Source of the DNA: Methylosinus sp. Sm6
GTDB taxonomy: Bacteria; Pseudomonadota; Alphaproteobacteria; Rhizobiales; Beijerinckiaceae
Length of the DNA stretch: 64,000 bases
Direction: 5' to 3'
Assembly (NCBI RefSeq): GCF_019802345.1
Contig: NZ_JAINDZ010000019.1
Location: forward strand, 1-64,000
Shown: positions 1 through 64,000 of the stretch, piece after piece
How positions within the stretch are numbered: the stretch's first letter is position 1
Layout: each line of letters opens with the position of its first letter
The notes under the pieces: model-generated
The model's input: the letters and a program-made list of their open reading frames with translations, nothing else
Database searches by the model: none
Told to the model about the DNA's origin: nothing
Program-made: the position numbers and the translations under genes

Positions 1-110
1 AACCTCATGCATCGCAAGAGCGTCGTCGACATGCGCGCGCCGACGCCGAATAACAAGCCGGACCCACGCCAATACGAAATAATACTATGCCTATCTTGAA
101 CCGGACAGCC

Positions 111-138
111 GTGGGCTTGTCCCGGCCATCCACGCCGC
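111..138 (-). repeat. dispersed GC-rich repeat, copy 1
   Basis: Read on the minus strand this contains GCGTGGATGGCCGGGACA followed by AGCCC. The same unit occurs on the plus strand at 262-285 with two mismatches over 24 bases, so the pair forms an inverted repeat about 120 bases apart. It looks like a dispersed intergenic palindromic element of the kind common in Rhizobiales. Confidence 0.6.
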
Positions 139-261
139 AACGCCGAGGTTTCTCGCAAATTCATGCGCGGCGTCGACGCCGCGGCGACAGTCTCCGCGAC
201 TTGGCGCAAAAACGAGACATTCGCAGTGCGCTGGCGCTTTGCAAAAATATCTCAGTGGCTC

Positions 262-285
262 GGCGTGGAGGGCCGGGACACGCCC
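262..285 (+). repeat. dispersed GC-rich repeat, copy 2
   Basis: Plus-strand copy of the unit at 111-138 (GGCGTGGAGGGCCGGGAC, then ACGCCC). Two mismatches separate the copies, and they are inverted relative to each other. Confidence 0.6.
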
Positions 286-384
286 GGCCATGACGGCGCT
301 GCGCATTCCAAGATGTGTGCACGCGGTAGCCCTCGAGGGGGGAGGCTCTGACGATCGGTCGCGCGGGGCGAGCAGCGGCGCCCG

Positions 385-1647
385 TCAGCTGTCCGCCCGC
401 TCGACCCTCGCCAGAAAATCGCGGATGCGCGGCGCGATCTCCTTGCGGAAGCGTGAGCCGTTGAACACGCCGTAATGGCCGACGCCCTCTTGCAGATAGT
501 GCTGCTTGCGCCCTTCGGGAACATTCGCGCAGAGCTCCTGCGCCGCATAGGTCTGGCCGACGCCGGAAATATCGTCCTTCTCGCCCTCGACCGTGAGCAG
601 CGCGGTGCGCTGGATCGCCGAGAGATCGATGATCTCGCCGCGATGACGCAGGTCCCCCTGCGGAACCTCGTGGCGGATGAACACCTTCTCGACCGTCTCG
701 AGGTAGAACTCGGCGTCGAGGTCCATGACGGCGAGATATTCGTCGTAAAAATCGCGATGCTTCTCGGCCGAATCGCCATCACCTTCGACGAGATGGTTGA
801 ACATGTCGAGATGAGCGGCCACATGGCGCTCGAGATTCATCGCCATGAAGCCCGAAAGCTGCAGAAAACCGGGATAGACGCTGCGCCCGAGGCCCGCATG
901 CGGGAACGGCACGGTGTGGATGCAGTTGCGGTGGAACCAGTCGACGCCGCGCTCCACGGCGAGGCGGTTGACCGCGGTCGGGCTGCGGCGCGGATCGATC
1001 GGACCGCCCATCAGCACCATGGACTCCGGCGCATCCTTGCCGCCCTCGCCCTCGAGCGCCGCCACGGCGCAGATCAGCGGCACCGAGGCCTGGCAAACGC
1101 CGAGCGTGTGCAGCGGAACGCCGTCGCCGCGCTTCGACAAGAGGCGCATCATCTCGACGAGATAGTCGATGTAGTCGTCGAGGCCGAAGACGCCGCGCTC
1201 GCTCGGAACGGCGCGGGCGTTGGACCAATCGGTGATGTAGACGTCATGGCTCGGCAGGAATGCTTCGACCGTGCCGCGCAGCAGCGTCGCATAATGGCCG
1301 GACATGGGCGCGACGATGAGCAGCTTCGACTGGCGCGGCGCGCCTTCCGCGATCTGGCGCCGGAAATGCACAAGGCTGCAGAATGGGCGCTCCCACAGCA
1401 CCTCTTCCCGGATCGGGGTGACGAGGCCGTGAACCGTCGTCTCCTTCAGTCCGAAGGTGGGCTTGCTGTAGCGGCGCGTCATCCGCTCGAACAACTCCGC
1501 CGCCGCAGCGACGCTGCGGCCGATGGATGTGTGCGCGAAAGGATTGAACGGGCTGGTGAAGGTCGTCAGCGTCGCGTCCGACACCGCGCGCGCCGGCGCG
1601 AAAGCCAGATGCATCATCTCATAGAGCTGGTACGACAGCCGATCCAT
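385..1647 (-). CDS. phaZ: intracellular polyhydroxyalkanoate depolymerase
   Basis: A 420-residue alpha/beta hydrolase of the intracellular PHB depolymerase family, which mobilises stored polyhydroxybutyrate into hydroxybutyrate units in the cytoplasm. The lipase-box-like motif is GVCQAS with Cys185 as nucleophile, as known for intracellular PhaZ enzymes, which use Cys where lipases use Ser. The C-terminal EGVGHYGVFNG segment supplies the expected catalytic His, and the EGEKDDISG segment the Asp. The start at MDRLSYQLYEMM is preferred over an upstream in-frame ATG because the family normally starts MxYQLYE and a GGGA lies just before it. There is no signal peptide. PHB storage is typical of type II methanotrophs. 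It is transcribed alone, away from the PEBP gene. Confidence 0.93.
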   Translation of the reverse strand: MDRLSYQLYEMMHLAFAPARAVSDATLTTFTSPFNPFAHTSIGRSVAAAAELFERMTRRYSKPTFGLKETTVHGLVTPIREEVLWERPFCSLVHFRRQIAEGAPRQSKLLIVAPMSGHYATLLRGTVEAFLPSHDVYITDWSNARAVPSERGVFGLDDYIDYLVEMMRLLSKRGDGVPLHTLGVCQASVPLICAVAALEGEGGKDAPESMVLMGGPIDPRRSPTAVNRLAVERGVDWFHRNCIHTVPFPHAGLGRSVYPGFLQLSGFMAMNLERHVAAHLDMFNHLVEGDGDSAEKHRDFYDEYLAVMDLDAEFYLETVEKVFIRHEVPQGDLRHRGEIIDLSAIQRTALLTVEGEKDDISGVGQTYAAQELCANVPEGRKQHYLQEGVGHYGVFNGSRFRKEIAPRIRDFLARVERADS

Positions 1648-2006
1648 TTCCCGACACTCCAGCTCTCGCGCCGCGCCGCTCGAGAGAGCGACGTAGCGTG
1701 ACCGAAGACGAACCTCTAACATAGCTCAGTTCAGGCGAAATTGAAACTGCCTCTAATCTGCGCTGATTGCACGCAAGTTCTCTTTTCGACGCCTTAAAAA
1801 TAAGCAGAAACGGCTGCGGACGAGGGCAGCTTCGCCGCCCGCGGATGTCGCGACGGCGCTTCACGCCGCGTCGTCGTCCCGCCGCCATCGCGCTTGATAT
1901 GATAACTCCGCAAAGGCTCAACAAGATCAGGGCGCGACGGCAGAATCAGAGCGCACCGCCAGAGCCCTCGCCCTTTGCCCGGAACGGAAAGCGTCTCCGG
2001 CCCGCG
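1648..2006. other. intergenic, probable phaZ promoter region
   Basis: No gene seen. The stretch is less GC-rich around 1730-1800 and lies upstream of phaZ, so it probably holds the phaZ promoter; I could not define -35/-10 boxes with confidence. Confidence 0.4.
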
Positions 2007-2552
2007 TCAGCGGCCATAGAGGCCGGTGAGGCTCGCCTTGGCGAGGACGTTCTGATTGACGAGGAAGCCGACGAGCGAGGCCGTCGCGCCCTCCGGCGCC
2101 GCGATCGCGTCGACGCCCAGCGCATAGAGGGTGAAGACATAGCGATGCGGCGGATCGCCCACCGGCGGGCAGGGACCGCCCCAGGCGGAAAAGCCGTAAT
2201 CGGTGCGAATCTGCTTCGCCCCCGCCGGCAGGCCGGCGCCGTCCGGCGTCCCCGCGCCCTGCGTCAGCGCGCGCGCCGTGGCCGGAATGTCGACGACGAG
2301 CCAGTGCCAGAAGCCGGCGCCGCCGGTCGGCGCGTCTGGATCATGGCAGAACAGAGCGAAGCTCTTGGTTCCCGCCGGCGGCTCGCTCCAGGCGAAGCCG
2401 GGCGAGACATTGCCGCCGCCGCCCCCGAAGCCGTCGAAGGCGAATGTTCGGTCGATGGTCGCGCCGTCGGCGATGTCCGAGCTCGTGAGGGCAAAGCCCC
2501 CGCTCGCCGGCTCGGCGGCGGAGAGGACGGCGAAGGGAAGTTGATTGCGCAT
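2007..2552 (-). CDS. YbhB/YbcL family PEBP-like protein
   Basis: A 181-residue phosphatidylethanolamine-binding-protein-like (Raf kinase inhibitor-like) protein, of the bacterial YbhB/YbcL type. The hallmark segments are visible: NVSPGFAWSEPPAGTKSFAL, the HDPDAP anion-binding motif, FWHWLVVDIP, and YGFSAWGGPCPPVGDPPHRY, ending in a C-terminal GLYGR. No signal peptide is seen, so it is probably cytoplasmic. The molecular function of bacterial members is not established. The start is well supported by GGAGG about 7 bases upstream. It is divergent from the MFS transporter gene at 2727, with about 170 bases between them. Confidence 0.92.
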   Translation of the reverse strand: MRNQLPFAVLSAAEPASGGFALTSSDIADGATIDRTFAFDGFGGGGGNVSPGFAWSEPPAGTKSFALFCHDPDAPTGGAGFWHWLVVDIPATARALTQGAGTPDGAGLPAGAKQIRTDYGFSAWGGPCPPVGDPPHRYVFTLYALGVDAIAAPEGATASLVGFLVNQNVLAKASLTGLYGR

Positions 2553-2726
2553 GCAGCGGCCTCCGGTGCGACTGTGGCGAAGGGCGTTCCGCCCGGCCCT
2601 TTTCTAGACGATGCCGCGCGCCCTGTCGCGCCTTCCGAAACGCGCGCGGCCCGACGCTTTTTCTGCTTAGCGCGACGGGCGCGGGACGGCTATTGTGCGG
2701 CGCCGCGCAAGAAGGACGAGACACGA

Positions 2727-4154
2727 GTGAACAAGCCGCCGACGGAGCTCACGCGCAGCGCGCTGACGAGAGCCGAGCTGATTCAGATCATGGTCGGCCT
2801 CGGCCTCGCCATGCTGCTCTCGGCGCTGGACCAGTCCATCGTCGCCACCGCCATGCCGACCATCGCCGCCGATCTCGGCGATTTCGCTCATCTGCCCTGG
2901 ATCGTCACCGCCTATCTCGTCGCCTCCACCGCGGTGACGCCGCTCTATGGCAAGCTCGCCGATATTCACGGCGCGCGCGCCATGCTGCTGATCGGCGTCG
3001 CCACTTTCGTCGCCGGCTCGATCTTCTGCGCGCTCGCGCCCAGCATGAGCCTGCTGGCGCTCGCCCGCGGCGTGCAGGGCCTGGGCGGGGGCGGGCTCAT
3101 CGCTCTGGCGCAGACCGTCATCGCCGATCTCGTCGCGCCGCGCGAGCGCGGGCGGGTGATGACCTATTTTTCCGTCGTCTTCATCGCCGCCAGCGTCGGC
3201 GGGCCGGCGCTCGGCGGCGTGTTCTCCGAGCATCTGCACTGGTCGCTGATCTTCTGGATCAATGTTCCGCTCGGCGTCCTGGCCTTCTGCATGAGCTGGT
3301 TTCATCTCGGCCGCGTGCGGCAGCGCCGACATCCGCATCGGCTCGACATCGCCGGCGCGCTGCTGCTCGTCATCGGCTCCAGCGCGACGCAGCTGGCCCT
3401 CTCCTGGGGCGGCGAGCGCTACGCCTGGAGCTCGGCCCCGATCCTCTCGCTGCTGGCGGCGGCCGGGGCGGCCTGGGCGCTGTTCGCCTGGCGCACCCGC
3501 GCGGCCGAGGAGCCGCTGATCCCGCTCGCCGTGCTCGGCGACGCCGTGGTGCGCGACGCGACGCTCTCGGGCGCCTTCGGGCTCGGGACCTTTGTCGCTC
3601 TGTCCATGTTCCTGCCGATCTATTTCGAAGGCGCGCTCGGGCTCACCGCCGACCGGTCCGGCCTCGCGCTCATTCCGCTCACCGTCGCCACGGTGGCGGG
3701 GGCGACGATCGCCGGCCGGCTGATGAGCCGCACCCGCCATTACAAAGCGGCGCCGCTGGTCGGCCTCGCCGCCGCGACCGTCGCCATGGCGGCGCTCTGG
3801 CTCTGGCTCGATTCTTTATCGCTCGTCGCGCTCGACGCGCTGCTGGCGGTGGCCGGGCTCGGCGTCGGCGCCATGCTGCCGGTGACGACCGTCTCGGTGC
3901 AGAACGCGGTTCCGGCGCATAATATCGGCACAGCGACGGCGGTGACGCAATTCTCGCGTCAGCTCGGCGGCGTGTTCATCGTGGCGATCTTCGGCGCCAT
4001 CGTGATCGGCGGCGGCCCCTCCGCCGCGCCCGCCGAGCCGGACACTCTGCGCGCCGCCTTCCGCGCGGCGCTCGGAATCGGCGCGCTGTTCCTATTGGCG
4101 AGCTGTCTGTTCCTCGCGCGGATGGAGGAGAGACCTCTGCACGGCGGCGAATGA
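2727..4154 (+). CDS. DHA2-family (EmrB/QacA) MFS efflux transporter
   Basis: A 475-residue drug:H+ antiporter of the 14-helix DHA2 family. Evidence includes LDQSIVATAMPTIAADL at the end of helix 1 (motif D1-like), YGKLADIHGARAML (motif A), RGVQGLGGGGLIALAQ (motif B), and a chain of hydrophobic helices to the C-terminus. It would export amphipathic compounds across the inner membrane in exchange for protons; the substrate cannot be read from sequence. The GTG at 2727 is chosen because AAGGA lies about 10 bases upstream and the protein then begins with a short polar N-terminus before helix 1. The open frame continues upstream but overlaps the divergent PEBP gene and has no family similarity. 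An in-frame internal ATG at the start of helix 1 is an alternative start. Confidence 0.9.
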   Translation: MNKPPTELTRSALTRAELIQIMVGLGLAMLLSALDQSIVATAMPTIAADLGDFAHLPWIVTAYLVASTAVTPLYGKLADIHGARAMLLIGVATFVAGSIFCALAPSMSLLALARGVQGLGGGGLIALAQTVIADLVAPRERGRVMTYFSVVFIAASVGGPALGGVFSEHLHWSLIFWINVPLGVLAFCMSWFHLGRVRQRRHPHRLDIAGALLLVIGSSATQLALSWGGERYAWSSAPILSLLAAAGAAWALFAWRTRAAEEPLIPLAVLGDAVVRDATLSGAFGLGTFVALSMFLPIYFEGALGLTADRSGLALIPLTVATVAGATIAGRLMSRTRHYKAAPLVGLAAATVAMAALWLWLDSLSLVALDALLAVAGLGVGAMLPVTTVSVQNAVPAHNIGTATAVTQFSRQLGGVFIVAIFGAIVIGGGPSAAPAEPDTLRAAFRAALGIGALFLLASCLFLARMEERPLHGGE

Positions 4155-4159
4155 AGCGC

Positions 4160-5077
4160 TCAGCTCGCGAGAAAGCGGGCGAGGCGATCGCAGAAGAACT
4201 CCGGCGCCTCCTCGGCGACGAAATGCCCGCTGTCCTCGGCGATCTCGGCGGTGAGATCGCTCGCCTGCCGCCCGACCGCCTCTGCGAGCCGCGGCCCGAC
4301 GCCATGGCGGCCGGCGATCGTCATTACCGGCATGGCGAGCTTGTTCCCGGCGAGGGACGCGGCGAGCCGGGCGTCCTCCGGCAGCGCCCGGTAGAGAGCA
4401 AAGCCCGCCGTCATGCCGCCCGGCGTCGCATAATGGCGGGAGAATTCGGCGATCGACGCCTCGGAGACGGCGTCCTTGCGATGCGACCAGGCGCGAATCT
4501 GCGCGGCGATATACTCCCTCTCCCGCCCCTTGGTCAGCAGCTCGGGAATGTCGGGAGCCATGTGGAAGCCGTAATGCCAGGCGCCGCCATGCGCCGCGTC
4601 CATATTCTCCGTGCCGGGCAGGAGACAATCGACGAGGACGAGCTTCTCGACGCGCAGCGGGTAGAGATGAGCGAGCACGAAGGCGGCTTTCCCGCCCATG
4701 TCGTGACCGACCACATGCGCGCGCCCGCCCGCGACATCGGCAATGAGCGCGGCGATATCGGCCGCAATCGTCCGCTTGTCATAGCCCGCCGGCGTGCGCT
4801 CCGACAGGCCGACGCCTCTGAGATCGGGGGCGATCAGCGTGAAACGCGCGGCGAGCCGCTCCATCGCGCCTTTCCACGCGAGCCAGGTCTGCGGCCAGCC
4901 ATGCAGCAAGACGACCGTCGGACCGACGCCGGCGACGACATAATGCAGCCGAACGCCATTGACCTCGGCGAACCGGCTCACGCCGCCTGCCGGAAGCATC
5001 GCCGGAGAGAAATCGGCGAGAGCCGGCCCGAGCAAGGCGGCGCCCGTCACGCCAGTGAGAAACGCGCGGCGCTTCAT
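4160..5077 (-). CDS. Tat/Sec-exported alpha/beta hydrolase (epoxide hydrolase/dehalogenase type)
   Basis: A 305-residue alpha/beta-fold hydrolase. The N-terminus MKRRAFLTGVTGAALLGPAL is an export signal with an RR pair, so it probably acts in the periplasm. The oxyanion-hole motif HGWPQTW is at residues 59-65 and the nucleophile elbow is GHDMGG. The nucleophile is Asp126 rather than Ser, as in soluble epoxide hydrolases and haloalkane or fluoroacetate dehalogenases. The catalytic His is His285 in DSGHF. The start is supported by AGGAAA 7-8 bases upstream. It is divergent from the LysR regulator at 5221, which is its likely regulator. Its stop codon faces the MFS gene with a 5-base gap. The substrate is unknown. 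Confidence 0.88.
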   Translation of the reverse strand: MKRRAFLTGVTGAALLGPALADFSPAMLPAGGVSRFAEVNGVRLHYVVAGVGPTVVLLHGWPQTWLAWKGAMERLAARFTLIAPDLRGVGLSERTPAGYDKRTIAADIAALIADVAGGRAHVVGHDMGGKAAFVLAHLYPLRVEKLVLVDCLLPGTENMDAAHGGAWHYGFHMAPDIPELLTKGREREYIAAQIRAWSHRKDAVSEASIAEFSRHYATPGGMTAGFALYRALPEDARLAASLAGNKLAMPVMTIAGRHGVGPRLAEAVGRQASDLTAEIAEDSGHFVAEEAPEFFCDRLARFLAS

Positions 5078-5220
5078 GTGATTTCCTTCTTTCCGCGAGC
5101 GACAGCGCCCCCCTCCCCGGAAGAGGAGGCTGACCGCCCTCTGTCGCCGCCAGAGTTGTCGATCTCTTTCGCCCGGTCTATTCGTCATGCCGGCATGACT
5201 TCCATAACCATTGAGAATGC

Positions 5221-6120
5221 ATGGACCTCGCCGCCGCACTTCGCGCCTTCGTCCGCTCCGTCGAGCGCGGCTCGATGACGGCCGCGGCGACCGATCTCGG
5301 CGTGTCGCAACCCGCCGTCAGCAAGCTGCTGCGCAATCTGGAAAATCATGTGGGCGCGAAGCTCGTCGAGCGCGGCGCGCGCGTCCTCCGCCTCACGCCG
5401 CAAGGCGCCGCGCTCTATGAGGCGGCGGGCGGCGGGCTGGCGCTGATCGACGCGGCGATCGAGGGCGTTCGCGGCGACGGCGGCGCGATCGAGGGACGCC
5501 TGCGCCTGCACGGGCCGGCTTGCATCGGCGAGCGCCATTTGCACGGGCTCGTGATGCAATTCCAGGATCGCCATCCGCGCGTGCGCGTCGAGCTCTTCCT
5601 GGACAATCATCCGATCGACCTCGTTCAGGAGAATGTCGATCTCGCTCTGCGCATGGAGCGGCCGGCGGATCGGCGCCTCGTCATGCGCCGCATCGGCTAC
5701 AGCCGGCGCATCCTCGTCGCCTCGCCCGATTATCTCGCACGCCACGGGCCGGTGCGGCGCTGCGAGGAGCTGAGCGAAGCCGACGTCATCGTCACCAATG
5801 CTTCGCTGCGGGGCGACGCGCTGCCGCTGCGCAGGGGGAAGGAGAGAACCGCAATTCCCCTGCGGCCGAAGCTGACCACCAATAATGCGCAGGTGCTGCT
5901 CGACGCGCTGAAAGCCGGCAGGGGCGTCGGAACCGCGCAGCTGCTGCTCGTCGCGGAGGATCTGGCGCAGGGGCGGCTGGTCCGCGTGCTGCCCGATTAC
6001 GAGATCGAGCCGACGGAATTCTTTCTCGTCTATCCCTCATCCAAATATCTACGCCCGACCGTCCGCGCCTTCATCGATTTCGCCGCCCCGGCGTTGCGCC
6101 GGATCGAGGGAATTTTTTGA
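5221..6120 (+). CDS. LysR-family transcriptional regulator
   Basis: A 299-residue LysR regulator. The N-terminal winged helix-turn-helix spans about residues 3-62 (FVRSVERGSMTAAATDLGVS, then QPAVSKLLRNLE). It is followed by the periplasmic-binding-like effector domain from about residue 90. It is divergently transcribed from the exported alpha/beta hydrolase at 4160-5077 with a 143-base intergenic region, the usual layout for a LysR protein controlling its neighbour and itself. The effector is unknown. The start ATG follows a GAGA. The gene ends 124 bases from the convergent sugar dehydrogenase gene. Confidence 0.93.
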   Translation: MDLAAALRAFVRSVERGSMTAAATDLGVSQPAVSKLLRNLENHVGAKLVERGARVLRLTPQGAALYEAAGGGLALIDAAIEGVRGDGGAIEGRLRLHGPACIGERHLHGLVMQFQDRHPRVRVELFLDNHPIDLVQENVDLALRMERPADRRLVMRRIGYSRRILVASPDYLARHGPVRRCEELSEADVIVTNASLRGDALPLRRGKERTAIPLRPKLTTNNAQVLLDALKAGRGVGTAQLLLVAEDLAQGRLVRVLPDYEIEPTEFFLVYPSSKYLRPTVRAFIDFAAPALRRIEGIF

Positions 6121-6244
6121 GGCGGCGACGGGACGCTCCGGTCGAGAGAGGGGCGGCGCCCTTCATGTTCGCCGACGCAAGTTTGTAGCCGCGCTCGCGC
6201 AGCGCGCGGCATGGCGAGAGAGCCGCCCCGAGACTCGGTTGTGT

Positions 6245-7594
6245 TCATTGCGTCGAATGAGAGACACGCCAGATAACGCCATTCGCATCCTCGGTGAAGA
6301 GCAGCGCGCCATCCTTCGCCACGGCCAGCGACACCGGACGGCCCCAGACCCGCGCATCGTCCAGCACGAAGCCAGTCAGGAAATCCTGATATTCGCCGGT
6401 CGCTCTCCCATTCTCGAATATGAGCCGGATGATCTTGTAGCCCGTGCGCTTGGCGCGGTTCCAGGACCCGTGCAGAGCGATGAACGCATCGCCCGCATAA
6501 TCGGACGGAAACTGGCCGCCGTCGTAGAACGCGATGCCGAGCGGCGCCGAATGCGGTTGAATCAATAGGTCCGGCACGGTCGCCCGACCGGCGAGATCCG
6601 GCCGCTCGCCCGCATGACGCGGATCGACATGATCGCCGATATAAAGCCAGGGCCAGCCGTAGAAGGCGCCCTCGCGGACCCTCGTGGCGTAATCGGGCGG
6701 CAGATCGTCGCCGATCATGTCGCGCTCGTTGACGACGCACCAGAGCTCGTCGGTCGGCGGGCGGAAGGCCATCCCGGAACAGTTGCGCAGACCGGTCGCG
6801 AACACCCGCTTGTGACCGCCGTCCGGATCGAAGGCGAGCACATCGGCTCGCAGCAGCTCCACGCCGTCGCTCGCGCCGACGCCATTCGCCTTCTCGAGCG
6901 CGGCGACCTGCTCGGGCGATGGCTGCGAATGTCCTTCGGCGACATTCGAGCGAGAGCCGACCGCGACGAAGAGCGTCTTGCCGTCCGGCGAGAAGACGAT
7001 GTCGCGGGTCCAATGTCCGTCTCGCGGCAAATCCGAGACGACGATCTCCGCCGGGCCGGCCGCGACCAGCTCGCCCGGCCGATAAGGATAGCGCCGCACC
7101 TCCGAAACCGTCGCGACATAAAGCCATCTCGGATCGGGACCGGGCGGATAGAAGGCGAGGCCGGAAGGCCGCTCGAGGTCGCGCGCGAAAACGCGATCCG
7201 TCTCCGGCTTGGAGCCGCTCGCGTCGAGCCGGAAGGCGCGCACGCGTCCGCCAGTGCTCTCGACGACGAACACGTCGCCGTTCGGCGCGACGCGAATGAC
7301 GCGCGGGCCTTGGAGATCGGCGGCGACGACGTTCGCCATGAAGCCCGGCAGCGTGTTCGGCTGCGCGGCCTCGGGCCGCGCGGCCACTTGCGAGCGAGAG
7401 GCGGCGGGATCGCTGGCGTAAGGAGCGGGCAGGTCGCCGTTCGAAATTTTTCGTCGCACGCCCGGCGCATCGGCGCGCCAGTCGGAAAAGGCCTGCGCGC
7501 CGCTGAGCAGAGGCGCGGTCTGCGCCTCGGCGAAGTCGGAAAGCGCGAGCGTGAACACGACGCAATGGAAAATCGTCGAAAGCCGCAGCCTCAT
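6245..7594 (-). CDS. PQQ-dependent sugar (sorbosone) dehydrogenase-like protein
   Basis: A 449-residue exported protein of the soluble aldose/L-sorbosone dehydrogenase beta-propeller family, which uses pyrroloquinoline quinone in the periplasm. A signal peptide covers about residues 1-24 (cut near AEAQ). Family segments include PRVIRVAPNGDVFVVES, PSGLAFYPPG, HWTRDIVFSPDGKTLFVAVGS, GLRNCSGMAFRP and DALL-like repeats through the six-bladed fold. The ATG overlaps the stop of the upstream serine acetyltransferase gene by 4 bases (ATGA), so the two are translationally coupled and belong to one operon with the GlcG-like gene. PQQ enzymes are common in methylotrophs. The true substrate is unknown. 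Confidence 0.85.
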   Translation of the reverse strand: MRLRLSTIFHCVVFTLALSDFAEAQTAPLLSGAQAFSDWRADAPGVRRKISNGDLPAPYASDPAASRSQVAARPEAAQPNTLPGFMANVVAADLQGPRVIRVAPNGDVFVVESTGGRVRAFRLDASGSKPETDRVFARDLERPSGLAFYPPGPDPRWLYVATVSEVRRYPYRPGELVAAGPAEIVVSDLPRDGHWTRDIVFSPDGKTLFVAVGSRSNVAEGHSQPSPEQVAALEKANGVGASDGVELLRADVLAFDPDGGHKRVFATGLRNCSGMAFRPPTDELWCVVNERDMIGDDLPPDYATRVREGAFYGWPWLYIGDHVDPRHAGERPDLAGRATVPDLLIQPHSAPLGIAFYDGGQFPSDYAGDAFIALHGSWNRAKRTGYKIIRLIFENGRATGEYQDFLTGFVLDDARVWGRPVSLAVAKDGALLFTEDANGVIWRVSHSTQ

Positions 7595-8544
7595 ATCCCG
7601 CCGCCATTGTCGAAGGTCTCGATGGCGCGCGCCTGGGTGATGTTGCTCCCCGGCGGAACGCTGTGCGTGAGCCAGACATTGCCCCCGACCGACGATCCCC
7701 GGCCGATGGTGATGCGCCCGAGGATGGTCGCGCCGGCGTAGACGACCACATCGTCCTCCACGATCGGGTGACGGGGGCGGCCTTTGACGAGCGCGCCGCT
7801 CGCATCCGCCTCGAAGCGTTTCGCTCCGAGCGTGACGCCCTGATAGAGCCGCACGCGCTTGCCGATGCGCGCCGTCTCGCCGATCACGACGCCGGCGCCG
7901 TGATCGATGAAGAAGCTCGCGTCGATCTCGGCGCCGGGGTGAATGTCGATGCCGGTCTCGGAATGCGCGATCTCGGCGACGATGCGCGCGAGCATGGGCG
8001 CGCCGAGCGAAAACAGCTCATGGGCGAGGCGATGGCGCGTGACCGCGGCGATTCCGGGATAGCAGAACACGATCTCGTCGAGGCTGCGCGCCGCCGGATC
8101 GCCGTCGAAGGCGGCGCGTATGTCGGTGTCGAGGAGCGAGCGGACTTTCGGCAATGCGCCGAGGAAGGCGTCCGATATCCGCTTTGCGTCTCGCTCTTCC
8201 TCCCCGCTCTCCTCCCCTTCCGCAAAGAGCAGCAGCTCCTTGCGGATCTGCTCGGTCAGCGCGTGCAGCGCGCGCTTCAGCGTCGTCGACACGAAAGCGT
8301 CGACGGTCTCGACGGTGAGATGCGAGGGGCCGAAGTGGCGTGGATAGAGAACGGCGACGAGATCCGCGACGATGTCGGCCATCGCCGCGCGCGAGGGAAG
8401 CTCGGGAAGCACGCCGCCCTTGTAGCGACGCTTCTGCGAGGTCTTGCGCAGAGCGCGCAGCGCATCGACGACCTGATCGACCGCCGCGCTTTGCGCGTCC
8501 CCGGCCTCGGCCGGCTTCGTCCCGTCGCCGAAACGGGCGTTCAC
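7591..8544 (-). CDS. serine O-acetyltransferase (EpsC/SAT type)
   Basis: A 317-residue serine acetyltransferase. It has a helical N-terminal region (about residues 25-190) and a C-terminal left-handed beta-helix of hexapeptide repeats (TGIDIHPGAEIDASFFIDHG, then AGVVIGETARIGKRVRLYQGVTLGA). It makes O-acetylserine for cysteine synthesis in the cytoplasm. The GTG start at 8544 overlaps the stop of the GlcG-like gene by 4 bases; the open frame further upstream only shadows that gene. The long N-terminus matches the plant/EpsC-like group rather than the shorter CysE. A second, CysE-like enzyme is encoded at 34919. Its place beside a family 2A encapsulin and cysteine desulfurase suggests a dedicated role in supplying cysteine to that system. 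Confidence 0.9.
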   Translation of the reverse strand: MNARFGDGTKPAEAGDAQSAAVDQVVDALRALRKTSQKRRYKGGVLPELPSRAAMADIVADLVAVLYPRHFGPSHLTVETVDAFVSTTLKRALHALTEQIRKELLLFAEGEESGEEERDAKRISDAFLGALPKVRSLLDTDIRAAFDGDPAARSLDEIVFCYPGIAAVTRHRLAHELFSLGAPMLARIVAEIAHSETGIDIHPGAEIDASFFIDHGAGVVIGETARIGKRVRLYQGVTLGAKRFEADASGALVKGRPRHPIVEDDVVVYAGATILGRITIGRGSSVGGNVWLTHSVPPGSNITQARAIETFDNGGGI

Positions 8545-9041
8545 TTCAGCTGATCCGCGATCTTGTCGATTCCGGCCTTGGCGCAAGCCTCGTCCTTGTC
8601 GCCGCCCGGAGCGCCCGAGACGCCGACCGCGCCGATGGTCTCCTCGCCGGCCTTGATCGGCAGCGCGCCCGCAATGGCGATGACGCCGGAAAGATGAACG
8701 AGGCCGAGGCTCGGATTGTCCTTCACCCTTTGGGCGATATCGCCGGACGGCGCGCGGAAGGTGCGCGAGGTATAGGCCTTGCGCTGGCTGTTCTCGAGCG
8801 TGTGCGGAGAGGCGCCGTCGCCGCGAAGCGAGACGAGCGCTTGCCCTTCCGCGCCGACGATCGTGACGGACACGCGATATCCCTGGGCGACGCAAGCGTC
8901 ATGAGCGCCTTGCGCGACCGCGAGGGCGGCGGTGAGCGGCAGGAATTTATGCGCCGGCAGCTCGGCTCGCGCCGCGGGGGAGGCGATGAAGGCGACGCCG
9001 AGCGAAAGGAGAGCCAGATTGCGGGCGAAGAATTTGCTCAT
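8541..9041 (-). CDS. exported GlcG/HbpS-like haem-binding family protein
   Basis: A 166-residue protein of the GlcG/HbpS (DUF336) family. It begins with a signal peptide (MSKFFARNLALLSLGVAFIA, cut near ARA-EL), so it is probably periplasmic. The family core is clear: AHDACVAQGYRVSVTIVGAEG, GLVHLSGVIAIAGALPI and GAVGVSGAPGGDKDEACAKAGI. Members include haem-binding HbpS and proteins of unknown role. It is the first gene of a three-gene minus-strand operon, overlapping the serine acetyltransferase start by 4 bases. It is divergent from the XRE-cupin regulator, which may control it. Confidence 0.85.
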   Translation of the reverse strand: MSKFFARNLALLSLGVAFIASPAARAELPAHKFLPLTAALAVAQGAHDACVAQGYRVSVTIVGAEGQALVSLRGDGASPHTLENSQRKAYTSRTFRAPSGDIAQRVKDNPSLGLVHLSGVIAIAGALPIKAGEETIGAVGVSGAPGGDKDEACAKAGIDKIADQLK

Positions 9042-9154
9042 GTTCGATCCATCCGTTCGAGGATGTCGCATGCTAGCAGCATTTATATCAACTGCAAGGG
9101 TATGATTTCAGCAGCAGCCGAGGCATTGCGCAATATTAAAGGAGATTTTCGCGC

Positions 9155-9183
9155 TTGACCGCGGTGCGCCCATTCCAGATACT
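9155..9183 (+). promoter_or_regulatory. sigma-70-like promoter for the XRE-cupin gene
   Basis: TTGACC at 9155-9160 and GATACT at 9178-9183 are separated by 17 bases. A purine-rich ribosome binding site (AGAGGA) follows before the ATG at 9208. An ATTGCGCAAT palindrome at 9124-9133 upstream could be an operator for the divergent pair. Confidence 0.55.
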
Positions 9184-9207
9184 CCGCTTAGACAAGAGGA
9201 AAAATGG

Positions 9208-9828
9208 ATGACTCGAGTGGCGGGTGGACTCTTCAGGCGCGATCGTTCGTCTCCGGAGCGGCTGTCGCGGACGGTCGCGGAACGGCTCGAGCGGCTGCTC
9301 AATCGCCGTGGACGCTCGCTGGCCCGCCTGTCCGAGCAGAGCGGCATAGAAGGGGACGAGCTCGCGCGGATCGCCGCCGGACGTCAGGCTCCTTCGCTCG
9401 GCCATCTCTGGCGCATCGCCAATGCGCTCGGCGTTCCCTTCGGCAGCCTCGTCGCCTCCAAGGAACGCCAGGGCGTGCTCGTGATCCGCAAAAGCGAGCC
9501 GCAGGCGGTCGAGTCCGTCGGCGGGGCCTTCGTCTCGCGCGCGCTCTACCCCTATGACTGCCGCCGGCCGGTCGAATTCTATCACCTCACCATCGGACCC
9601 AATCACCTCGAGCGCTCCGAGGCCCATGCGCCGGGCACCAAGGAAAATCTCGTCGTCGCGCGCGGCTCGATCGAGGTCGTCGTCGGACGAGAGCCGGCGG
9701 TGCAGCTCGACGAAGGCGACGCCGTCGATTTCCTCGCCGACGTGCCGCACAGCTATCGCAATCTCGGCGTCGTTCCGGCGACGGTCTATCTCGTCATGTC
9801 CTATACGGACGCCGACGAGGAGGGGTGA
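9208..9828 (+). CDS. XRE-cupin transcriptional regulator
   Basis: A 206-residue regulator. It has an N-terminal XRE helix-turn-helix (about residues 20-80: ERLLNRRGRSLARLSEQSGI to LWRIANALGVPFGSLV) and a C-terminal cupin (about residues 120-200: GTKENLVVARGSIEVVV and LDEGDAVDFLADVPHSYRN). This architecture senses small molecules in several sulfur, amino-acid and aromatic pathways. It lies between the serine acetyltransferase operon (divergent) and the encapsulin gene (same strand), so it is a candidate regulator of either. The start is supported by AGAGGA about 8 bases upstream; an overlapping ATG 4 bases earlier is out of frame. Confidence 0.92.
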   Translation: MTRVAGGLFRRDRSSPERLSRTVAERLERLLNRRGRSLARLSEQSGIEGDELARIAAGRQAPSLGHLWRIANALGVPFGSLVASKERQGVLVIRKSEPQAVESVGGAFVSRALYPYDCRRPVEFYHLTIGPNHLERSEAHAPGTKENLVVARGSIEVVVGREPAVQLDEGDAVDFLADVPHSYRNLGVVPATVYLVMSYTDADEEG

Positions 9829-9870
9829 AGCGGCGGCGCCGGCCTCGGACAGTCCGAGCAGTAGACCGTT

Positions 9871-9899
9871 TTGATAGACGTATACAAACCAAATATATT
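9871..9899 (+). promoter_or_regulatory. promoter of the encapsulin-desulfurase operon
   Basis: TTGATA (9871-9876) and TATATT (9894-9899) are separated by exactly 17 bases in an AT-rich island that stands out in this GC-rich window. Predicted transcription start is near 9906, giving a leader of about 185 bases before the encapsulin ATG. Confidence 0.6.
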
Positions 9900-9916
9900 T
9901 GAAGAACATTGCAAAT

Positions 9917-9933
9917 GTAGAATAATTTTCTAC
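9917..9933. promoter_or_regulatory. palindrome at the encapsulin transcription start
   Basis: GTAGAATAATTTTCTAC is a perfect inverted repeat with 6-base arms and a 5-base AT-rich centre. It lies about 10 bases downstream of the predicted start of transcription, a normal place for a repressor site. Which regulator binds it is unknown; the Rrf2 protein (13396) and XRE-cupin protein (9208) are the local candidates. Confidence 0.5.
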
Positions 9934-9977
9934 TACGAATACTATTGATCGCCGCGGGGCAATCTCGTAGGGATGAC

Positions 9978-10000
9978 GAGCGGCGTCCAAATCGCCGCTC
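9978..10000 (+). promoter_or_regulatory. hairpin in the encapsulin mRNA leader
   Basis: GAGCGGCG and CGCCGCTC form a perfect 8-base stem with a 7-base loop. There is no T-tract after it, so it is a leader structure rather than a standard terminator. Confidence 0.45.
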
Positions 10001-10091
10001 CTTTCGATGACGGCCGGACGTTATTCGGCGCCGCGCGGCGAGCATCCGCCGGCGCCGGGCGCCTCGTTCAATCGCCCCGAGGTATGATTCA

Positions 10092-11039
10092 ATGACCACC
10101 GAACCCGAAGTCCGACGGACGCTGAGCGAATCCGCGGCCCGTCAGCTCGCCAATGCGACGAAGACGAGAGCGCAATGGTCGGGCATAACGCCGCGCTGGC
10201 TCGTGTCCTTCCTGCCATGGACGCCGGTCGAGGCCGGCATTTATCGCCTCAACCGCGTGCGCGAGGATCGCGCGCTCACCGACGCCGACGTGACCTGCAG
10301 CCCGGCCCGCGACCGCGACGCCGATCTGCCCGAGACCTTCGTCGATTACGAGGATCATCCGCGCGAATATTCGATGAATGCGGTGACCACGGTTCTAGAC
10401 GTGCAGACGCGCGTCTCCGATCTCTACAGCCATCCCTACGATCAGATTCAGGAGCAGGTTCGTCTGCTCACCGAAAAGGTCAAGGAGAAGCAGGAGAGCG
10501 AGCTCATCAACAATCCGGAATATGGATTGCTCGCCAATGCGCATCCGTCGATGAAGATCAGGACGCGCACGGGCGCTCCCACGCCCGACGACCTCGACGA
10601 GCTCATCGCCCGCGTCTGGAAGGAGCCGGCCTTTTTCCTCGCCCATCCGCGCGCCATCGCCTCCTTCGGCCGCGAATGCACGCGCCGCGGCGTGCCGCCG
10701 CCGACCGTGACCTTGTTCGGCTCGCCCTTCCTCACCTGGCGCGGCCTGCCGCTGGTGCCGAGCGACAAGCTGTTCATCGACGAGGCGGGCAAGACCAATA
10801 TTCTGCTGCTGCGCACGGGCGAGAAGAAGCAGGGCGTCATCGGCCTGTTCCAGCCGGGCATTCCGGGCGAGGTGGCGCCGAGCCTCTCGGTGCGCTTCAT
10901 GGGCATCAACCGCAAGGCGATCGCCTCCTATCTCATCTCGCTCTATTGCTCGGCGGCCGTGCTGACGCATGACGCGCTCGGCGTGCTCGAGGGCGTCGAG
11001 GTCGGCAAATATCACGATTATCCCGACAAATATGTCTGA
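10092..11039 (+). CDS. family 2A encapsulin shell protein (SrpI-like)
   Basis: A 315-residue HK97-fold shell protein of the family 2A encapsulins, the group of SrpI from Synechococcus elongatus (306 residues). Recognisable segments are LPWTPVEAGIYRLNRV near the N-terminus, the E-loop/P-domain region FVDYEDHPREYSMNAVTTVL and VSDLYSHPYDQIQEQVRLL, and the C-terminal GVEVGKYHDYPDKYV. It would assemble into a protein compartment in the cytoplasm. Known family 2A shells package a cysteine desulfurase whose gene is adjacent, and exactly that gene follows here. GAGGT precedes the ATG. The gene has its own promoter and leader and ends about 68 bases before the desulfurase start. Confidence 0.93.
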   Translation: MTTEPEVRRTLSESAARQLANATKTRAQWSGITPRWLVSFLPWTPVEAGIYRLNRVREDRALTDADVTCSPARDRDADLPETFVDYEDHPREYSMNAVTTVLDVQTRVSDLYSHPYDQIQEQVRLLTEKVKEKQESELINNPEYGLLANAHPSMKIRTRTGAPTPDDLDELIARVWKEPAFFLAHPRAIASFGRECTRRGVPPPTVTLFGSPFLTWRGLPLVPSDKLFIDEAGKTNILLLRTGEKKQGVIGLFQPGIPGEVAPSLSVRFMGINRKAIASYLISLYCSAAVLTHDALGVLEGVEVGKYHDYPDKYV

Positions 11040-11106
11040 CGCCGATGCGCTGGCGGCCGCGTCGCCGGCGCGCGCATTGTCGAGACTGCTACTTAAGAGA
11101 GCGATC

Positions 11107-13305
11107 ATGTCTTCTGCGCTTTCCCAGCCCGCGGGTTTCGGCGCGACGTCTCCGGACGCGCCGTCGCAAGAGGCTCTGACGCGCCATGGCGCGCCGGCCT
11201 TTCCCGATCCGGCCATGATCGCCCGCATCGCCAACGCCTTTTTCCAGGCCTCGCCCGATGAGCAGCCGACGACGCTCTCGCCCGGCGCGCCGATCGTGCC
11301 GCCCATGCTGCCCGAAGCGCCGGCGCCCTCCGTCGTCACCAGCGTCGCGCCGCTCGCGCCGGCGCGCCCGCCTCTGGGCCCGCCCGATCTTCCGCCGACG
11401 ACGATCCCCTCCATGGCGCCGACGCCCAATCTCTCCGCGCCTTCCGCGCCGATCGGCCTGCAACCGGCGGTTCCGCCCTATGGCCTCTCGGATGTTCCGC
11501 AGCCGGGCGCATCGGCCGGCGCCTTCGAGCCGGGCAGCCCGGCCGCGGCGACGATCGACTATTCGGCGATCCCCGGCTCTTTGACTCCGCTCGGCGGCGC
11601 GTCGCCCGTGCAGGCGCCGGCGCCCTATGGCGGCTATGATCCGGGCTCGGTTCCGGGAGGCGTGAAAGCCACGCCGGCCGACAATCTCTATTTTCTGCAT
11701 GATCGGTCGCCCGTCGCCGCCCCGTCCGACCCGTCCCTCTCGCTCGTCGACCGCCATGACGTCGACGCGCCGGCAGCGGGCGGCGCCGGCGCTCCCGGCG
11801 CCGCGCCGGAGACCTTCGCCTATTCGGGCCCGTCGGCAGCCGATCCGCATCGCCTCTCCGATAGCGTCGCGCTCGGGACCCCGAACATCGCCCTGCCGGC
11901 TCTCTCCGGCCAGGAGCGCAGTTTCGCGCCGGGCGCGGCCGGACCGGCGGCGACCGACTCTCTTTATTTCCTGGACCGCGTCGGGGCGGTCCCCGCCGCG
12001 CCGGTCCCCGCTGCGGAGGAGCCGCAGGGCTTTGCGCCGCAGCTCGTCGCCCATGCGCCGGCGAGCCGCGGCGCGTTCGATCCTTACGCCGTGAAACGCG
12101 ACTTCCCGATCCTGCAGCAGCAGGTGCACGGCAAGCCGCTGGTCTGGCTCGACAACGCCGCCACCACGCAGAAGCCGCAGGCGGTCATCGACCGGCTCGC
12201 GCATTTCTACGAATATGAGAACTCCAACATCCATCGCGCCGCTCATGCGCTGGCGGCGCGATCGACCGACGCCTATGAGGCGGCGCGCGAGAAGGTGCGG
12301 CGCTTCCTGAAAGCGCCGTCGGTGAAGAACATCATCTTCGTGCGCGGAGCGACGGAAGCGATCAATCTCGTCGCGCAGGCCTGGGGCCGGCGCAATGTGC
12401 AGGCGGGCGACGAGATCGTCGTCTCCTTTCTCGAGCATCACGCCAATATCGTGCCCTGGCAGCAGCTCTGCGCCGAAAAAGGCGCGCGGCTGCGCGTCGC
12501 GCCGGTGGATGATCGCGGCCAGATCATTCTCGAGGAATACGAGAAGCTGCTGAACCCCAAGACGCGCATCGTCGCGGTGACGCAGGTTTCCAATGCGCTC
12601 GGCACGGTGACGCCCGTACGCGACATCACGGCGATGGCGCATCGCCATGGCGCGCGCGTGCTGATCGACGGCGCGCAGTCGGTCTCGCATATGCCGGTCG
12701 ACATGCCGGCGATCGGCTGCGATTTCTTCGTCTTCTCCGGTCATAAGGTGTTCGGCCCGACCGGCATCGGCGTCGTCTATGGCAGGGACGAGGTCCTCGC
12801 CGATATGCCGCCCTGGCAGGGCGGCGGCAATATGATCGCCGACGTCACCTTCGAGAAGACCATCTATCAGGGGGCGCCCGAGCGCTTCGAGGCGGGCACC
12901 GGCAATATCGCCGACGCCGTCGGCCTCGGCGCCGCGCTCGATTATGTCGAATCGATCGGCATGGAGATCATCGCCCGCTATGAGCACGACCTGCTCGTCT
13001 ACGCGACCGAGAAGATGCGGCTCGTGCCGGGGCTGAAATTCATCGGCACGGCGGCGGAGAAGGCCAGCGTGCTCTCCTTCGTGCTCGACGGCCACCGCAC
13101 CGAGGACGTGGGCAAGGCGCTCGACCGTGAAGGAATCGCCGTGCGCGCCGGGCATCATTGCGCGCAGCCGATACTGCGCCGCTTCGGCCTCGAGGCGACC
13201 GTGCGTCCCTCGCTCGCCTTCTACAACACTTGCGCGGATGTCGACGCGCTCGTCGCCGCGCTGCTGCGCCTGCAGAGCGGAGGCGCCGCCCGCGTTCGTG
13301 CGTGA
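11107..13305 (+). CDS. encapsulated SufS-type cysteine desulfurase cargo
   Basis: A 732-residue protein with two parts. Residues 1 to about 320 are low-complexity and rich in Pro, Ala and Gly, the disordered cargo-loading region of family 2A encapsulin cargo. Residues from about 322 are a complete SufS/CsdA-type cysteine desulfurase. The PLP Schiff-base lysine is Lys547 (FSGHK) and the catalytic cysteine is Cys685 (RAGHHCAQP). It takes sulfur from cysteine, leaving alanine. Two related motifs, DNLYFLHDRSP (192-202) and DSLYFLDR (284-291), sit in the disordered part and are probable shell-docking elements. ATG 11107 is chosen because AAGAGAG lies just upstream; ATG 11032, overlapping the encapsulin stop, would add 25 residues. 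Confidence 0.92.
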   Translation: MSSALSQPAGFGATSPDAPSQEALTRHGAPAFPDPAMIARIANAFFQASPDEQPTTLSPGAPIVPPMLPEAPAPSVVTSVAPLAPARPPLGPPDLPPTTIPSMAPTPNLSAPSAPIGLQPAVPPYGLSDVPQPGASAGAFEPGSPAAATIDYSAIPGSLTPLGGASPVQAPAPYGGYDPGSVPGGVKATPADNLYFLHDRSPVAAPSDPSLSLVDRHDVDAPAAGGAGAPGAAPETFAYSGPSAADPHRLSDSVALGTPNIALPALSGQERSFAPGAAGPAATDSLYFLDRVGAVPAAPVPAAEEPQGFAPQLVAHAPASRGAFDPYAVKRDFPILQQQVHGKPLVWLDNAATTQKPQAVIDRLAHFYEYENSNIHRAAHALAARSTDAYEAAREKVRRFLKAPSVKNIIFVRGATEAINLVAQAWGRRNVQAGDEIVVSFLEHHANIVPWQQLCAEKGARLRVAPVDDRGQIILEEYEKLLNPKTRIVAVTQVSNALGTVTPVRDITAMAHRHGARVLIDGAQSVSHMPVDMPAIGCDFFVFSGHKVFGPTGIGVVYGRDEVLADMPPWQGGGNMIADVTFEKTIYQGAPERFEAGTGNIADAVGLGAALDYVESIGMEIIARYEHDLLVYATEKMRLVPGLKFIGTAAEKASVLSFVLDGHRTEDVGKALDREGIAVRAGHHCAQPILRRFGLEATVRPSLAFYNTCADVDALVAALLRLQSGGAARVRA

Positions 13306-13322
13306 GCGCCCCACCCCGGCCC

Positions 13323-13340
13323 TCCCCCGCTTCGCGGGAG
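13323..13340 (+). repeat. small hairpin after the desulfurase gene
   Basis: CTCCC-CGC-TTC-GCGGGAG-type imperfect hairpin within 20 bases of the desulfurase stop. It lacks a T-tract and resembles the short palindromes scattered between Rhizobiales genes. Confidence 0.35.
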
Positions 13341-13359
13341 AGGTTGCCCATGAAGCTTT

Positions 13360-13370
13360 CATAGTCTATG
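13360..13370. promoter_or_regulatory. CATAG-T-CTATG palindrome before the Rrf2 gene
   Basis: Perfect 5-base arms around one base, followed by a further CATAG half-site at 13376-13380. It lies 26-36 bases upstream of the Rrf2 start, so it is a candidate autoregulatory operator. Confidence 0.45.
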
Positions 13371-13395
13371 GTCTTCATAGACGGAGAGCGGCGCT

Positions 13396-13839
13396 TTGTT
13401 GACCAAAAAGGGCAAATACGGCCTCAAGGCGATGGCGCATCTCGCGCGATTTGCTCCCGGGCGCCCTGTGCCCGTGCTGGAGATCGCGACGACTCAGAAC
13501 ATCCCGAAAAAATTCCTCGACGCGATCCTCTGCGAGCTGCGCAACTGCGGCTATGTCGTCTCGAAAATGGGAAAGGGCGGCGGATATACGCTCGCCCGGC
13601 CGGCGGACCAAATCACCGTCGGCGATATCGTTCGCGCGCTCGACGGCCCGCTCGCCCCGCTGCCCTGCGCCAGCAAGACCCGCTATCGCCCGTGTGACGA
13701 CTGCGGCAATGTCGAGCGCTGCGCGGTGAGGCTGGTGATGCGCGACGCCCAGCGCGCGCTGTCCGGCGTGCTCGACAATTGCACGCTCGCGCGCGCCTGC
13801 GAATTGGCCGAGACCATTCCGCTCTGCTATCACATTTGA
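13396..13839 (+). CDS. Rrf2-family transcriptional regulator with a Cys cluster
   Basis: A 147-residue Rrf2 protein. The winged helix-turn-helix covers about residues 1-85 (KKGKYGLKAMAHLA, IPKKFLDAILCELRNCGYV, KGGGYTLARPADQITVGDIV). Four cysteines (Cys91, Cys100, Cys103, Cys109) form a likely Fe-S or redox-sensing cluster; the spacing differs from IscR (C-x5-C-x5-C). Rrf2 proteins commonly control Fe-S assembly, cysteine synthesis or iron genes. The start is TTG (13396 or the adjacent TTG 13399), with GGAGAG about 8 bases upstream; no in-frame ATG exists nearby. It follows the encapsulin-desulfurase pair by 90 bases and precedes the exported redox cluster, so it is the leading candidate regulator of both. 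Confidence 0.9.
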   Translation: MLTKKGKYGLKAMAHLARFAPGRPVPVLEIATTQNIPKKFLDAILCELRNCGYVVSKMGKGGGYTLARPADQITVGDIVRALDGPLAPLPCASKTRYRPCDDCGNVERCAVRLVMRDAQRALSGVLDNCTLARACELAETIPLCYHI

Positions 13840-13973
13840 AAGCGCGCGCCAGCCCTCGCCGCAAAGCCCCGCCCCCTCGCACATCTTCTCTCTGATCGGC
13901 AGCCGAGCGCCGACGTCGAGGGGCCGCGCGTCGTGCGCGGCCGCTCCGTAGGCCCCGAGGATTTTTTGTTTTA

Positions 13974-13990
13974 TACCTATCTAATAGGTA
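13974..13990. promoter_or_regulatory. TACCTAT-CTA-ATAGGTA palindrome before the redox cluster
   Basis: Perfect 7-base arms with a 3-base centre inside an AT-rich stretch (13961-14005) upstream of the DUF1549 gene. It shares the CTAT/ATAG core with sites at 13360, 21942 and 24590. Confidence 0.5.
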
Positions 13991-14119
13991 GACATTATAC
14001 GAATTCGAGCCTAGAGTTTGCCGACTGCCCGCCACAAAGAGACCTCTCTCTGCGAGCGCGGCGCCCCATGTCGCCGAAGAAACTCCAAGCCTTTTCGAAC
14101 CGATCGAGGTTGCGCGCAT

Positions 14120-16456
14120 ATGACGAAGACCCTGAGACGATCCGCGTTCACTTTGCTGCTGAGCGCCTCGGCGAGCGTCCTCGCCCTCGCCGAAGAAAAC
14201 AAGTCCGCCTCTCCCGGCGCCGCCAGTGAGCCGCCGGCGCGCGCAGCCAGGCTCCATTGGGCCTGGCAGCCCGTTCAAGCGCCCGCCATTCCGGCCGTCG
14301 ACCAGAAGCAATGGGTGCGTTCGCCCCTCGACGCATTCGTTCTCGCCAAGATCCGCGCCAACGGACTGACGCCGTCGCCGGATACCGATCGCGCGACCTT
14401 CATCCGCCGCGCGACGCTCGACGCCTGGGGAGTTATTCCGACGCCGGAGGAGGTCGTCGCCTTCGTCGAGGATCAGAGCCCCGAGGCCTATGAGAAAGTG
14501 ATCGACCGGCTCCTCGCCTCGCCGCGCTACGGAGAGCGTCAGGCTCGCTTCTGGCTGGATCTCGCCCGCTATGCGGACAGCTCGGGCTTTCAGAACGACA
14601 CTGCGCGGCCGAACATGTTTCGCTATCGCGACTATGTGATCAAGGCCTTCAACGAGGACAAGCCCTATTCGCAATTCATCCGCGAGCAGATCGCGGGCGA
14701 CGAGATCGCGCCGGGCAATCAGGACGTGCTGGTCGCGACCGGGTTTCTCGCCGGCTATCCGGACAACAGCAATTCGCGCGACCTCGTGCAGCGCAAATAT
14801 CAGATCACGACCGACATGACCGACACGGTCGGTCAGGCGATCCTCGGCACGACGGTCGGCTGCGCGCGCTGCCACAATCACAAGAGCGACAAGTTCACGC
14901 AGAAGGACTATTTTTCGCTGCAGGCGTTTTTCGCCAATACCGCCTTCGATGAGAAAATCTCCGCCCGCAAAGGCGAGGTGGAGACCGCCTTCGAGAAGGA
15001 ACGGGCGATCTACGACGAGGCGACCAAGGCCATCCGCGCCCGTCAGAAAGAGATTATCGATTCGGTCCGCGAGGCGGCGTACAAATATCACAAGGAGCGC
15101 TATCTCACCGACAGCCGCGAGTCGATCTTCAAGCCGAAGGATCAATGGACCGCGCTCGATCGCTGGGTCAATCATCGGCTCGACGCGGTGACCGACGACA
15201 CTCAGCTCGGAGCCTATCTGCGCTACACAGCGGACGACAAGACCTCGCCGGATCACAATGCGGAGATCGTCAAGAAGGCCGAGGAATATCTGAAGCTCAC
15301 CGCCGAGCTGCGCAAGTTTCAAAATTTGCGTCCGACCAAGGGCTCTCTCAACTACACCGCGGCGACCGAGCTCGGCCACAGCGACGCGCCGCCGACTCAT
15401 GTTCTCTTCGTCGGCAATCACGAGAAGCCGCTCGAAGAAGTGCCGCCAGCCTTTCCGGAGGCGTTGACCAGCGAGAAGCCGAACATCAAGCCGACCGCGA
15501 CATCGTCCGGCCGCCGCACGGCGCTCGCCGATTGGCTCGTGAGCGACAGAAATCCGCTCACCGCGCGCGTGTTCGTCAATCGCGTGTGGAACCAATATTT
15601 CGGCAAGGGCATCGTCGGCACGGTGAGCGACTTCGGCAAGGCCGGCGACAAGCCGACCAATCAGGAGCTGCTCGATTTCCTGGCCTACAGCTTCGTGCAG
15701 GACGGCTGGAGCGTGAAGAAATTGCATCGCGCAATTCTTCTCTCCTCCACCTATCGTCAATCCTCCGCCCATCGCGAGGATGTCGCCAAGGCCGACCCCG
15801 ACAACAAGCTCGTCGCCGTGTTCCCGCGCAAGCGACTCGAAGCGGAAGAAATTCGCGACTCGATTCTCGTCGCCTCGGGCAAGCTGAACGAGCAGATCGG
15901 CGGCCCGAGCGTGTTTCCGCCCATTCCGGCCAATCTGACCGGCGGCGGCAACTTCAACTTCGATCCGTCCTGGACGACGGCCAAAGACAAGAAGGATTTC
16001 AACCGCCGCAGCCTCTACATCTTCACGCGGCGAAGCCTGCCCTATCCGCTGCTCGAAACCTTCGACATGGCAAATTCGCAGCAGATCCACAGCAAGCGTG
16101 ACGTCACCACGACGCCGCTGCAGGCGCTGACGCTCTACAACAGCGACATCGTGTTCGAATGGTCGCAGGCGCTCGCCGGACGCGTGATCGAAGAGGCCGG
16201 CGCCGACGAAACGGCGCAGATCGACAGGCTCTATCTCGTGCTGTTCGGCCGCAAGCCTTCGGACGCCGAGCGCTCGGCTCTGCTCGCCTTTCTCGATCGG
16301 CATCGCAGCACGATCGCCGGCAAAGGAGAGGACGGCAAGCTCTCGCTGGCCTTGCCGATCGTGAAGGCCAAATTCGTCGATCCGCTGCGCGCATCGGCCT
16401 TCGTCGATCTCGTGCATACCGTCGTGAACAGCAATGATTTCGTCTACCGCTTCTGA
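14120..16456 (+). CDS. exported DUF1549/DUF1553 protein with a haem c motif
   Basis: A 778-residue protein with a signal peptide (MTKTLRRSAFTLLLSASASV). It has an N-terminal DUF1549 domain (about residues 65-270: SPLDAFVLAKIRANGLTPSP, FIRRATLDAWGVIPTPEEV, RYADSSGF) and a C-terminal DUF1553 domain (about 460-750: RTALADWLVSDRNPLTARVF, NRVWNQYFGKGIVGTVSDFG). A CARCH haem-attachment motif is at residues 248-252. The pair of domains is abundant in Planctomycetes and usually found beside DUF1501 proteins, as here; the activity of neither is established. It probably works in the periplasm as an electron-carrying component. It begins the exported redox cluster, with the DUF1501 gene 28 bases downstream. 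Confidence 0.88.
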   Translation: MTKTLRRSAFTLLLSASASVLALAEENKSASPGAASEPPARAARLHWAWQPVQAPAIPAVDQKQWVRSPLDAFVLAKIRANGLTPSPDTDRATFIRRATLDAWGVIPTPEEVVAFVEDQSPEAYEKVIDRLLASPRYGERQARFWLDLARYADSSGFQNDTARPNMFRYRDYVIKAFNEDKPYSQFIREQIAGDEIAPGNQDVLVATGFLAGYPDNSNSRDLVQRKYQITTDMTDTVGQAILGTTVGCARCHNHKSDKFTQKDYFSLQAFFANTAFDEKISARKGEVETAFEKERAIYDEATKAIRARQKEIIDSVREAAYKYHKERYLTDSRESIFKPKDQWTALDRWVNHRLDAVTDDTQLGAYLRYTADDKTSPDHNAEIVKKAEEYLKLTAELRKFQNLRPTKGSLNYTAATELGHSDAPPTHVLFVGNHEKPLEEVPPAFPEALTSEKPNIKPTATSSGRRTALADWLVSDRNPLTARVFVNRVWNQYFGKGIVGTVSDFGKAGDKPTNQELLDFLAYSFVQDGWSVKKLHRAILLSSTYRQSSAHREDVAKADPDNKLVAVFPRKRLEAEEIRDSILVASGKLNEQIGGPSVFPPIPANLTGGGNFNFDPSWTTAKDKKDFNRRSLYIFTRRSLPYPLLETFDMANSQQIHSKRDVTTTPLQALTLYNSDIVFEWSQALAGRVIEEAGADETAQIDRLYLVLFGRKPSDAERSALLAFLDRHRSTIAGKGEDGKLSLALPIVKAKFVDPLRASAFVDLVHTVVNSNDFVYRF

Positions 16457-16484
16457 AAAGGCTCCTCGATAGGAGGGAATCCGG

Positions 16485-17936
16485 ATGCTCATCAAGACTA
16501 CACGTCGCGAATGGCTGCGCAATGCGGCCTATGGCGTCGGCGGCTTCGCCGTCGGCGGAATGATGCCCGGCGGCGGCTGGTTCGGCGCGCCGCAGGCCAA
16601 TGCGGCCGCTTTCCTCGACCCGCTCGCGCGCAAGGAGCCGCATTTCCCCGCCAAGGTGAAATCGGTGATCTGGCTGCATATGGACGGCGCGCCCAGCACG
16701 ATCGATCTCTATGACTACAAGCCCGAGCTCGAGCGGCTCGCGGGACAGGAGATTCCCGCCTCCTTCCTCGAAGGGATCAAGACCAGCACGCAGGGCGGCG
16801 TCGGCAAGCTGTTCGCCTCCAAGCGCACATGGAAGCAATATGGCGAGAGCGGCGCCTGGTTCTCCGATTGGCTGCCCAATCTCGCGCAGCACGCCGACAA
16901 GCTCACTTTCATCAAGTCCAGCGTCACCATCGGCGCGACGCATGATATTTCGATCTTGAAGCTCAACACGGGCGATGTGAATCCTGGACGTCCGTCGCTC
17001 GGCTCCTGGGTGGCCTATGCGCTCGGCGCCGCCAATCCCGATCTGCCGCCTTACGTCGTGCTTTATGGCGGAAAGCGTGAGCCGCGCGCCGGCTCGGTGA
17101 ATTGGAGCTCGGGCTTCCTGCCGGCCGTCTATCAGGGCACGGCGTTCCGCCCCGGCGCGCAGCCGATCCTCTATCAGGCGCCGCCGGAGCTGATCGGCCT
17201 GCAGCAGCAGCGCGAGAGCCTCGATCTCCTCAAGACGCTCAATGATCTGCGGTCCGCAGCGCGTCCGGAGGATTCCGAGCTCGCCGCGCGCACCAATTCC
17301 TATGATCTCGCCTATCGCATGGAGGCGACGGCGCCGGAGGCGGTCGATCTCGCGAAGGAGTCCGCCGCGACCAAGGCGCTCTACGGTATCGACCAGGACG
17401 CGACCCAGGACATGGGCACCGTGCTGCTGCGCGCGCGCCGCCTCGTGGAGCGCAATGTGCGCTTCGTCCATGTGGTGTCGGGGCCAGTCGAGCAGGCGGG
17501 CGACGATGATCGGAGCTGGGACGCGCATCGCCAGCTCGAGAAAAATCACTCGGCCCATACGCGCGCGATCGACAAGCCGGTCGCAGGCCTGCTCGCCGAT
17601 CTCGAGGCCCGCGGCCTGCTCGATCAGACGCTCGTCGTGTGGACCTCTGAATTCGGACGCACGCCCTATGGCCAGAGCGGCGACGGCCGCGACCACAATC
17701 CGTGGGGCTATACGCAATGGCTCGCTGGCGGCGGAATCAAGCACGGCCTCACTTATGGACGCACCGACGAGCTCGGCTTGAAGACGGTCGAAAATCCGGT
17801 CGACACTTATGATCTGCACGCGACCGTGCTGCAGCTTCTCGGCCTCGATCATCTGAAGACGATCTATCATCGCGCCGGACGCGCCGAACGTCCGACGGTC
17901 GTCTACGGAAAGGTCGTCGGCGACATTCTCGCCTGA
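16485..17936 (+). CDS. Tat-exported DUF1501 protein
   Basis: A 483-residue DUF1501 protein, a family related to the alkaline phosphatase/sulfatase superfamily. The N-terminus TTRREWLRNAAYGVGGFAVG is a twin-arginine signal, so it is exported folded, perhaps with metal bound. Family segments include SVIWLHMDGAPSTIDLYDYK, LVVWTSEFGRTPYGQSGDGR and the Asp/His-rich DHNPWGYTQWLAGGG, resembling metal ligands of that superfamily. A strong AGGAGG precedes the start. It partners the DUF1549/DUF1553 protein just upstream, a gene pair that recurs in bacteria. A hydrolytic role on phosphate or sulfate esters is inferred only from the superfamily. Confidence 0.88.
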   Translation: MLIKTTRREWLRNAAYGVGGFAVGGMMPGGGWFGAPQANAAAFLDPLARKEPHFPAKVKSVIWLHMDGAPSTIDLYDYKPELERLAGQEIPASFLEGIKTSTQGGVGKLFASKRTWKQYGESGAWFSDWLPNLAQHADKLTFIKSSVTIGATHDISILKLNTGDVNPGRPSLGSWVAYALGAANPDLPPYVVLYGGKREPRAGSVNWSSGFLPAVYQGTAFRPGAQPILYQAPPELIGLQQQRESLDLLKTLNDLRSAARPEDSELAARTNSYDLAYRMEATAPEAVDLAKESAATKALYGIDQDATQDMGTVLLRARRLVERNVRFVHVVSGPVEQAGDDDRSWDAHRQLEKNHSAHTRAIDKPVAGLLADLEARGLLDQTLVVWTSEFGRTPYGQSGDGRDHNPWGYTQWLAGGGIKHGLTYGRTDELGLKTVENPVDTYDLHATVLQLLGLDHLKTIYHRAGRAERPTVVYGKVVGDILA

Positions 17937-18062
17937 GCCCAGCGCCGGGGAGGGACGACGGCGTCGTCCGCGCTCTTCTCCGGCCTCCGCCGATCGTTTC
18001 GTCCTCGATGGCGCGATCCATGGCGGGGCGCCGCGTCCTCCGGTCTCCATGTTTGTTACGAC

Positions 18063-18473
18063 ATGAAAAACAAGACAAGCTATCGCAACATGCTTCTGCG
18101 CGTCGGATCTTTCGTCCTCGTCCTCGCGACTCCTGCGCTGGCGTTGGACCTTCATGATTACGACGACGATCTGATGCGCGATCTCGACAGAACCATCAAG
18201 TTCTTCGAGCCGGACATCACCGCCCAGAATGCGTCGGCGGCCAAGGAAGACGCCGCCATCCTGCTCGAGGGTTTCCGCTATACGGAAGACTATTTCGGCA
18301 AGAAAGGCGTCGCGGACGCTGTGGCGATCTCCCGCGACGGCTCGAAGCTCGTCGATGTGGTGCTGCGCAACGTCGAAAAAGGCGATTTCGACTCTGCGGC
18401 CGCCGCCGCGCGCGATACGACGCAGGTCTGCAAATCCTGCCACGAACTCTACAAACCCCGCCTGGCCCGATGA
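18063..18473 (+). CDS. small exported class II-type cytochrome c
   Basis: A 136-residue protein with a signal peptide (MLLRVGSFVLVLATPALA region) and a single haem-c motif CKSCH at residues 123-127, very near the C-terminus. That placement is the class II (cytochrome c'-like) pattern, with a helical bundle in front. It would be a periplasmic electron or gas-ligand carrier. The ribosome binding site is weak, and an internal ATG at residue 10 is an alternative start. It lies 127 bases after the DUF1501 gene and 20 bases before the dienelactone hydrolase gene. Confidence 0.85.
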   Translation: MKNKTSYRNMLLRVGSFVLVLATPALALDLHDYDDDLMRDLDRTIKFFEPDITAQNASAAKEDAAILLEGFRYTEDYFGKKGVADAVAISRDGSKLVDVVLRNVEKGDFDSAAAAARDTTQVCKSCHELYKPRLAR

Positions 18474-18492
18474 AACCGAAGCGAGACGAACC

Positions 18493-19383
18493 ATGACGAG
18501 GAAGACTGCGCGTGATTTTCCGCCGGACGTTTTGAAGCTGTTCGATCAGTTCGTGCATGGCGACATCGATCGCCGCGGCTTCGTCGACGGCGCGAAGCGG
18601 CTGACGATCGGCGCCGCGGCGGCGGGAGCCTTTCTCGACGAGCTGCTGCCGCGCTTCGCCGAAGCGGCGCAAGTCGAGAAAAACGACCCGCGCATCGCTG
18701 GCGAGACGCTCGAAATTCCATCACCCGATGGATATGGAAAAGTGAAGGGCTATTTCGTCCATCCGGCGAAGGTCGAGGGCAAGCTGCCGACCGTGCTGGT
18801 GATTCACGAGAACCGCGGGCTCAATCCCCATATCGAGGATATCGCCCGCCGCCTCGCGCTCGAGAATTTCGTCGTTCTCGCGCCGGACGCGCTCGCGCCG
18901 CTCGGCGGCTATCCCGGCGACGAAGACAAGGCGCGCGCGCTGTTTCCGCAGCTCGATCAGGCGAAGACGCGCAACGACTTCATCGCCGCTTATGGCGCAC
19001 TGAAGAATTGCCCGATCGGCAACGGCAAGGTGGGCGCGATCGGCTTTTGCTATGGCGGCGGCGTCGTGAATTTTCTCGCGACGAAGCTTCCCGATCTCGC
19101 GGCAGGCGTGCCGTTCTATGGCGCGCAGCCCGCTGCCGAGGAGGTGGCGAAGATCAAAGCGCCGCTGCTCATCCATTATGCCGAGAGCGACGAACGCATC
19201 AACGCCGGCTGGCCGGCCTATGAAGCGGCGCTCAAAGCCGCGGGAACGCATTACCAAACTTTCATCTATCCGGGCGTTCAGCACGGCTTCAACAATGATA
19301 CGACTCCGCGCTATGATCAGGCCGCCGCCGCGCTCGCCTGGAAACGCTCCGTCGATTTCTTCAACGCCCATCTTCGGGCGTAA
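18493..19383 (+). CDS. dienelactone hydrolase family protein
   Basis: A 296-residue dienelactone hydrolase-like alpha/beta hydrolase. The nucleophile elbow is GFCYGG, with Cys as nucleophile as in the family; the acid is in AESDERI and the His in VQHGFNND. The N-terminus (FVHGDIDRRGFVDGAKRLTI, then GAAAAGAFLDELL) is a Tat-like leader as seen in YghX-type hydrolases, so export is likely. The reaction on dienelactone itself is not implied: many members act on other esters or lactones. It sits between two cytochrome genes, with short gaps (19 and 27 bases), in an apparent operon. Confidence 0.88.
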   Translation: MTRKTARDFPPDVLKLFDQFVHGDIDRRGFVDGAKRLTIGAAAAGAFLDELLPRFAEAAQVEKNDPRIAGETLEIPSPDGYGKVKGYFVHPAKVEGKLPTVLVIHENRGLNPHIEDIARRLALENFVVLAPDALAPLGGYPGDEDKARALFPQLDQAKTRNDFIAAYGALKNCPIGNGKVGAIGFCYGGGVVNFLATKLPDLAAGVPFYGAQPAAEEVAKIKAPLLIHYAESDERINAGWPAYEAALKAAGTHYQTFIYPGVQHGFNNDTTPRYDQAAAALAWKRSVDFFNAHLRA

Positions 19384-19410
19384 TCACCACGCAAGAGAAA
19401 GGTCGAATCG

Positions 19411-19926
19411 ATGCGAGCGCCGACGCTGCTCATCTCCCTCCTACTCTCCGCCGCGGCCGCCGAGGCCGCAGACGCTCCGGCGCCGCCGACCGCCGCCGCC
19501 GCGCCGGCCGTGACTCCGGCCAATGATCCCGCCTACACCTACAAGACGCTTCGCCTCAACCGCGCGGCCTTCGACGCGCTGGCCGCCAAGCCGGAGAATT
19601 TGCTGGTCCTCGATATCCGCCGTCCCGACGAGCTCACCAAAAACGGCGGCTTCCCCGTCTATCTCAGCATTCAAACCGCCGATGTGCAGAAAAGCCTGTC
19701 CTTCATTCCACGCGATCGGCTCATCGTCACCGTGTCCAACCGCGCGCATCGCGCCGGAGCGGTCGGCGATATTCTCACCGGCCTCGGCTATCGCGTGGTC
19801 GGCGCGATCGGCGTTCTCGACTATCAGGACGAAGGCGGAACCTTGACGAAAATCACGCCTCCTCCACCGAAGACCGCCACATCCTCGACCGAAGCGCCAT
19901 CCGCCGCTGCGGGAGGCGCCAAATGA
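19411..19926 (+). CDS. exported rhodanese-like protein without catalytic Cys
   Basis: A 171-residue exported protein: signal peptide to about residue 20, a Pro/Ala linker, then a rhodanese-like domain (about 40-145: NLLVLDIRRPDELTKNGGFP and the loop VTVSNRAHRAGAVGDILTGLGY). The position of the rhodanese active-site Cys is Ser in SNRAHRAG, so sulfur transfer through a persulfide is not expected. It may bind anions or act as a scaffold. Its stop overlaps the peroxiredoxin start by 4 bases, so the two are translationally coupled. The C-terminal tail is Pro/Thr/Ala-rich. Confidence 0.8.
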   Translation: MRAPTLLISLLLSAAAAEAADAPAPPTAAAAPAVTPANDPAYTYKTLRLNRAAFDALAAKPENLLVLDIRRPDELTKNGGFPVYLSIQTADVQKSLSFIPRDRLIVTVSNRAHRAGAVGDILTGLGYRVVGAIGVLDYQDEGGTLTKITPPPPKTATSSTEAPSAAAGGAK

Positions 19927-20489
19927 TCGGAACGCTGCGCGACGGCGCGCTGCTCTCGGCGCTCTGCGCGAGCCTCGCGGCGTCGCCGGCCTCGGCGGCG
20001 TTGAAGCAGGGCGCAGCGGCGCCGGATTTCACCACCGCCGCTGCGATCGGCGGCAAGGAATTCGTCTTCTCGCTCGCCGAAAGATTGAAGCAAGGGCCCG
20101 TGGTTCTCTACTTCTATCCGAAGTCCTTCACGCGCGGCTGCACGATCGAGGCGCACGAATTCGCCGATAATTACGACAATTTCGCCGCCGCGGGCGCTTC
20201 GCTCGTCGGAGTGTCGGCGGATACGATCGCGACGCAGATCGATTTTTCGACCAAGGAGTGCCGCGACAAATTCCCCGTGGCCGCCGATCCCAATCTCACG
20301 GTGATCGAGGCCTATGACGCCAAGCGTGATCGTCCGATACCGAGTGGCGCGACCGTGTCGGACCGCATCTCCTATGTTGTCACGCCCGACGGCAAGATCG
20401 GCCTCGCGCTGGTTTCCGCCGATCCGCTCGAACATGTGGCGGCGACGCTCGCATTCGTCCGCAAATGGCGAAGCGAGCATCCACGCTGA
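19923..20489 (+). CDS. exported peroxiredoxin (AhpC/TSA, Bcp-like)
   Basis: A 188-residue peroxiredoxin with a signal peptide (cut near ASA-AL, residue 25). The thioredoxin-fold core shows APDFTTAAAIGG, YFYPKSFTRGCT with the peroxidatic Cys73, and a second Cys near residue 112 (KECRDKF). The Bcp-type resolving Cys five residues after the first is His here, so it is 1-Cys or uses the later Cys. It would reduce peroxides in the periplasm, perhaps fed by the adjacent cytochromes. It is coupled to the rhodanese-like gene by a 4-base overlap. Confidence 0.87.
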   Translation: MIGTLRDGALLSALCASLAASPASAALKQGAAAPDFTTAAAIGGKEFVFSLAERLKQGPVVLYFYPKSFTRGCTIEAHEFADNYDNFAAAGASLVGVSADTIATQIDFSTKECRDKFPVAADPNLTVIEAYDAKRDRPIPSGATVSDRISYVVTPDGKIGLALVSADPLEHVAATLAFVRKWRSEHPR

Positions 20490-20516
20490 TCTGCTTCACC
20501 GAGAGAAGGAACGATT

Positions 20517-21023
20517 ATGGACTTGTCTTCGAAACGCGCACGCCTGTTCGTCACGAGTGGAATGGCTGTCGTCTGCCTCGGCCTCGCAGCCTCGTCCTTT
20601 GCTCAGACCGCGCAGGCGCCCGCCGGTCCGTCCGCCGCGAAGATCGCCGTCGAGAATCGCAGAGCGGCGTTCACTCTCATCGGCAATTCCTTCCGCTGGT
20701 TCGGAGCGGCGGCCAAGGGCGCCGCGCCCTATGACGAAGCCGAGGCGAAGAAGCGCGCCTCTCGCATCGGCTTCCTCGTCAATTTTCTCGATGACGCATT
20801 TCCGGAAGATTCCAATCTCGGAGAGCCGGCCAGCAAGGCGAAAGGCGACGCCTGGACCAATCGTGCGGACTTCGAGAAGAAGCTCGCGGCGTTCAAGGCG
20901 AACGCCCGCGCGTTCGAGCAGACGGTCGCCAATGAGAAGGGCGCGACGGACGGCTTCAAGGCGGCGGTCGCCTCGCTCGGGCAGGACTGCAAAGGCTGCC
21001 ATGATTCCTACAAGCTGAAATAA
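20517..21023 (+). CDS. exported cytochrome c'-like protein
   Basis: A 168-residue protein with a signal peptide (to about residue 29, SSFAQ) and a C-terminal CKGCH haem motif at 158-162, typical of class II cytochromes c (four-helix c' family). Cytochromes c' bind NO or act as electron carriers in the periplasm. A good ribosome binding site (GAAGGAA) precedes the ATG. The cytochrome b561 gene starts 17 bases downstream, a pairing often seen in which the membrane b-type cytochrome exchanges electrons with the soluble c'. Confidence 0.9.
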   Translation: MDLSSKRARLFVTSGMAVVCLGLAASSFAQTAQAPAGPSAAKIAVENRRAAFTLIGNSFRWFGAAAKGAAPYDEAEAKKRASRIGFLVNFLDDAFPEDSNLGEPASKAKGDAWTNRADFEKKLAAFKANARAFEQTVANEKGATDGFKAAVASLGQDCKGCHDSYKLK

Positions 21024-21039
21024 CGCGCGCGACCGGCGA

Positions 21040-21789
21040 ATGACCATCATCGACGAGCAGAGACCGCAAGCCCAGTCGGCGGCCGAGGCGCCGCCCCGGA
21101 CGACGCGACTCGTCTGGGATCTCCCGGTGCGGCTCGTTCACTGGTCTCTGGTGATCTCGTTCGTCGGCGCTTTCATTACCAATAAGCTCGGCGTCGCCTG
21201 GTTCGACTGGCATGTCCGGTTCGGATACGGCGTTCTCGCGCTGGTCGCTTTTCGCATTCTCTGGGGATTTTTCGGGACCAAGCATGCGCGATTTGCGAGC
21301 TTCGTAACGCCGCTCGGAGAGACGCTGCGCTATCTGCGTCGCTTGGCGCGGGGCGCGCCGACCGCCTACGCCGGACATAATCCACTCGGCGCTCTGATGG
21401 TCGTGGCGCTTCTGCTCGGACTCGGCGCACAGGCCGGGCTGGGGTTGTTCTCGGACGACGAGATCTTCAATGCCGGCCCGTTCGCCGGGCTGATCGGCAA
21501 GGAAACAAGCCTCGCGCTCACATCGCTGCACGCGCGCGGCTTTTATCTGTTGGCGGCGGCGGTCGCGGCGCATGTCGCCGCGGTGCTGGCGCATGTGTTC
21601 ATCAAGCGCGACAATCTCGTGCGCGCCATGATCACCGGCCGCAAGGCGGCCCATAAGGTTCCGGCGCAAGACGAGATCGCCCATTCCCGCCTCGTGGCGG
21701 CGATGGCGCTCGTGCTCGTCGTCGCGGCGGTCTTCGCTGTCGCGAGTTCCTTCGTCCCTGTCGCCGAGGCGAATGCCGACGCTTTCTGA
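21040..21789 (+). CDS. cytochrome b561-type membrane protein
   Basis: A 249-residue inner-membrane protein of the prokaryotic cytochrome b561 / Ni-Fe hydrogenase b-subunit family. It starts with the typical WDLPVRLVHWSLVISF helix; haem-ligating His residues are in VHW, DWHVRFGYG and LHARGFYLLAAAVAAHVAAV. About five membrane segments are visible. It would pass electrons between the quinone pool and the periplasmic cytochromes. It is the last gene of the cluster and is followed by a clear terminator at 21820. Confidence 0.9.
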   Translation: MTIIDEQRPQAQSAAEAPPRTTRLVWDLPVRLVHWSLVISFVGAFITNKLGVAWFDWHVRFGYGVLALVAFRILWGFFGTKHARFASFVTPLGETLRYLRRLARGAPTAYAGHNPLGALMVVALLLGLGAQAGLGLFSDDEIFNAGPFAGLIGKETSLALTSLHARGFYLLAAAVAAHVAAVLAHVFIKRDNLVRAMITGRKAAHKVPAQDEIAHSRLVAAMALVLVVAAVFAVASSFVPVAEANADAF

Positions 21790-21819
21790 AGATGCGACTC
21801 CCTCCCCGATGAACTTTTT

Positions 21820-21845
21820 AGATCGCGCGTCGCGCGATCTTTTTT
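21820..21845 (+). terminator. rho-independent terminator after cytochrome b561
   Basis: AGATCGCGCG and CGCGCGATCT are perfect inverted arms around one base, followed directly by TTTTT. It closes the exported redox cluster. Confidence 0.8.
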
Positions 21846-21941
21846 GCGTCGAGTGTGTCGCGTTCGCAACGGCCGGCGAGATTCTCCGCTTTGCTTTCCG
21901 ATTCCGCGCGCCCGTCGATGACTTTGGGCTTGACCGCAGCT

Positions 21942-21970
21942 AGTATAGCTACAAACTAAGTAGATATACT
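21942..21970. promoter_or_regulatory. inverted repeat upstream of TonB receptor gene
   Basis: AGTATAGCTAC and GTAGATATACT are inverted 11-base arms with one mismatch and a 7-base spacer. It ends 16 bases before the receptor ATG, and TTGACC at 21930-21935 lies just upstream. The site would block or control the promoter and shares the TAT/ATA-rich core of the sites at 13974 and 24590. Confidence 0.5.
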
Positions 21971-21986
21971 GGCGACGGAGAGTGGG

Positions 21987-24416
21987 ATGGTCGGTGCATC
22001 GTATCGTGAGCGGCTTTTGTCCAGCGTGCGTTTCGTCCCCTGCGCAGTGTTGAGCGGCGTGATCCTCGGAGCGATCGCGCCTTCGGCCAGCGCCGAGGAT
22101 GCGCAAGTGGAGGAAGTCAAGGTGACGGCGCGTCACCGAGAGGAAAAGGCGCAGGACGTGCCGCAGCCCGTCGCCGTCGTCGGCGGCAAGACGGCCGATC
22201 GCGAACATATCGAAAGGCTGCAGGAGTTCGGCCAGAAGGTTCCGAATTTCGGCTTCTTCGTCGGCAATCCGCGTGGATCGGGCGCAAATATCCGCGGCAC
22301 CTCCGGCGCGTTCACCAGCGCCGACGGCGCCGAGAGCGCGGTCGGCTTCATCGTCGACAATGTCTTCTACACGCACACCGGCTTTCAATGGGCCGATTAT
22401 GTCGACCTTCAATCCTTGGAAGTGGCGCGCGGTCCGCAAGGCACGCTGCTCGGCAAGAACACGACCGCCGGCGCCGTGGTGATCCACACGCAGCTGCCGT
22501 CCTTCACGCGCTCTGCGACATTGGAGACATCCTTCGGCAATCGCGGCCGCATCATCGAGAAGCTCAACGTCACCGGTCCGCTCATCGAGGACACGCTCGC
22601 CTATCGCGTCACGTTCTTTCTCGACAAGAGCGGCGGCTTCATCCACGACAAGGTCACGGGAGCCGGCCTCCTTAATAATAATCGCTGGGGCGTCCGCGGG
22701 CAGCTCCTCTACACCGGCGACAATTTCACCGACCGGCTCATCTTCGAGCGGCTGCGCTCCGACGAATACAATAATTATACCGCCCTTTGGGGGGACTCCA
22801 TTCCCTATTTCGCCAATGGCGCGCCGGCGCGGCAGTTCAGCCAGAATGTCGCGAGCCGCCTCGGCAAGCCCATTCTCGGCTTCGATCCCTATAGCCCCTA
22901 TCTCACCCGTCTCGGCAATCTCGATCAGCGCACGCATGGGCTCTCGAACGAGATCAATTTTCAGCTGGGCGAGAACACTGTCACCTCGGTGAGCGCATGG
23001 CGAGAGTTCATTCTCCATCCGCGCAACTCGCTCGGATCCGCCTATGGCAACGAGCTGGAGATCGTGTCCACCGCCTTCGACACTTATGTCGACCAATATT
23101 CGCAGGAGCTACGCCTCGCCTCGCCGAAGGAGCAGATATTCGAATGGCAGGTGGGCTTCTACGGCCTGCGCGAAATGATCTGGTCCAATCGCCATGACGA
23201 TTTCGGCTCCGACTCCGCGCAATGGTACGCCAATGACATCAACGCCAATCCCGCCCTCTTGAACGGCGTGGTCGCGCATCAAGACGGCAAGGCGACGACG
23301 ACGAGCTTCGCGGGCTTCGGCCAGGGAACCTGGCATATCGACGAGCAATTGGCCGTGACCCTCGGCTTGCGCGACACTTATGAAATCAAGACCGGCTCCG
23401 ACTTCGGATGGGTGAGCGGCTTCAATCCCGCTTTCACGGTGCAGCAGACGCTGGCGGCGGTCGCGCAGGCCAAGGGCGGCATCGCGCTGTTCGATTCGGG
23501 GGGGCAGTGGAAGGACAATAATTCGCTGTCCGGGCTCATCAATCCGTCCTATCGCTACAATGAGAACATCCTGGTGTATGGCTCTGTCGCGCGGGGCGAA
23601 AAATCCGGCGCGGTCAACACCAATGCGCTTCCCATTCTCGACGGCGCCCGCAATTACGTAGGCTTTCAACCGGTCATCATCAAGCCGGAGATCACCTGGG
23701 ATTATGAGCTCGGCGCCAAGACCAACTGGCTCGACGGCAAGCTCGTCCTCAACGCCAATCTCTATTGGCAGGACACGTTCAATTTCCAGACGACGCTCGT
23801 CAACACGGATTACGTCGACGCAGCCGGCGTTCCAATCACCAACACCTATCTCGGCAATATCGGACATGTCCGCTTTCGCGGCGTCGAATTCGACGGGAAA
23901 TGGAGTCCGTTCGAGCGCTTCTGGCTGACCTTCTCCGGCGCGCTCACCGAGGTTCGCTATATCGATCACAAGAAGGGCCCGCGACCGGCCGATTGGCAGT
24001 TCACGGGCGCGCCCGCATTCCTCGATCTCTCGGGCACCAAGGCGACCGGCGTCTCGCCTTTGTCTTTCAATGTCGGCTTCAGCTATGATCATCCGCTCGG
24101 CGCGGCTTTCAGAGACGCCGGCTTCGATCAGCCGGTCACCGCCTACACTTATGTCAATGCCGCGTGGAAGGACACGACGCCATTCACGACGCCCTGGTCG
24201 ATCTACAAGCTGGAGCAGAGGCCGTATACGCTCGTCAACGCCGGCATCGGCGTTCGCACCGACGACGATCGCTATAATCTCTTCTTCTGGGTGAAGAACC
24301 TCTTCGACGAGCGCTATCGCACCAATATCGCGATGTCGACGGGCAGCTCGCCGAATTCGATGAACTTCGGCGATCCGCGCTGGTTCGGCGGGACCCTGCG
24401 CGTGAAGCTCGAGTGA
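21987..24416 (+). CDS. TonB-dependent outer-membrane receptor
   Basis: An 809-residue TonB-dependent receptor. It has a signal peptide (cut near ASAED, residue 34), a TonB-box-like EVKVTARHREE, an N-terminal plug (about residues 50-160, with LQSLEVARGPQGTLLGKNTT, then AGAVV), and a long beta-barrel ending in Arg-Trp-Phe-Gly-Gly-Thr-Leu-Arg-Val-Lys-Leu-Glu. It resembles the broad group of receptors for Fe complexes and small organic ligands. The substrate cannot be read. It has its own upstream inverted repeat and is followed by a terminator-like hairpin and by tonB-exbB-exbD, so the whole transport system is encoded locally. Confidence 0.92.
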   Translation: MVGASYRERLLSSVRFVPCAVLSGVILGAIAPSASAEDAQVEEVKVTARHREEKAQDVPQPVAVVGGKTADREHIERLQEFGQKVPNFGFFVGNPRGSGANIRGTSGAFTSADGAESAVGFIVDNVFYTHTGFQWADYVDLQSLEVARGPQGTLLGKNTTAGAVVIHTQLPSFTRSATLETSFGNRGRIIEKLNVTGPLIEDTLAYRVTFFLDKSGGFIHDKVTGAGLLNNNRWGVRGQLLYTGDNFTDRLIFERLRSDEYNNYTALWGDSIPYFANGAPARQFSQNVASRLGKPILGFDPYSPYLTRLGNLDQRTHGLSNEINFQLGENTVTSVSAWREFILHPRNSLGSAYGNELEIVSTAFDTYVDQYSQELRLASPKEQIFEWQVGFYGLREMIWSNRHDDFGSDSAQWYANDINANPALLNGVVAHQDGKATTTSFAGFGQGTWHIDEQLAVTLGLRDTYEIKTGSDFGWVSGFNPAFTVQQTLAAVAQAKGGIALFDSGGQWKDNNSLSGLINPSYRYNENILVYGSVARGEKSGAVNTNALPILDGARNYVGFQPVIIKPEITWDYELGAKTNWLDGKLVLNANLYWQDTFNFQTTLVNTDYVDAAGVPITNTYLGNIGHVRFRGVEFDGKWSPFERFWLTFSGALTEVRYIDHKKGPRPADWQFTGAPAFLDLSGTKATGVSPLSFNVGFSYDHPLGAAFRDAGFDQPVTAYTYVNAAWKDTTPFTTPWSIYKLEQRPYTLVNAGIGVRTDDDRYNLFFWVKNLFDERYRTNIAMSTGSSPNSMNFGDPRWFGGTLRVKLE

Positions 24417-24492
24417 TCGGAGATCGGACGCAACCGCGATTGTCGGATGTGTGCGCCGTGCGCAAACGCGCTCGCTCGATCGATGACGAGGC

Positions 24493-24529
24493 TCGAAGGG
24501 ACAAAGGGGAACAGCTCCTTTGTCCCTTC
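24493..24529 (+). terminator. strong hairpin after the TonB receptor gene
   Basis: CGAAGGGACAAAGG and CCTTTGTCCCTTCG are perfect 14-base arms with a 9-base loop. There is no T-tract, so termination is probable but not certain. Confidence 0.6.
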
Positions 24530-24589
24530 GTCGCGACAGGCTTCTCGGCGCCGTCAATTCGCCCCACCGAGACGCGTCTCGTAAATAAG

Positions 24590-24606
24590 CCTATTGCATC
24601 GATAGG
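24590..24606. promoter_or_regulatory. CCTAT-N7-ATAGG inverted repeat before tonB
   Basis: Inverted CCTAT/ATAGG arms about 50 bases upstream of the tonB start, in an AT-rich stretch. The arms match the centre of the palindrome at 13974 (CCTAT/ATAGG), with a longer spacer. Confidence 0.4.
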
Positions 24607-24654
24607 ATTTATATTGTGTAATGACTCTCACATTCGGCAAGGGGGAATTGATCG

Positions 24655-25407
24655 ATGTCGTTGGCGACCGCGGCGAGATATGCTCCGCCCCTCCAAGAGC
24701 TTGCTTTCGATGACGACGCGTCGGGAGCGCAGGGCCTTCTGCGAGCGTCGCCCCCGCGCGCGAATTACGCCGCGCGTTGCGGCGCCGTCATTCTTTATGC
24801 GCTCGCCTTCGCGGCGATCGTGTCGGTCGGCTTCAGCGTCGACAACAAGCCCGTCGAAGAGCTGAGCGTGATCGAGCTCGCGCCGATTCCGGTGGACGAG
24901 ACGCCGGAGGAGGAAACGCCTCCGCCTGCCGAGCCCGACCTGCCGGAGCCGCCGCCGCCCGCGCCGGAGGCGGTCGAGCCGCTTCCGCAAGTGAAGCCGC
25001 CGCCGCCGAAGCCAGCTCCAAAGCCGAAAGTCGAAAAGGAGCGACCGCGCCACGAGCCGCGGCCGGCGGCGGAGCGCACTAGGGCGAGCGGGCCCCGCGT
25101 CGACGCTCCGGCGGCGCGCGCGCCCACTCCGGTCGGCGCTACGCCTTCGGCGATCGCCAATGTGTTTCACGCGTGCATGCAGAGAGCGGCAGCCAACGCC
25201 TATCCGGAAGCGCAGTCTCCGCGCAGGGCGCACATCGGCTATCACGCGACATTCAGCGCGACTGGTTCGCTCGTCTCCTATTCGATCGTGTCATCGGGCA
25301 ACGCCGCATTCGATGCGGTCGCCAACCGACTCGCCGCACGCTGCGGCACGGTTCCCGCGCCGGGCAAGACGGTTACGCTGCCTGGGGCAATTACCTTCAG
25401 TCCCTGA
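24655..25407 (+). CDS. tonB: TonB-family energy transducer
   Basis: A 250-residue TonB-like protein. It has a cytoplasmic N-terminus, one membrane helix (about residues 43-60, AVILYALAFAAIVSVGF), a long Pro/Glu/Lys-rich spacer (about 70-150) and a C-terminal domain (about 165-250: YHATFSATGSLVSYSIVSSG). It transmits the ExbBD proton-motive force to outer-membrane receptors. AAGGGGG precedes the ATG. It is the first gene of a tonB-exbB-exbD operon directly after a receptor gene. The C-terminal domain is short and diverged from E. coli TonB. Confidence 0.88.
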   Translation: MSLATAARYAPPLQELAFDDDASGAQGLLRASPPRANYAARCGAVILYALAFAAIVSVGFSVDNKPVEELSVIELAPIPVDETPEEETPPPAEPDLPEPPPPAPEAVEPLPQVKPPPPKPAPKPKVEKERPRHEPRPAAERTRASGPRVDAPAARAPTPVGATPSAIANVFHACMQRAAANAYPEAQSPRRAHIGYHATFSATGSLVSYSIVSSGNAAFDAVANRLAARCGTVPAPGKTVTLPGAITFSP

Positions 25408-25449
25408 CATCTCGCAACCTCTGTCTCTCTGCTGAAAGGCCATCCATCC

Positions 25450-26167
<718 letters not shown>

Positions 26168-26187
<20 letters not shown>

Positions 26188-26617
26188 GAACGACTCCGAT
26201 TTCGAACCGCAGCCGATCGCGGATATCAATGTCACGCCGCTCGTCGACGTCATGCTCGTTCTGCTGATCGTATTCATGGTCGCGGCGCCGCTGATGACGG
26301 CGGGCGTTCCGGTCGATCTGCCGAAGACGCAGGCCAAGCAGCTCGACGATCAGCAGCCGCCGATCGTGGTGAGCGTGGACGCCAATGGCGCCTTCTTCGT
26401 CGATAAGCGCGAAGCGGGCGCCAATGAGGGGCTTCTGGCCCTCTTGCAGGAGAGCAGCGGCGGCGCGAAGGACCGGCGCGTCCATATTCGCGCGGACAAG
26501 GCCGTGCCCTATGGCAAGGTCGCCGAAGCGATGGGCGTCATCAGCTCGGCCGGCTACGCCAAGGTCGCGCTCGTGTCCGAGGCGGCGCCGGGCGGCGCCA
26601 GAGCCGCGTCGCGCTGA
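26168..26617 (+). CDS. exbD: ExbD proton-channel subunit
   Basis: A 149-residue ExbD/TolR protein. It has an N-terminal cytoplasmic stretch, one membrane helix ([20 protein letters not shown]) with the essential Asp in LVDVML (about residue 27), and a periplasmic domain. The start is set by AGGGAGA upstream and by the family's usual MAF/MAM start. It overlaps exbB by 20 bases. It is followed by a hairpin at 26635. Confidence 0.93.
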
Positions 26618-26634
26618 GCTTGGGCCGCCTGCGG

Positions 26635-26661
26635 GGCGCCGGCTCTAAACAGGCCGGCGCC
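26635..26661 (+). terminator. hairpin after exbD
   Basis: GGCGCCGGC and GCCGGCGCC are perfect 9-base arms with a 9-base loop, 17 bases after the exbD stop. No T-tract follows, so its strength as a terminator is uncertain. Confidence 0.5.
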
Positions 26662-26756
26662 GCCGGGACAGCGAAAGGTGTTCCCATTTCAGGCGCAAAT
26701 GTCGCGCCAGTGAGGACGGAACTGGGAACTCAGATGTAATTGCATTGTCCATATAT

Positions 26757-27779
26757 TCACGATTCCTGCTGAAATGCGCGCACGAGTCGCAGCAGCGTCT
26801 CGGGTGGCGCACCGTAGCTTACGATCCTCACATCGAGATCATAGCCCGCCATCAACTCCAAGGCGCGTCGGATGGCGTCATCGATCCAACTGGCGTCGTT
26901 GCCGAAAGCGCCGCCCCCAAGAGAGGTGAGAAGAACGATATTTGATGCGCCCCGATTTACATTCAGCACGGCGCTCCACAATGTCGCCTCGTAGGCTGCC
27001 TCCAGCACCAGAGATGCGAAGGGCCTCCAGAGCGGAGTGGGCACAGAACTGTAGGCAACTGGCAGGGCCGAGCAGAAGGCTTGCGAAACCAGGGGCCGCC
27101 TTTCTCCTGCACCATCGATGACTTCCACGTCGCGATGCAATCCGATGCGCAATTCGCCGCGCAAGCTGTCCGACTCCTGCCCGTTGCTCGAGGCGAGGCA
27201 GTCGGCGATGGCATTCAGCCCGTCGGCGCTACAAAGCGCATAGCCATTCTGCATGCGCCAGAGCTTGTTGACCGGCCGGCCCGTGGCGACGCTCAGCGCC
27301 TCGCCGACAGCCGCCAGTCCGTCGAGTTGGCGATCTCGCGTTTGACCGTAGCTATCGCCGGCTGGCGCGAAATAATTGCGGTAGATCGTTGCCGCTCCGG
27401 CGGCGATAGCACAGGCAGGGCCCTGGGTGTGGTCATGCTGATAGCGGGTGACGCCATGCTCGGGCGTTATCTCGGGGGAGGTCATTTCCAGCATGTTGAA
27501 TTGCGACGCCACCTGAAACAGAGCGCCGGAATATTCGGGCCTCCTCATTAATTCCCGCACATCGCCGGTCACAACGCTGACTTTCAGCTGTCCACTCGGG
27601 GCGCCCGCCGATTGCGCGCGTCCACGCAGCGAGTGGAGCGACGCCAGTTCGAGATCGCCAATAGCGAAGCTCTTGCCGTTGATCAGGGATCGCAGCCGAG
27701 CCCCTTCAACGGCGAGATTTGACCGAGTGCTCTCATAGTCCAACTCGCGAAATCCCGTGAGTCGCTCAAACCAGTCCAT
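26757..27779 (-). CDS. macrodomain/PARG-like protein
   Basis: A 340-residue protein, assigned by motif. LTSLGGGAFGNDASWIDDAI near the C-terminus matches the GCGAFGN motif of macrodomain/PARG-type ADP-ribose binding proteins. QFNMLEMTSPEITPEHGVTR, then YQHDHTQGPACAIAAGAATIYRNYF, resembles the loop in which such proteins hold the ligand. It could remove or bind ADP-ribose on proteins, nucleic acids or metabolites; no partner ADP-ribosyltransferase is adjacent. The start at MDWFERLTGFRE is chosen because of a GGGGGCGG just upstream; an ATG at 27830 would add 17 residues. It is a single gene between the exbD terminator and the two-component system. Activity and substrate are inferred. Confidence 0.65.
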   Translation of the reverse strand: MDWFERLTGFRELDYESTRSNLAVEGARLRSLINGKSFAIGDLELASLHSLRGRAQSAGAPSGQLKVSVVTGDVRELMRRPEYSGALFQVASQFNMLEMTSPEITPEHGVTRYQHDHTQGPACAIAAGAATIYRNYFAPAGDSYGQTRDRQLDGLAAVGEALSVATGRPVNKLWRMQNGYALCSADGLNAIADCLASSNGQESDSLRGELRIGLHRDVEVIDGAGERRPLVSQAFCSALPVAYSSVPTPLWRPFASLVLEAAYEATLWSAVLNVNRGASNIVLLTSLGGGAFGNDASWIDDAIRRALELMAGYDLDVRIVSYGAPPETLLRLVRAFQQES

Positions 27780-28041
27780 GCCCGCCCCCGTCGCGCGAAA
27801 TTGCGATCCATATTTGGTGGCCGAGACCATGCTGTCGAGAGCCTTTCAAGTATTGCGTGCGGTTCGACGCCCGACTCGTTCAGCCTCTGGCAAATCGTGA
27901 GCACGACGCCGCCGGTCGGCCGCGCCGATGTCGAGCATCATGGCCAAGCTGCGGCCAGAACCGGTGCGTCCAAGCATGGATAAGCCGAAAGTAGCGCGCC
28001 GGTCGGGACAAAGACGCGAACATGTATGTTATTTAAAGGTC

Positions 28042-29433
28042 CTACGGCAGTCTCGCAGGAACATCCGTCAGCTCCGGAAATATCAATTTAAATGTCGCGC
28101 CGCCACTTGGCGTTTCCTCGACGCAAATTTTCCCGCGCATCTCGTCCATCAGTTCCTTGGCGATGGCCAAGCCCAGCCCTGTGCCGGGCGTCGCCTCGCT
28201 CTTGCGCCAGAAGGGCTCGAAAATCATCTCGCGTTCTGTCTGGGCGATGCCCTGGCCGTGATCGATCACGGCGACTGTCGCTCCCGGACCGACGCGAACG
28301 ACGACGGCGCCGCCCGACGGCTCCGCGCGTAGCGCATTGTCGATGAGATTGGCGACGACGGCTTCGATCGCCCTGCGATTGCCGCGTGTGACGACTCGAG
28401 GCGCGCAGGCTTCGAATTCGATCGTTCGGTCGCATTCGACAGCGAGCCGCAAGTAGAGACAAACCACTTCCCGGACCGACGTCACGAGGTCGACTTCCTG
28501 ATCGAGCGCGACCTGCCGTTCCGTCAAGCGCGCGGCGACGAGCAGTTGCTCGACGATGGCCTGCAGTCGGCTCGCGTCGCTCAACAGGGCGCCTTTGACA
28601 GGCAGCTCTTCCAAATTGTCCAATCTCGCGCGCAAGATCGCGATTGGCGTGCGCAGTTCATGCGCGGCGTTGGCCGTGTAGCGACGTGTCCGAGCGGCGC
28701 CGGCGGCGAGCCGCTCCAGAGCGATGTTGATCCCGTCGACCAGCGGAGCGATCTCCGCCGGGACGTCGCCGACCGGCAGTCGCTGATGCAGCATGTTCAT
28801 GTCCATGCGCGCCGCTTCGTCGGCGATTGCGCGGAGCGGCGTCAGCCCACGCCGCACGGCGAATAGCGCGGCCCCGGCCGAGATGAGCGCCGTCACGACG
28901 AAAAAGCCCGCCAATCGCCGAAAATCTGCGAGAATCGCATAGAAGAGGTCGCTCAAGACGAATTTTGGAGAATAGACGGCCGCATGTAGCCGACCGAAAG
29001 GCGTCCGTACGGGTTCGACGAGACCCCGCGGAGACAGCGTCGGATCGCCGGGCAAGACGAAGTGCGTGTGCGTGGGGCTGATTTTGATCACGCCTGCCAG
29101 AGCCGCGACCAATTCTGGCGAAGAGCCCGAGACCGCCTCGCTTCGCGCGGCGTCGAACACAGCTATTTTCAGGCCGGGAACGCGTCTCGCCTCGTCACGC
29201 AGTTCGGGGATCGGATCGATGCGCAGAGAGCCTTCGTCGTCGCGCATGAGCGATGCGACGACGAGCTGGATCATTCGCGCGGAAGCCAGCTCGTCCGCCG
29301 TCCTGCCGAAGGCTTCGAAGGCGCCGACGCCGGCAAACCCCAGGATGATCGTGATCGTCCACCCTGTCGCGAAGGCTACGAATTGCGAAACGATCAGATA
29401 GCCGACGACGCGATTGGCGAGCGAAGACGCCAT
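28042..29433 (-). CDS. two-component sensor histidine kinase
   Basis: A 463-residue inner-membrane histidine kinase. It has two membrane helices (about residues 10-35 and 175-195) flanking a periplasmic sensor of about 140 residues, then HAMP, the H-box TANAAHELRTPIAIL with phospho-acceptor His258, and N/G1/G2 ATP-binding boxes (NLIDNALRAE, IDHGQGIA, GTGLGLAIAKEL). The sensor contains a THTHF element that could bind metal; this is inference. The gene starts 2 bases after the response-regulator stop, so the two form one operon. The architecture resembles QseC/CopS-type kinases. Confidence 0.94.
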   Translation of the reverse strand: MASSLANRVVGYLIVSQFVAFATGWTITIILGFAGVGAFEAFGRTADELASARMIQLVVASLMRDDEGSLRIDPIPELRDEARRVPGLKIAVFDAARSEAVSGSSPELVAALAGVIKISPTHTHFVLPGDPTLSPRGLVEPVRTPFGRLHAAVYSPKFVLSDLFYAILADFRRLAGFFVVTALISAGAALFAVRRGLTPLRAIADEAARMDMNMLHQRLPVGDVPAEIAPLVDGINIALERLAAGAARTRRYTANAAHELRTPIAILRARLDNLEELPVKGALLSDASRLQAIVEQLLVAARLTERQVALDQEVDLVTSVREVVCLYLRLAVECDRTIEFEACAPRVVTRGNRRAIEAVVANLIDNALRAEPSGGAVVVRVGPGATVAVIDHGQGIAQTEREMIFEPFWRKSEATPGTGLGLAIAKELMDEMRGKICVEETPSGGATFKLIFPELTDVPARLP

Positions 29434-29435
29434 GC

Positions 29436-30125
29436 TCAGGCGTTCGGCCGGGGTTTCGCCTTGGCGATCATGTATCCGAGCCCGCGCGCCGAATGAATTT
29501 CGACGCCCGCGCCGAGTTCCGACAGGCGCGAACGAACGCGCGAGACGAGCGCGGTCACCGCATGTTCATGGACCTCCGCGTCGAGCCCGTAAATCCCCGA
29601 CAGAAGCCTCTCTCGCGGCACGACGCAATCGGCGCGCCGGGCCAAGGCCTCGAGCAGCGCCAGTTCTCGGCGCAAGAACAATACGGGACGGTTCGCGACC
29701 GACACCGTCCGCATATCGAGATCGAAGGACAGCGCCCCTATGACGATCGGCGGAGTCCGACCGCCTCCCCGCCTCCGCAGGCTGGCGCGAATGCGCGCCA
29801 TCATCTCGTCGAGGTTGAACGGCTTCGTCAGATAGTCGTCGGCCCCGGCGTCCAGACCTTCGATCCTGTCGTCGATGGAGTCGAGCGCAGTCAGCATCAG
29901 GATGCGGCTGGCCGGGTGCAGCCGGCGGATATGCGAAATCAGCGACAGGCCGTCGCCGTCCGGCAACCTGCGGTCCAGCAACGTCAAGGAATAAGAGCTG
30001 CTATCGAGCGCGAGCGACGCCCCTTCGATCGTATCGACATGATCGACGGCATAGCCCGCCCGTTCGATCCGGCGGGCGATTTCGCTCGCGAGTTCCGCGT
30101 AATCCTCGACCAACAGAATTCGCAT
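29436..30125 (-). CDS. OmpR/PhoB-family response regulator
   Basis: A 229-residue response regulator. It has an N-terminal receiver with phospho-acceptor Asp51 (LLDRRLPDG) and Lys101 (LTKPF), and a C-terminal OmpR-type winged helix (VVPRERLLSGIYGLDAEVHE, HAVTALVSRVRSRL, ARGLGYM). It partners the histidine kinase immediately downstream. The start MRILLVEDY is preceded by GGGAGC; the longer open frame has no family similarity. Its targets may include the divergent DUF2946-like gene and TonB receptor at 30441-33235, an inference from position. Confidence 0.94.
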   Translation of the reverse strand: MRILLVEDYAELASEIARRIERAGYAVDHVDTIEGASLALDSSSYSLTLLDRRLPDGDGLSLISHIRRLHPASRILMLTALDSIDDRIEGLDAGADDYLTKPFNLDEMMARIRASLRRRGGGRTPPIVIGALSFDLDMRTVSVANRPVLFLRRELALLEALARRADCVVPRERLLSGIYGLDAEVHEHAVTALVSRVRSRLSELGAGVEIHSARGLGYMIAKAKPRPNA

Positions 30126-30440
30126 GGGCGCCGCTCCCAGCTTGTCCTGCGTTCGGCGTTCGGCCCCTCCCGGACCCAAAATACCGTCGCGCCGCCATTC
30201 ATAACCAGGGTCGTCCTGTTGGCAACAGCGCTCTGCGGGAATCAAAAATGGACACAATCACGAATCGGAGAAGACCGTGGCGCCCAAGACACAGTTTCCC
30301 GTTTTCTCGATGACCCTGCCGGCTATGAGGTTCACATGACCTTTCGCGTCTAGTGTCGTGTGTAGACAACAGCTTGAGGCCCCGGGTTTGCGGGCCAGCA
30401 ATCACTCGATCGAGAAGGCTCCCGGTTGGGAACGAGCGTG
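30126..30440. other. intergenic between response regulator and DUF2946 gene
   Basis: Divergent spacer of about 315 bases with no gene I can support. It must carry promoters for the two-component operon and for the DUF2946-TonB receptor pair. I see no clear boxes or repeats. Confidence 0.4.
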
Positions 30441-30872
30441 ATGGTCCAGGGCGAGCGCGAGCAGAGTGACAAAAGGCGCGGTGGGCGACTTTCGGCACGT
30501 CCGGCCGTCGCTTCCTTGGTGGCGCTGTTCGTCATTTTGCAGGGCCTGGCGTCCGTCGGGTCCTCCTTCGTTCGCCACCGCCACGGCAATGAGCCGGCGA
30601 CCGCCTTCTTCTCCCCGGTCGCGCTCTGCGCGACGGGTTCGCCTCATGAAAAGGCGCCGTCGCAGCAGCCCATACAGTCTCAGTGCTGCGTTATTTGCGG
30701 AGCACGCGACTATGACGGCGCCTCCGCCGTCGTCCTGACGCCCGACTCCCCGACGACGGCGCCGCTGGCGGCGTCTGGTTCGATCGCGAAAAATTTTGTC
30801 GGAGCGCCTCCACCGCCGGTGTCCGGCTGGGCCAGTTCCTGGTCGTCGCGCGCGCCACCGTCTTTCTCCTGA
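30441..30872 (+). CDS. DUF2946-like small exported/membrane protein
   Basis: A 143-residue protein with one N-terminal hydrophobic segment (about residues 22-42, AVASLVALFVILQGLASVGS), a HRH pair just after it, and a CCVICGARD Cys cluster near residue 85. This is the usual pattern of DUF2946 proteins, which often sit beside TonB-dependent receptors for copper or other metal complexes. It lies about 85 bases before a TonB receptor gene. Function is unestablished; metal binding by the Cys/His residues is inference. ATG 30441 is chosen over an in-frame TTG/GTG a few codons earlier. Confidence 0.65.
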   Translation: MVQGEREQSDKRRGGRLSARPAVASLVALFVILQGLASVGSSFVRHRHGNEPATAFFSPVALCATGSPHEKAPSQQPIQSQCCVICGARDYDGASAVVLTPDSPTTAPLAASGSIAKNFVGAPPPPVSGWASSWSSRAPPSFS

Positions 30873-30955
30873 CCGACTGCTGGCGGCCGCAGGGCCGCGC
30901 CATGTTCGTCTCAATCTGCGTGGGCGGCCAGCGCGCCGTCTCAGGAGAGCTTGAT

Positions 30956-33235
30956 ATGTTTCGTTCGACCTTGTTGCGCGGCGTCTCCGCCGGCGCGTTG
31001 GCTTTCGCATTTTTTCCGGTGATTTCGGCTGCGCAAGAGGCTTTGCCCGCGATCGACATCGCCGCCGAGCGGGGCGGCGCCGCGCCCGCCGGCGCCAGAC
31101 CATCCGGTCGCGGCGCCGATGGCAATGGAAGCGGGACCAGCTATACGGCAACCAAAGCCACGTCGGCGTTGAAGACCGATACTCCGATCCTCGATACGCC
31201 GAGGTCCGTGCAGGTCATTCCCAAGCAGGTGCTGGAAGACAAGCAGGTCTTGAACACGCAGGAGGCGGTTAAATTCGTCAGCGGAGTGCAAACTCCGCCC
31301 GGCGCCTATTACGACAATTTTCTCATTCGCGGTTTCAGCACGTCCAACAACGTCTATCGCAACGGGCTGAAATTATATGGAGTCTCTGGAGCGGAAGACC
31401 CAGCCTTTATCGATCGTATCGAGATCATGAAAGGCCCGGCCGCCATGCTCTACGGCCGCATTCAGCCGGGCGGCCTCGTCAATTTCGTGACCAAGGCGCC
31501 GCAGGAAGAGGCCGCCCGCAGCGTCGAGGAGCAATTTGGCAGCTGGGGGCTCGCCCGCACCACGGTCGACGTCACCGGCCCGGCGACTCTCGACAAGTCG
31601 CTGCTCTACCGCGTGATCGGCGTCTATGACCATGCCGATGATTTTATCGACTTCAGGCATCGCGACAATGGCTCGGTCCTGACCTCCCTGGCCTGGCGGC
31701 CGACGACGCAATTCGAAGCCAATATAGGGTTCGAATACAATAACCTCGCAACGACCAATCGCGGAATTTATGGTCAACAAATCCCCGCGCTGAGCTCGAC
31801 CGGCCGTCCGGCCAATCTGCCGCGCAACTGGACGCAGAACGTCCCCGGCATGTACGAAAATCTGCCGGACGTGATGGAGCGCGTCCTCGTTTCGGCGGAC
31901 TGGACATACCATTTCAACGATCGATGGAAGGTGACGAACAGGGCGCACTATCAACATGTGGATGAAATGCAGCATATCGTCATTTCGCGCGGCTATGACG
32001 AAGCGACAGGCCTCATGAATCGCAAGGTGACCTGGAACCGGTTCTATCGCGACACATGGTCGCTCAATCTCGATCTGACCGGGACATTAGAAACTGGTCC
32101 TGTCGAACATAATTTGCTCTTTGGTTTCGACTTCTATGATCACAGGCAAGTGCTCAAGGGAGACAATCCAAACGCAAGCGCCGCTCAGCCGATTCCTTCC
32201 TTCAACATTTGGGCGCCTTATTACGGCGATATCGGCTATTCGGCCATCAAGGGCCAGATCGCTCAGGCGTCGGGCAATATCTTGCAGCGCGTCAAGCAAC
32301 AGAACTTCGGCTATTACGTCCAGGACGACATCTCCTATGACGACTTCATCCACTTTCTGATCGGCGGCCGTTACGACGTCGCGTTCGACGCGCAGTCCGA
32401 GATTTTCGGAACGCGAGCAGGCTCGACGTGCTTTCCAGCTTGTGACGGCCACTACAATCCGTCGTGGAAGGGGAATCCGACCGAACGCAAGATTTCGCCG
32501 AACGGCGGACTATTGTTCAAGTTGACGCCGGAATATTCGATCTACGCCAGCTATTCGGAGTCGTTTGGCACGTCTAACGCCTCTGCGGTGAGCGCCGATG
32601 GGAAGCCGTTCAAGCCGCAGGAGGGACAACAATATGAATTGGGAGCGAAAGCCAGCCTTTTCGGGGGAAAGGTGACGGCTTCGGTCGCGGCCTTCGATCT
32701 CTATCTCAAGAACGTCCTGGCGCCCGATCCTTCGCGCCCCAATACGATCTATCAGGTCGCGACGGGCAAGGTGCGCAGTCGCGGCGTCGAATTCGACCTC
32801 GCAGGTCAAGTCACCGACAATATCAGCCTGATCGGCAGCTACACTTACGATGACGCCATCATCATCGAAAACAGCACCACGGGGACCGGCGCGCTTCTCG
32901 GCAAGCGTTGGGCGGGCGTGCCGCGCCATGCGGGAAATCTGTGGGCGAAATACGACACGGCGCCCGGCCGGACGGAGGGTTGGAGGTTCGGCGCCGGCTT
33001 CTACGCCAATGGTCTCCGCCAGGGCAACAACACCAATACTTATCAACTGCCCGGCTATGTCACCTTCGACGCGATGATCGGCTATCGGACGGTCGTCGAG
33101 AGTTTTCCCGTCGAGGCGCAACTCAACGTCAAGAACATCGGCGACGCGAAATATTTCGAAGCCACCGATGGCGGGCTCAACGCTTATTACGGCCAGCCGA
33201 GAACATTCATCGGATCGTTGAAGGTGAAATTTTGA
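30956..33235 (+). CDS. TonB-dependent siderophore-type receptor
   Basis: A 759-residue TonB-dependent receptor of the ferrichrome/FpvA-like siderophore group. It has a signal peptide (cut near ISAAQE, residue 25), a plug (about 70-180: DTPILDTPRSVQVIPKQVLE, NNVYRNGLKLYG, IEIMKGPAAMLYGRIQPGGL) and a barrel ending in FIGSLKVKF with terminal Phe. It imports a metal chelate using TonB energy. AGGAGAG lies about 6 bases before the ATG. It follows a DUF2946-like gene and the two-component operon is divergent, so metal-responsive control is plausible. Whether the ligand is iron or copper chelate cannot be told from sequence. Confidence 0.93.
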   Translation: MFRSTLLRGVSAGALAFAFFPVISAAQEALPAIDIAAERGGAAPAGARPSGRGADGNGSGTSYTATKATSALKTDTPILDTPRSVQVIPKQVLEDKQVLNTQEAVKFVSGVQTPPGAYYDNFLIRGFSTSNNVYRNGLKLYGVSGAEDPAFIDRIEIMKGPAAMLYGRIQPGGLVNFVTKAPQEEAARSVEEQFGSWGLARTTVDVTGPATLDKSLLYRVIGVYDHADDFIDFRHRDNGSVLTSLAWRPTTQFEANIGFEYNNLATTNRGIYGQQIPALSSTGRPANLPRNWTQNVPGMYENLPDVMERVLVSADWTYHFNDRWKVTNRAHYQHVDEMQHIVISRGYDEATGLMNRKVTWNRFYRDTWSLNLDLTGTLETGPVEHNLLFGFDFYDHRQVLKGDNPNASAAQPIPSFNIWAPYYGDIGYSAIKGQIAQASGNILQRVKQQNFGYYVQDDISYDDFIHFLIGGRYDVAFDAQSEIFGTRAGSTCFPACDGHYNPSWKGNPTERKISPNGGLLFKLTPEYSIYASYSESFGTSNASAVSADGKPFKPQEGQQYELGAKASLFGGKVTASVAAFDLYLKNVLAPDPSRPNTIYQVATGKVRSRGVEFDLAGQVTDNISLIGSYTYDDAIIIENSTTGTGALLGKRWAGVPRHAGNLWAKYDTAPGRTEGWRFGAGFYANGLRQGNNTNTYQLPGYVTFDAMIGYRTVVESFPVEAQLNVKNIGDAKYFEATDGGLNAYYGQPRTFIGSLKVKF

Positions 33236-33418
33236 AAGGGCGTCACGACGGAAGTCGAACTGCCCCGGCTTTGCCTACTTCGGCGAGGAGGCCGGTCACC
33301 CACTCGAACTCGCGCGAGATCTGGCTGGCGATCCATCTCTGGCTCGGTCTCGGGACTGTGGAGGCGTTCTCGCCGATCACCGAAATCGAACGCTTGCGCT
33401 CCACGCCCGGCGCCGGAA
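33236..33418. other. intergenic, degenerate
   Basis: No intact gene. The stretch leads into the recombinase remnant and may include more of its decayed sequence, but I cannot align it by eye. Confidence 0.35.
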
Positions 33419-33760
33419 GGGATCACCTGTTCCACCGCCGCCCACGTCGGCAAGACTGGCTGCAAGGAGCGCTCTCTCCCGGATGGACCGGCTCGACGGG
33501 CCGGTCGCGACCAATTCGCCGATCAACGGCTCCCCAACCGGCTACGGCGGTCGAGTTGAAGCCTTCCAAAGCAGAAAATCGCCCCGGCCGAGGACAAGCT
33601 GAAGCGCCTCGTCGAGGATAGCGTCATCGACATGGACGATCTGCTTCGTGACTGTCGCGCCGCCTCCCGATTCCGAGCGGGAGCGCGCGAAAGCCGCGCT
33701 GGAGCGCATCAAAGCTCAATCCACACCGTCGTCGAAGCCGTCGAGGTCGACGACCAGGTC
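33419..33760 (+). pseudogene. remnant of a large serine recombinase
   Basis: Pieces of the zinc-ribbon and coiled-coil region of a large serine recombinase are readable. TCSTAAHVGKTGCKERSLPDG (from 33425; written here in two parts: TCSTAAHVGKTGC and KERSLPDG) matches the usual TCST.AR.GKT.C.GRS.PMD. Later in the same frame comes KLKRLVEDSVIDMDD. After a frameshift comes ERERAKAALERIKAQS, the typical coiled-coil end. An in-frame stop near 33556 and the frameshift near 33650 show it is dead. The catalytic N-terminal domain is absent. It lies 90 bases from a tRNA-Arg gene, consistent with a lost integrative element. Confidence 0.7.
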
Positions 33761-33852
33761 CATCCGCTTTCACGGCTCCAAGACCAGCCTCGAACAGGTC
33801 GCCGTCGTTGGAGAACAAATCGGCAACGGCGTTTGCGGTTTTAATACGCAAA

Positions 33853-33929
33853 TGGCGCGCCCGAAAGGATTCGAACCTCTGACCCCCAGATTCGTAGTCT
33901 GGTGCTCTATCCAGCTGAGCTACGGGCGC
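33853..33929 (-). tRNA. tRNA-Arg (anticodon ACG)
   Basis: A 77-base tRNA with encoded CCA. Acceptor GCGCCCG pairs with CGGGCGC; D arm GCTC/GAGC; anticodon stem CCAGA/TCTGG with loop CTACGAA (anticodon ACG); T arm AGAGG-TTCGAAT-CCTTT with one G-U pair; discriminator G. ACG is the anticodon normally modified to ICG to read CGU, CGC and CGA. Confidence 0.97.
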
Positions 33930-34117
33930 CCTCATCGCCGACGACGCGGGGTTTCGTGAACCCGCTCGGCGACGAGGCCGTCGTTTAGCGTCTCGCAAGG
34001 CTCTTGGCAATAGACGATATTTCATGTCTTGATCCGCTTGCGGGCTCCCGCCGGTGCGATAAGTACCGGCGATCCTGACGCCCGCACGCGCGTTCGATGT
34101 AATAGAAATGGAAATTC

Positions 34118-34885
34118 ATGATGGAGCAGTTCGAGTCGAACGGTGTGCAGCTCGCCTATGCCGATTTTCCGCCGCTGGCGGAGGATCGTGGAGAGCCCAT
34201 CGTTCTCGTTCACGGCTTCGCCTCGACGCATGCCGTCAACTGGCTCTTTCCCCAATGGGTCAAGACGCTGACGGAGGACGGCCGGCGCGTCGTCGCGCTC
34301 GACAATCGCGGCCACGGCCGGTCGGCGAAGATCTACGATCCGGCGGCCTATGACCTCGCGCTGCTGGCCGACGACATCGCGCGCCTGCTCGATCATCTCG
34401 GGCTCGATCGCGCCGATATCATGGGCTATTCCATGGGCGCGCGCATCGCGACTCGTCTCGCCATCGCCCATCCGCAGCGCGTGCGGTCGCTGATTCTCGG
34501 CGGAATCGGCGCCAATCTCGTCACTTCGGCCTTGCCCCGCGGCCTGCCCGAGGCGATGGAGGCCGAGCGCATCGAGGACATCGACGACCCGCTGCTCAAA
34601 ATGTTCCGCGGCTTCGCCGAGGCGTCGCGCTCCGATCTCGCCGCGCTCGCCGCCTGCGCGAGAGGCGCGAATCAGATCGTCGATCGCGCCGCGCTCGCGC
34701 AGATCGTCGCGCCGGCGCTCATCTGCGTCGGCACGCGCGACGAGGTCGCGGGCGACCCGCATCCGCTGCAGCCGCTGTTTCGGAACGCGCATATCGTGGA
34801 TATTCCGGGACGCGACCATAATCGCGCGGTCGGCGACCGCGTCTACAAGCAGGCCGTCATCGATTTTCTCGCGCATCGCGAGTAG
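34118..34885 (+). CDS. alpha/beta-fold hydrolase
   Basis: A 255-residue cytoplasmic alpha/beta hydrolase. Motifs are the oxyanion hole VHGFAST, ALDNRGHGRS, the nucleophile elbow GYSMGA with Ser, an acid in GTRDEVAGD and the His in GRDHNRA. No signal peptide is present. Esterase, lactonase or C-C hydrolase activity is possible; the substrate is unknown. Two ATGs start the frame (MMEQ). It lies 33 bases upstream of the cysE-like gene and may be cotranscribed with it. Confidence 0.9.
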   Translation: MMEQFESNGVQLAYADFPPLAEDRGEPIVLVHGFASTHAVNWLFPQWVKTLTEDGRRVVALDNRGHGRSAKIYDPAAYDLALLADDIARLLDHLGLDRADIMGYSMGARIATRLAIAHPQRVRSLILGGIGANLVTSALPRGLPEAMEAERIEDIDDPLLKMFRGFAEASRSDLAALAACARGANQIVDRAALAQIVAPALICVGTRDEVAGDPHPLQPLFRNAHIVDIPGRDHNRAVGDRVYKQAVIDFLAHRE

Positions 34886-34918
34886 ACGCAGCGCTCCGCC
34901 TGTCGCGGGAGGACCGCC

Positions 34919-35770
34919 ATGGCTACGCCTCCACAGGAAAAAACCGGCGCCGCGCGCATCGTCGCGCTCGGCGGCGCCGATCCGCTGTTCGCGCGCATTC
35001 ATGCGGAGGCGCAGGACGCGGCGGAGCGCGACCCGAATGTGGCGAGCTTTCTCTACGCCGCGGTGCTCTCGCACGATTCGCTCGAGAGCGTCATCGCCCA
35101 TCGGCTCGCTCAGCGGCTCGAAGGGGCCGACATGCCGGCCGCTCTGCTCGGGCGCATCATGCTCGACAGAATGGCGCGCGACCCGAGCTTCGGCGAGGCG
35201 CTGCGCGCCGATCTGCTCGCCGTCTTCGATCGCGATCCGGCCTGCGCGCGCATTCTCGAGCCAATGCTTTATTTCAAAGGATTTCACGCCATCGAGACGC
35301 ATCGCCTGGCGCATGGGCTGTGGAAATCCGGCCGCAGCGATCTCGCGCTCTGGCTGCAGAGCGCCGCTTCCGCGCGCTTTCAGACCGACATTCATCCGCA
35401 GGCGCGGATCGGCAAAGGCTTCTTCCTCGATCACGCGACCGGGGTCGTGATCGGATCGACCAGCGTCGTCGAAGACGAGGTGTCGATGCTGCATGGCGTG
35501 ACGCTCGGCGGCACCGGCACGGCGGGCGGCGCGCGCCATCCCAAGGTGCGGCGCGGCGTGCTGATCGGCGCGGGCGCAAAAATCCTCGGCGATATCGAGA
35601 TCGGCGAATGCGCCCGCGTCGCCGCCGGCTCGGTGGTGATGGAATCCGTGCCGCCGCACAAGACCGTCGCCGGCGTTCCCGCCCGCATCATCGGCGACGT
35701 CGGCGCCGCCGAGCCCTCCTTGACCATGGATCAGCTGCTCGACGCCCCGGCGCATGATCCGGGGCTTTGA
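34919..35770 (+). CDS. cysE: serine O-acetyltransferase (CysE)
   Basis: A 283-residue CysE. The N-terminal helical domain (about residues 20-150: DPLFARIHAEAQDAAERDPN, VASFLYAAVLSHDSLE, MLYFKGFHAIETHRLAH) is followed by a hexapeptide beta-helix (IHPQARIGKGFFLDHATGVV, GSTSVVEDEVSMLHGVTLGG). It makes O-acetylserine, the first step of cysteine synthesis. The RBS GGGAGGA precedes the ATG. The 3' end overlaps the convergent TetR gene by 40 bases. It is the second serine acetyltransferase in this window and, by sequence type, the probable housekeeping enzyme. Confidence 0.95.
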   Translation: MATPPQEKTGAARIVALGGADPLFARIHAEAQDAAERDPNVASFLYAAVLSHDSLESVIAHRLAQRLEGADMPAALLGRIMLDRMARDPSFGEALRADLLAVFDRDPACARILEPMLYFKGFHAIETHRLAHGLWKSGRSDLALWLQSAASARFQTDIHPQARIGKGFFLDHATGVVIGSTSVVEDEVSMLHGVTLGGTGTAGGARHPKVRRGVLIGAGAKILGDIEIGECARVAAGSVVMESVPPHKTVAGVPARIIGDVGAAEPSLTMDQLLDAPAHDPGL

Positions 35771-36390
35771 GCGCCGAGGCCCGCGGAGACGGCGCGCACC
35801 AAGCGGTCGAGCTCGGCGTCGAGCGTTTCCGCCGGCGTCGGCGCGAGCTTTTCCTCGAGGCCGAGGGAGACGACGCCATGCACAGCCGAAAACAAGGTGC
35901 GGGCGAGCCGCGCGCGCGCAGCCGCCGGCTCATGCGGCAACAGGCGGGCGAGAGGCGCCTCGATCAACGTGAACAGCCGGTTCTGATCCTCGAGGAACCA
36001 GGCCGGGACGGCGCGGCCGCCGAGGCGATGCTCGAACAAGGCCCGCCAGAGGCGCTCATGGGCGCGGGCGAAATCGAGATAGCCGCGCGCGAGGCGCGAC
36101 AATTCTTCGACCGGCTCTTCCCGCGCCTGCTGCGGCGCCTGCTGCGGCTCCAGCGCGCGCTCCAGCTGCGCGAGAGTGCCCGCGCCTATGCCGAGGATCA
36201 TGTCGTCGAGATCCGCGAACACGGTATAGATCGCGCCGACCGCGCAGCCGACCGCGGCGGCGAGATCCCGGGCCTTCAGGCTGTGCAGCCCGCCCGCCTC
36301 GATGGCCGCTCGGCCGGCGGCGAGCAGCCGCTCGCGAAGCTCGGCGCGACGCGCCGCTGTGCCCGTGGCGCTGGGCTGCGCCTCCGCCAT
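35731..36390 (-). CDS. TetR-family repressor of the Aas-like operon
   Basis: A 219-residue TetR/AcrR regulator. The N-terminal helix-turn-helix is at about residues 15-60 (RERLLAAGRAAIEAGGLHSL, KARDLAAAVGCAVGAIYTVF), with a helical ligand domain behind it. It is divergent from the large acyltransferase/acyl-ACP synthetase gene. Three TTGAAC-N3-GTTCAA palindromes lie in the shared intergenic region, so it very probably represses that gene and itself, perhaps responding to an acyl compound. The last 40 bases overlap the convergent cysE. Confidence 0.92.
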   Translation of the reverse strand: MAEAQPSATGTAARRAELRERLLAAGRAAIEAGGLHSLKARDLAAAVGCAVGAIYTVFADLDDMILGIGAGTLAQLERALEPQQAPQQAREEPVEELSRLARGYLDFARAHERLWRALFEHRLGGRAVPAWFLEDQNRLFTLIEAPLARLLPHEPAAARARLARTLFSAVHGVVSLGLEEKLAPTPAETLDAELDRLVRAVSAGLGAQSPGSCAGASSS

Positions 36391-36463
36391 GTCCCACCCC
36401 TCCGATTCGCTCGCGCAGCCGGAGCGTCCGCCCCGCCGTCTTCGGGCAGGGGGTGGCGCCTTG

Positions 36464-36480
36464 TTTGAACACCGTTCAAA
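36464..36480. promoter_or_regulatory. TetR operator 1
   Basis: TTTGAACACCGTTCAAA: a perfect palindrome with 7-base arms and a 3-base centre, the closest of the three sites to the TetR gene. Confidence 0.75.
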
Positions 36481-36486
36481 AACGAC

Positions 36487-36514
36487 TTGAACGCCGTTCA
36501 GTCCGTGCTATGCT
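36487..36514 (+). promoter_or_regulatory. promoter with TetR operator 2 over the -35 box
   Basis: TTGAAC (36487-36492) and TATGCT (36509-36514) are spaced by 16 bases. The -35 is the left arm of the second operator (TTGAAC-GCC-GTTCAG, 36487-36501), so repressor binding would block polymerase directly. Confidence 0.65.
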
Positions 36515-36519
36515 CCAGT

Positions 36520-36534
36520 TTGAACAATGTTCAT
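36520..36534. promoter_or_regulatory. TetR operator 3
   Basis: TTGAACAATGTTCAT: third TTGAAC-N3-GTTCAA site with one mismatch, lying at or just after the predicted transcription start. Confidence 0.65.
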
Positions 36535-36667
36535 AGAGCAGGAGCCAACCAATGATCAAGACCCCGGTCCGCGGCCCGCCGACGCTTTCCACCGCGTCGC
36601 AAACCCGTCCTTAAACCGAATCGGCGACAAAGCTCCATTCTCGCCGCGCGCAAACGGAACATCGACG

Positions 36668-39600
36668 ATGTCCGACCATCTCCTCTTCGCCAAGCGCTTC
36701 GCGCCCTTGTTCTGGTGCCAATTCTTCGCCGCCTTCAACGATAATTTCCTGAAGAACGCGCTGGTCCTGCTCATTCTCTTCCAGATCGGCGGGTCCGAGG
36801 GCGAGTCGCTCGTCACCCTCGCCGGCGCGGTGTTCATCGCGCCCTATTTCGTGCTTTCGGCGCTCGGCGGGCAGATCGCCGACAAATTCGACAAAGCCCT
36901 CGTCGCCCGCCGGCTGAAACTCGTCGAGATCGGCGCGGCGGCGATCGCGGCGACCGGCTTCGCGCTCGCCTCCGTGCCGGTCCTGTTCGCCGCGCTCGTC
37001 TCATTCGGCGCGCTCGGCGCGCTGTTCGGCCCGGTGAAATACGGCATTCTGCCCGATCATCTGCGCGAATCGGAGCTGCCCGGCGGCAATGCGCTCATCG
37101 AGGGCGCGACCTTCCTCGCCATTCTCGCCGGCACGATCGCCGGCGGCCTCGCCATGCGCGGCGGCGGCGAGCCGCTGCTCACCGCCTTCGGAGTCGGAGC
37201 CGCGGCGCTCGCCGCCTGGGGCGCGGCCCGCTTCATTCCCTCCACTGAACGCGCGGCGCCCGATCTGAAGCTCGATCCCAATATTCTGCGCTCGACCTTC
37301 GCATTGCTGCGCGAATTGTGGCGAGACACGCGGCTCTGGCGCGTCGGCGTCGTCACCAGCATCTTCTGGCTCGTCGGCGCGATCGCTTTGTCGCTGCTCG
37401 CCCCACTGGTGACGCATACGATGCACGGGTCCGAGCTGGTCGTGACCCTGTATCTCGCGGTCTTCGCCATCGCCATTGCGGCAGGCTCAGGCCTCGCCTC
37501 TTTCCTGCTCGCCGGACGCATCGTGCTGCTGCCGGCGGCGATCGGCGCGGCGATCATCGCCGGCGCTTCGATCGACCTCGGCCTGACGCTCTCCAGGATC
37601 GCGCCGGCCGAGACGAGCGCGGCGCTGGAGGCGGCCGAGTTTCTCGCCCAGCCGGGCGCCTGGCGCGTCACCGTCGACCTCGCGCTGCTCGCCGTCGCCG
37701 GCGGGCTGATGATCGTGCCCTCCTTCGCCGCCATTCAGGCTTTCGCGCCGAGCTTCGAGCGTGCGCGCATCATCGCCGCGGTCAATGTGCTCAACGCCGC
37801 CTTCATGGCGGGCGGCGCGCTCGCCGTCGCGCTGCTGCAGGCCGAGGGCGCCAGTGTGCCGAATCTCTTCCTCGGCATGGGCGCGCTGATGGCGCTCGCC
37901 GCCCTGTGGATCTACAAGGCCGTGGTCGTCTCCCCTTTTCGTGACGCCCTGTCGATCGTCTTTCGCGCCTTCTATCGGCTCGAGGCGAAGGGCCTCGCCA
38001 ATCTCGACAGGGCCGGCACGAATCCGATCATCGCGCTCAACCATGTGAGCTTTCTCGACGCCGCGGCGATCCTCTGCGTGCTGCCGATCGATCCTATCTT
38101 CGCCATCGATTCGACCATCGCCAAAAAATGGTGGGTGCGGCCGTTCCTCAAATTCGTCCGCGCCATTCCGCTCGATCCGACGCGCCCGCTCGGCACGCGC
38201 ACGCTCGTCAATGCGGTGAAGAACGGCGATCCGCTGATCATATTTCCCGAAGGCCGGCTCACCGTCACCGGCAGCCTGATGAAGGTCTATGACGGCGCCG
38301 GCCTCATCGCCGAGAAGACCGGCGCTTTCGTCGTGCCGGTGCGCATCGAGGGCGCGGAAGCGACCCTATTCTCGCGACTATCGCGCGCGCAGGCGCGCCG
38401 CCGCTTCTTCCCCAAGCTGACGCTCTCCATGCAGGAGCCGGTGAAGCTTCGCGTCGATCCGGCGCTGAAGGGCAAGGCGCGGCGCATCGCTTCGGGCGCG
38501 GCGCTCTATGAGATCATGTCCGATCTCGTGTTCCGCACCAGCCCGGTCGAGCGCACGCTGCATCGCGCGCTCGTCGAGGCCGCGCGCGTGCATGGCCCGG
38601 GGCGCATCGCCGTCGAGGACCCGATCACGGGCGCGCTCTCCTATCGGCGGCTGCTGATCGGCGCCCATGCGCTCGGCCGCAAGCTGATGAAGAAATCCGA
38701 GCCCGGCGAAGCCATCGGCGTGATGCTGCCCAATTCCAACGCCGCGGCCGTGACCTTCTTCGCCGTGGTCGGCGCCGGGCGCGTCGCCGCCATGGTGAAT
38801 TTCACCGCCGGCGCCGCCAATATCCGCGCCGGCCTGCTGGCGGCGCAGGCGAAGACGCTGCTCACCTCGCGCGCCTTCGTCGAGAAGGGCAAGCTCGACA
38901 GGCTCGTCGCCGCGCTGGAAACGGATTTCCGCATCCTCTACCTCGAGGATCTGCGCACGGAGATTTCGCAGGGCGACAGACTGCGCGCCATGCTCGGCCA
39001 TCGCCGCGCGCTTTGCCCGCGCAGTCCGGACGACATGGCGGCGATTCTCTTCACCTCGGGCTCGGAAGGCGCGCCCAAGGGCGTCGCGCTCTCACATAAG
39101 AATCTGCTCGCCAATGCCGCGCAGGCGGCGGCGCGCATAGACTTCGGCCGCACCGACAGGCTGTTCAGCGTGCTGCCCGCGTTCCACTGCTTCGGGCTCA
39201 ATGTCGGCATGGTGCTGCCGCTCGTCTCCGGCGTGCGCATCTATTTTTATCCCTCGCCGCTGCACTACAAGCTGGTGCCCGAGCTCGTCTATGCCGTCAA
39301 CGCCACCGTGCTGCTCGGAACCGATACGTTCCTCTCGGGCTATGCGCGCGTCGCGCATGCTTATGATTTCCGCTCGCTACGCTATGTGATCGCCGGCGCC
39401 GAGCCGGTGAAGCAGGGAACGCGCGACGTTTATCTCGAGAAATTCGGCATTCGCATTCTCGAGGGCTATGGCGTCACCGAGACGGCGCCGGCGCTCGCTC
39501 TCAACACGCCGATGTTCAACCGCTTCGGCACTGTGGGGCGGCTCCTGCCCGGCATGGAGGCGCGGCTCGAGATCGTTCCCGGCGTCGCCGAGGGCGGACG

Positions 39601-40135
39601 TCTGTTCGTGCGCGGGCCCAATGTGATGCTCGGCTATCTGACCGCCGACGCGCCCGGCCGGCTGAAGCCGCCGCACGAAGGCTGGCACGACACCGGCGAT
39701 ATCGTCTCGATCGACCGCGATGGCTTCATCCGGATACAGGGCCGGGCCAAGCGCTTCGCCAAGATCGGCGGCGAGATGATCTCGCTCGCCGCCGTCGAGG
39801 CGCTCGCCGCCGAGCTGTGGCCGACGTCGCTGTCGGCGGCGGCGCGGGAGCTCGATTCCCGCAAGGGCGAGCGCATCGTTCTGGCCACCCAGCAGCGCGA
39901 CGCGACGCGCGCCGACTTTCTCGCTTTCGCCAAATCGAAAGGCGCCGCGGAGCTGATGGTTCCGGCGGAACTCATGATCGTCGAGCGCCTGCCGCTGCTC
40001 GGCTCCGGCAAGCTCGATTTCGCCGCGGTCGCGACCATGGTCCGCGACCGCGACCGCTATATTCTGCCGACCCCGCGCGTGCCGAATGGCGTCTATGGCC
40101 GCATCGACGGCGGCGGCGCCACGCGCAGCGCCTGA
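36668..40135 (+). CDS. bifunctional acyl-ACP synthetase / 2-acyl-glycerophospholipid acyltransferase (Aas-like)
   Basis: An 1155-residue three-part inner-membrane protein. Residues 1 to about 430 are an MFS-like lysophospholipid transporter (LplT-like, FAAFNDNFLKNALVLLILF). Residues about 450-620 are a PlsC acyltransferase with NHVSFLD (H-x4-D motif) and PEGRL. From about 680 is an AMP-binding acyl-acyl-carrier-protein synthetase with LFTSGSEGAPKGVALSH, GYGVTETAP and GWHDTGD. It would bring lysophospholipids in and re-acylate them, as E. coli LplT plus Aas do. The start at MSDHLLFAKRF is chosen because translation upstream lies over the operator region. Expression is under TetR control. Confidence 0.9.
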   Translation: MSDHLLFAKRFAPLFWCQFFAAFNDNFLKNALVLLILFQIGGSEGESLVTLAGAVFIAPYFVLSALGGQIADKFDKALVARRLKLVEIGAAAIAATGFALASVPVLFAALVSFGALGALFGPVKYGILPDHLRESELPGGNALIEGATFLAILAGTIAGGLAMRGGGEPLLTAFGVGAAALAAWGAARFIPSTERAAPDLKLDPNILRSTFALLRELWRDTRLWRVGVVTSIFWLVGAIALSLLAPLVTHTMHGSELVVTLYLAVFAIAIAAGSGLASFLLAGRIVLLPAAIGAAIIAGASIDLGLTLSRIAPAETSAALEAAEFLAQPGAWRVTVDLALLAVAGGLMIVPSFAAIQAFAPSFERARIIAAVNVLNAAFMAGGALAVALLQAEGASVPNLFLGMGALMALAALWIYKAVVVSPFRDALSIVFRAFYRLEAKGLANLDRAGTNPIIALNHVSFLDAAAILCVLPIDPIFAIDSTIAKKWWVRPFLKFVRAIPLDPTRPLGTRTLVNAVKNGDPLIIFPEGRLTVTGSLMKVYDGAGLIAEKTGAFVVPVRIEGAEATLFSRLSRAQARRRFFPKLTLSMQEPVKLRVDPALKGKARRIASGAALYEIMSDLVFRTSPVERTLHRALVEAARVHGPGRIAVEDPITGALSYRRLLIGAHALGRKLMKKSEPGEAIGVMLPNSNAAAVTFFAVVGAGRVAAMVNFTAGAANIRAGLLAAQAKTLLTSRAFVEKGKLDRLVAALETDFRILYLEDLRTEISQGDRLRAMLGHRRALCPRSPDDMAAILFTSGSEGAPKGVALSHKNLLANAAQAAARIDFGRTDRLFSVLPAFHCFGLNVGMVLPLVSGVRIYFYPSPLHYKLVPELVYAVNATVLLGTDTFLSGYARVAHAYDFRSLRYVIAGAEPVKQGTRDVYLEKFGIRILEGYGVTETAPALALNTPMFNRFGTVGRLLPGMEARLEIVPGVAEGGRLFVRGPNVMLGYLTADAPGRLKPPHEGWHDTGDIVSIDRDGFIRIQGRAKRFAKIGGEMISLAAVEALAAELWPTSLSAAARELDSRKGERIVLATQQRDATRADFLAFAKSKGAAELMVPAELMIVERLPLLGSGKLDFAAVATMVRDRDRYILPTPRVPNGVYGRIDGGGATRSA

Positions 40136-40378
40136 GCGTTCCGACGCCCTCGGACGCCGAGCCTTCAGGCTCGATTTCGGGGGCGTGAGGACTATCTGCG
40201 GGACGCCCCGCTCTTCGGCGAGGCCTCGCCCGGCGGGGAGAGGCTTGCGTCGGATGAATCGACGTGTTTCGAGAAGCGAGCCCGGAAGCTCGCGGTCCGC
40301 GCGCGTCCTGCGACCGAGACATGCGAGCCGCCGGCGCTTTTCTCTGGAGAGCCGAGCGGGGCGACGGAGTCCGAAAAC

Positions 40379-41428
40379 ATGGAATATAGACGTTTGGGCA
40401 GGACCGATCTGCGCGTGTCGGCGATCATGCTCGGCACCATGACCTTCGGCGAGCAGAACACCGAGGCCGACGGGCATGCGCAGCTCGATTATGCTCTCGA
40501 TCGCGGCGTCAATTTCATCGACACCGCCGAAATGTATTCCATCCCGCCGCGCGCGGAGACACAGGGCTCGACCGAGCGCATCATCGGAACCTGGCTCGCC
40601 GCGCGCAAAAATCGCGACAAGGTGATCATCGCCACCAAGGTCCATGGACGCAGCCAGAGCCCCTATATGCGGCCGCACGGAAAGGGCACGCGGCTCGACC
40701 GCGCCGACATCCTTTACGCGATCGACCAATCGTTGAAGCGCCTGCAGACCGATTATGTCGACCTCTATCAGCTGCACTGGCCGGACCGCCCGCTGCCTCT
40801 GTTCGGCGCCGGCGGCACGATCTACAAGGCGCCGCCGCCCCTGCCCGAAATTCCGATCGAGGAGACGCTGGAGGCGCTGGGCGAGCTGGTGAAGGCCGGC
40901 AAGGTCCGCCATGTGGCGCTCTCCAACGAGACCGCCTGGGGCGTCGCGCGCTTCCTGCGCGCGAGCGAGCTCGGAGCGGGGCCGCGAATCGTTTCGATCC
41001 AGAACGCCTATCATCTGCTCAATCGCACCTTCGAGATCGATCTCGCCGAATTCGCGCAGCGCGAGGATGTGGGACTGCTCGCCTATTCGCCGCTGGCGCA
41101 GGGCTATCTCACCGGCAAATATCAGAACGGCGCACGGCCGCCCGGCGCGCGCACCACGCTGTTCGAGCGCGGCCAGCGCTACGAGAAGCCGGGCGTGGCG
41201 CTGGCGATCGACGCCTATCTGGCGCTGGCGAAGGATGTCGGCGTCTCGCCCGCCGCGCTCGCTCTCGCCTTCGTCACGTCGCGACCTTTCGTGACCTCCA
41301 ACATCATCGGCGCGACGAGGATGGAGCAGTTGAAGGAGAATCTCGATTCGCTCGATGTGACGATCACGCCTGAGATCGAGGCGCGCATCGACGAAATCCA
41401 CCAGATTCACAGCAATCCGGCGCCGTGA
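40379..41428 (+). CDS. NADP(H)-dependent aldo/keto reductase (Tas-like)
   Basis: A 349-residue aldo/keto reductase of the Tas/YajO-like group. It starts with MEYRRLGRTDLRVSAIMLGT, has the catalytic Tyr in DTAEMYSIPPRAETQGSTER, Lys in IATKVHG and His in YQLHWPDRP, and the NADPH-binding SNIIGATRMEQLKENL near the end. It reduces carbonyls in the cytoplasm; the natural substrate is not known. The GNAT acetyltransferase follows 17 bases downstream, in a probable operon. About 240 bases upstream are non-coding with nothing recognisable. Confidence 0.93.
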   Translation: MEYRRLGRTDLRVSAIMLGTMTFGEQNTEADGHAQLDYALDRGVNFIDTAEMYSIPPRAETQGSTERIIGTWLAARKNRDKVIIATKVHGRSQSPYMRPHGKGTRLDRADILYAIDQSLKRLQTDYVDLYQLHWPDRPLPLFGAGGTIYKAPPPLPEIPIEETLEALGELVKAGKVRHVALSNETAWGVARFLRASELGAGPRIVSIQNAYHLLNRTFEIDLAEFAQREDVGLLAYSPLAQGYLTGKYQNGARPPGARTTLFERGQRYEKPGVALAIDAYLALAKDVGVSPAALALAFVTSRPFVTSNIIGATRMEQLKENLDSLDVTITPEIEARIDEIHQIHSNPAP

Positions 41429-41445
41429 CCGCGAAGGCGAAATAA

Positions 41446-41910
41446 ATGAATGTGACGCTGCGGCTCGCATCGCTCGAGGAGAAGCCGAAGCTCGCCGCCC
41501 TGCTGCGGGACTATCTCGAGGAGCTCGGCCCCTGGGGCTATGGCGAGCCCGACTACCCCTTCCTCGATTGCTATTGGCGCGAGGAGCGGCGCAGCCCCTT
41601 TCTGATCGAGGCCGACGGCGCGCTCGCCGGCTTCACGCTGGTGAACGCCGTCTCGATCTCCGGCTATGCGGTCGACGCGTCCGTCGCGGAATTCTACGTG
41701 CTGCCGCCGTTCCGCCGCCGTGGCTGCGGCGCCCGGGCGGCCTCGCTCGCCTTTCGCTCGCGAGCGGGGTGGTGGGAATTGTCCTTCCATCGCGACAATC
41801 CCGCGGCGCGACTCTTCTGGCCGGCCGCAGCCGCGCGCGCCGGCGCCAGGCGACTGCAATTCTACGATGTCGGCGAGAGCCGCATCCTGCGCTTTCGCAT
41901 GGCCTGCTGA
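41446..41910 (+). CDS. GNAT-family N-acetyltransferase
   Basis: A 154-residue GNAT acetyltransferase: FTLVNAVSISGYAVDASVAE is the beta-4 strand region, and FYVLPPFRRRGCGARAASLAF holds the acetyl-CoA-binding R-x2-G-x-G/A-like motif A. The substrate is unknown. It follows the aldo/keto reductase gene closely. The 234 bases downstream before the phosphoesterase gene show no gene. Confidence 0.85.
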   Translation: MNVTLRLASLEEKPKLAALLRDYLEELGPWGYGEPDYPFLDCYWREERRSPFLIEADGALAGFTLVNAVSISGYAVDASVAEFYVLPPFRRRGCGARAASLAFRSRAGWWELSFHRDNPAARLFWPAAAARAGARRLQFYDVGESRILRFRMAC

Positions 41911-42144
41911 CCGACCCTACCCTGGCGAGCGCGAGACGAGGAGCGCGCCGAACGGTTGGTCTCATGACGACCGTCTCTTTGCCGCACCACGTCTTTTTGC
42001 CCTTGCGTCACGAGAACGCGTTTTTTCTGACATCGGGAGGCAACGAAGGCATAGCACTTTCGCGCCGCAAACTGAGAGGCGCGCCTCGCCCGGCTCCGGC
42101 TCCTTCGCCGAAGATGCGAGACGCTCTCGGGGAGAGGGGCAAAT

Positions 42145-43914
42145 ATGCGTTCGATCTTCACATCGCTGTGCCTAGCGACCACCGCGCTCTGCGCGACTCC
42201 TGCTTTCGCGGGATCGACCACGACGCCGATCCGCCATGTCATCATCGTCGTCGGCGAGAATCACACCTTCGACAACGTCTTCGGGACCTATAAACCCACC
42301 GGCGGCCAGAAGATCTCCAATCTGCTGAGCAAGGGCATCGTCAACGCCGACGGCACGCCCGGCCCGAACTTCGCGCTCGCCAGGCAGCGCATCGGCACCG
42401 ACGTTTCGAACTATCACGTCACGACGCCCACGGTCGGCACCTACGGCGTTCTGCCGCAGCCCTACACCACCTATGCGCTGTTCCAGCCGCAGGGCGTTCC
42501 GGACACGCGCTTTCCGAGCGATCTGCCGAACGGCCCGTTCCAGATCACCAAATACGCTCCCTACAGCTCCTTCACCGGCGACCCTGTCCATCGCTTCTTC
42601 CAGATGTGGCAGCAGATCAACGGCGGCAAGAACGACAAGTTCGTCTGGGTCGAGAAGTCGATCGGAACCGGCTCGAACGGCAAGCCCTATCCCGCCGACG
42701 GATTCAACCCCAAGGAGGGCGCGATCGCGATGGGATTCTACAATATGAATCCCTATAAGGACGCGACGGGCGCCGACAAGCCCGGCGACGCCGCGATCTT
42801 CAAGTCGCTGGCCGATCATTACGCGATCAGCGACAATTTCCATCAGTCGATCATGGGCGGCACGGGCGCCAATTTCCAAGCCATCGTGAACGGCTTCGCC
42901 GCCTTCTTCACGGACCCCGCCAAGCTCGACGGCTCCGCGGCGACGCCCTGGAGAAATCAGATCGAGAATCCGAACCCGAGGAAGGGCACGGACAACTACT
43001 ACACCCAGGACGGCTACAGCGGCGGCTCCTATGTGAACTGCGCCGACGCCAAGCAGCCGGGTGTCGGCTCGATCAACGCGCAGCTCAAGAAGAGCGGCGC
43101 TCAGAACACCTGCGAGGACGGGCATTATTATCTCGTCAACAATTACAGCATGTATTGGAACCAGACCAGCGCTCAGCACCGCGATCTCGGCTCCGACAAG
43201 TTCGTGCTGCCGCCGCAATCCGCTCCGACCATCGCCGACGTGCTGACCAAGGCCGGCGTGTCCTGGAAATATTACAGCGCCGACCGCGGCGACGACATCA
43301 CTGCGTTCGACAAGGAAGTGGACGGCATTCCGCTGCTCTATCACTCCTATTGCGGCATCTGCGACCCGCTCACCGCCTATAAGAAGATCATGAGCCATCC
43401 GAACCAGGAAAATAAGCTCCAGAACTATGGGAACTTCCTGCGGGACCTCAAGGACGGAACGCTCCCCGCGGTCTCCTTCGTGCGGCCCTTCGAATATCTC
43501 GCCGGCCATCCGGCGAACTCTAACAATGAGCTCTACGAGCAGTTCATCCAAGCGCTCATCCACCGCGTGAAGAGCAACAAGTCGATCTGGTCCGACACCG
43601 CAATCTTCATCACCTATGACGAAGGCGGCGGCTATTACGACTCGGGCTATGTGCAGCCGGTCGACTTCTTCGGCGACGGCACGCGCATTCCGCTCATCGT
43701 CGTGTCGCCCTACGCGAAGAAGGGCTATGTCGACCACACGTACTACGACCACGTCTCGATGCTGAAATTCATCGAGCGCAACTGGAAGCTGCCGAAGATC
43801 TCCTCGCGCAGCCGCGACAATCTGCCCAATCCCGTGCATACCGACGCCGATCCTTACGTCCCGACCAATCGTCCGGCGATCGGCGATCTCATGAACATGT
43901 TCGATTTCGATTGA
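42145..43914 (+). CDS. exported phosphoesterase (AcpA/phospholipase C family)
   Basis: A 589-residue exported hydrolase of the phosphoesterase family that includes AcpA-type acid phosphatases and non-haemolytic phospholipases C. A signal peptide precedes the mature start (to about AFAG, residue 23). Family motifs: IIVVGENHTFDNVFGTY (metal site with Glu-Asn), the central HQSIMGGTGANF, ITYDEGGGYYD and VSPYAKKGYVDHTYYDHVSM (metal-binding Asp and His). It acts in the periplasm or outside on phosphate esters. GAGAGGGG precedes the ATG. It is a single gene closed by a terminator at 43941. Confidence 0.92.
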   Translation: MRSIFTSLCLATTALCATPAFAGSTTTPIRHVIIVVGENHTFDNVFGTYKPTGGQKISNLLSKGIVNADGTPGPNFALARQRIGTDVSNYHVTTPTVGTYGVLPQPYTTYALFQPQGVPDTRFPSDLPNGPFQITKYAPYSSFTGDPVHRFFQMWQQINGGKNDKFVWVEKSIGTGSNGKPYPADGFNPKEGAIAMGFYNMNPYKDATGADKPGDAAIFKSLADHYAISDNFHQSIMGGTGANFQAIVNGFAAFFTDPAKLDGSAATPWRNQIENPNPRKGTDNYYTQDGYSGGSYVNCADAKQPGVGSINAQLKKSGAQNTCEDGHYYLVNNYSMYWNQTSAQHRDLGSDKFVLPPQSAPTIADVLTKAGVSWKYYSADRGDDITAFDKEVDGIPLLYHSYCGICDPLTAYKKIMSHPNQENKLQNYGNFLRDLKDGTLPAVSFVRPFEYLAGHPANSNNELYEQFIQALIHRVKSNKSIWSDTAIFITYDEGGGYYDSGYVQPVDFFGDGTRIPLIVVSPYAKKGYVDHTYYDHVSMLKFIERNWKLPKISSRSRDNLPNPVHTDADPYVPTNRPAIGDLMNMFDFD

Positions 43915-43940
43915 GATCGACCAAGCATGAGCTTCTAAGG

Positions 43941-43968
43941 AAAGGGCGGCGGTTCTGCCGCCCTTTTT
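43941..43968 (+). terminator. rho-independent terminator of the phosphoesterase gene
   Basis: AAAGGGCGGC and GCCGCCCTTT are perfect 10-base arms with a 6-base loop, running into a T-tract. Confidence 0.9.
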
Positions 43969-44105
43969 CTTTCGGCGCGCCGCGCCCGCGGTCACCGCCG
44001 CCACGGAATATGATCGTCGCTCTTCCCATCGCCGCGCGGCGCGCCTAAGTTTTCGAGGCGCGCGCCGAACGAGGCGGCTGCGGCGCCGGACCGGAGAATT
44101 TCGAA

Positions 44106-44702
44106 ATGCGCCTTCCCTCCCGCTGGCTGTTCCTCTTCGCCCTTCTTTCGCTCGCCGTCCCGCTCTCGGGCTGCGGCTATAATACGATCCCGACGCTGGA
44201 GGAGGAGGCCAAAGCCAAATGGGCCACGGTCGAGGCGCAATATCAGCGTCGGGCCGACCTCATTCCCAATCTCGTCGCCACCGTCAAAGGCTACGCCAAG
44301 CAGGAGAAGGACGTTCTCACCTCGGTGACCGAAGCGCGCGCCAAGGCGACGCAGATGCGGCTCGATTCCTCCCAGCTCACCGATCCCGAAAAGGTCAAGC
44401 AGTTCCAGGAAGCGCAGACCCAGCTCTCCGGCGCGCTCGGACGGCTGCTCGCCGTCAGCGAGGCCTATCCGGACCTTAAATCCAACGCCAACTTCCTTGC
44501 TCTGCAGTCGCAGCTCGAGGGCACGGAGAACCGCATCAATGTGGCGCGCCGCGACTACATCGAGGCGGCGCGGGAGTTCAACACCTCGCTGCGCACCTTC
44601 CCGACGCTGCTCTGGGCCAAGACCGTCTTCGCCGGAACCAAGCCGCTGCCGGAGTTCACGGCCGTCGCCGGCGCGGAGAAAGCGCCCGAGGTAACCTTCT
44701 GA
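44106..44702 (+). CDS. lemA: LemA family lipoprotein
   Basis: A 198-residue LemA protein. The N-terminal LAVPLSGCGY is a lipobox (Cys23), so the mature protein is probably a lipoprotein facing the periplasm. The helical body shows the family hallmark QRRADLIPNLVATVKGYAKQ, then EKDVLTSVTEARAKA, and NVARRDYIEAAREFNTSLRT, then FPTLLWA. The function of bacterial LemA is not established, but the gene commonly sits with TPM-domain genes, as here, with two of them immediately downstream. Confidence 0.93.
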   Translation: MRLPSRWLFLFALLSLAVPLSGCGYNTIPTLEEEAKAKWATVEAQYQRRADLIPNLVATVKGYAKQEKDVLTSVTEARAKATQMRLDSSQLTDPEKVKQFQEAQTQLSGALGRLLAVSEAYPDLKSNANFLALQSQLEGTENRINVARRDYIEAAREFNTSLRTFPTLLWAKTVFAGTKPLPEFTAVAGAEKAPEVTF

Positions 44703-44722
44703 AGGCGCCGCGCGGGGAGCGA

Positions 44723-45535
44723 ATGTCGGCGATATCGCTCATGATCAAAATCGCGCCGCGCGGCTCGGCCGCGCTGGCGCTCCTCGTGCTGCTGCCGGTT
44801 CTGGCCTTCGCTGCTCTCTCCTTCCCCGCGCTCACGGGCCGCGTCGTCGACGACGCCCATATCCTGCCGCAGGCGGCGAAGCTCGCGGTGGAGACGAAAT
44901 CGCGCGCGCTCGAGGACAAGTCGGGCATTCAGCTCGTCGTCGCCACCATCCCCTCGCTGCAGGGCGCGGACATAGAAAGCTTCGCCAATGGGCTGTTCCG
45001 CTTCTGGAAGCTCGGCGAAGCGAAGACGAACAATGGCGTGCTGTTCCTGATCGCGCCGAATGAACGCAAGATGCGCATAGAGGTCGGCTATGGGCTCGAG
45101 GGCGCGCTGACCGACGCGCTGTCCAAGATCATCATCGCGACGGCGGTGACGCCGAAGTTCAAGGCCGGCGACTATGGCGCTGGAGTCGAGCGCGGCGTCG
45201 ACGCGATCGTCGAGGTGCTGAGCGGCGACGCGGCGGAGTGGCAAAAGCGCGTGAAGCTGCGCGCCGAGGGCGAGGACGCCTTCGACGACCTCGTCCCGCT
45301 CATCATGGTCGCGCTGTTCCTGTTCGTCTTCCTGTCCATGCTCTCCAACGCCCGCGGCGGGCGGCGCGCCTATCGCGGCGGGCGCGGGCCGATCGTCTAT
45401 CTGCCGCCTTCGAACGACTCCTGGTCCGGAGGCTCCTCCTGGGGCTCGGGGAGCTCCTGGGGCGGCGGCGGAGACGGCGGCTTTTCGGGTGGAGGCGGCT
45501 CGTCCGGGGGCGGCGGCGCTTCGGGGGACTGGTGA
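44723..45535 (+). CDS. TPM-domain (YgcG-like) membrane protein
   Basis: A 270-residue protein with a TPM domain (about residues 35-165: LTGRVVDDAHILPQAAKLAV, GIQLVVATIPSLQG, IAPNERKMRIEVGYGLEGAL). It has an N-terminal export helix and a second membrane helix near residue 195 (LIMVALFLFVFLSML), and a Gly/Ser-rich C-terminal tail. The domain faces the periplasm. The family's function is unclear; links to photosystem repair (plants) and envelope stress are known. It overlaps the next gene by one base and follows lemA closely. Confidence 0.9.
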   Translation: MSAISLMIKIAPRGSAALALLVLLPVLAFAALSFPALTGRVVDDAHILPQAAKLAVETKSRALEDKSGIQLVVATIPSLQGADIESFANGLFRFWKLGEAKTNNGVLFLIAPNERKMRIEVGYGLEGALTDALSKIIIATAVTPKFKAGDYGAGVERGVDAIVEVLSGDAAEWQKRVKLRAEGEDAFDDLVPLIMVALFLFVFLSMLSNARGGRRAYRGGRGPIVYLPPSNDSWSGGSSWGSGSSWGGGGDGGFSGGGGSSGGGGASGDW

Positions 45536-46140
45536 TGCCCATTTCCAACGAGGATCAGGCGCGCATATCGGCGGCGATTCGCGCGGCCGAGCAAAAGACC
45601 GCAGGAGAAATCGTCTGCGTGCTGGCGCGTCGCTCCTCCGATTATCTCTATGTGCCGCCGCTGTGGGCCGCGCTGCTGGCGCTCGTCGCGCCCTGGCCGC
45701 TGGTGATCTTCACCACGCTCGACATTCGCGCCATATTGGTCATTCAGACGCTGATCTTCGTGGCGGTCGCCGCGGCGCTCTCCTATCCGCCGCTGCGGCT
45801 GGCGGCGACGCCGCGCATCGTCAAGCGGGCGCGCGCCCATCGCGCCTCGATCGAGCAATTCTTCACCCGCGGCGTCGCCGGCACGAAGGGCAGGACCGGC
45901 GTGCTCATCTTCGTCTCGCTCGGCGAGCGCTATGCGCGAGTCGTCGCCGATGACGGAATCGCGGCCGAAATCTCCGACGAGCAATGGCGCTGCGCGCTCG
46001 ATCTGCTGCTCGACAACGTTCGCTGCGGCCACATCGCCGAGGGCTTCGTCGCGGCGATCGAGGAATGCGCGCGGCTGCTCGCGCAGCATGTGCCGCCGGG
46101 CGGCGCCGAGGAGCTGCCGGACCGCATTTACGTGATCTGA
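45535..46140 (+). CDS. TPM-domain membrane protein
   Basis: A 201-residue second TPM protein. An N-terminal TPM-like part (DQARISAAIRAAEQKTAGEI) is interrupted by two membrane helices (about residues 38-80), and FFTRGVAGTKGRTGVLIFVS, then LGERYARVVADDGIAAEISD, is the family core. The start ATG shares its A with the TGA of the upstream gene, so translation is coupled. It ends the lemA-TPM-TPM operon. Confidence 0.88.
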   Translation: MPISNEDQARISAAIRAAEQKTAGEIVCVLARRSSDYLYVPPLWAALLALVAPWPLVIFTTLDIRAILVIQTLIFVAVAAALSYPPLRLAATPRIVKRARAHRASIEQFFTRGVAGTKGRTGVLIFVSLGERYARVVADDGIAAEISDEQWRCALDLLLDNVRCGHIAEGFVAAIEECARLLAQHVPPGGAEELPDRIYVI

Positions 46141-46228
46141 GCGCGCATGAAAAAAAGTCCCGGCCGCGCCATGGCGCGCCGGGACAGCTGGCTCGCAGGA
46201 GGTCGAGCGCGTCGGCCAGAGCGCTTTC

Positions 46229-46252
46229 CGATCGAACGGAATCGTTCGATCG
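46229..46252. repeat. palindromic repeat hairpin 1
   Basis: CGATCGAACG and CGTTCGATCG are perfect 10-base arms with a GAAT loop, preceded by AGAGCGCTTTC. It resembles the AGCGTTTTCCGATC-type dispersed palindromes of alphaproteobacteria. Confidence 0.65.
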
Positions 46253-46283
46253 ATCAGAATTCGCTCAAACTAAAGAATGCTAG

Positions 46284-46317
46284 AGCGTTATCCGATCCAT
46301 TCGGATCGGATAACGCT
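46284..46317. repeat. palindromic repeat hairpin 2 / terminator
   Basis: AGCGTTATCCGATCC and GGATCGGATAACGCT are perfect 15-base arms with an ATTC loop. It is the same repeat family as hairpin 1, 32 bases away. It directly abuts the stop codon of the small minus-strand gene at 46318 and may terminate it. Confidence 0.75.
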
Positions 46318-46419
46318 TTAGCCGAGGAAGCGCGTGATCTGATGAATGACGACGATGAAGAAGGCCAGAGCGCCGACGATTCCGGCAATAGCCTTGGCGA
46401 GTTCCGCGGAGCTATGCAT
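46318..46419 (-). CDS. 33-residue single-helix membrane peptide
   Basis: MHSSAELAKAIAGIVGALAF begins a 33-residue peptide with one membrane helix (about residues 9-27) and a basic end (HQITRFLG). A strong GAGAGGGG ribosome binding site 7 bases before the ATG makes translation likely. Its function is unknown. It lies alone on the minus strand with the 15-base hairpin directly after its stop. An upstream in-frame ATG at 46524 is poorer in context. Confidence 0.5.
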   Translation of the reverse strand: MHSSAELAKAIAGIVGALAFFIVVIHQITRFLG

Positions 46420-46524
46420 GACGTTTCCCCTCTCTGTCTCATAATTTGTTATTCGACACGCCGTCTCTTCTTTAGATGCGTGCGCGTCGAGCAATAGATT
46501 GCGCGCGTATTCTTTGGCCGACAA

Positions 46525-46888
46525 TCGCCCGAGCGCGCGTCACAATGGCGCAGCAGCTTGCAGAGGCTTGAAATATCGTCTTGATTTCCGCCCGCTCGGC
46601 TGTGCTACAAAAAGTCGCGGCGAGTCGCCCGTCGCGAGCGCTCGGTTCCGGACGATGGCCAGGACTACGGCCAGGACTACGGCCTTGTACGGCTCGACAC
46701 GGCCTCGACGAGGCCGATAATGAGCGCGGCTTCGCCGAGAGCGAAGCAAGTTTGTCGCTTTCCTGGTTCTGCGTTAACCCTATAACTTCTCGTAACCTCG
46801 ATTGCCGTATCGTGGGCGCGTCCTTCTCGGTGGAAGGATAGGCGCGACCCGCCGGTTGGTCGTCGTTCAGTAGGCGTGAGGCAAGACC
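46525..46888. other. intergenic before the L,D-transpeptidase gene
   Basis: No supported gene. A 12-base unit GGCCAGGACTAC is tandemly duplicated at 46657-46680. The less GC-rich stretch near 46765-46810 probably holds the promoter of the L,D-transpeptidase gene. Confidence 0.4.
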
Positions 46889-48487
46889 ATGGTGACCCGC
46901 GATGCTCTCGCGGGAGCGTCCGCAAAGGCGTTCCTCGTCGTTCTCGCTTGCTCCTGCGCGTCGATCGCATTCGCTGCGTCCCGCGCGCCATTTCGCGAGC
47001 GGCTCGCCGAGCCGCCGCCGATCGTCTCCTGGCTCGCGGCCGAGGTCCGTTCCGCGCCGGCGCCGTCCGAGTCTTTCGTGGGCGATCTCTCCGTTTCGCC
47101 GCTTCTGCCGATCGTCGCGCCGCATGTCGCGGCCGAGGCCGACGCGGATTTCGATGTCGCCGCCGCTCTGATCCCGGCAGAGGCGCGCGCTTTCGCCGAT
47201 GCGCTCGACGTCTGGGCGCATCGCGCGAGCGGCGAGCGGCTCGTCCAGCGCAAGGCCATCGCCGAATTCTACGCCGCGCGCGTCTATCGGCCGCTGTGGC
47301 GGGAGGGCGAGCGATGGCGCGCGGAGGCGTCGGCGGTCGTCGAACGCCTGCGCCTCGCGGGCGAGGACGGGCTCGATCTGCGCGCCTATCCGATCCCCGA
47401 GCCGGGCGCGCAGGCGTCCGCCGCAGCCGATGAAGTCGCCCTAACGGAAGCCGTCGTCGCCTATGCGACGCAGGCCGCCGGCGGGCGCGTCGATCCGCGA
47501 CGAGTCTCGCGGCTCATCGGCGCCCGCCCGCCTTTGCCGGAACCCGGGGCTATTCTCTCCGCCATCGCTGCCGCCGGCGAGCGCGCGGGCGATCGGCTCC
47601 AAGACTATAATCCGCCGCACGCGGGCTATCGCGCATTGAAGGAGAAGCTCGTCGAGCTGCGCGGCGCGCGTGGGCCGGAGGCGCCGACGCGCTACGCCGA
47701 ATCGCGATCCGTGGCGCGCGACGACTCGCCCGCCGAGCACAAGAGGCGCGCGACGCCGGCCGCTCCGCAGGGCGCGCGCCTGCGGGCGGAGATCATCGCC
47801 AATATGGAGCGCTGGCGCTGGCTGCCGCGCGACCTGGGCGGCGACCGCATCGAGGTCAATATTCCCGATTTCGAGCTCGCCGTCGTCCGCGACGGCGAGG
47901 TGACGCATCGCGCGCGCGTCATCGTCGGCAAGGAGGGCACGCCGACGCCGGTGTTTTCCGATGCGATGCAGTTCATCATCGTCAATCCCTATTGGAACGT
48001 GCCGCCGTCGATCCTGAACAAGGAGATGCTGCCGAAATTCGGCGGCGATCTGCAGGCGATCGCCGCGCACGGCTATGAAGTGGTCTATCGCAACGGCCAG
48101 GCGCGAGTGCGCCAGCGGCCGGGCGAGGGCAATGCGCTCGGTCGCATCAAATTCATGTTCCCGAACGATTTCTCGGTCTATCTGCACGATACGCCGAGCC
48201 GCGGGCTGTTCTCCGCTGCGCATCGCGCCTTCAGCCATGGCTGCGTGCGCGTCGACCAGCCCTTCCGCCTCGCCGAGGCGGTGCTCGGCCCGGACAGCGG
48301 CTGGCGCGAGGACCGCGTGAAGAAGCTCATCGGCGGCTCCGAACGCTATATCAATCTCATGCACCCGCTGCCGATCCATATCGAATATTTCACCGCTTTT
48401 GTCGACACGGGCGGGCGCCTGCGTCTGCGCGGCGATCTCTACGGCTATTCCGCCAAGGTGCGCGCGGCGCTGGGCCTCGAAGGCTAG
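46889..48487 (+). CDS. YcbB-type L,D-transpeptidase
   Basis: A 532-residue L,D-transpeptidase of the YcbB/LdtD layout. It has an N-terminal export signal (about residues 8-29), a peptidoglycan-binding-like region (about 95-250: FYAARVYRPLWREGERWRAE) and a C-terminal YkuD catalytic domain (about 310-490) with FSHGCVR and catalytic Cys452. It forms 3-3 crosslinks in peptidoglycan in the periplasm. The start shown follows the GTG/ATG context MVTRDALAG; no strong ribosome binding site is seen. It converges with the mmo operon, whose terminator is at 48619. Confidence 0.9.
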   Translation: MVTRDALAGASAKAFLVVLACSCASIAFAASRAPFRERLAEPPPIVSWLAAEVRSAPAPSESFVGDLSVSPLLPIVAPHVAAEADADFDVAAALIPAEARAFADALDVWAHRASGERLVQRKAIAEFYAARVYRPLWREGERWRAEASAVVERLRLAGEDGLDLRAYPIPEPGAQASAAADEVALTEAVVAYATQAAGGRVDPRRVSRLIGARPPLPEPGAILSAIAAAGERAGDRLQDYNPPHAGYRALKEKLVELRGARGPEAPTRYAESRSVARDDSPAEHKRRATPAAPQGARLRAEIIANMERWRWLPRDLGGDRIEVNIPDFELAVVRDGEVTHRARVIVGKEGTPTPVFSDAMQFIIVNPYWNVPPSILNKEMLPKFGGDLQAIAAHGYEVVYRNGQARVRQRPGEGNALGRIKFMFPNDFSVYLHDTPSRGLFSAAHRAFSHGCVRVDQPFRLAEAVLGPDSGWREDRVKKLIGGSERYINLMHPLPIHIEYFTAFVDTGGRLRLRGDLYGYSAKVRAALGLEG

Positions 48488-48618
48488 CAGTGTGCTTCAT
48501 CGAAATTGATTGGCCTCGAGAGCGAGCCTGAACGCTCGCAGTCCGAGCCGCGCTCGCTACTACACCGCGAGGCTCGCAATTCCCCGCGACTTGCGATCCC
48601 GAGCGGCGACGCACGCAG

Positions 48619-48645
48619 AAAAACTGCCCGAGCGAGCCCGGGCAG
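48619..48645 (-). terminator. terminator of the mmo operon
   Basis: Read on the minus strand, CTGCCCG and CGGGCAG form a 7-base stem with an 8-base loop, followed by TTTTT. It lies about 65 bases after the mmoC stop. Confidence 0.8.
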
Positions 48646-48709
48646 GAGAAGTTGGGGAGCCCCCGCCCGACGGAGTAAAGTCCGAGCGAAGAAGAAAGGC
48701 GGCGGCCGG

Positions 48710-49744
48710 TCAGCCGCTCGCCAGGAATTTCTCGAGATAGACCTGCTCCTTGGGCACGCCCGCCGTCGCCGCCGCCGCGAAGGCGGCCTCGATCATGCCG
48801 GGAGGACCGCAGAGATAGATGTCCGGCTTGACGTCGGATTTCTCCAGCTCCGCGCGCAGGAGATCGATCACTGTTCCCTTGTCGACGCCATTGCCGCCGT
48901 CGTCATTCACCACCGCGATGCGAACGCCGAGGCTCGGCATGGATCGCGCGAGGCTCTTCAGCTCGTCGACATAGAATAATTCATCGCGGTTGGTGACGCC
49001 GAACAGCAGCGTCGCCGGCGACGGATCACTGGACTTGCCGAGCTGGCGGATCATCGACAGCACCGGCGACAGCCCCGTGCCACCCGCGACGAAGACTCGC
49101 GACCGCCCGCCGTGATCATGCAGCGAGAAGGACCCGGCCGGTCCGCGCAGATCGACCCGCATGCCGACCTTCGCCTCCGTCTGCAGGAATTTCGAGAAGG
49201 CCCCGTCCGGCAAGAGTCGGATGAAGAATTCGAGCTGCCCGTCCTCCGCGACCGAAGCCATGGAATAGGAGCGCCGCGTATGCGTGCCCGGAATCTCGAT
49301 GTCGACGAACTGGCCGGGAACGAAGTTCAGCGAAATGCGCGCCGCGCCGTCGGCCGTCAATGGCTGCAGCACGAGACGCACGACATTGGACGACACGCGA
49401 TCGCACGCGACGATCTCGGCGAGCCAATTGGTCTGGATCGCTTCGAAGGAGATGCGATCATAGGTATAGGGCACGACGAGATGCAGATCGCTGCGCGGAA
49501 AAGTGCGACACAGCAGAACCTTGCCGTCCTCTTCCTCGTCCGGCGGCAACGCTTGGACCTTCACATCGATCAGCTCATAGTCGCCATCCGTGCAATCGGC
49601 CTTGCAGGTGGCGCAGCCGCCCGCGCGGCAGGAGGCGAGCAGAATCACGCTCTGCCTCAGCCCCGCGGAGATCACATCCTCACTGGGCCCGCATTCGAAC
49701 GAGCAGGTTTCTCCGTCCTCGGTCTCGATGACGATCTGATACAT
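48710..49744 (-). CDS. mmoC: sMMO reductase component C
   Basis: A 344-residue MmoC. It moves electrons from NADH to the hydroxylase diiron site. The N-terminal ferredoxin domain binds [2Fe-2S] through Cys39, Cys44, Cys47 and Cys79. The FAD domain shows RRSYSMAS, and the NAD domain FVAGGTGLSPVLSMI and YLCGPPGMIEAAF. It is the last gene of the operon, 12 bases after mmoD, and is followed by a terminator at 48619. Cytoplasmic. Confidence 0.97.
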   Translation of the reverse strand: MYQIVIETEDGETCSFECGPSEDVISAGLRQSVILLASCRAGGCATCKADCTDGDYELIDVKVQALPPDEEEDGKVLLCRTFPRSDLHLVVPYTYDRISFEAIQTNWLAEIVACDRVSSNVVRLVLQPLTADGAARISLNFVPGQFVDIEIPGTHTRRSYSMASVAEDGQLEFFIRLLPDGAFSKFLQTEAKVGMRVDLRGPAGSFSLHDHGGRSRVFVAGGTGLSPVLSMIRQLGKSSDPSPATLLFGVTNRDELFYVDELKSLARSMPSLGVRIAVVNDDGGNGVDKGTVIDLLRAELEKSDVKPDIYLCGPPGMIEAAFAAAATAGVPKEQVYLEKFLASG

Positions 49745-49756
49745 AAGTCTCGAACC

Positions 49757-50080
49757 CTAAATATGCGCCGGCTTCGCCGCGCCGTTCTCGTCCTTCACGG
49801 GCTCGGGCGTTCCGATGCCGCGCAGCAGCGCACGGATCGCCTCGCTCTTCCCGCCATCGTTCAGCGAAGCCTCGTCCTGCCTGCGGAAGAAGCTCAGCAC
49901 ATGAGCGACCGCCTCGCGCGCCGACTCCTGCGACAGCGAGCAGCCTTCCTGCACGAATTCGCCATCGCGCAGGATCTCCCAGCGCCACATATATTCGAGG
50001 TCCATCGTATAGGCTTGATAGCGCTCGTCGGCGTGTATCAACGCCTGCCGGATCTCCGGCCGCGCCGCCCCTTGCTCCAT
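49757..50080 (-). CDS. mmoD: sMMO protein MmoD (orfY)
   Basis: A 107-residue MmoD, the small protein conserved between mmoZ and mmoC in all sMMO operons. Family features are the aromatic YQAYTMDLEYMWRWEILRDG and VAHVLSFFRRQ. It binds the hydroxylase and inhibits it in vitro, and genetic work in Methylosinus trichosporium OB3b places it in the copper switch together with methanobactin. GGAGG lies just before the ATG. The 78-base mmoZ-mmoD gap is the longest in the 3' half of the operon. Confidence 0.95.
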   Translation of the reverse strand: MEQGAARPEIRQALIHADERYQAYTMDLEYMWRWEILRDGEFVQEGCSLSQESAREAVAHVLSFFRRQDEASLNDGGKSEAIRALLRGIGTPEPVKDENGAAKPAHI

Positions 50081-50158
50081 TGTCTTCCTCCCTCTTTATC
50101 TCTTGTCGTTCGGGCGGCGCGGCCGCCCGAACGCATGTCTTTCGCAATTCGTGCAGCG

Positions 50159-50668
50159 TCACGCCTGCAGATGCAGGACCTTGACGCCGCGCTCCTTGCG
50201 CAGCCCTTCGAGCGGAGTGGCGTAATAATCGGTGTTGCGGATCTCCATCAGCACGGTGCCGAGCGCGGCATCGGTCCGCAGGAACACATTCACCGGCAGA
50301 ACCGGCGGCTTGTAGAGCTGCCGGAACTCGATATGGATGCGCTCCGCCTCATATTTGCTCTTCGCCGCCTTGATCTTGGCGATCCAGGTCGCCTCCACCG
50401 CGGCGGCGGCCTCGCCGGTCGACGCCTTGGTGATGAGATCGGCGACGGGGAGCTTCTCGGTCTTCAGCACCGAGAGCTTCTCCTCGATCTTGCGTTCGAT
50501 ATATTGATAATCGACGTCGAGATCATAGCTCTTGCGGAACGGCGACGAATAGGCGAGGCGGAAGTCCTGGATGAACTTCGTCGCCTGATCGACGCTCGTC
50601 AGCTTGGCGATTTTGGCTTCCCATTCGGTGCGAATGGAATTGTCGTGGATGGGTTCTCTCTTGGCCAT
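50159..50668 (-). CDS. mmoZ: sMMO hydroxylase gamma subunit
   Basis: A 169-residue MmoZ, the gamma subunit of the (alpha-beta-gamma)2 hydroxylase. It starts [20 protein letters not shown], the usual N-terminus, and is almost all helical. It holds no cofactor and stabilises the hydroxylase. GAGGAA precedes the ATG. It lies 26 bases after mmoB and before mmoD. Confidence 0.97.
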
Positions 50669-50694
50669 TTTCTAACGTTCCTCGTGATCGCCGA

Positions 50695-51111
50695 TCAAAT
50701 GTCGGTCAGGGCGCGATCGAGGCCCATGAGTTCGGAGGTGATGGTGAATTTGGTGCCGAGCGTATAGGCGCGGCCGACCGTCGACGATACATTCACGAGA
50801 AGGTCGTAGACTGAGAACGGCTTGCCGAGCATGTCGGAAGCCTCGGCCGAATCGATCTCGATCGCGCCATCGGCCTTGATCCACCAGAAGCCGGCCTTGT
50901 CCTCGACGACGATCGACGGATTCTTGGCCTTGCCGGCCTTGAGGACGATGTCCTCGACGATGGCGTCGATCTCGTCGCTCTTCATCAGCACCAGAACCAC
51001 GGCGTTGGACTCGTGGACGACCTGATTCTCCTCGGCGAAGAACTCGTCGGCGAAGGCCTTGCCGGTCTTCTGCATGATGCCGGCGTTGTAAGCGTTGTGA
51101 GCGCTGGACAT
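50695..51111 (-). CDS. mmoB: sMMO regulatory component B
   Basis: A 138-residue MmoB, the cofactor-free effector that docks on the hydroxylase and controls access of oxygen, methane and electrons to the diiron centre. The sequence starts MSSAHNAYNAGIMQKTGKAF and carries the conserved core FWWIKADGAIEID and YDLLVNVSSTVGRAYTLG. AAGGAAA precedes the ATG. It is placed between mmoY and mmoZ, as in all known sMMO operons. Confidence 0.97.
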   Translation of the reverse strand: MSSAHNAYNAGIMQKTGKAFADEFFAEENQVVHESNAVVLVLMKSDEIDAIVEDIVLKAGKAKNPSIVVEDKAGFWWIKADGAIEIDSAEASDMLGKPFSVYDLLVNVSSTVGRAYTLGTKFTITSELMGLDRALTDI

Positions 51112-51126
51112 TGAAGCGTTTCCTTT

Positions 51127-52314
51127 TCAGTTCTTGTAGCCGGCGAGAACGGCGTCGACCTTCTGGTCGACGTCGACCTTGAAGCCGATCTTGTCGGCGT
51201 AATCGATCTTCCAATCGCCGAAGACGCGCTGCAGCGCATCGGAGACGCCGGCGCGATCGGTCGCGCCCGCGACCTTCTCGACCTTGGCGTAGAGACCGAC
51301 GAAGTCCTTCAGCGCCGCAACCGAATTCGCGAGATAATGATCGGTCCAGGCGGAAAGGAATGTGCGGTTGTGCGCGCCGAATTCCGAATCATTGGCGAGG
51401 CAATAGACGAAGAGATCGTCGATCGCGCCGCGCGTGGTTTGGAAATAGGTCTGCGACTGCGCCGTGAAGAAGGGTGTCAGCGTGTCGCCATAAACGGTGG
51501 CGAGGCGCTGGAAGAACTCGCGACGGGCGAACTGGCCGAAGGTCGCGTCATAGACGGCGTGACCCGCCCAGAGGATCTCGTTCCAATCCTGAATGCCCTG
51601 CCAGATCTCCTGCACCGTCGCGCGCGCGCCGGCATAGATCGGGTCGGTGGTCCAGATCTTCTTCGGAATGTCGGTCGAAGCGTCGAAGCCCGGAACCAGC
51701 TTGGCGATGAACAGACGCTCCATCTGGATCATCTGCGCATTGTCGACCTTGTCGAGACCGGCGAAGGTCGCCGACTGGCGGATGGTGTCCGACAGACAGT
51801 CGCGGCCGACCGAGGAATGCGCGTTGAACAGGCCATACTCGTTGAAGAGCAGAGCGCCGTAATATTTGTTGAGGATCTCGTCGCGCCAATAGGGGTCGAT
51901 GGTGCGGATCGAGCCTTCGGACGAATAGCCGGCGAGAAAGCGCTGGGTGTAGCGCGCCTCTTCCGACTTGTCCTTCACATAAGGAGCATGCCAGCGGCGG
52001 GCCGGGTCGCGATGGCGATACCAGTCGGTCGTGCGCAGCTCAGTGCTCTCATTGCCCCAGGACGGACGCCCGCCGTGGAACTTCTGGGTCCAATCGCCCC
52101 AATCGAGGCCGCCGGCGATCCAGTCGGGATTGGGCTGAGCATAGCAGGACAGCTGCTCATATTCCGACAGGCGCTTCCAGCGCGGCTGGATGAAATAGTG
52201 ATATTTGCGCTGCGTGTCGAGCGCATGATCCGGCAGCGCGGCGGCGATGATAGCCGCGCGCTCGGGATCGGTGAGACCCCGCTTGGTGACTTGGGAGCTC
52301 TGAGGCTGTGACAT
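51127..52314 (-). CDS. mmoY: sMMO hydroxylase beta subunit
   Basis: A 395-residue MmoY, the beta subunit of the hydroxylase and a relative of the R2 fold without its own metal site. Family stretches include TQRKYHYFIQPRWKRLSEYE, QFFTAQ-like helices (LTPFFTAQSQTYFQTTRGAI) and WTDHYLANSVAALKDFV. GGAGGA precedes the start. The mmoX-mmoY spacer of 148 bases contains a strong hairpin and direct repeats. Confidence 0.97.
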   Translation of the reverse strand: MSQPQSSQVTKRGLTDPERAAIIAAALPDHALDTQRKYHYFIQPRWKRLSEYEQLSCYAQPNPDWIAGGLDWGDWTQKFHGGRPSWGNESTELRTTDWYRHRDPARRWHAPYVKDKSEEARYTQRFLAGYSSEGSIRTIDPYWRDEILNKYYGALLFNEYGLFNAHSSVGRDCLSDTIRQSATFAGLDKVDNAQMIQMERLFIAKLVPGFDASTDIPKKIWTTDPIYAGARATVQEIWQGIQDWNEILWAGHAVYDATFGQFARREFFQRLATVYGDTLTPFFTAQSQTYFQTTRGAIDDLFVYCLANDSEFGAHNRTFLSAWTDHYLANSVAALKDFVGLYAKVEKVAGATDRAGVSDALQRVFGDWKIDYADKIGFKVDVDQKVDAVLAGYKN

Positions 52315-52403
52315 GGTCGTTCATTCCTCCACTGAGGGATTTTTTGGTGCTTCGTGCTCGCGTCGAAGGTGACCGCCGGGCGCGGGAGTCCCGACGGTCC
52401 TAT

Positions 52404-52433
52404 CCAGCGCGCGTTGCGAGCGACGCGCGCTGG
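52404..52433. promoter_or_regulatory. hairpin in the mmoX-mmoY spacer
   Basis: CCAGCGCGCGT and ACGCGCGCTGG are perfect 11-base arms with an 8-base loop. Being 30 bases after the mmoX stop, it may protect the mmoX mRNA or attenuate readthrough, giving more mmoX transcript than downstream genes. Confidence 0.6.
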
Positions 52434-52462
52434 AATTTTGTGAGACATGAAATTTTGTGAGA
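52434..52462. repeat. 12-base direct repeat after mmoX
   Basis: AATTTTGTGAGA occurs twice (52434-52445 and 52451-52462), separated by 5 bases, immediately after the mmoX stop codon (minus strand) and before the hairpin. Confidence 0.6.
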
Positions 52463-54043
52463 TCAGAACTTGGCGAGCGGATCGGGGAACACGCAGCCCG
52501 CGCGCTTGATGTCCTCGAGCGTCCACAGATTGTCGCCGCGCGTGTGCGGCTGAGCGATCAGCGTCTTGCCGTCGGAGCGAACGCCATGGCCCTCGGCGAT
52601 CACCTCGGACAATTCGCGTCCCTCATACTGCTCGAACACATTGTGGCACTCGTAGCGCTCCGGCTCGATCAGCCACTGGCGCTCGCCCCAATCATCCGTC
52701 AGCGAATGCTTCTTGCCGTTGAATTCGTGCACGCGCAGCGAGCCCGAGCCCTTGGCCAGCGACGGAATGAACGGAACCTGCGAGACGCGGTCGATATAGA
52801 CGTCGTGACCGTTCGCGAGGAGCCACTGATAGGGGATGAAGCCGCTCTTGGGATCTTCATAGCCGAGCTTCTTCCACTCGTTGAAGATCTTGCCATAGTG
52901 ATCGGCCCAACCCGGATAATTCGCCTCGAACCAAGCCTGATCCTCTTCGTCCGGCAGAGCGAGACGGGCGAAGCCGAGCGGCCACATCGCATAGGCGGCG
53001 AGCGCGAGATCGTGATGCGCCCAATAAGCGTCACGCTTGGCGTCGCGAAGCGAAGCCGGGCTCTCGACGCCATATTTGCCGAGACGGCCGATCCAGATTC
53101 CACCCCAATCCTCATAGACCCAGCGGTTCCAGGTCTTCACCCAGGGCTCGACCTTGAACTTGGAGCCATATTCGAACAGATAGCCGAGGACGGGCGTGAA
53201 ATATTTCTGCTGCGTCCAGAAGGCGTTGTTCAAATCGGTGTTGAGGAACTTCGCCGAAGCCGGATCATTGGCGATCGACACCACGGTCTGGTAGCCGTTC
53301 GCCATATGACGCAGCTCGTCGGTCTCCACCGAGAGGAACACGGTCGGCGTGATCTCGTCGCCATTGGCCGAGGCCCATTCGGTGACGGCGACGATCAGCG
53401 GATTGGTGAAGCAGGCTTCGCCGACCAGCTGCAGATTGACCGAGCACTCCACGGCGTCGCCGGAGATGAAGCCATCGGCGAAGACGCGCTTCATGCCCTT
53501 CCACAGCGGACCGATCGCGCGGGTGCGACGGGCGTCGTTGTGGCCGGCCGGATCATGATAATGCTTGGAGTAATAGTGATTGATGAAGGCGCATTGATGC
53601 GTGTGACGAATCTCGTCGAGCACCTGCGCGAGATAGCCGTTCTTCTGCTCGGCGGCGGTGGCGCTGTCCCACAGCATCGCCGAAGCGGCGATCGCGTTGT
53701 ATTCGCCGACCTCGAGGAAGTTCGAGATCACCTTCATCGTCTCGCCCCAGCGGGGATGGACCTTGTTGCCGGCGCCGAGACGGGTGAGGCCGTCGAGCAG
53801 AGTGCCGAACTGGCGCTCGTCCTTGGCCGCCTCCATGCGGGCGTATTCCTTGGCGATGACCTTGAACTGCTCCTTGGTCTCGTTCGCCATGTGATATTTA
53901 GTCGGATATTTCGTCCGATTTTCCTTGAAGTCCCAGTTGAAGCTCTGCAGCCACTTGTGGACTTCCTGCGGCTCGACGCCGACCGGAGCTCGATTGACCT
54001 TCAGAGCATCGGTCGCCGCTTTGGTCGCGAGACTGATCGCCAT
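52463..54043 (-). CDS. mmoX: sMMO hydroxylase alpha subunit (diiron)
   Basis: A 526-residue MmoX, the catalytic alpha subunit that oxidises methane to methanol in the cytoplasm. All diiron ligands are present at the canonical numbers: Glu114, Glu144, His147, Glu209, Glu243 and His246. Cys151 and the active-site Thr213 are also conserved. The start is fixed by AGGAGGA and by the family length of 526; the upstream in-frame ATG lies beyond the promoter. It is the first gene of the operon and is driven by the sigma-54 promoter at 54201-54215. The sequence is of the Methylosinus/Methylocystis type. Confidence 0.98.
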   Translation of the reverse strand: MAISLATKAATDALKVNRAPVGVEPQEVHKWLQSFNWDFKENRTKYPTKYHMANETKEQFKVIAKEYARMEAAKDERQFGTLLDGLTRLGAGNKVHPRWGETMKVISNFLEVGEYNAIAASAMLWDSATAAEQKNGYLAQVLDEIRHTHQCAFINHYYSKHYHDPAGHNDARRTRAIGPLWKGMKRVFADGFISGDAVECSVNLQLVGEACFTNPLIVAVTEWASANGDEITPTVFLSVETDELRHMANGYQTVVSIANDPASAKFLNTDLNNAFWTQQKYFTPVLGYLFEYGSKFKVEPWVKTWNRWVYEDWGGIWIGRLGKYGVESPASLRDAKRDAYWAHHDLALAAYAMWPLGFARLALPDEEDQAWFEANYPGWADHYGKIFNEWKKLGYEDPKSGFIPYQWLLANGHDVYIDRVSQVPFIPSLAKGSGSLRVHEFNGKKHSLTDDWGERQWLIEPERYECHNVFEQYEGRELSEVIAEGHGVRSDGKTLIAQPHTRGDNLWTLEDIKRAGCVFPDPLAKF

Positions 54044-54200
54044 GCTTGTTCCTCCTGACAGAGTTTTCTTTTCTTTCGGACTGTCGAGCTCGCGGCTGCC
54101 GCGTTTCGATCGTCCGAATGTAGGCGCCGCTTTCCAAGCCTCGGGTGTTTGCAAAACATCGTTGCGCGTCATGCGCGGAAGCGACGACGCATTATTGTTG

Positions 54201-54215
54201 GCAAGGCCTGTGCCA
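54201..54215 (-). promoter_or_regulatory. sigma-54 promoter of mmoX
   Basis: On the minus strand TGGCAC-AGGCC-TTGC matches the -24/-12 consensus TGGCAC-N5-TTGC exactly. Transcription would start near 54190, giving a leader of about 150 bases. sMMO promoters in Methylosinus are known to need RpoN and the activator MmoR. Confidence 0.92.
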
Positions 54216-54337
54216 CTCGTCACGACTAATGAAGCTCTTGCGTTTCTCTAAGGATTCATCGCGATTGCGACAGCATGAGACGCGAGTGTTCGATCACGCT
54301 CCGGCGATGCTCGATACAGGTGTCAAAGAACCATACG

Positions 54338-54361
54338 TCTCGCGAGATGCGTCGAATTCGA
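54338..54361. promoter_or_regulatory. tandem palindromes upstream of the mmoX promoter (candidate MmoR sites)
   Basis: Two perfect 10-base palindromes, TCTCGCGAGA (54338-54347) and TCGAATTCGA (54352-54361), lie about 125-145 bases upstream of the -24 element, where an enhancer-binding protein is expected. No binding is established. Confidence 0.4.
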
Positions 54362-54384
54362 TGAAGCGACGTCGTGCAGGCGGC

Positions 54385-54430
54385 AAAAAGAAAGCGCTGC
54401 GGCGATGCAACGCCGCAGCGCTTTCTTTTT
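54385..54430. terminator. bidirectional terminator between mmoG and mmoX
   Basis: Perfect 20-base arms (AAAAAGAAAGCGCTGCGGCG and its complement) with an ATGCAA loop; T-tracts exist on both strands. It starts about 18 bases after the mmoG stop and insulates mmoR-mmoG from mmoX. Confidence 0.9.
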
Positions 54431-54448
54431 GAACGATCGCTTCGTCGA

Positions 54449-58587
<4,139 letters not shown>

Positions 58588-58720
58588 GTCGCTCAACGTC
58601 GGTCCTCCCGAATTCCTCATCGGCGCGCGACTCGTCGAACGGACGCGCGAGGCGTTCGCCGCTCGCCGCGCTCGAGGCGCGGCGAGCGGCTTCTCGAAGC
58701 TTCGTATGAGGAGGTCCGCC

Positions 58721-59275
58721 TCAGGCGCTCGTCGCCGACCGAGTCGGCGAGCGCCCCAGGGGCAGGCGTTTTTCCGCGGCGTCCGCGAGCGCGTCCGCGG
58801 CGAGGCCGAGCAGCGCGCCCGCCGCGAGCGACAGGAACGCCACGAGGAAGCAATTGTCGGGCGCGAGCGCGACGATCTTGTCGGCGCCGCCGACCGCCGC
58901 GCAAGCCAGCAGCGCGGCATAGCCGAGCAGCGCGACCGAGAGCGAGCCGAGGCCGGGGAGGCGCGCCACATAAGCGAGCGCCGCGAGCGTCGCCGCCGCC
59001 GCGATTCCCGTCCACGCCGCCGCGCCGAGCGTCTCGCCATAGGGGAGCTGCGTGACGAGAACGAGCGCCAGAGCCGCCAATGCGGCGCCGAGCAGGAAAT
59101 GAACGAGCGCTTGCTTCAGCCCTTCGAGCTTGCTCCCGAAGTGGCTGTAGCCGGCCCAGCCGATCAGCAGCGCGAACAGCTGCGCGCCGTGCGGCGCAAC
59201 GGGACCGAAGGCGAGAAACGCGGCGAGGCCGCCCAATGCGCCGATGCTCACGGCGCGGATGATCGAAAGTGCCAT
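58721..59275 (-). CDS. DUF1097 membrane protein
   Basis: A 184-residue protein with five to six membrane helices (MALSIIRAVSIGALGGLAAF, AQLFALLIGWAGYSHFG, ALVHFLLGAALAALALVL, and others). It belongs to DUF1097, of which E. coli YcdZ is a member; the function is unknown. It is directly upstream of mmoR on the same strand, with a 133-base gap and no visible terminator, so it may be part of the regulatory operon. Confidence 0.85.
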   Translation of the reverse strand: MALSIIRAVSIGALGGLAAFLAFGPVAPHGAQLFALLIGWAGYSHFGSKLEGLKQALVHFLLGAALAALALVLVTQLPYGETLGAAAWTGIAAAATLAALAYVARLPGLGSLSVALLGYAALLACAAVGGADKIVALAPDNCFLVAFLSLAAGALLGLAADALADAAEKRLPLGRSPTRSATSA

Positions 59276-59390
59276 GACTCAAATCTCCGCTGGTTGCGCG
59301 CGATCTCTGATCGGCGCATGTCGAATGAGACCCGATCGGAGTCCGTCTCGAGCGAGCGGAACCGCCGATGTCGTCGCTATGTTTCGGGAA

Positions 59391-59771
59391 TCAGACGAAG
59401 CGCGCGGGTGGCGCGCGCGGAGACAAAGGCCGCAGCTCGGGAGCGGCGATCACGGCGTCGATGCGATATTCCGGCGCGACGGGCGCGCTGAACATTTCGA
59501 GAGGCCGAATGGTGATCGGCGCGCGCTCGACGTCCGTTTCGATCAGCGAGCTGCAATGCAGCAGGCAGCACGGGCCGACATGATGCGCCTCGGCCGGCTC
59601 GTCGTTCGATGTCGACGTCGACGTCGACGCTTGGACGGTCTCGCAGACGCCGCCGAACAGAGCGACGGCGCGGTCCGCCGTGGCGCCCGTCGCGTAGCCG
59701 ATCGAGAACATTTGCAGAAGCAGGAGGAGCGCCACAGCCGCGCTGACGGCCGTTCGCTCGACGCCATGCAT
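59391..59771 (-). CDS. DUF2946-like Cys-rich exported protein
   Basis: A 126-residue protein with a signal/membrane helix (about residues 6-28) and a HHVGPCCLLHCSS Cys/His cluster near residue 65. This is the layout of DUF2946 proteins, often associated with copper or TonB receptor genes; a second one is at 30441. The ATG at 59771 is preferred over the in-frame TTG at 59792. It is followed by DUF1097 and preceded by tandem 20-base repeats (59795-59834). Confidence 0.6.
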   Translation of the reverse strand: MHGVERTAVSAAVALLLLLQMFSIGYATGATADRAVALFGGVCETVQASTSTSTSNDEPAEAHHVGPCCLLHCSSLIETDVERAPITIRPLEMFSAPVAPEYRIDAVIAAPELRPLSPRAPPARFV

Positions 59772-59794
59772 GATCCGGCTGGATGTTCTCAATG

Positions 59795-59834
59795 TCGCTT
59801 ACTCTGTGTCTCGGTCGCTTACTCTGCGTTTCGG
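59795..59834 (-). repeat. tandem 20-base direct repeat upstream of DUF2946-like gene
   Basis: TCGCTTACTCTGTGTCTCGG at 59795-59814 is followed without a gap by a copy with two differences at 59815-59834. It ends 24 bases before the ATG of the DUF2946-like gene and could be a pair of operator sites. Confidence 0.6.
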
Positions 59835-59976
59835 CGAGACTTAACGCTAGGAGCGCCGTTGAAAAGGGTCAAGCGAAGCGGCCTGCGCCATTGTGCGGCA
59901 TGTTGTCGCGCGTTGAAATTACGAGGTAATCTCGTTCGTGAAGGGCGTTTCGGATGCGACGCGCGCCGCTTTTTCG

Positions 59977-61080
59977 TCAGCCGGCAGCGTCCGTCTCCTC
60001 ATGCAGGAAGGCTCTCAGCCTGCGCGTCGCCATGCCGCGATGATCCATCAGGGAGACGCCGTCACGCACGCGCCCGTGCCTGTCGACGAGATAGACGAGC
60101 GTCGTGTGATCGATCGTATAGCCGCCGCCGTCCAGCGGGGATTTGCGAAAATAGACGCGAAACGCCTGCGCGGCGCGCGCGATCTCCGTCTGCGAGCCGG
60201 TGAGCGCGATGACGCGGCCGTCGAAGGGGGCGATGAAATCGGACAGCGCCTTCGGCGTATCGCGCTCGGGATCGAGCGTGACGAAGACAATGGCGAGGTT
60301 CGCGGCTTCCGGCCCCAGCGATTGGATCGCGTGCGTCAGCTCGAGCAGAGTCGCCGGACACACTTGCGGACATTGCGTGAAGCCGAAGAAAGCGGCATAG
60401 GGCCGCCCGCGCATCGTCGTCTCGTCGACGATGGCTCCGCTGGTGGAGGTGAGACGAAAGGACGGCTCGCGCAACGGCGCCGGGCGCGCGTCGCTCGGCT
60501 GTTGCGACCATCGCCACATCAGCCCCGCCTGCAGCGCGGCCGCGGTGAGCGCGATGACGGACAAGCGCCGCAGCATCGCGCTGCGGCGTCGCCGCGACGC
60601 ATCGGTCGCTTCCAGTGCGCGTCCGACCACCGTGCGAACCTCGACGATCGCGCCTTCGTCATTCAGCGCCGAAATCAGATTTTTTAGGAGCCTGTCGCGC
60701 TCGCTCGGGGTTTCGTGGCCGGCGATCTGCACGATGCGATCGGCGCCGATGAGCTCGACGCGCGCGCATTGGCCGAATTTGTCGACATGGCGATCGACGC
60801 TGAGGCCATTGGCTCTGATCCTGCGGCGGTCCACCAATCGCTCGGCGACATAGCGCGAGACGCAGACGACGCCGTCCTCGATCTCGACGCGCTCGACGAT
60901 CGGCGGTCGGACGAAAAGCGAGGTCGCCCGCTCGAAGGCGGTCGCGACGGAATGCAGGAGCGCACGGAACGCCGGAAGCTTGCGCAAGTCGCCCGCAGCC
61001 TTGGCGAGATGGTTGCAACGGGCTTCGTCTTCGGCGTTGGCGTCGATCCGATGAGAGGAGCGCGAAACAGGCACGTGCAT
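59977..61080 (-). CDS. SCO1/SenC-like copper protein with N-terminal extension
   Basis: A 367-residue frame with a SCO domain from about residue 169: one membrane anchor (VIALTAAALQAGLMW), the copper-binding CPQVC in FFGFTQCPQVCPATLLEL and the His ligand in IDHTTLVYLVDRHG. SCO proteins deliver Cu to cytochrome oxidase or act in thiol-redox control. The first ~168 residues (EIEDGVVCVSRYVAERLVDR, RIVQIAGHETPSERDRLLKN) have no match I recognise but look like real protein. An internal ATG at 60576 would give a plain 199-residue SCO. The upstream extension beyond 61080 crosses a 14-base tandem repeat and is rejected. Confidence 0.75.
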   Translation of the reverse strand: MHVPVSRSSHRIDANAEDEARCNHLAKAAGDLRKLPAFRALLHSVATAFERATSLFVRPPIVERVEIEDGVVCVSRYVAERLVDRRRIRANGLSVDRHVDKFGQCARVELIGADRIVQIAGHETPSERDRLLKNLISALNDEGAIVEVRTVVGRALEATDASRRRRSAMLRRLSVIALTAAALQAGLMWRWSQQPSDARPAPLREPSFRLTSTSGAIVDETTMRGRPYAAFFGFTQCPQVCPATLLELTHAIQSLGPEAANLAIVFVTLDPERDTPKALSDFIAPFDGRVIALTGSQTEIARAAQAFRVYFRKSPLDGGGYTIDHTTLVYLVDRHGRVRDGVSLMDHRGMATRRLRAFLHEETDAAG

Positions 61081-61109
61081 TCCTTGCAAATGAGAAAGGC
61101 GTTCGGCTC

Positions 61110-61165
61110 GGTCGAAGAAGCTTGGTCCAAGAAGCCTAGTCCAAGAAGCCTGGTCGAAGAGGCCC
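61110..61165. repeat. 14-base tandem repeat, four copies
   Basis: A unit like GGTCCAAGAAGCCT is repeated four times with a few changes between the SCO and PCuAC genes. The period of 14 is not a multiple of three, which argues against it being coding. Confidence 0.7.
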
Positions 61166-61502
61166 ATTCGGACGAGCCGCCGCGAATGGCGACCGAACCG
61201 CGCACGATGTGTCGCCGCATAGAATAGGAACGCGAGTGAGACGACGTCAATGAAACCGATGCACTTTCACATGCGACTGGACGTCGCGTGCAATAACTGA
61301 ACAAGAGCATTGCGTCGTCTCCCGTCGAGATCGTCCCGCCCATGTCGATACATTCGTATGAAATCCAGCCGTCGCGACAATAGGACGCAAGACCGCCTGA
61401 CGCCTGCGTCCGCGCTGCTTTCTGAGTGTGTCTTCGTTTCTTTTCGCAATGGCGCCGAAGTTGCCGTCCTCACCGCCATCTCGTCCTCGCTCGGGCTCCG
61501 AC
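61166..61502. other. divergent promoter region of SCO and PCuAC genes
   Basis: About 340 bases without a supported gene. With the tandem repeat beside it, this region must hold the promoters of the two divergent copper genes; I could not define boxes. Confidence 0.4.
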
Positions 61503-62003
61503 ATGCAGCCTTCGCTCTCTCATGCGTTTCGCTTGTCGCGACGCGATCATCTCCTTCTCGCCTTCGTCGCGAGCTTGTTCTGCGTCGCCGCGGCGACGCT
61601 CGACGCCGGCGGCGACGCGCCCGCTCCGCTGCGGATCGAGCAGGCCCGCTGCGATCCGGCTCTCGCGGGCGGCAAGGTCGGCTCCTGCACGCTCGTCATT
61701 CGCAATCCCGGTCGCGAGGCGGACCGGCTCGTCGCGATCGAAATGCCCGGCGCCGATCGCGTCGAGATTCACTCGATGAGCGTCACGGATGGAATCATGC
61801 AGATGCGCCGGCTCGCGCAAGGCGTCGACATTCCCGCTGGAACGACGGTCGACTTCCGCGAGCGCGGCTATCATCTGATGGTGGTCGGGCTGAAGGCGCC
61901 GCTCGCGGCGGGCGATACGATCGAAGCGACGCTGAACTTCGAGCGCAGCGGCCCGCGGCCTGCCGCGTTTCGTGTCGAGAACGAGCTGCTTCAGATGCGC
62001 TGA
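61503..62003 (+). CDS. periplasmic copper chaperone PCu(A)C
   Basis: A 166-residue exported protein with the PCuAC copper site: His90-x-Met92, Met101 and His124-x-Met126 (EIHSM, MQM, YHLM), close to the consensus H(M)x10Mx21HxM with one extra spacer residue. A signal or anchor helix covers about residues 15-33. Cys50 and Cys62 may form a disulfide. It binds Cu(I) and helps SCO1 load the Cu(A) site of cytochrome oxidase. The gene is divergent from the SCO gene. ATG 61503 has a weak ribosome binding site; an in-frame GTG at 61428 is an alternative. Confidence 0.87.
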   Translation: MQPSLSHAFRLSRRDHLLLAFVASLFCVAAATLDAGGDAPAPLRIEQARCDPALAGGKVGSCTLVIRNPGREADRLVAIEMPGADRVEIHSMSVTDGIMQMRRLAQGVDIPAGTTVDFRERGYHLMVVGLKAPLAAGDTIEATLNFERSGPRPAAFRVENELLQMR

Positions 62004-62005
62004 GC

Positions 62006-63148
62006 TCACGCCGCGCGTCGCGCGCGCATCGCCGCGAGCGCGGGCTCGAAGAGATGCGCGGCGAGATGGCGCACGACAGCGACGACGACGCCGTCGCCGG
62101 TGAGATGATAAGCATCGGCATAGCTCGCCGGCAGCGCGTAATCCTCCGGCAGGCCCATCAGCCGCGCCGTCTCGCGCGCGGCGATCAGCCGGGAGCGCAG
62201 CCGCCCATGCTCGACGACGAGAATGCTCTGGCGGCTGGAGCCGCCGGCCGGCGTGCGCAGGCAGCCGGCGACATCGTCGAAGCGCGCTTCCGCACGCTGG
62301 ATCTTCTCGCCGCCGGCGCCGTAGCGCGTGCGCCTGTAGAGCGCGCCCACCATTCTGCGGCCGGAAACCTTCGCCGCCTCCACCTTGGCGCGATTGACCG
62401 CGCTCATCATATCGAGGAGCGCGCGGGTTTCGGCGGCGCTGCGCCAGGCGACGCCGTCCGGCTCGTCGTCGATGAGATCGGCCAGCGTGAGATTGCGCGC
62501 GGGCGGGGGTGGCAGCCGCCACCACAGCCATTGCGTGCGCAGGCTCTCCGGCAGTCGGTCGAACGCCGTGTCGAGCGCGCGCGTGCGCCAGAGCGGCGTG
62601 GGCGCGTCGGAGAGCAGCGCGGGCGCGAGCGGCAGATCCGCGCGCGCCGCGACGATGAACAGGCGCGGCCGCGACTGCGGCACGAACAGCGCCGCGTCGA
62701 TGACGAGCGCGCCGAAGCGATAGCCCTGCTCGGCGAGCGCCGCGCAAATGGCGGCGAAGTCGCGCCCGCCATGTGAGGTCAGCGCACCGCAGACATTTTC
62801 GAGCGCGAGCAGCGGCGGATGGCGTCCCTCCACGCGCAGCGACGCGATGAGGCTCCAGAAAGGCCAGAACGCGCCCGAACGCGCGCCGCCCAGGCCGGCG
62901 CCGACGCCGGCGAGCGAGAGATCCTGGCAGGGAAAGGAGGCCCAGACGAGATCGGCGCGTCCGGGCAGCCGCGCGACCTCGAGCGCGCGAACGTCGCGCT
63001 CGACGAGCTCGCCGCCGCCCCAATTGGCGCGATAGCTCGCGCATTTGCGCGCGTCGAAATCATTGGCGAAGAGGCACTGCCAGCCGGGTCCCAATCCGGC
63101 GCGGACCATGCCGCCGCCGGCGAAGAATTCGTAATAGGTCGGCGTCAT
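62006..63148 (-). CDS. orphan C5 cytosine DNA methyltransferase
   Basis: A 380-residue C5 methyltransferase. Motif I is EFFAGGGMVRAGLG at the N-terminus, motif IV SFPCQDLSLAG with catalytic Cys74, motif VI LENVCG, and motif VIII QSRPRLFIV. Motifs IX and X are at the C-terminus (GLPEDYALP, HLTGDGVVVAVVRHLA). No restriction endonuclease gene is adjacent, so it is probably an orphan, as in regulatory or phage-derived methylases. It ends 2 bases from the convergent PCuAC stop. Confidence 0.93.
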   Translation of the reverse strand: MTPTYYEFFAGGGMVRAGLGPGWQCLFANDFDARKCASYRANWGGGELVERDVRALEVARLPGRADLVWASFPCQDLSLAGVGAGLGGARSGAFWPFWSLIASLRVEGRHPPLLALENVCGALTSHGGRDFAAICAALAEQGYRFGALVIDAALFVPQSRPRLFIVAARADLPLAPALLSDAPTPLWRTRALDTAFDRLPESLRTQWLWWRLPPPPARNLTLADLIDDEPDGVAWRSAAETRALLDMMSAVNRAKVEAAKVSGRRMVGALYRRTRYGAGGEKIQRAEARFDDVAGCLRTPAGGSSRQSILVVEHGRLRSRLIAARETARLMGLPEDYALPASYADAYHLTGDGVVVAVVRHLAAHLFEPALAAMRARRAA

Positions 63149-63250
63149 CTCGGATCTCGCCCTTCGCCGCGACTATCGACGATTCGGCGCGAGAACGCCA
63201 TGTCGCGGGCGCAAAGTGTCACGGGCGCAGCGACTTCGGCCTGCGAGAAA

Positions 63251-63280
63251 CAAAAGGGCGGCAGCCCGCAGGCGCCGCCC
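63251..63280 (-). terminator. rho-independent terminator of rplQ operon
   Basis: Read on the minus strand, GGGCGGC and GCCGCCC form a 7-base stem followed by TTTTG. It lies about 30 bases after the rplQ stop. Confidence 0.75.
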
Positions 63281-63307
63281 CTCGAAAATGCGACGAGGAA
63301 TTCGGCG

Positions 63308-63721
63308 TCAGGCCGCCTCTTCCTGCGTCTGGACAGGTCCCGAGTCCTTGCCCTTGGCGTCGACGTCGCGATCGACGAATTCGATGACGGCGAGCGGGGC
63401 GTTGTCGCCATAGCGGAAGCCCGCCTTCAGCACGCGCGTGTAGCCGCCGTTGCGCTCCTTATAGCGCGGGCCCAGCACGTCGAAGAGCTTCTTGACGAGG
63501 TCCGGATCGCGCAGGCGCGCGATCGCCTGGCGGCGCGCGTGCAGATCGCCGCGCTTGCCGAGCGTCACCAGCTTCTCGACCACTGGACGCAGATCCTTGG
63601 CCTTCGGCAGTGTGGTGACGATCTGCTCATGCTTGATGAGCGCCTGAGACAGATTCATGAACATCGCCTTGCGATGCTCATGCGTGCGGTTGAACCTGCG
63701 CTTCGCGCGACGGTGATACAT
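63308..63721 (-). CDS. rplQ: 50S ribosomal protein L17
   Basis: A 137-residue L17. The N-terminus [20 protein letters not shown] corresponds to the usual MRHRxxGRKLNR with a different second residue, and the core is [35 protein letters not shown], and the C-terminal [14 protein letters not shown]. The start at 63721 gives the family length; the frame further upstream is not similar. It is the last gene of the ribosomal protein operon after rpoA. Confidence 0.97.
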
Positions 63722-63772
63722 GTGGCGGTCTCCGTTTTTATGCGGCCGCCGTGCCAAGGAACGGCCGTCGAG

Positions 63773-63840
63773 AGCGAATAGAGAGTAGCGAGTAGCGAGT
63801 AGATTTTGTCTATTCGCTACTCGCTATCTCGCTATTCGCT
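63773..63840. repeat. long imperfect inverted repeat between rpoA and rplQ
   Basis: AGCGAATAG-starting arms of about 30 bases built from AGTAGCG-like units (AGCGAGTAGCGAGTAGA on the left, its complement on the right) form a long hairpin in the spacer between two ribosomal operon genes. Confidence 0.7.
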
Positions 63841-64000
63841 CAATAATGCTCTTCGAACCTCTTCGCGAGATCGTCGATGTTCTCCGGCGGCCAGCCCGGC
63901 ACTTCCATGCCGAGATGCAGGCCCATCTGCGCGAGAACCTCTTTGATCTCGTTCAGCGACTTGCGGCCGAAGTTCGGGGTGCGCAGCATCTCCGCCTCCG
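63840..64000 (-). CDS. rpoA: RNA polymerase alpha subunit, C-terminal part (partial)
   Basis: The reverse strand encodes the C-terminus of Rpo[21 protein letters not shown], then [20 protein letters not shown], ending [12 protein letters not shown] before the TGA at 63840-63842. This is the alpha-CTD helix region that binds UP elements and activators. The gene continues past the window. It is upstream of rplQ, the normal order. Confidence 0.97.

Follow-up and report, generated by a model that had tools for sequence, protein, structure and literature searches.

What signal controls a family 2A encapsulin in a methanotroph, and which other genes answer to it? The question is raised by a shell gene, a desulfurase gene and an Rrf2-family regulator gene that lie together in the window, the whole 64-kb stretch of DNA analysed here. 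Many such compartments are known; the control of this one is less ordinary. We consider it probable that synthesis of the compartment, with its Rrf2 cassette, belongs to the cell's response to cysteine or sulfur state. A literature search pairing encapsulin with methanotroph, Methylosinus or Rrf2 returned nothing on the subject by titles and abstract openings, with most subscription papers outside its reach, and the main texts of PMC8346489 and PMC8049743 do not mention Rrf2.

All five genes highlighted in an earlier note on this DNA were found, about where it had placed them. Its methanotroph context also holds: the source genome looks like that of a Methylosinus with PmoA, given a PmoA match (362.2 bits) on a contig other than the window's and a shell 98% identical to that of Methylosinus sp. 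Ce-a6. The genus comparison covered 10 Methylosinus genomes, 8 with the shell and 2 without; its counts describe orthologues by descent and are not independent trials.

The shell, its cargo and the linked regulator

10092..11039, + strand: family 2A encapsulin shell protein (SrpI-like), 315 aa, predicted from NCBIfam encap_f2a, PF19307 and phmmer
11107..13305, + strand: cargo, a predicted SufS-type cysteine desulfurase with a long N-terminal domain, 732 aa, from NCBIfam f2_encap_cargo1 and phmmer
11218..11244, + strand: cargo-loading motif 1, IARIANAFF, resembling LARLANEFFS of Nichols et al. (PMC8049743)
11686..11697, + strand: cargo-loading motif 2 copy 1, LYFL, resembling AASPYYFLDG of Nichols et al. 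(PMC8049743)
11962..11973, + strand: cargo-loading motif 2 copy 2, LYFL, from a motif scan of cargo upstream frames
12745..12747, + strand: Lys codon of the SGHK motif, residue 547, aligned with 8kg1; from its role in the SufS family, presumably the PLP lysine
13159..13161, + strand: Cys codon of GHHCAQP, residue 685, aligned with 8kg1; from its role in the SufS family, presumably the catalytic cysteine
13396..13839, + strand: linked Rrf2-family regulator, TTG start, 147 aa, C91/C100/C103/C109, from PF02082 and tree

The predicted product of 10092-11039 is a family 2A encapsulin shell, in agreement with the SrpI-like assignment made earlier. It scores 515.9 bits against the curated family 2A model encap_f2a (cut-off 380) and 352.1 bits against the SrpI-like Pfam model (cut-off 22.8). 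The model encap_f2b is also above its cut-off (433.3 vs 400), its best stretch covering only model positions 208-449 of 450. A cNMP-binding domain is the mark of family 2B; the shell has none, the SrpI-like domain being the sole Pfam match in its 315 residues. An HK97-type fold like that of SrpI is indicated by phmmer matches to solved structures. The closest by sequence is the cargo-loaded family 2A encapsulin of Acinetobacter baumannii 118362 (8t6r, E 1.9e-136, 61% identity in the fold match), and SrpI itself (6x8m) is matched at E 1.4e-132. When the structure-prediction check suggested for the shell was run, all seven Foldseek matches at E <= 0.001 were family 2 shells; confidence in the predicted model is low (mean pLDDT 52.3), so the fold assignment is carried by sequence.

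The predicted product of 11107-13305 is likewise a family 2A cysteine desulfurase cargo. It passes the cargo model (877.9 bits, cut-off 800) and the SufS family model (565.6 bits, cut-off 475.1), and its desulfurase domain matches 8kg1 at E 3.1e-190. About 325 residues, Pro/Ala-rich by eye, precede the SufS domain, and this stretch holds motif 1 once and motif 2 twice. Of 147 cargo rows, 125 (duplicates counted) have an upstream frame longer than 100 residues; among these, motif 1 occurs in 79, motif 2 in 93 and two copies of the latter in 31. The proposed shell-desulfurase pairing is thus borne out, as both proteins pass NCBI's curated models and the loading motifs are present. To judge from parts of Nichols et al. 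2021 (PMC8049743), the locus resembles SrpI-CyD of Synechococcus elongatus PCC 7942 in shell sequence and fold, SufS-type cargo, N-terminal loading motifs and a link to sulfur genes; it differs in having an Rrf2 gene behind the cargo and two copies of motif 2.

The shell would self-assemble around the desulfurase, which the motifs in its long N-terminal tail may draw inside. There the enzyme would remove sulfur from cysteine, and this sulfur may be held or passed on. A realistic if minority possibility is that the encapsulated enzyme serves to deliver persulfide to an acceptor outside, in cluster assembly or other uses, rather than to fill a store. The enzyme is of the SufS type, and rhodanese acceptors have been proposed for such loci in part of the text of Andreas and Giessen; against this, none of the genes annotated here appeared to encode a rhodanese. 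In addition, the genome encodes further PF00266 proteins in SUF- and NIF-like surroundings (read from ORFs), and another delivery enzyme may therefore not be needed.

The regulator belongs to the Rrf2 family (132.1 bits against PF02082, cut-off 30), as was claimed; the accompanying count of four cysteines needs revision, since there are nine, of which C91, C100, C103 and C109 are common to 51 of 52 rows of an alignment, counting the Rrf2 of the window. Shell, cargo and Rrf2 genes adjoin in 8/8 shell-bearing Methylosinus genomes and form one cassette, and no orthologue of the encapsulin-type Rrf2 was found in the two shell-less genomes. Encapsulin-linked Rrf2 proteins form a clade of 9 rows, all encoded 3' of encapsulin cargo (support 100/98), separate from the group that holds a paralogue from the window's own genome. 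This paralogue adjoins a cysteine synthase-type gene (CysK), a neighbourhood checked in this genome and in genome G007, and has an orthologue in 10/10 Methylosinus genomes.

CymR is not known to carry the four conserved cysteines, and IscR spaces its cysteines differently from the window's Rrf2. Both regulators are among its relatives. In the parts of PMC2869319 that describe it, CymR of Bacillus/Staphylococcus with its CysK partner is alike in Rrf2 family and cysteine context, and a CysK-adjacent paralogue is present here; the CymR structure 2y75 is among the best solved matches, whereas the curated CymR model gives only 76.0 bits against a cut-off of 195. IscR shares the sequence family and a cysteine-rich C-terminal part, yet its model scores 73.5 bits against a cut-off of 207.55, and the window's Rrf2 gene is not beside isc or suf genes.

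These likenesses bear on an alternative that we regard as unlikely, in which the same compartment is controlled by a sensor of iron-sulfur clusters or redox state (IscR/RirA-like) and helps with iron-sulfur or oxidative stress instead of supplying sulfur. C103 and C109 align with alanines of the E. coli IscR variant 4hf1, which we take to replace the IscR cluster cysteines C98 and C104. The IscR score would fit this alternative, as would the genes for HbpS, cytochrome c', a redoxin and b561 near the locus. The CysK-linked paralogues, however, have the identical four cysteines, and the predicted operators described below precede serine acetyltransferase (SAT), sulfonate-type and sulfate uptake genes. 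On the SUF-like contig C96 (genes at ~44-54 kb, named from ORFs), by contrast, there is only a one-mismatch site, ~143 kb off.

Predicted operators and the genes they precede

9860..9880, + strand: predicted Rrf2 operator in the shell promoter (AGTAGACCGTTTTGATAGACG), found with a motif from six other genomes' rrf2 promoters
13363..13383, + strand: predicted Rrf2 operator in the rrf2 promoter, a motif match and inverted repeat
9917..9933, no strand: second inverted repeat of the shell promoter (GTAGAATAATTTTCTAC), a block conserved across 8 aligned promoters

The Rrf2 protein may bind sites of the type AGTCTAY-N7-RTAGACG in its own promoter and that of the shell. A first motif drew on 15 sites, shell promoters among them, and could not be applied to the shell without circularity. 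The motif used instead was derived from seven rrf2 promoters only, shell promoters being kept out. With this second motif, the shell promoter is the next-best site in 7/7 regions, reached by 0/500 shuffles in each. The shell site at 9860-9880 is the best match across the 64 kb (0/500 shuffles as high), and the rrf2 promoter carries a perfect inverted repeat, GTCTATG-N5-CATAGAC, at 13364-13382. G003, the eighth shell genome, has weak sites only (10.0 and 14.7 bits). Beyond Methylosinus, the rrf2 promoter is the top match in both Rrf2-bearing loci of genus g18. Locus L008 has a linked Rrf2, but no site could be recognised there (6.3 and 7.1 bits). The second repeat, at 9917-9933, is degraded in three of the eight promoters (L136-L138). 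It was considered as a site for the neighbouring XRE-cupin regulator, which is unlikely because the block is retained in G003, a genome with no XRE gene.

Similar sites occur at genes of sulfur metabolism. In 7/7 genomes with a stand-alone SAT gene, the promoter of this unlinked gene is the best motif match of the fetched stretch, with 0-2 of 300 shuffles as high. The SAT sites were first noticed in G001 and G006; of six genomes added afterwards, five had them at rank 1, the exception being G009, where SAT sits behind an HbpS-like gene. The second exact site of the window's own genome is followed by genes for a sulfonate-binding-type protein and a sulfite dehydrogenase. A site also precedes sulfate-uptake genes in the Rhodoblastus genome G107. 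The SsuA-type proteins behind such sites fall below the SsuA cut-off (86.1 and 87.4 vs 163.5 bits). The motif shared by shell, rrf2 and these promoters upholds the suggested tie to sulfur or cysteine state, and the predicted operators support a sulfur-state regulon that would include the encapsulin.

The exact pattern RTCTAY-N7-RTAGAY has 22 sites in the 10 genomes, against 7 for a reversed control pattern. Fourteen of the 22 were surveyed; the other eight, with four one-mismatch sites of the window's own genome, lie outside the survey. Half of the 14 are at the encapsulin locus (six rrf2 promoters, one HbpS promoter) and two precede a TonB receptor gene near SAT (G001, G006). Single sites lie before the relocated PSCyt operon of G009, before a sulfonate-binding-type protein gene, between two NtaA/DmoA-family monooxygenase genes, before an apparent tyrosyl-tRNA synthetase gene (G004 C5, named from sequence only) and 422 bases from another Rrf2 gene. 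No sulfur genes were recognised in the ORF lists around the single-mismatch sites G002:C6 and G008:C18. As a separate observation, the exact site G002:C9, one of the other eight, is identical in letters and in distance from SAT to the TonB sites of G001/G006.

Sites at SAT and sulfur-uptake genes would be bound by the linked Rrf2 or by a close, CysK-adjacent paralogue. It is also conceivable, though somewhat unlikely, that such a paralogue is the main reader of the operators and the encapsulin-linked Rrf2 a partly redundant copy. G008 keeps its SAT and PSCyt sites without an encapsulin Rrf2, and with the first, 15-site motif related sites were found before shells that lack a linked Rrf2 (L014, 24.0 bits; L239, 23.2 bits); on this evidence the operators may in fact be bound by the paralogue. 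The presence of an orthologue of the CysK-linked Rrf2 throughout the genus points the same way. Several copies' own promoters, however, have GTGGAC-like half sites instead of GTAGAC (read by eye), and within the window the motif scores highest at the shell and rrf2 promoters.

Neighbouring genes outside the cassette

7591..8544, - strand: serine O-acetyltransferase (EpsC/CysE type), from NCBIfam EPS_EpsC
8541..9071, - strand: HbpS-like protein, member of the PSCyt block, from PF03928 (106.8 bits) and synteny
9208..9828, + strand: XRE-cupin regulator, in the PSCyt block rather than the encapsulin cassette, from HTH_3 and Cupin_2
13972..13992, no strand: inverted repeat before the PSCyt operon (TATACCTATCTAATAGGTAGA), not scored by the motif
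14018..16456, + strand: PSCyt2-PSD1 (DUF1549/DUF1553) protein, first gene of the downstream block, from Pfam and synteny
16485..17936, + strand: DUF1501 protein, second gene of the PSCyt block, from Pfam and synteny

The SAT gene reported earlier is present (EPS_EpsC 160.6 bits, cut-off 150; cysE 163.3, under its cut-off of 210.65). Its listed frame, 7591-8895, is too long, and the start is most likely the GTG at 8544. This start codon overlaps the HbpS stop, so that HbpS and SAT form a unit in which SAT comes second. In front of the SAT gene of the window the motif finds no site (0.7 bits). As a Methylosinus trait the SAT neighbour fails: in 7/7 other shell-bearing genomes the close homologue (65-84%) lies away from the main shell locus. 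G003 has a distant SAT relative (34%) 3 kb from the shell.

The XRE-cupin gene was correctly recognised, both domains being matched; its assignment to the encapsulin system is not supported. It lies directly 5' of the shell in 6/8 genus loci, and relatives (27-45% identity) occur near 9/79 shell loci outside Methylosinus (fetched stretches), from which it could be taken for the main shell regulator. This seems very improbable and was rejected, since G009 keeps only the C-terminal half and G003 has none while shell, cargo and Rrf2 are intact in both, and G008 carries the HbpS-XRE-PSCyt-DUF1501 block without a shell. In G008 and in five relatives (L132, L134-L137), the orthologous PSCyt promoter has TTTGTAGACTT- or TTTTTTGTAGACTT-type sites.

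Sulfur state and the family 2A encapsulins

We favour a compartment made in response to cysteine or sulfur state, the signal and the sign of regulation being conjectural. The cyanobacterial plasmid genes under CysR control include srpI. CysR control of sulfur-regulated genes on such a plasmid is also named in the title of a cited reference, and sulfate deprivation raises SrpI-CyD of S. elongatus, according to part of Nichols et al. 2021 (PMC8049743). The encapsulin of A. baumannii 118362 is reported to store elemental sulfur (Benisch et al., Science Advances 2024).

A broader interpretation is tentative and falls a little short of even likelihood. In Methylosinus and near relatives, the encapsulin would be one arm of an Rrf2 sulfur regulon with paralogous regulators, CysK-linked and cassette-borne. 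One operator grammar would serve shell-cargo, SAT, sulfonate/sulfate uptake and a PSCyt/DUF1501/redoxin/cytochrome/TonB block, and a duplicated cysteine regulator, captured by the encapsulin, would travel with it. If true, this block would be an unrecognised organosulfur scavenging system. The shared sites are also a lead to the function of the PSCyt/DUF1501 families.

The signal for family 2A encapsulins bears on whether they lay down sulfur when it is in excess or husband it when it is scarce; the rise of one under sulfate deprivation contrasts with the elemental sulfur storage reported for another. A regulator whose predicted sites are shared with genes of known purpose would make the question of the signal testable in a culturable methanotroph genus.

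Shell, cargo and the linked Rrf2 gene

The shell and its desulfurase cargo are a curated and already known pairing: Andreas and Giessen (PMC8346489) report a count of 1281 family 2A operons with cysteine desulfurase cargo.

Features of the encapsulin locus and its neighbours
7591-8544, minus strand: serine acetyltransferase (SAT) gene
8541-9071: HbpS-like gene
9208-9828: XRE-cupin gene
10092-11039: shell gene, family 2A encapsulin (NCBI curated model 515.9 bits, cut-off 380; Pfam SrpI-like model passed)
11107-13305: cargo gene, cysteine desulfurase (NCBI curated cargo model 877.9 bits, cut-off 800)
13364-13382: perfect inverted repeat GTCTATG-N5-CATAGAC in the rrf2 promoter
13396-13839: Rrf2 regulator gene

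The earlier note was right to join shell and cargo. Both curated models are passed, the shell sequence matches solved family 2A shells (8t6r, E 1.9e-136; SrpI 6x8m, E 1.4e-132), and the N-terminal tail of the cargo carries loading-type motifs, one IARIANAFF and two LYFL, the counterparts of two cargo motifs described in Nichols et al. (PMC8049743). The cargo domain retains SGHK and GHHCAQP motifs and matches solved desulfurases. Structure prediction, which the note had proposed for comparing the shell with SrpI, returned the same solved family 2A shells as best fold matches, but from a model of low confidence. Going by its relatives, the shell would be expected to form particles of about 24 nm.

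The constant unit is shell-cargo-Rrf2. Counting the window's own, eight of ten genus genomes carry the shell, and each of these has an Rrf2 gene behind the cargo (69-82% identity to the window Rrf2 in the other seven); the two shell-less genomes have no encapsulin-type Rrf2, just paralogues at most 66% identical. Second family 2A shell-cargo pairs lie on another contig in two genus genomes (G001:C2, locus L139; G002:C7, locus L140; shell identity 87-88%), accompanied by CysK- and SAT-type genes and with no Rrf2 within the 19 kb fetched around each. Outside the genus, a linked Rrf2 was found in 2/30 other shell-bearing family-sample genomes (G096 and G120, both genus g18), as judged from match positions at the search thresholds used, and in one further locus, L008. 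In a tree of 52 Rrf2 proteins, nine encapsulin-linked rows group together (support 100/98), separate from the group containing the CysK-linked Rrf2 of the strain's own genome; the Rrf2 of the genus genome G003 adjoins them at weaker support (90/56).

The strain's assembly (5.13 Mb, 162 contigs) has a single PmoA-family match (362.2 bits), and the shells of the window and of Methylosinus sp. Ce-a6 share 98% identity. Shells of this family are also common among non-methanotroph relatives: a scan of genome contigs confirmed at least 534 related stretches, of which the best 80 include Rhodoblastus, Labrys, Rhodopseudomonas, Azospirillum, Azotobacter and others. At a threshold of E 1e-60, shell matches occur in 34/149 genomes of the family sample, and eight of these shells (58-61% identity, with the alignment starting only at residue 74-78) are probably family 2B. 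Loci L205-L209, from genera g6 and g9, pair 2B-like shells with a desulfurase bearing YYFL; two more, in G090 and G017, have a single stop in the shell frame.

Neighbouring genes

SAT beside the encapsulin, read by the earlier note as part of a sulfur-gene neighbourhood, is not a genus trait: in 7/7 other shell-bearing genus genomes the close homologue (65-84% identity) has no linkage with the main shell locus. The window SAT gene is coupled behind HbpS. A distant SAT relative (34%; locus L138, 4454-5359) follows the encapsulin-locus Rrf2 gene of G003, 3 kb from the shell.

The XRE-cupin gene, which had likewise been counted with the encapsulin, is better placed elsewhere. It is near full-length upstream of the shell in 6/8 genus loci, is absent from the G003 locus, and survives in G009 (locus L133, 7817-8538) as its C-terminal half (residues 106-206) beside an integrase-like frame (24.2 bits, under the Pfam cut-off of 26.5). 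In shell-less G008, HbpS, XRE-cupin, PSCyt, DUF1501 and later genes are consecutive, an arrangement resembling a cassette-free version of the site. In G120 an HbpS-XRE-Rrf2-PSCyt block stands beside, not around, a CysK-SAT-shell-cargo-Rrf2 block. Because of the truncated copy in G009, its absence from G003, the G008 arrangement and the G120 layout, XRE-cupin and HbpS were assigned to the PSCyt block. XRE-cupin genes are paired with another Rrf2 in five genomes (G018, G058, G084, G107, G120), which leaves room for a regulatory function in their vicinity.

PSCyt and DUF1501 families are better known from planctomycetes. The window block (14018-25407) comprises PSCyt2-PSD1, DUF1501, a dienelactone-hydrolase-family gene (YghX model 404.5 bits, under the cut-off of 460), an unknown gene, AhpC/TSA, cytochrome c', cytochrome b561 and a TonB receptor. 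This order is repeated in several relatives and, as far as the b561 gene, in encapsulin-free G008. One stop interrupts the PSCyt frame of G008, and likewise that of a relocated G009 copy.

Predicted operators and their reach

A motif derived from rrf2 promoters, one from each of seven genus genomes, was scanned over 19 kb per locus, or 64 kb for the window. The shell promoter was second only to the rrf2 site itself in 7/7 scanned regions. Orthologous promoters are not independent trials, and the sites inspected one by one are a subset of the total. When the window's own site was left out of the motif, the top two matches of the 64-kb window were at 9860 (shell) and 13363 (rrf2). With each genome's own rrf2 site excluded, 0/500 shuffled versions of the 260 bases upstream of the shell attained the observed score in each of the seven genomes. 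A caveat is that the motif is AT-rich and the host genome GC-rich. Other fetched sequence, 333 kb in total, contains two sites of at least 21 bits. In genus g18, the rrf2 promoter tops both Rrf2-bearing loci (19.4 and 25.4 bits; 0/300 shuffles) and the shell promoters are weaker (15.6 and 18.0 bits; 2 and 1 of 300 shuffles). A convincing site is missing in two of the 11 loci with linked Rrf2, namely L008 and that of the eighth shell-bearing genome, G003 (rrf2 10.0, shell 14.7 bits).

The pattern TAYNGTTYTTRTAGACG has 10 exact matches across the ten genomes, every one in a shell or rrf2 promoter, and five matches with one mismatch, three of them in such promoters. At up to two mismatches, the distance at which the window's own two sites stand, there are 99 matches against 78 for a reversed control. 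These counts indicate rarity elsewhere, not independence, because the pattern was written from these very sites. In 6/7 rrf2 promoters, TTGAC lies 55 bases before the start and is followed by the predicted operator; that of the window is the exception. The window's shell promoter also contains, at 9917-9960, an inverted repeat, GTAGAATAATTTTCTAC, and then AATACTATTGAT, which is kept in 7/8 shell promoters (L133 has AATGCTATTGAT); the stretch is possibly a core promoter or a second operator.

The same motif was applied to stretches outside its training set. The first sites ahead of SAT came to light in G001 and G006, and in five of six further genus genomes the top match of the fetched stretch (4.7-5.5 kb) lay directly upstream of SAT; in the sixth, G009, SAT lies behind an HbpS-like frame without a site of its own. 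All seven stand-alone SAT genes have an upstream site (15.1-20.7 bits; 0-2 of 300 shuffles reach the score). No strong site was found where SAT lies behind HbpS or CysK, in the window, G009, G096, G001:C2, G002:C7, G065 and G107 (-3.5 to 7.6 bits). The remaining SAT loci gave 18.4 bits in G120 (rank 2), 8.2-12.1 in three Methylocystis loci and 7.1 in L008, and the motif scan found no site at that of G026.

Other sulfur genes carry predicted sites as well. The encapsulin of G107 (Rhodoblastus; locus L237, 3030-18234) is flanked by genes for sulfate uptake, cysteine synthase and SAT, and the locus also holds a sulfonate-type uptake pair; the SsuA-type protein scores 87.4 bits, under the cut-off of 163.5. 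Its three best sites precede the sulfonate-type transporter gene (29.8 bits, the strongest match seen outside the genus), the sulfate-binding gene (16.4) and the shell (15.5; 2/300 shuffles). In the strain's own genome, the second exact match to the simpler pattern RTCTAY-N7-RTAGAY (17.7 bits by the motif) lies immediately before the gene for a sulfonate-binding-type protein (86.1 bits, under the cut-off of 163.5), followed by sulfite dehydrogenase SoxC (594.9 bits, cut-off 420). G003 has one such match between two NtaA/DmoA-family monooxygenases, and the only one of G009 stands in front of its relocated PSCyt operon, with a motif score of just 12.0 bits. Since SAT and PSCyt sites persist in G008, a genome without encapsulin Rrf2, an Rrf2 paralogue rather than the encapsulin-linked copy may read some of the predicted sites.

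A possible response to cysteine or sulfur state

On contig C76 of the strain's own genome (locus L130, 8254-10494), Rrf2, Lrp-type and PLP-enzyme genes lie together. The PLP enzyme is read as cysteine synthase; in G107, a relative at 55% identity scores above the cut-off of the curated CysK model. Several relatives of the C76 Rrf2 have promoters with GTGGAC-like half sites, one letter off GTAGAC. In Firmicutes the Rrf2-family protein CymR is described as partnering with CysK (PMC2869319), so that CysK and O-acetylserine are obvious candidates for the signal here. The window regulator is not CymR by curated model. The regulator may instead sense iron-sulfur, for which its four conserved cysteines leave room.

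For a cysteine or sulfur signal, the sequence-based predictions point one way, to an encapsulin built within a cysteine/sulfur-state response. SrpI of Synechococcus is described as induced when sulfur is short (PMC8049743), and the uptake genes in the predicted set favour the same direction here, with the encapsulin induced under sulfur shortage. An Rrf2 regulator related to one beside cysteine synthase would thereby direct encapsulin production as part of that response. The kind of compartment is already known; the regulatory cassette and the predicted sites it shares with other genes are the part worth following.
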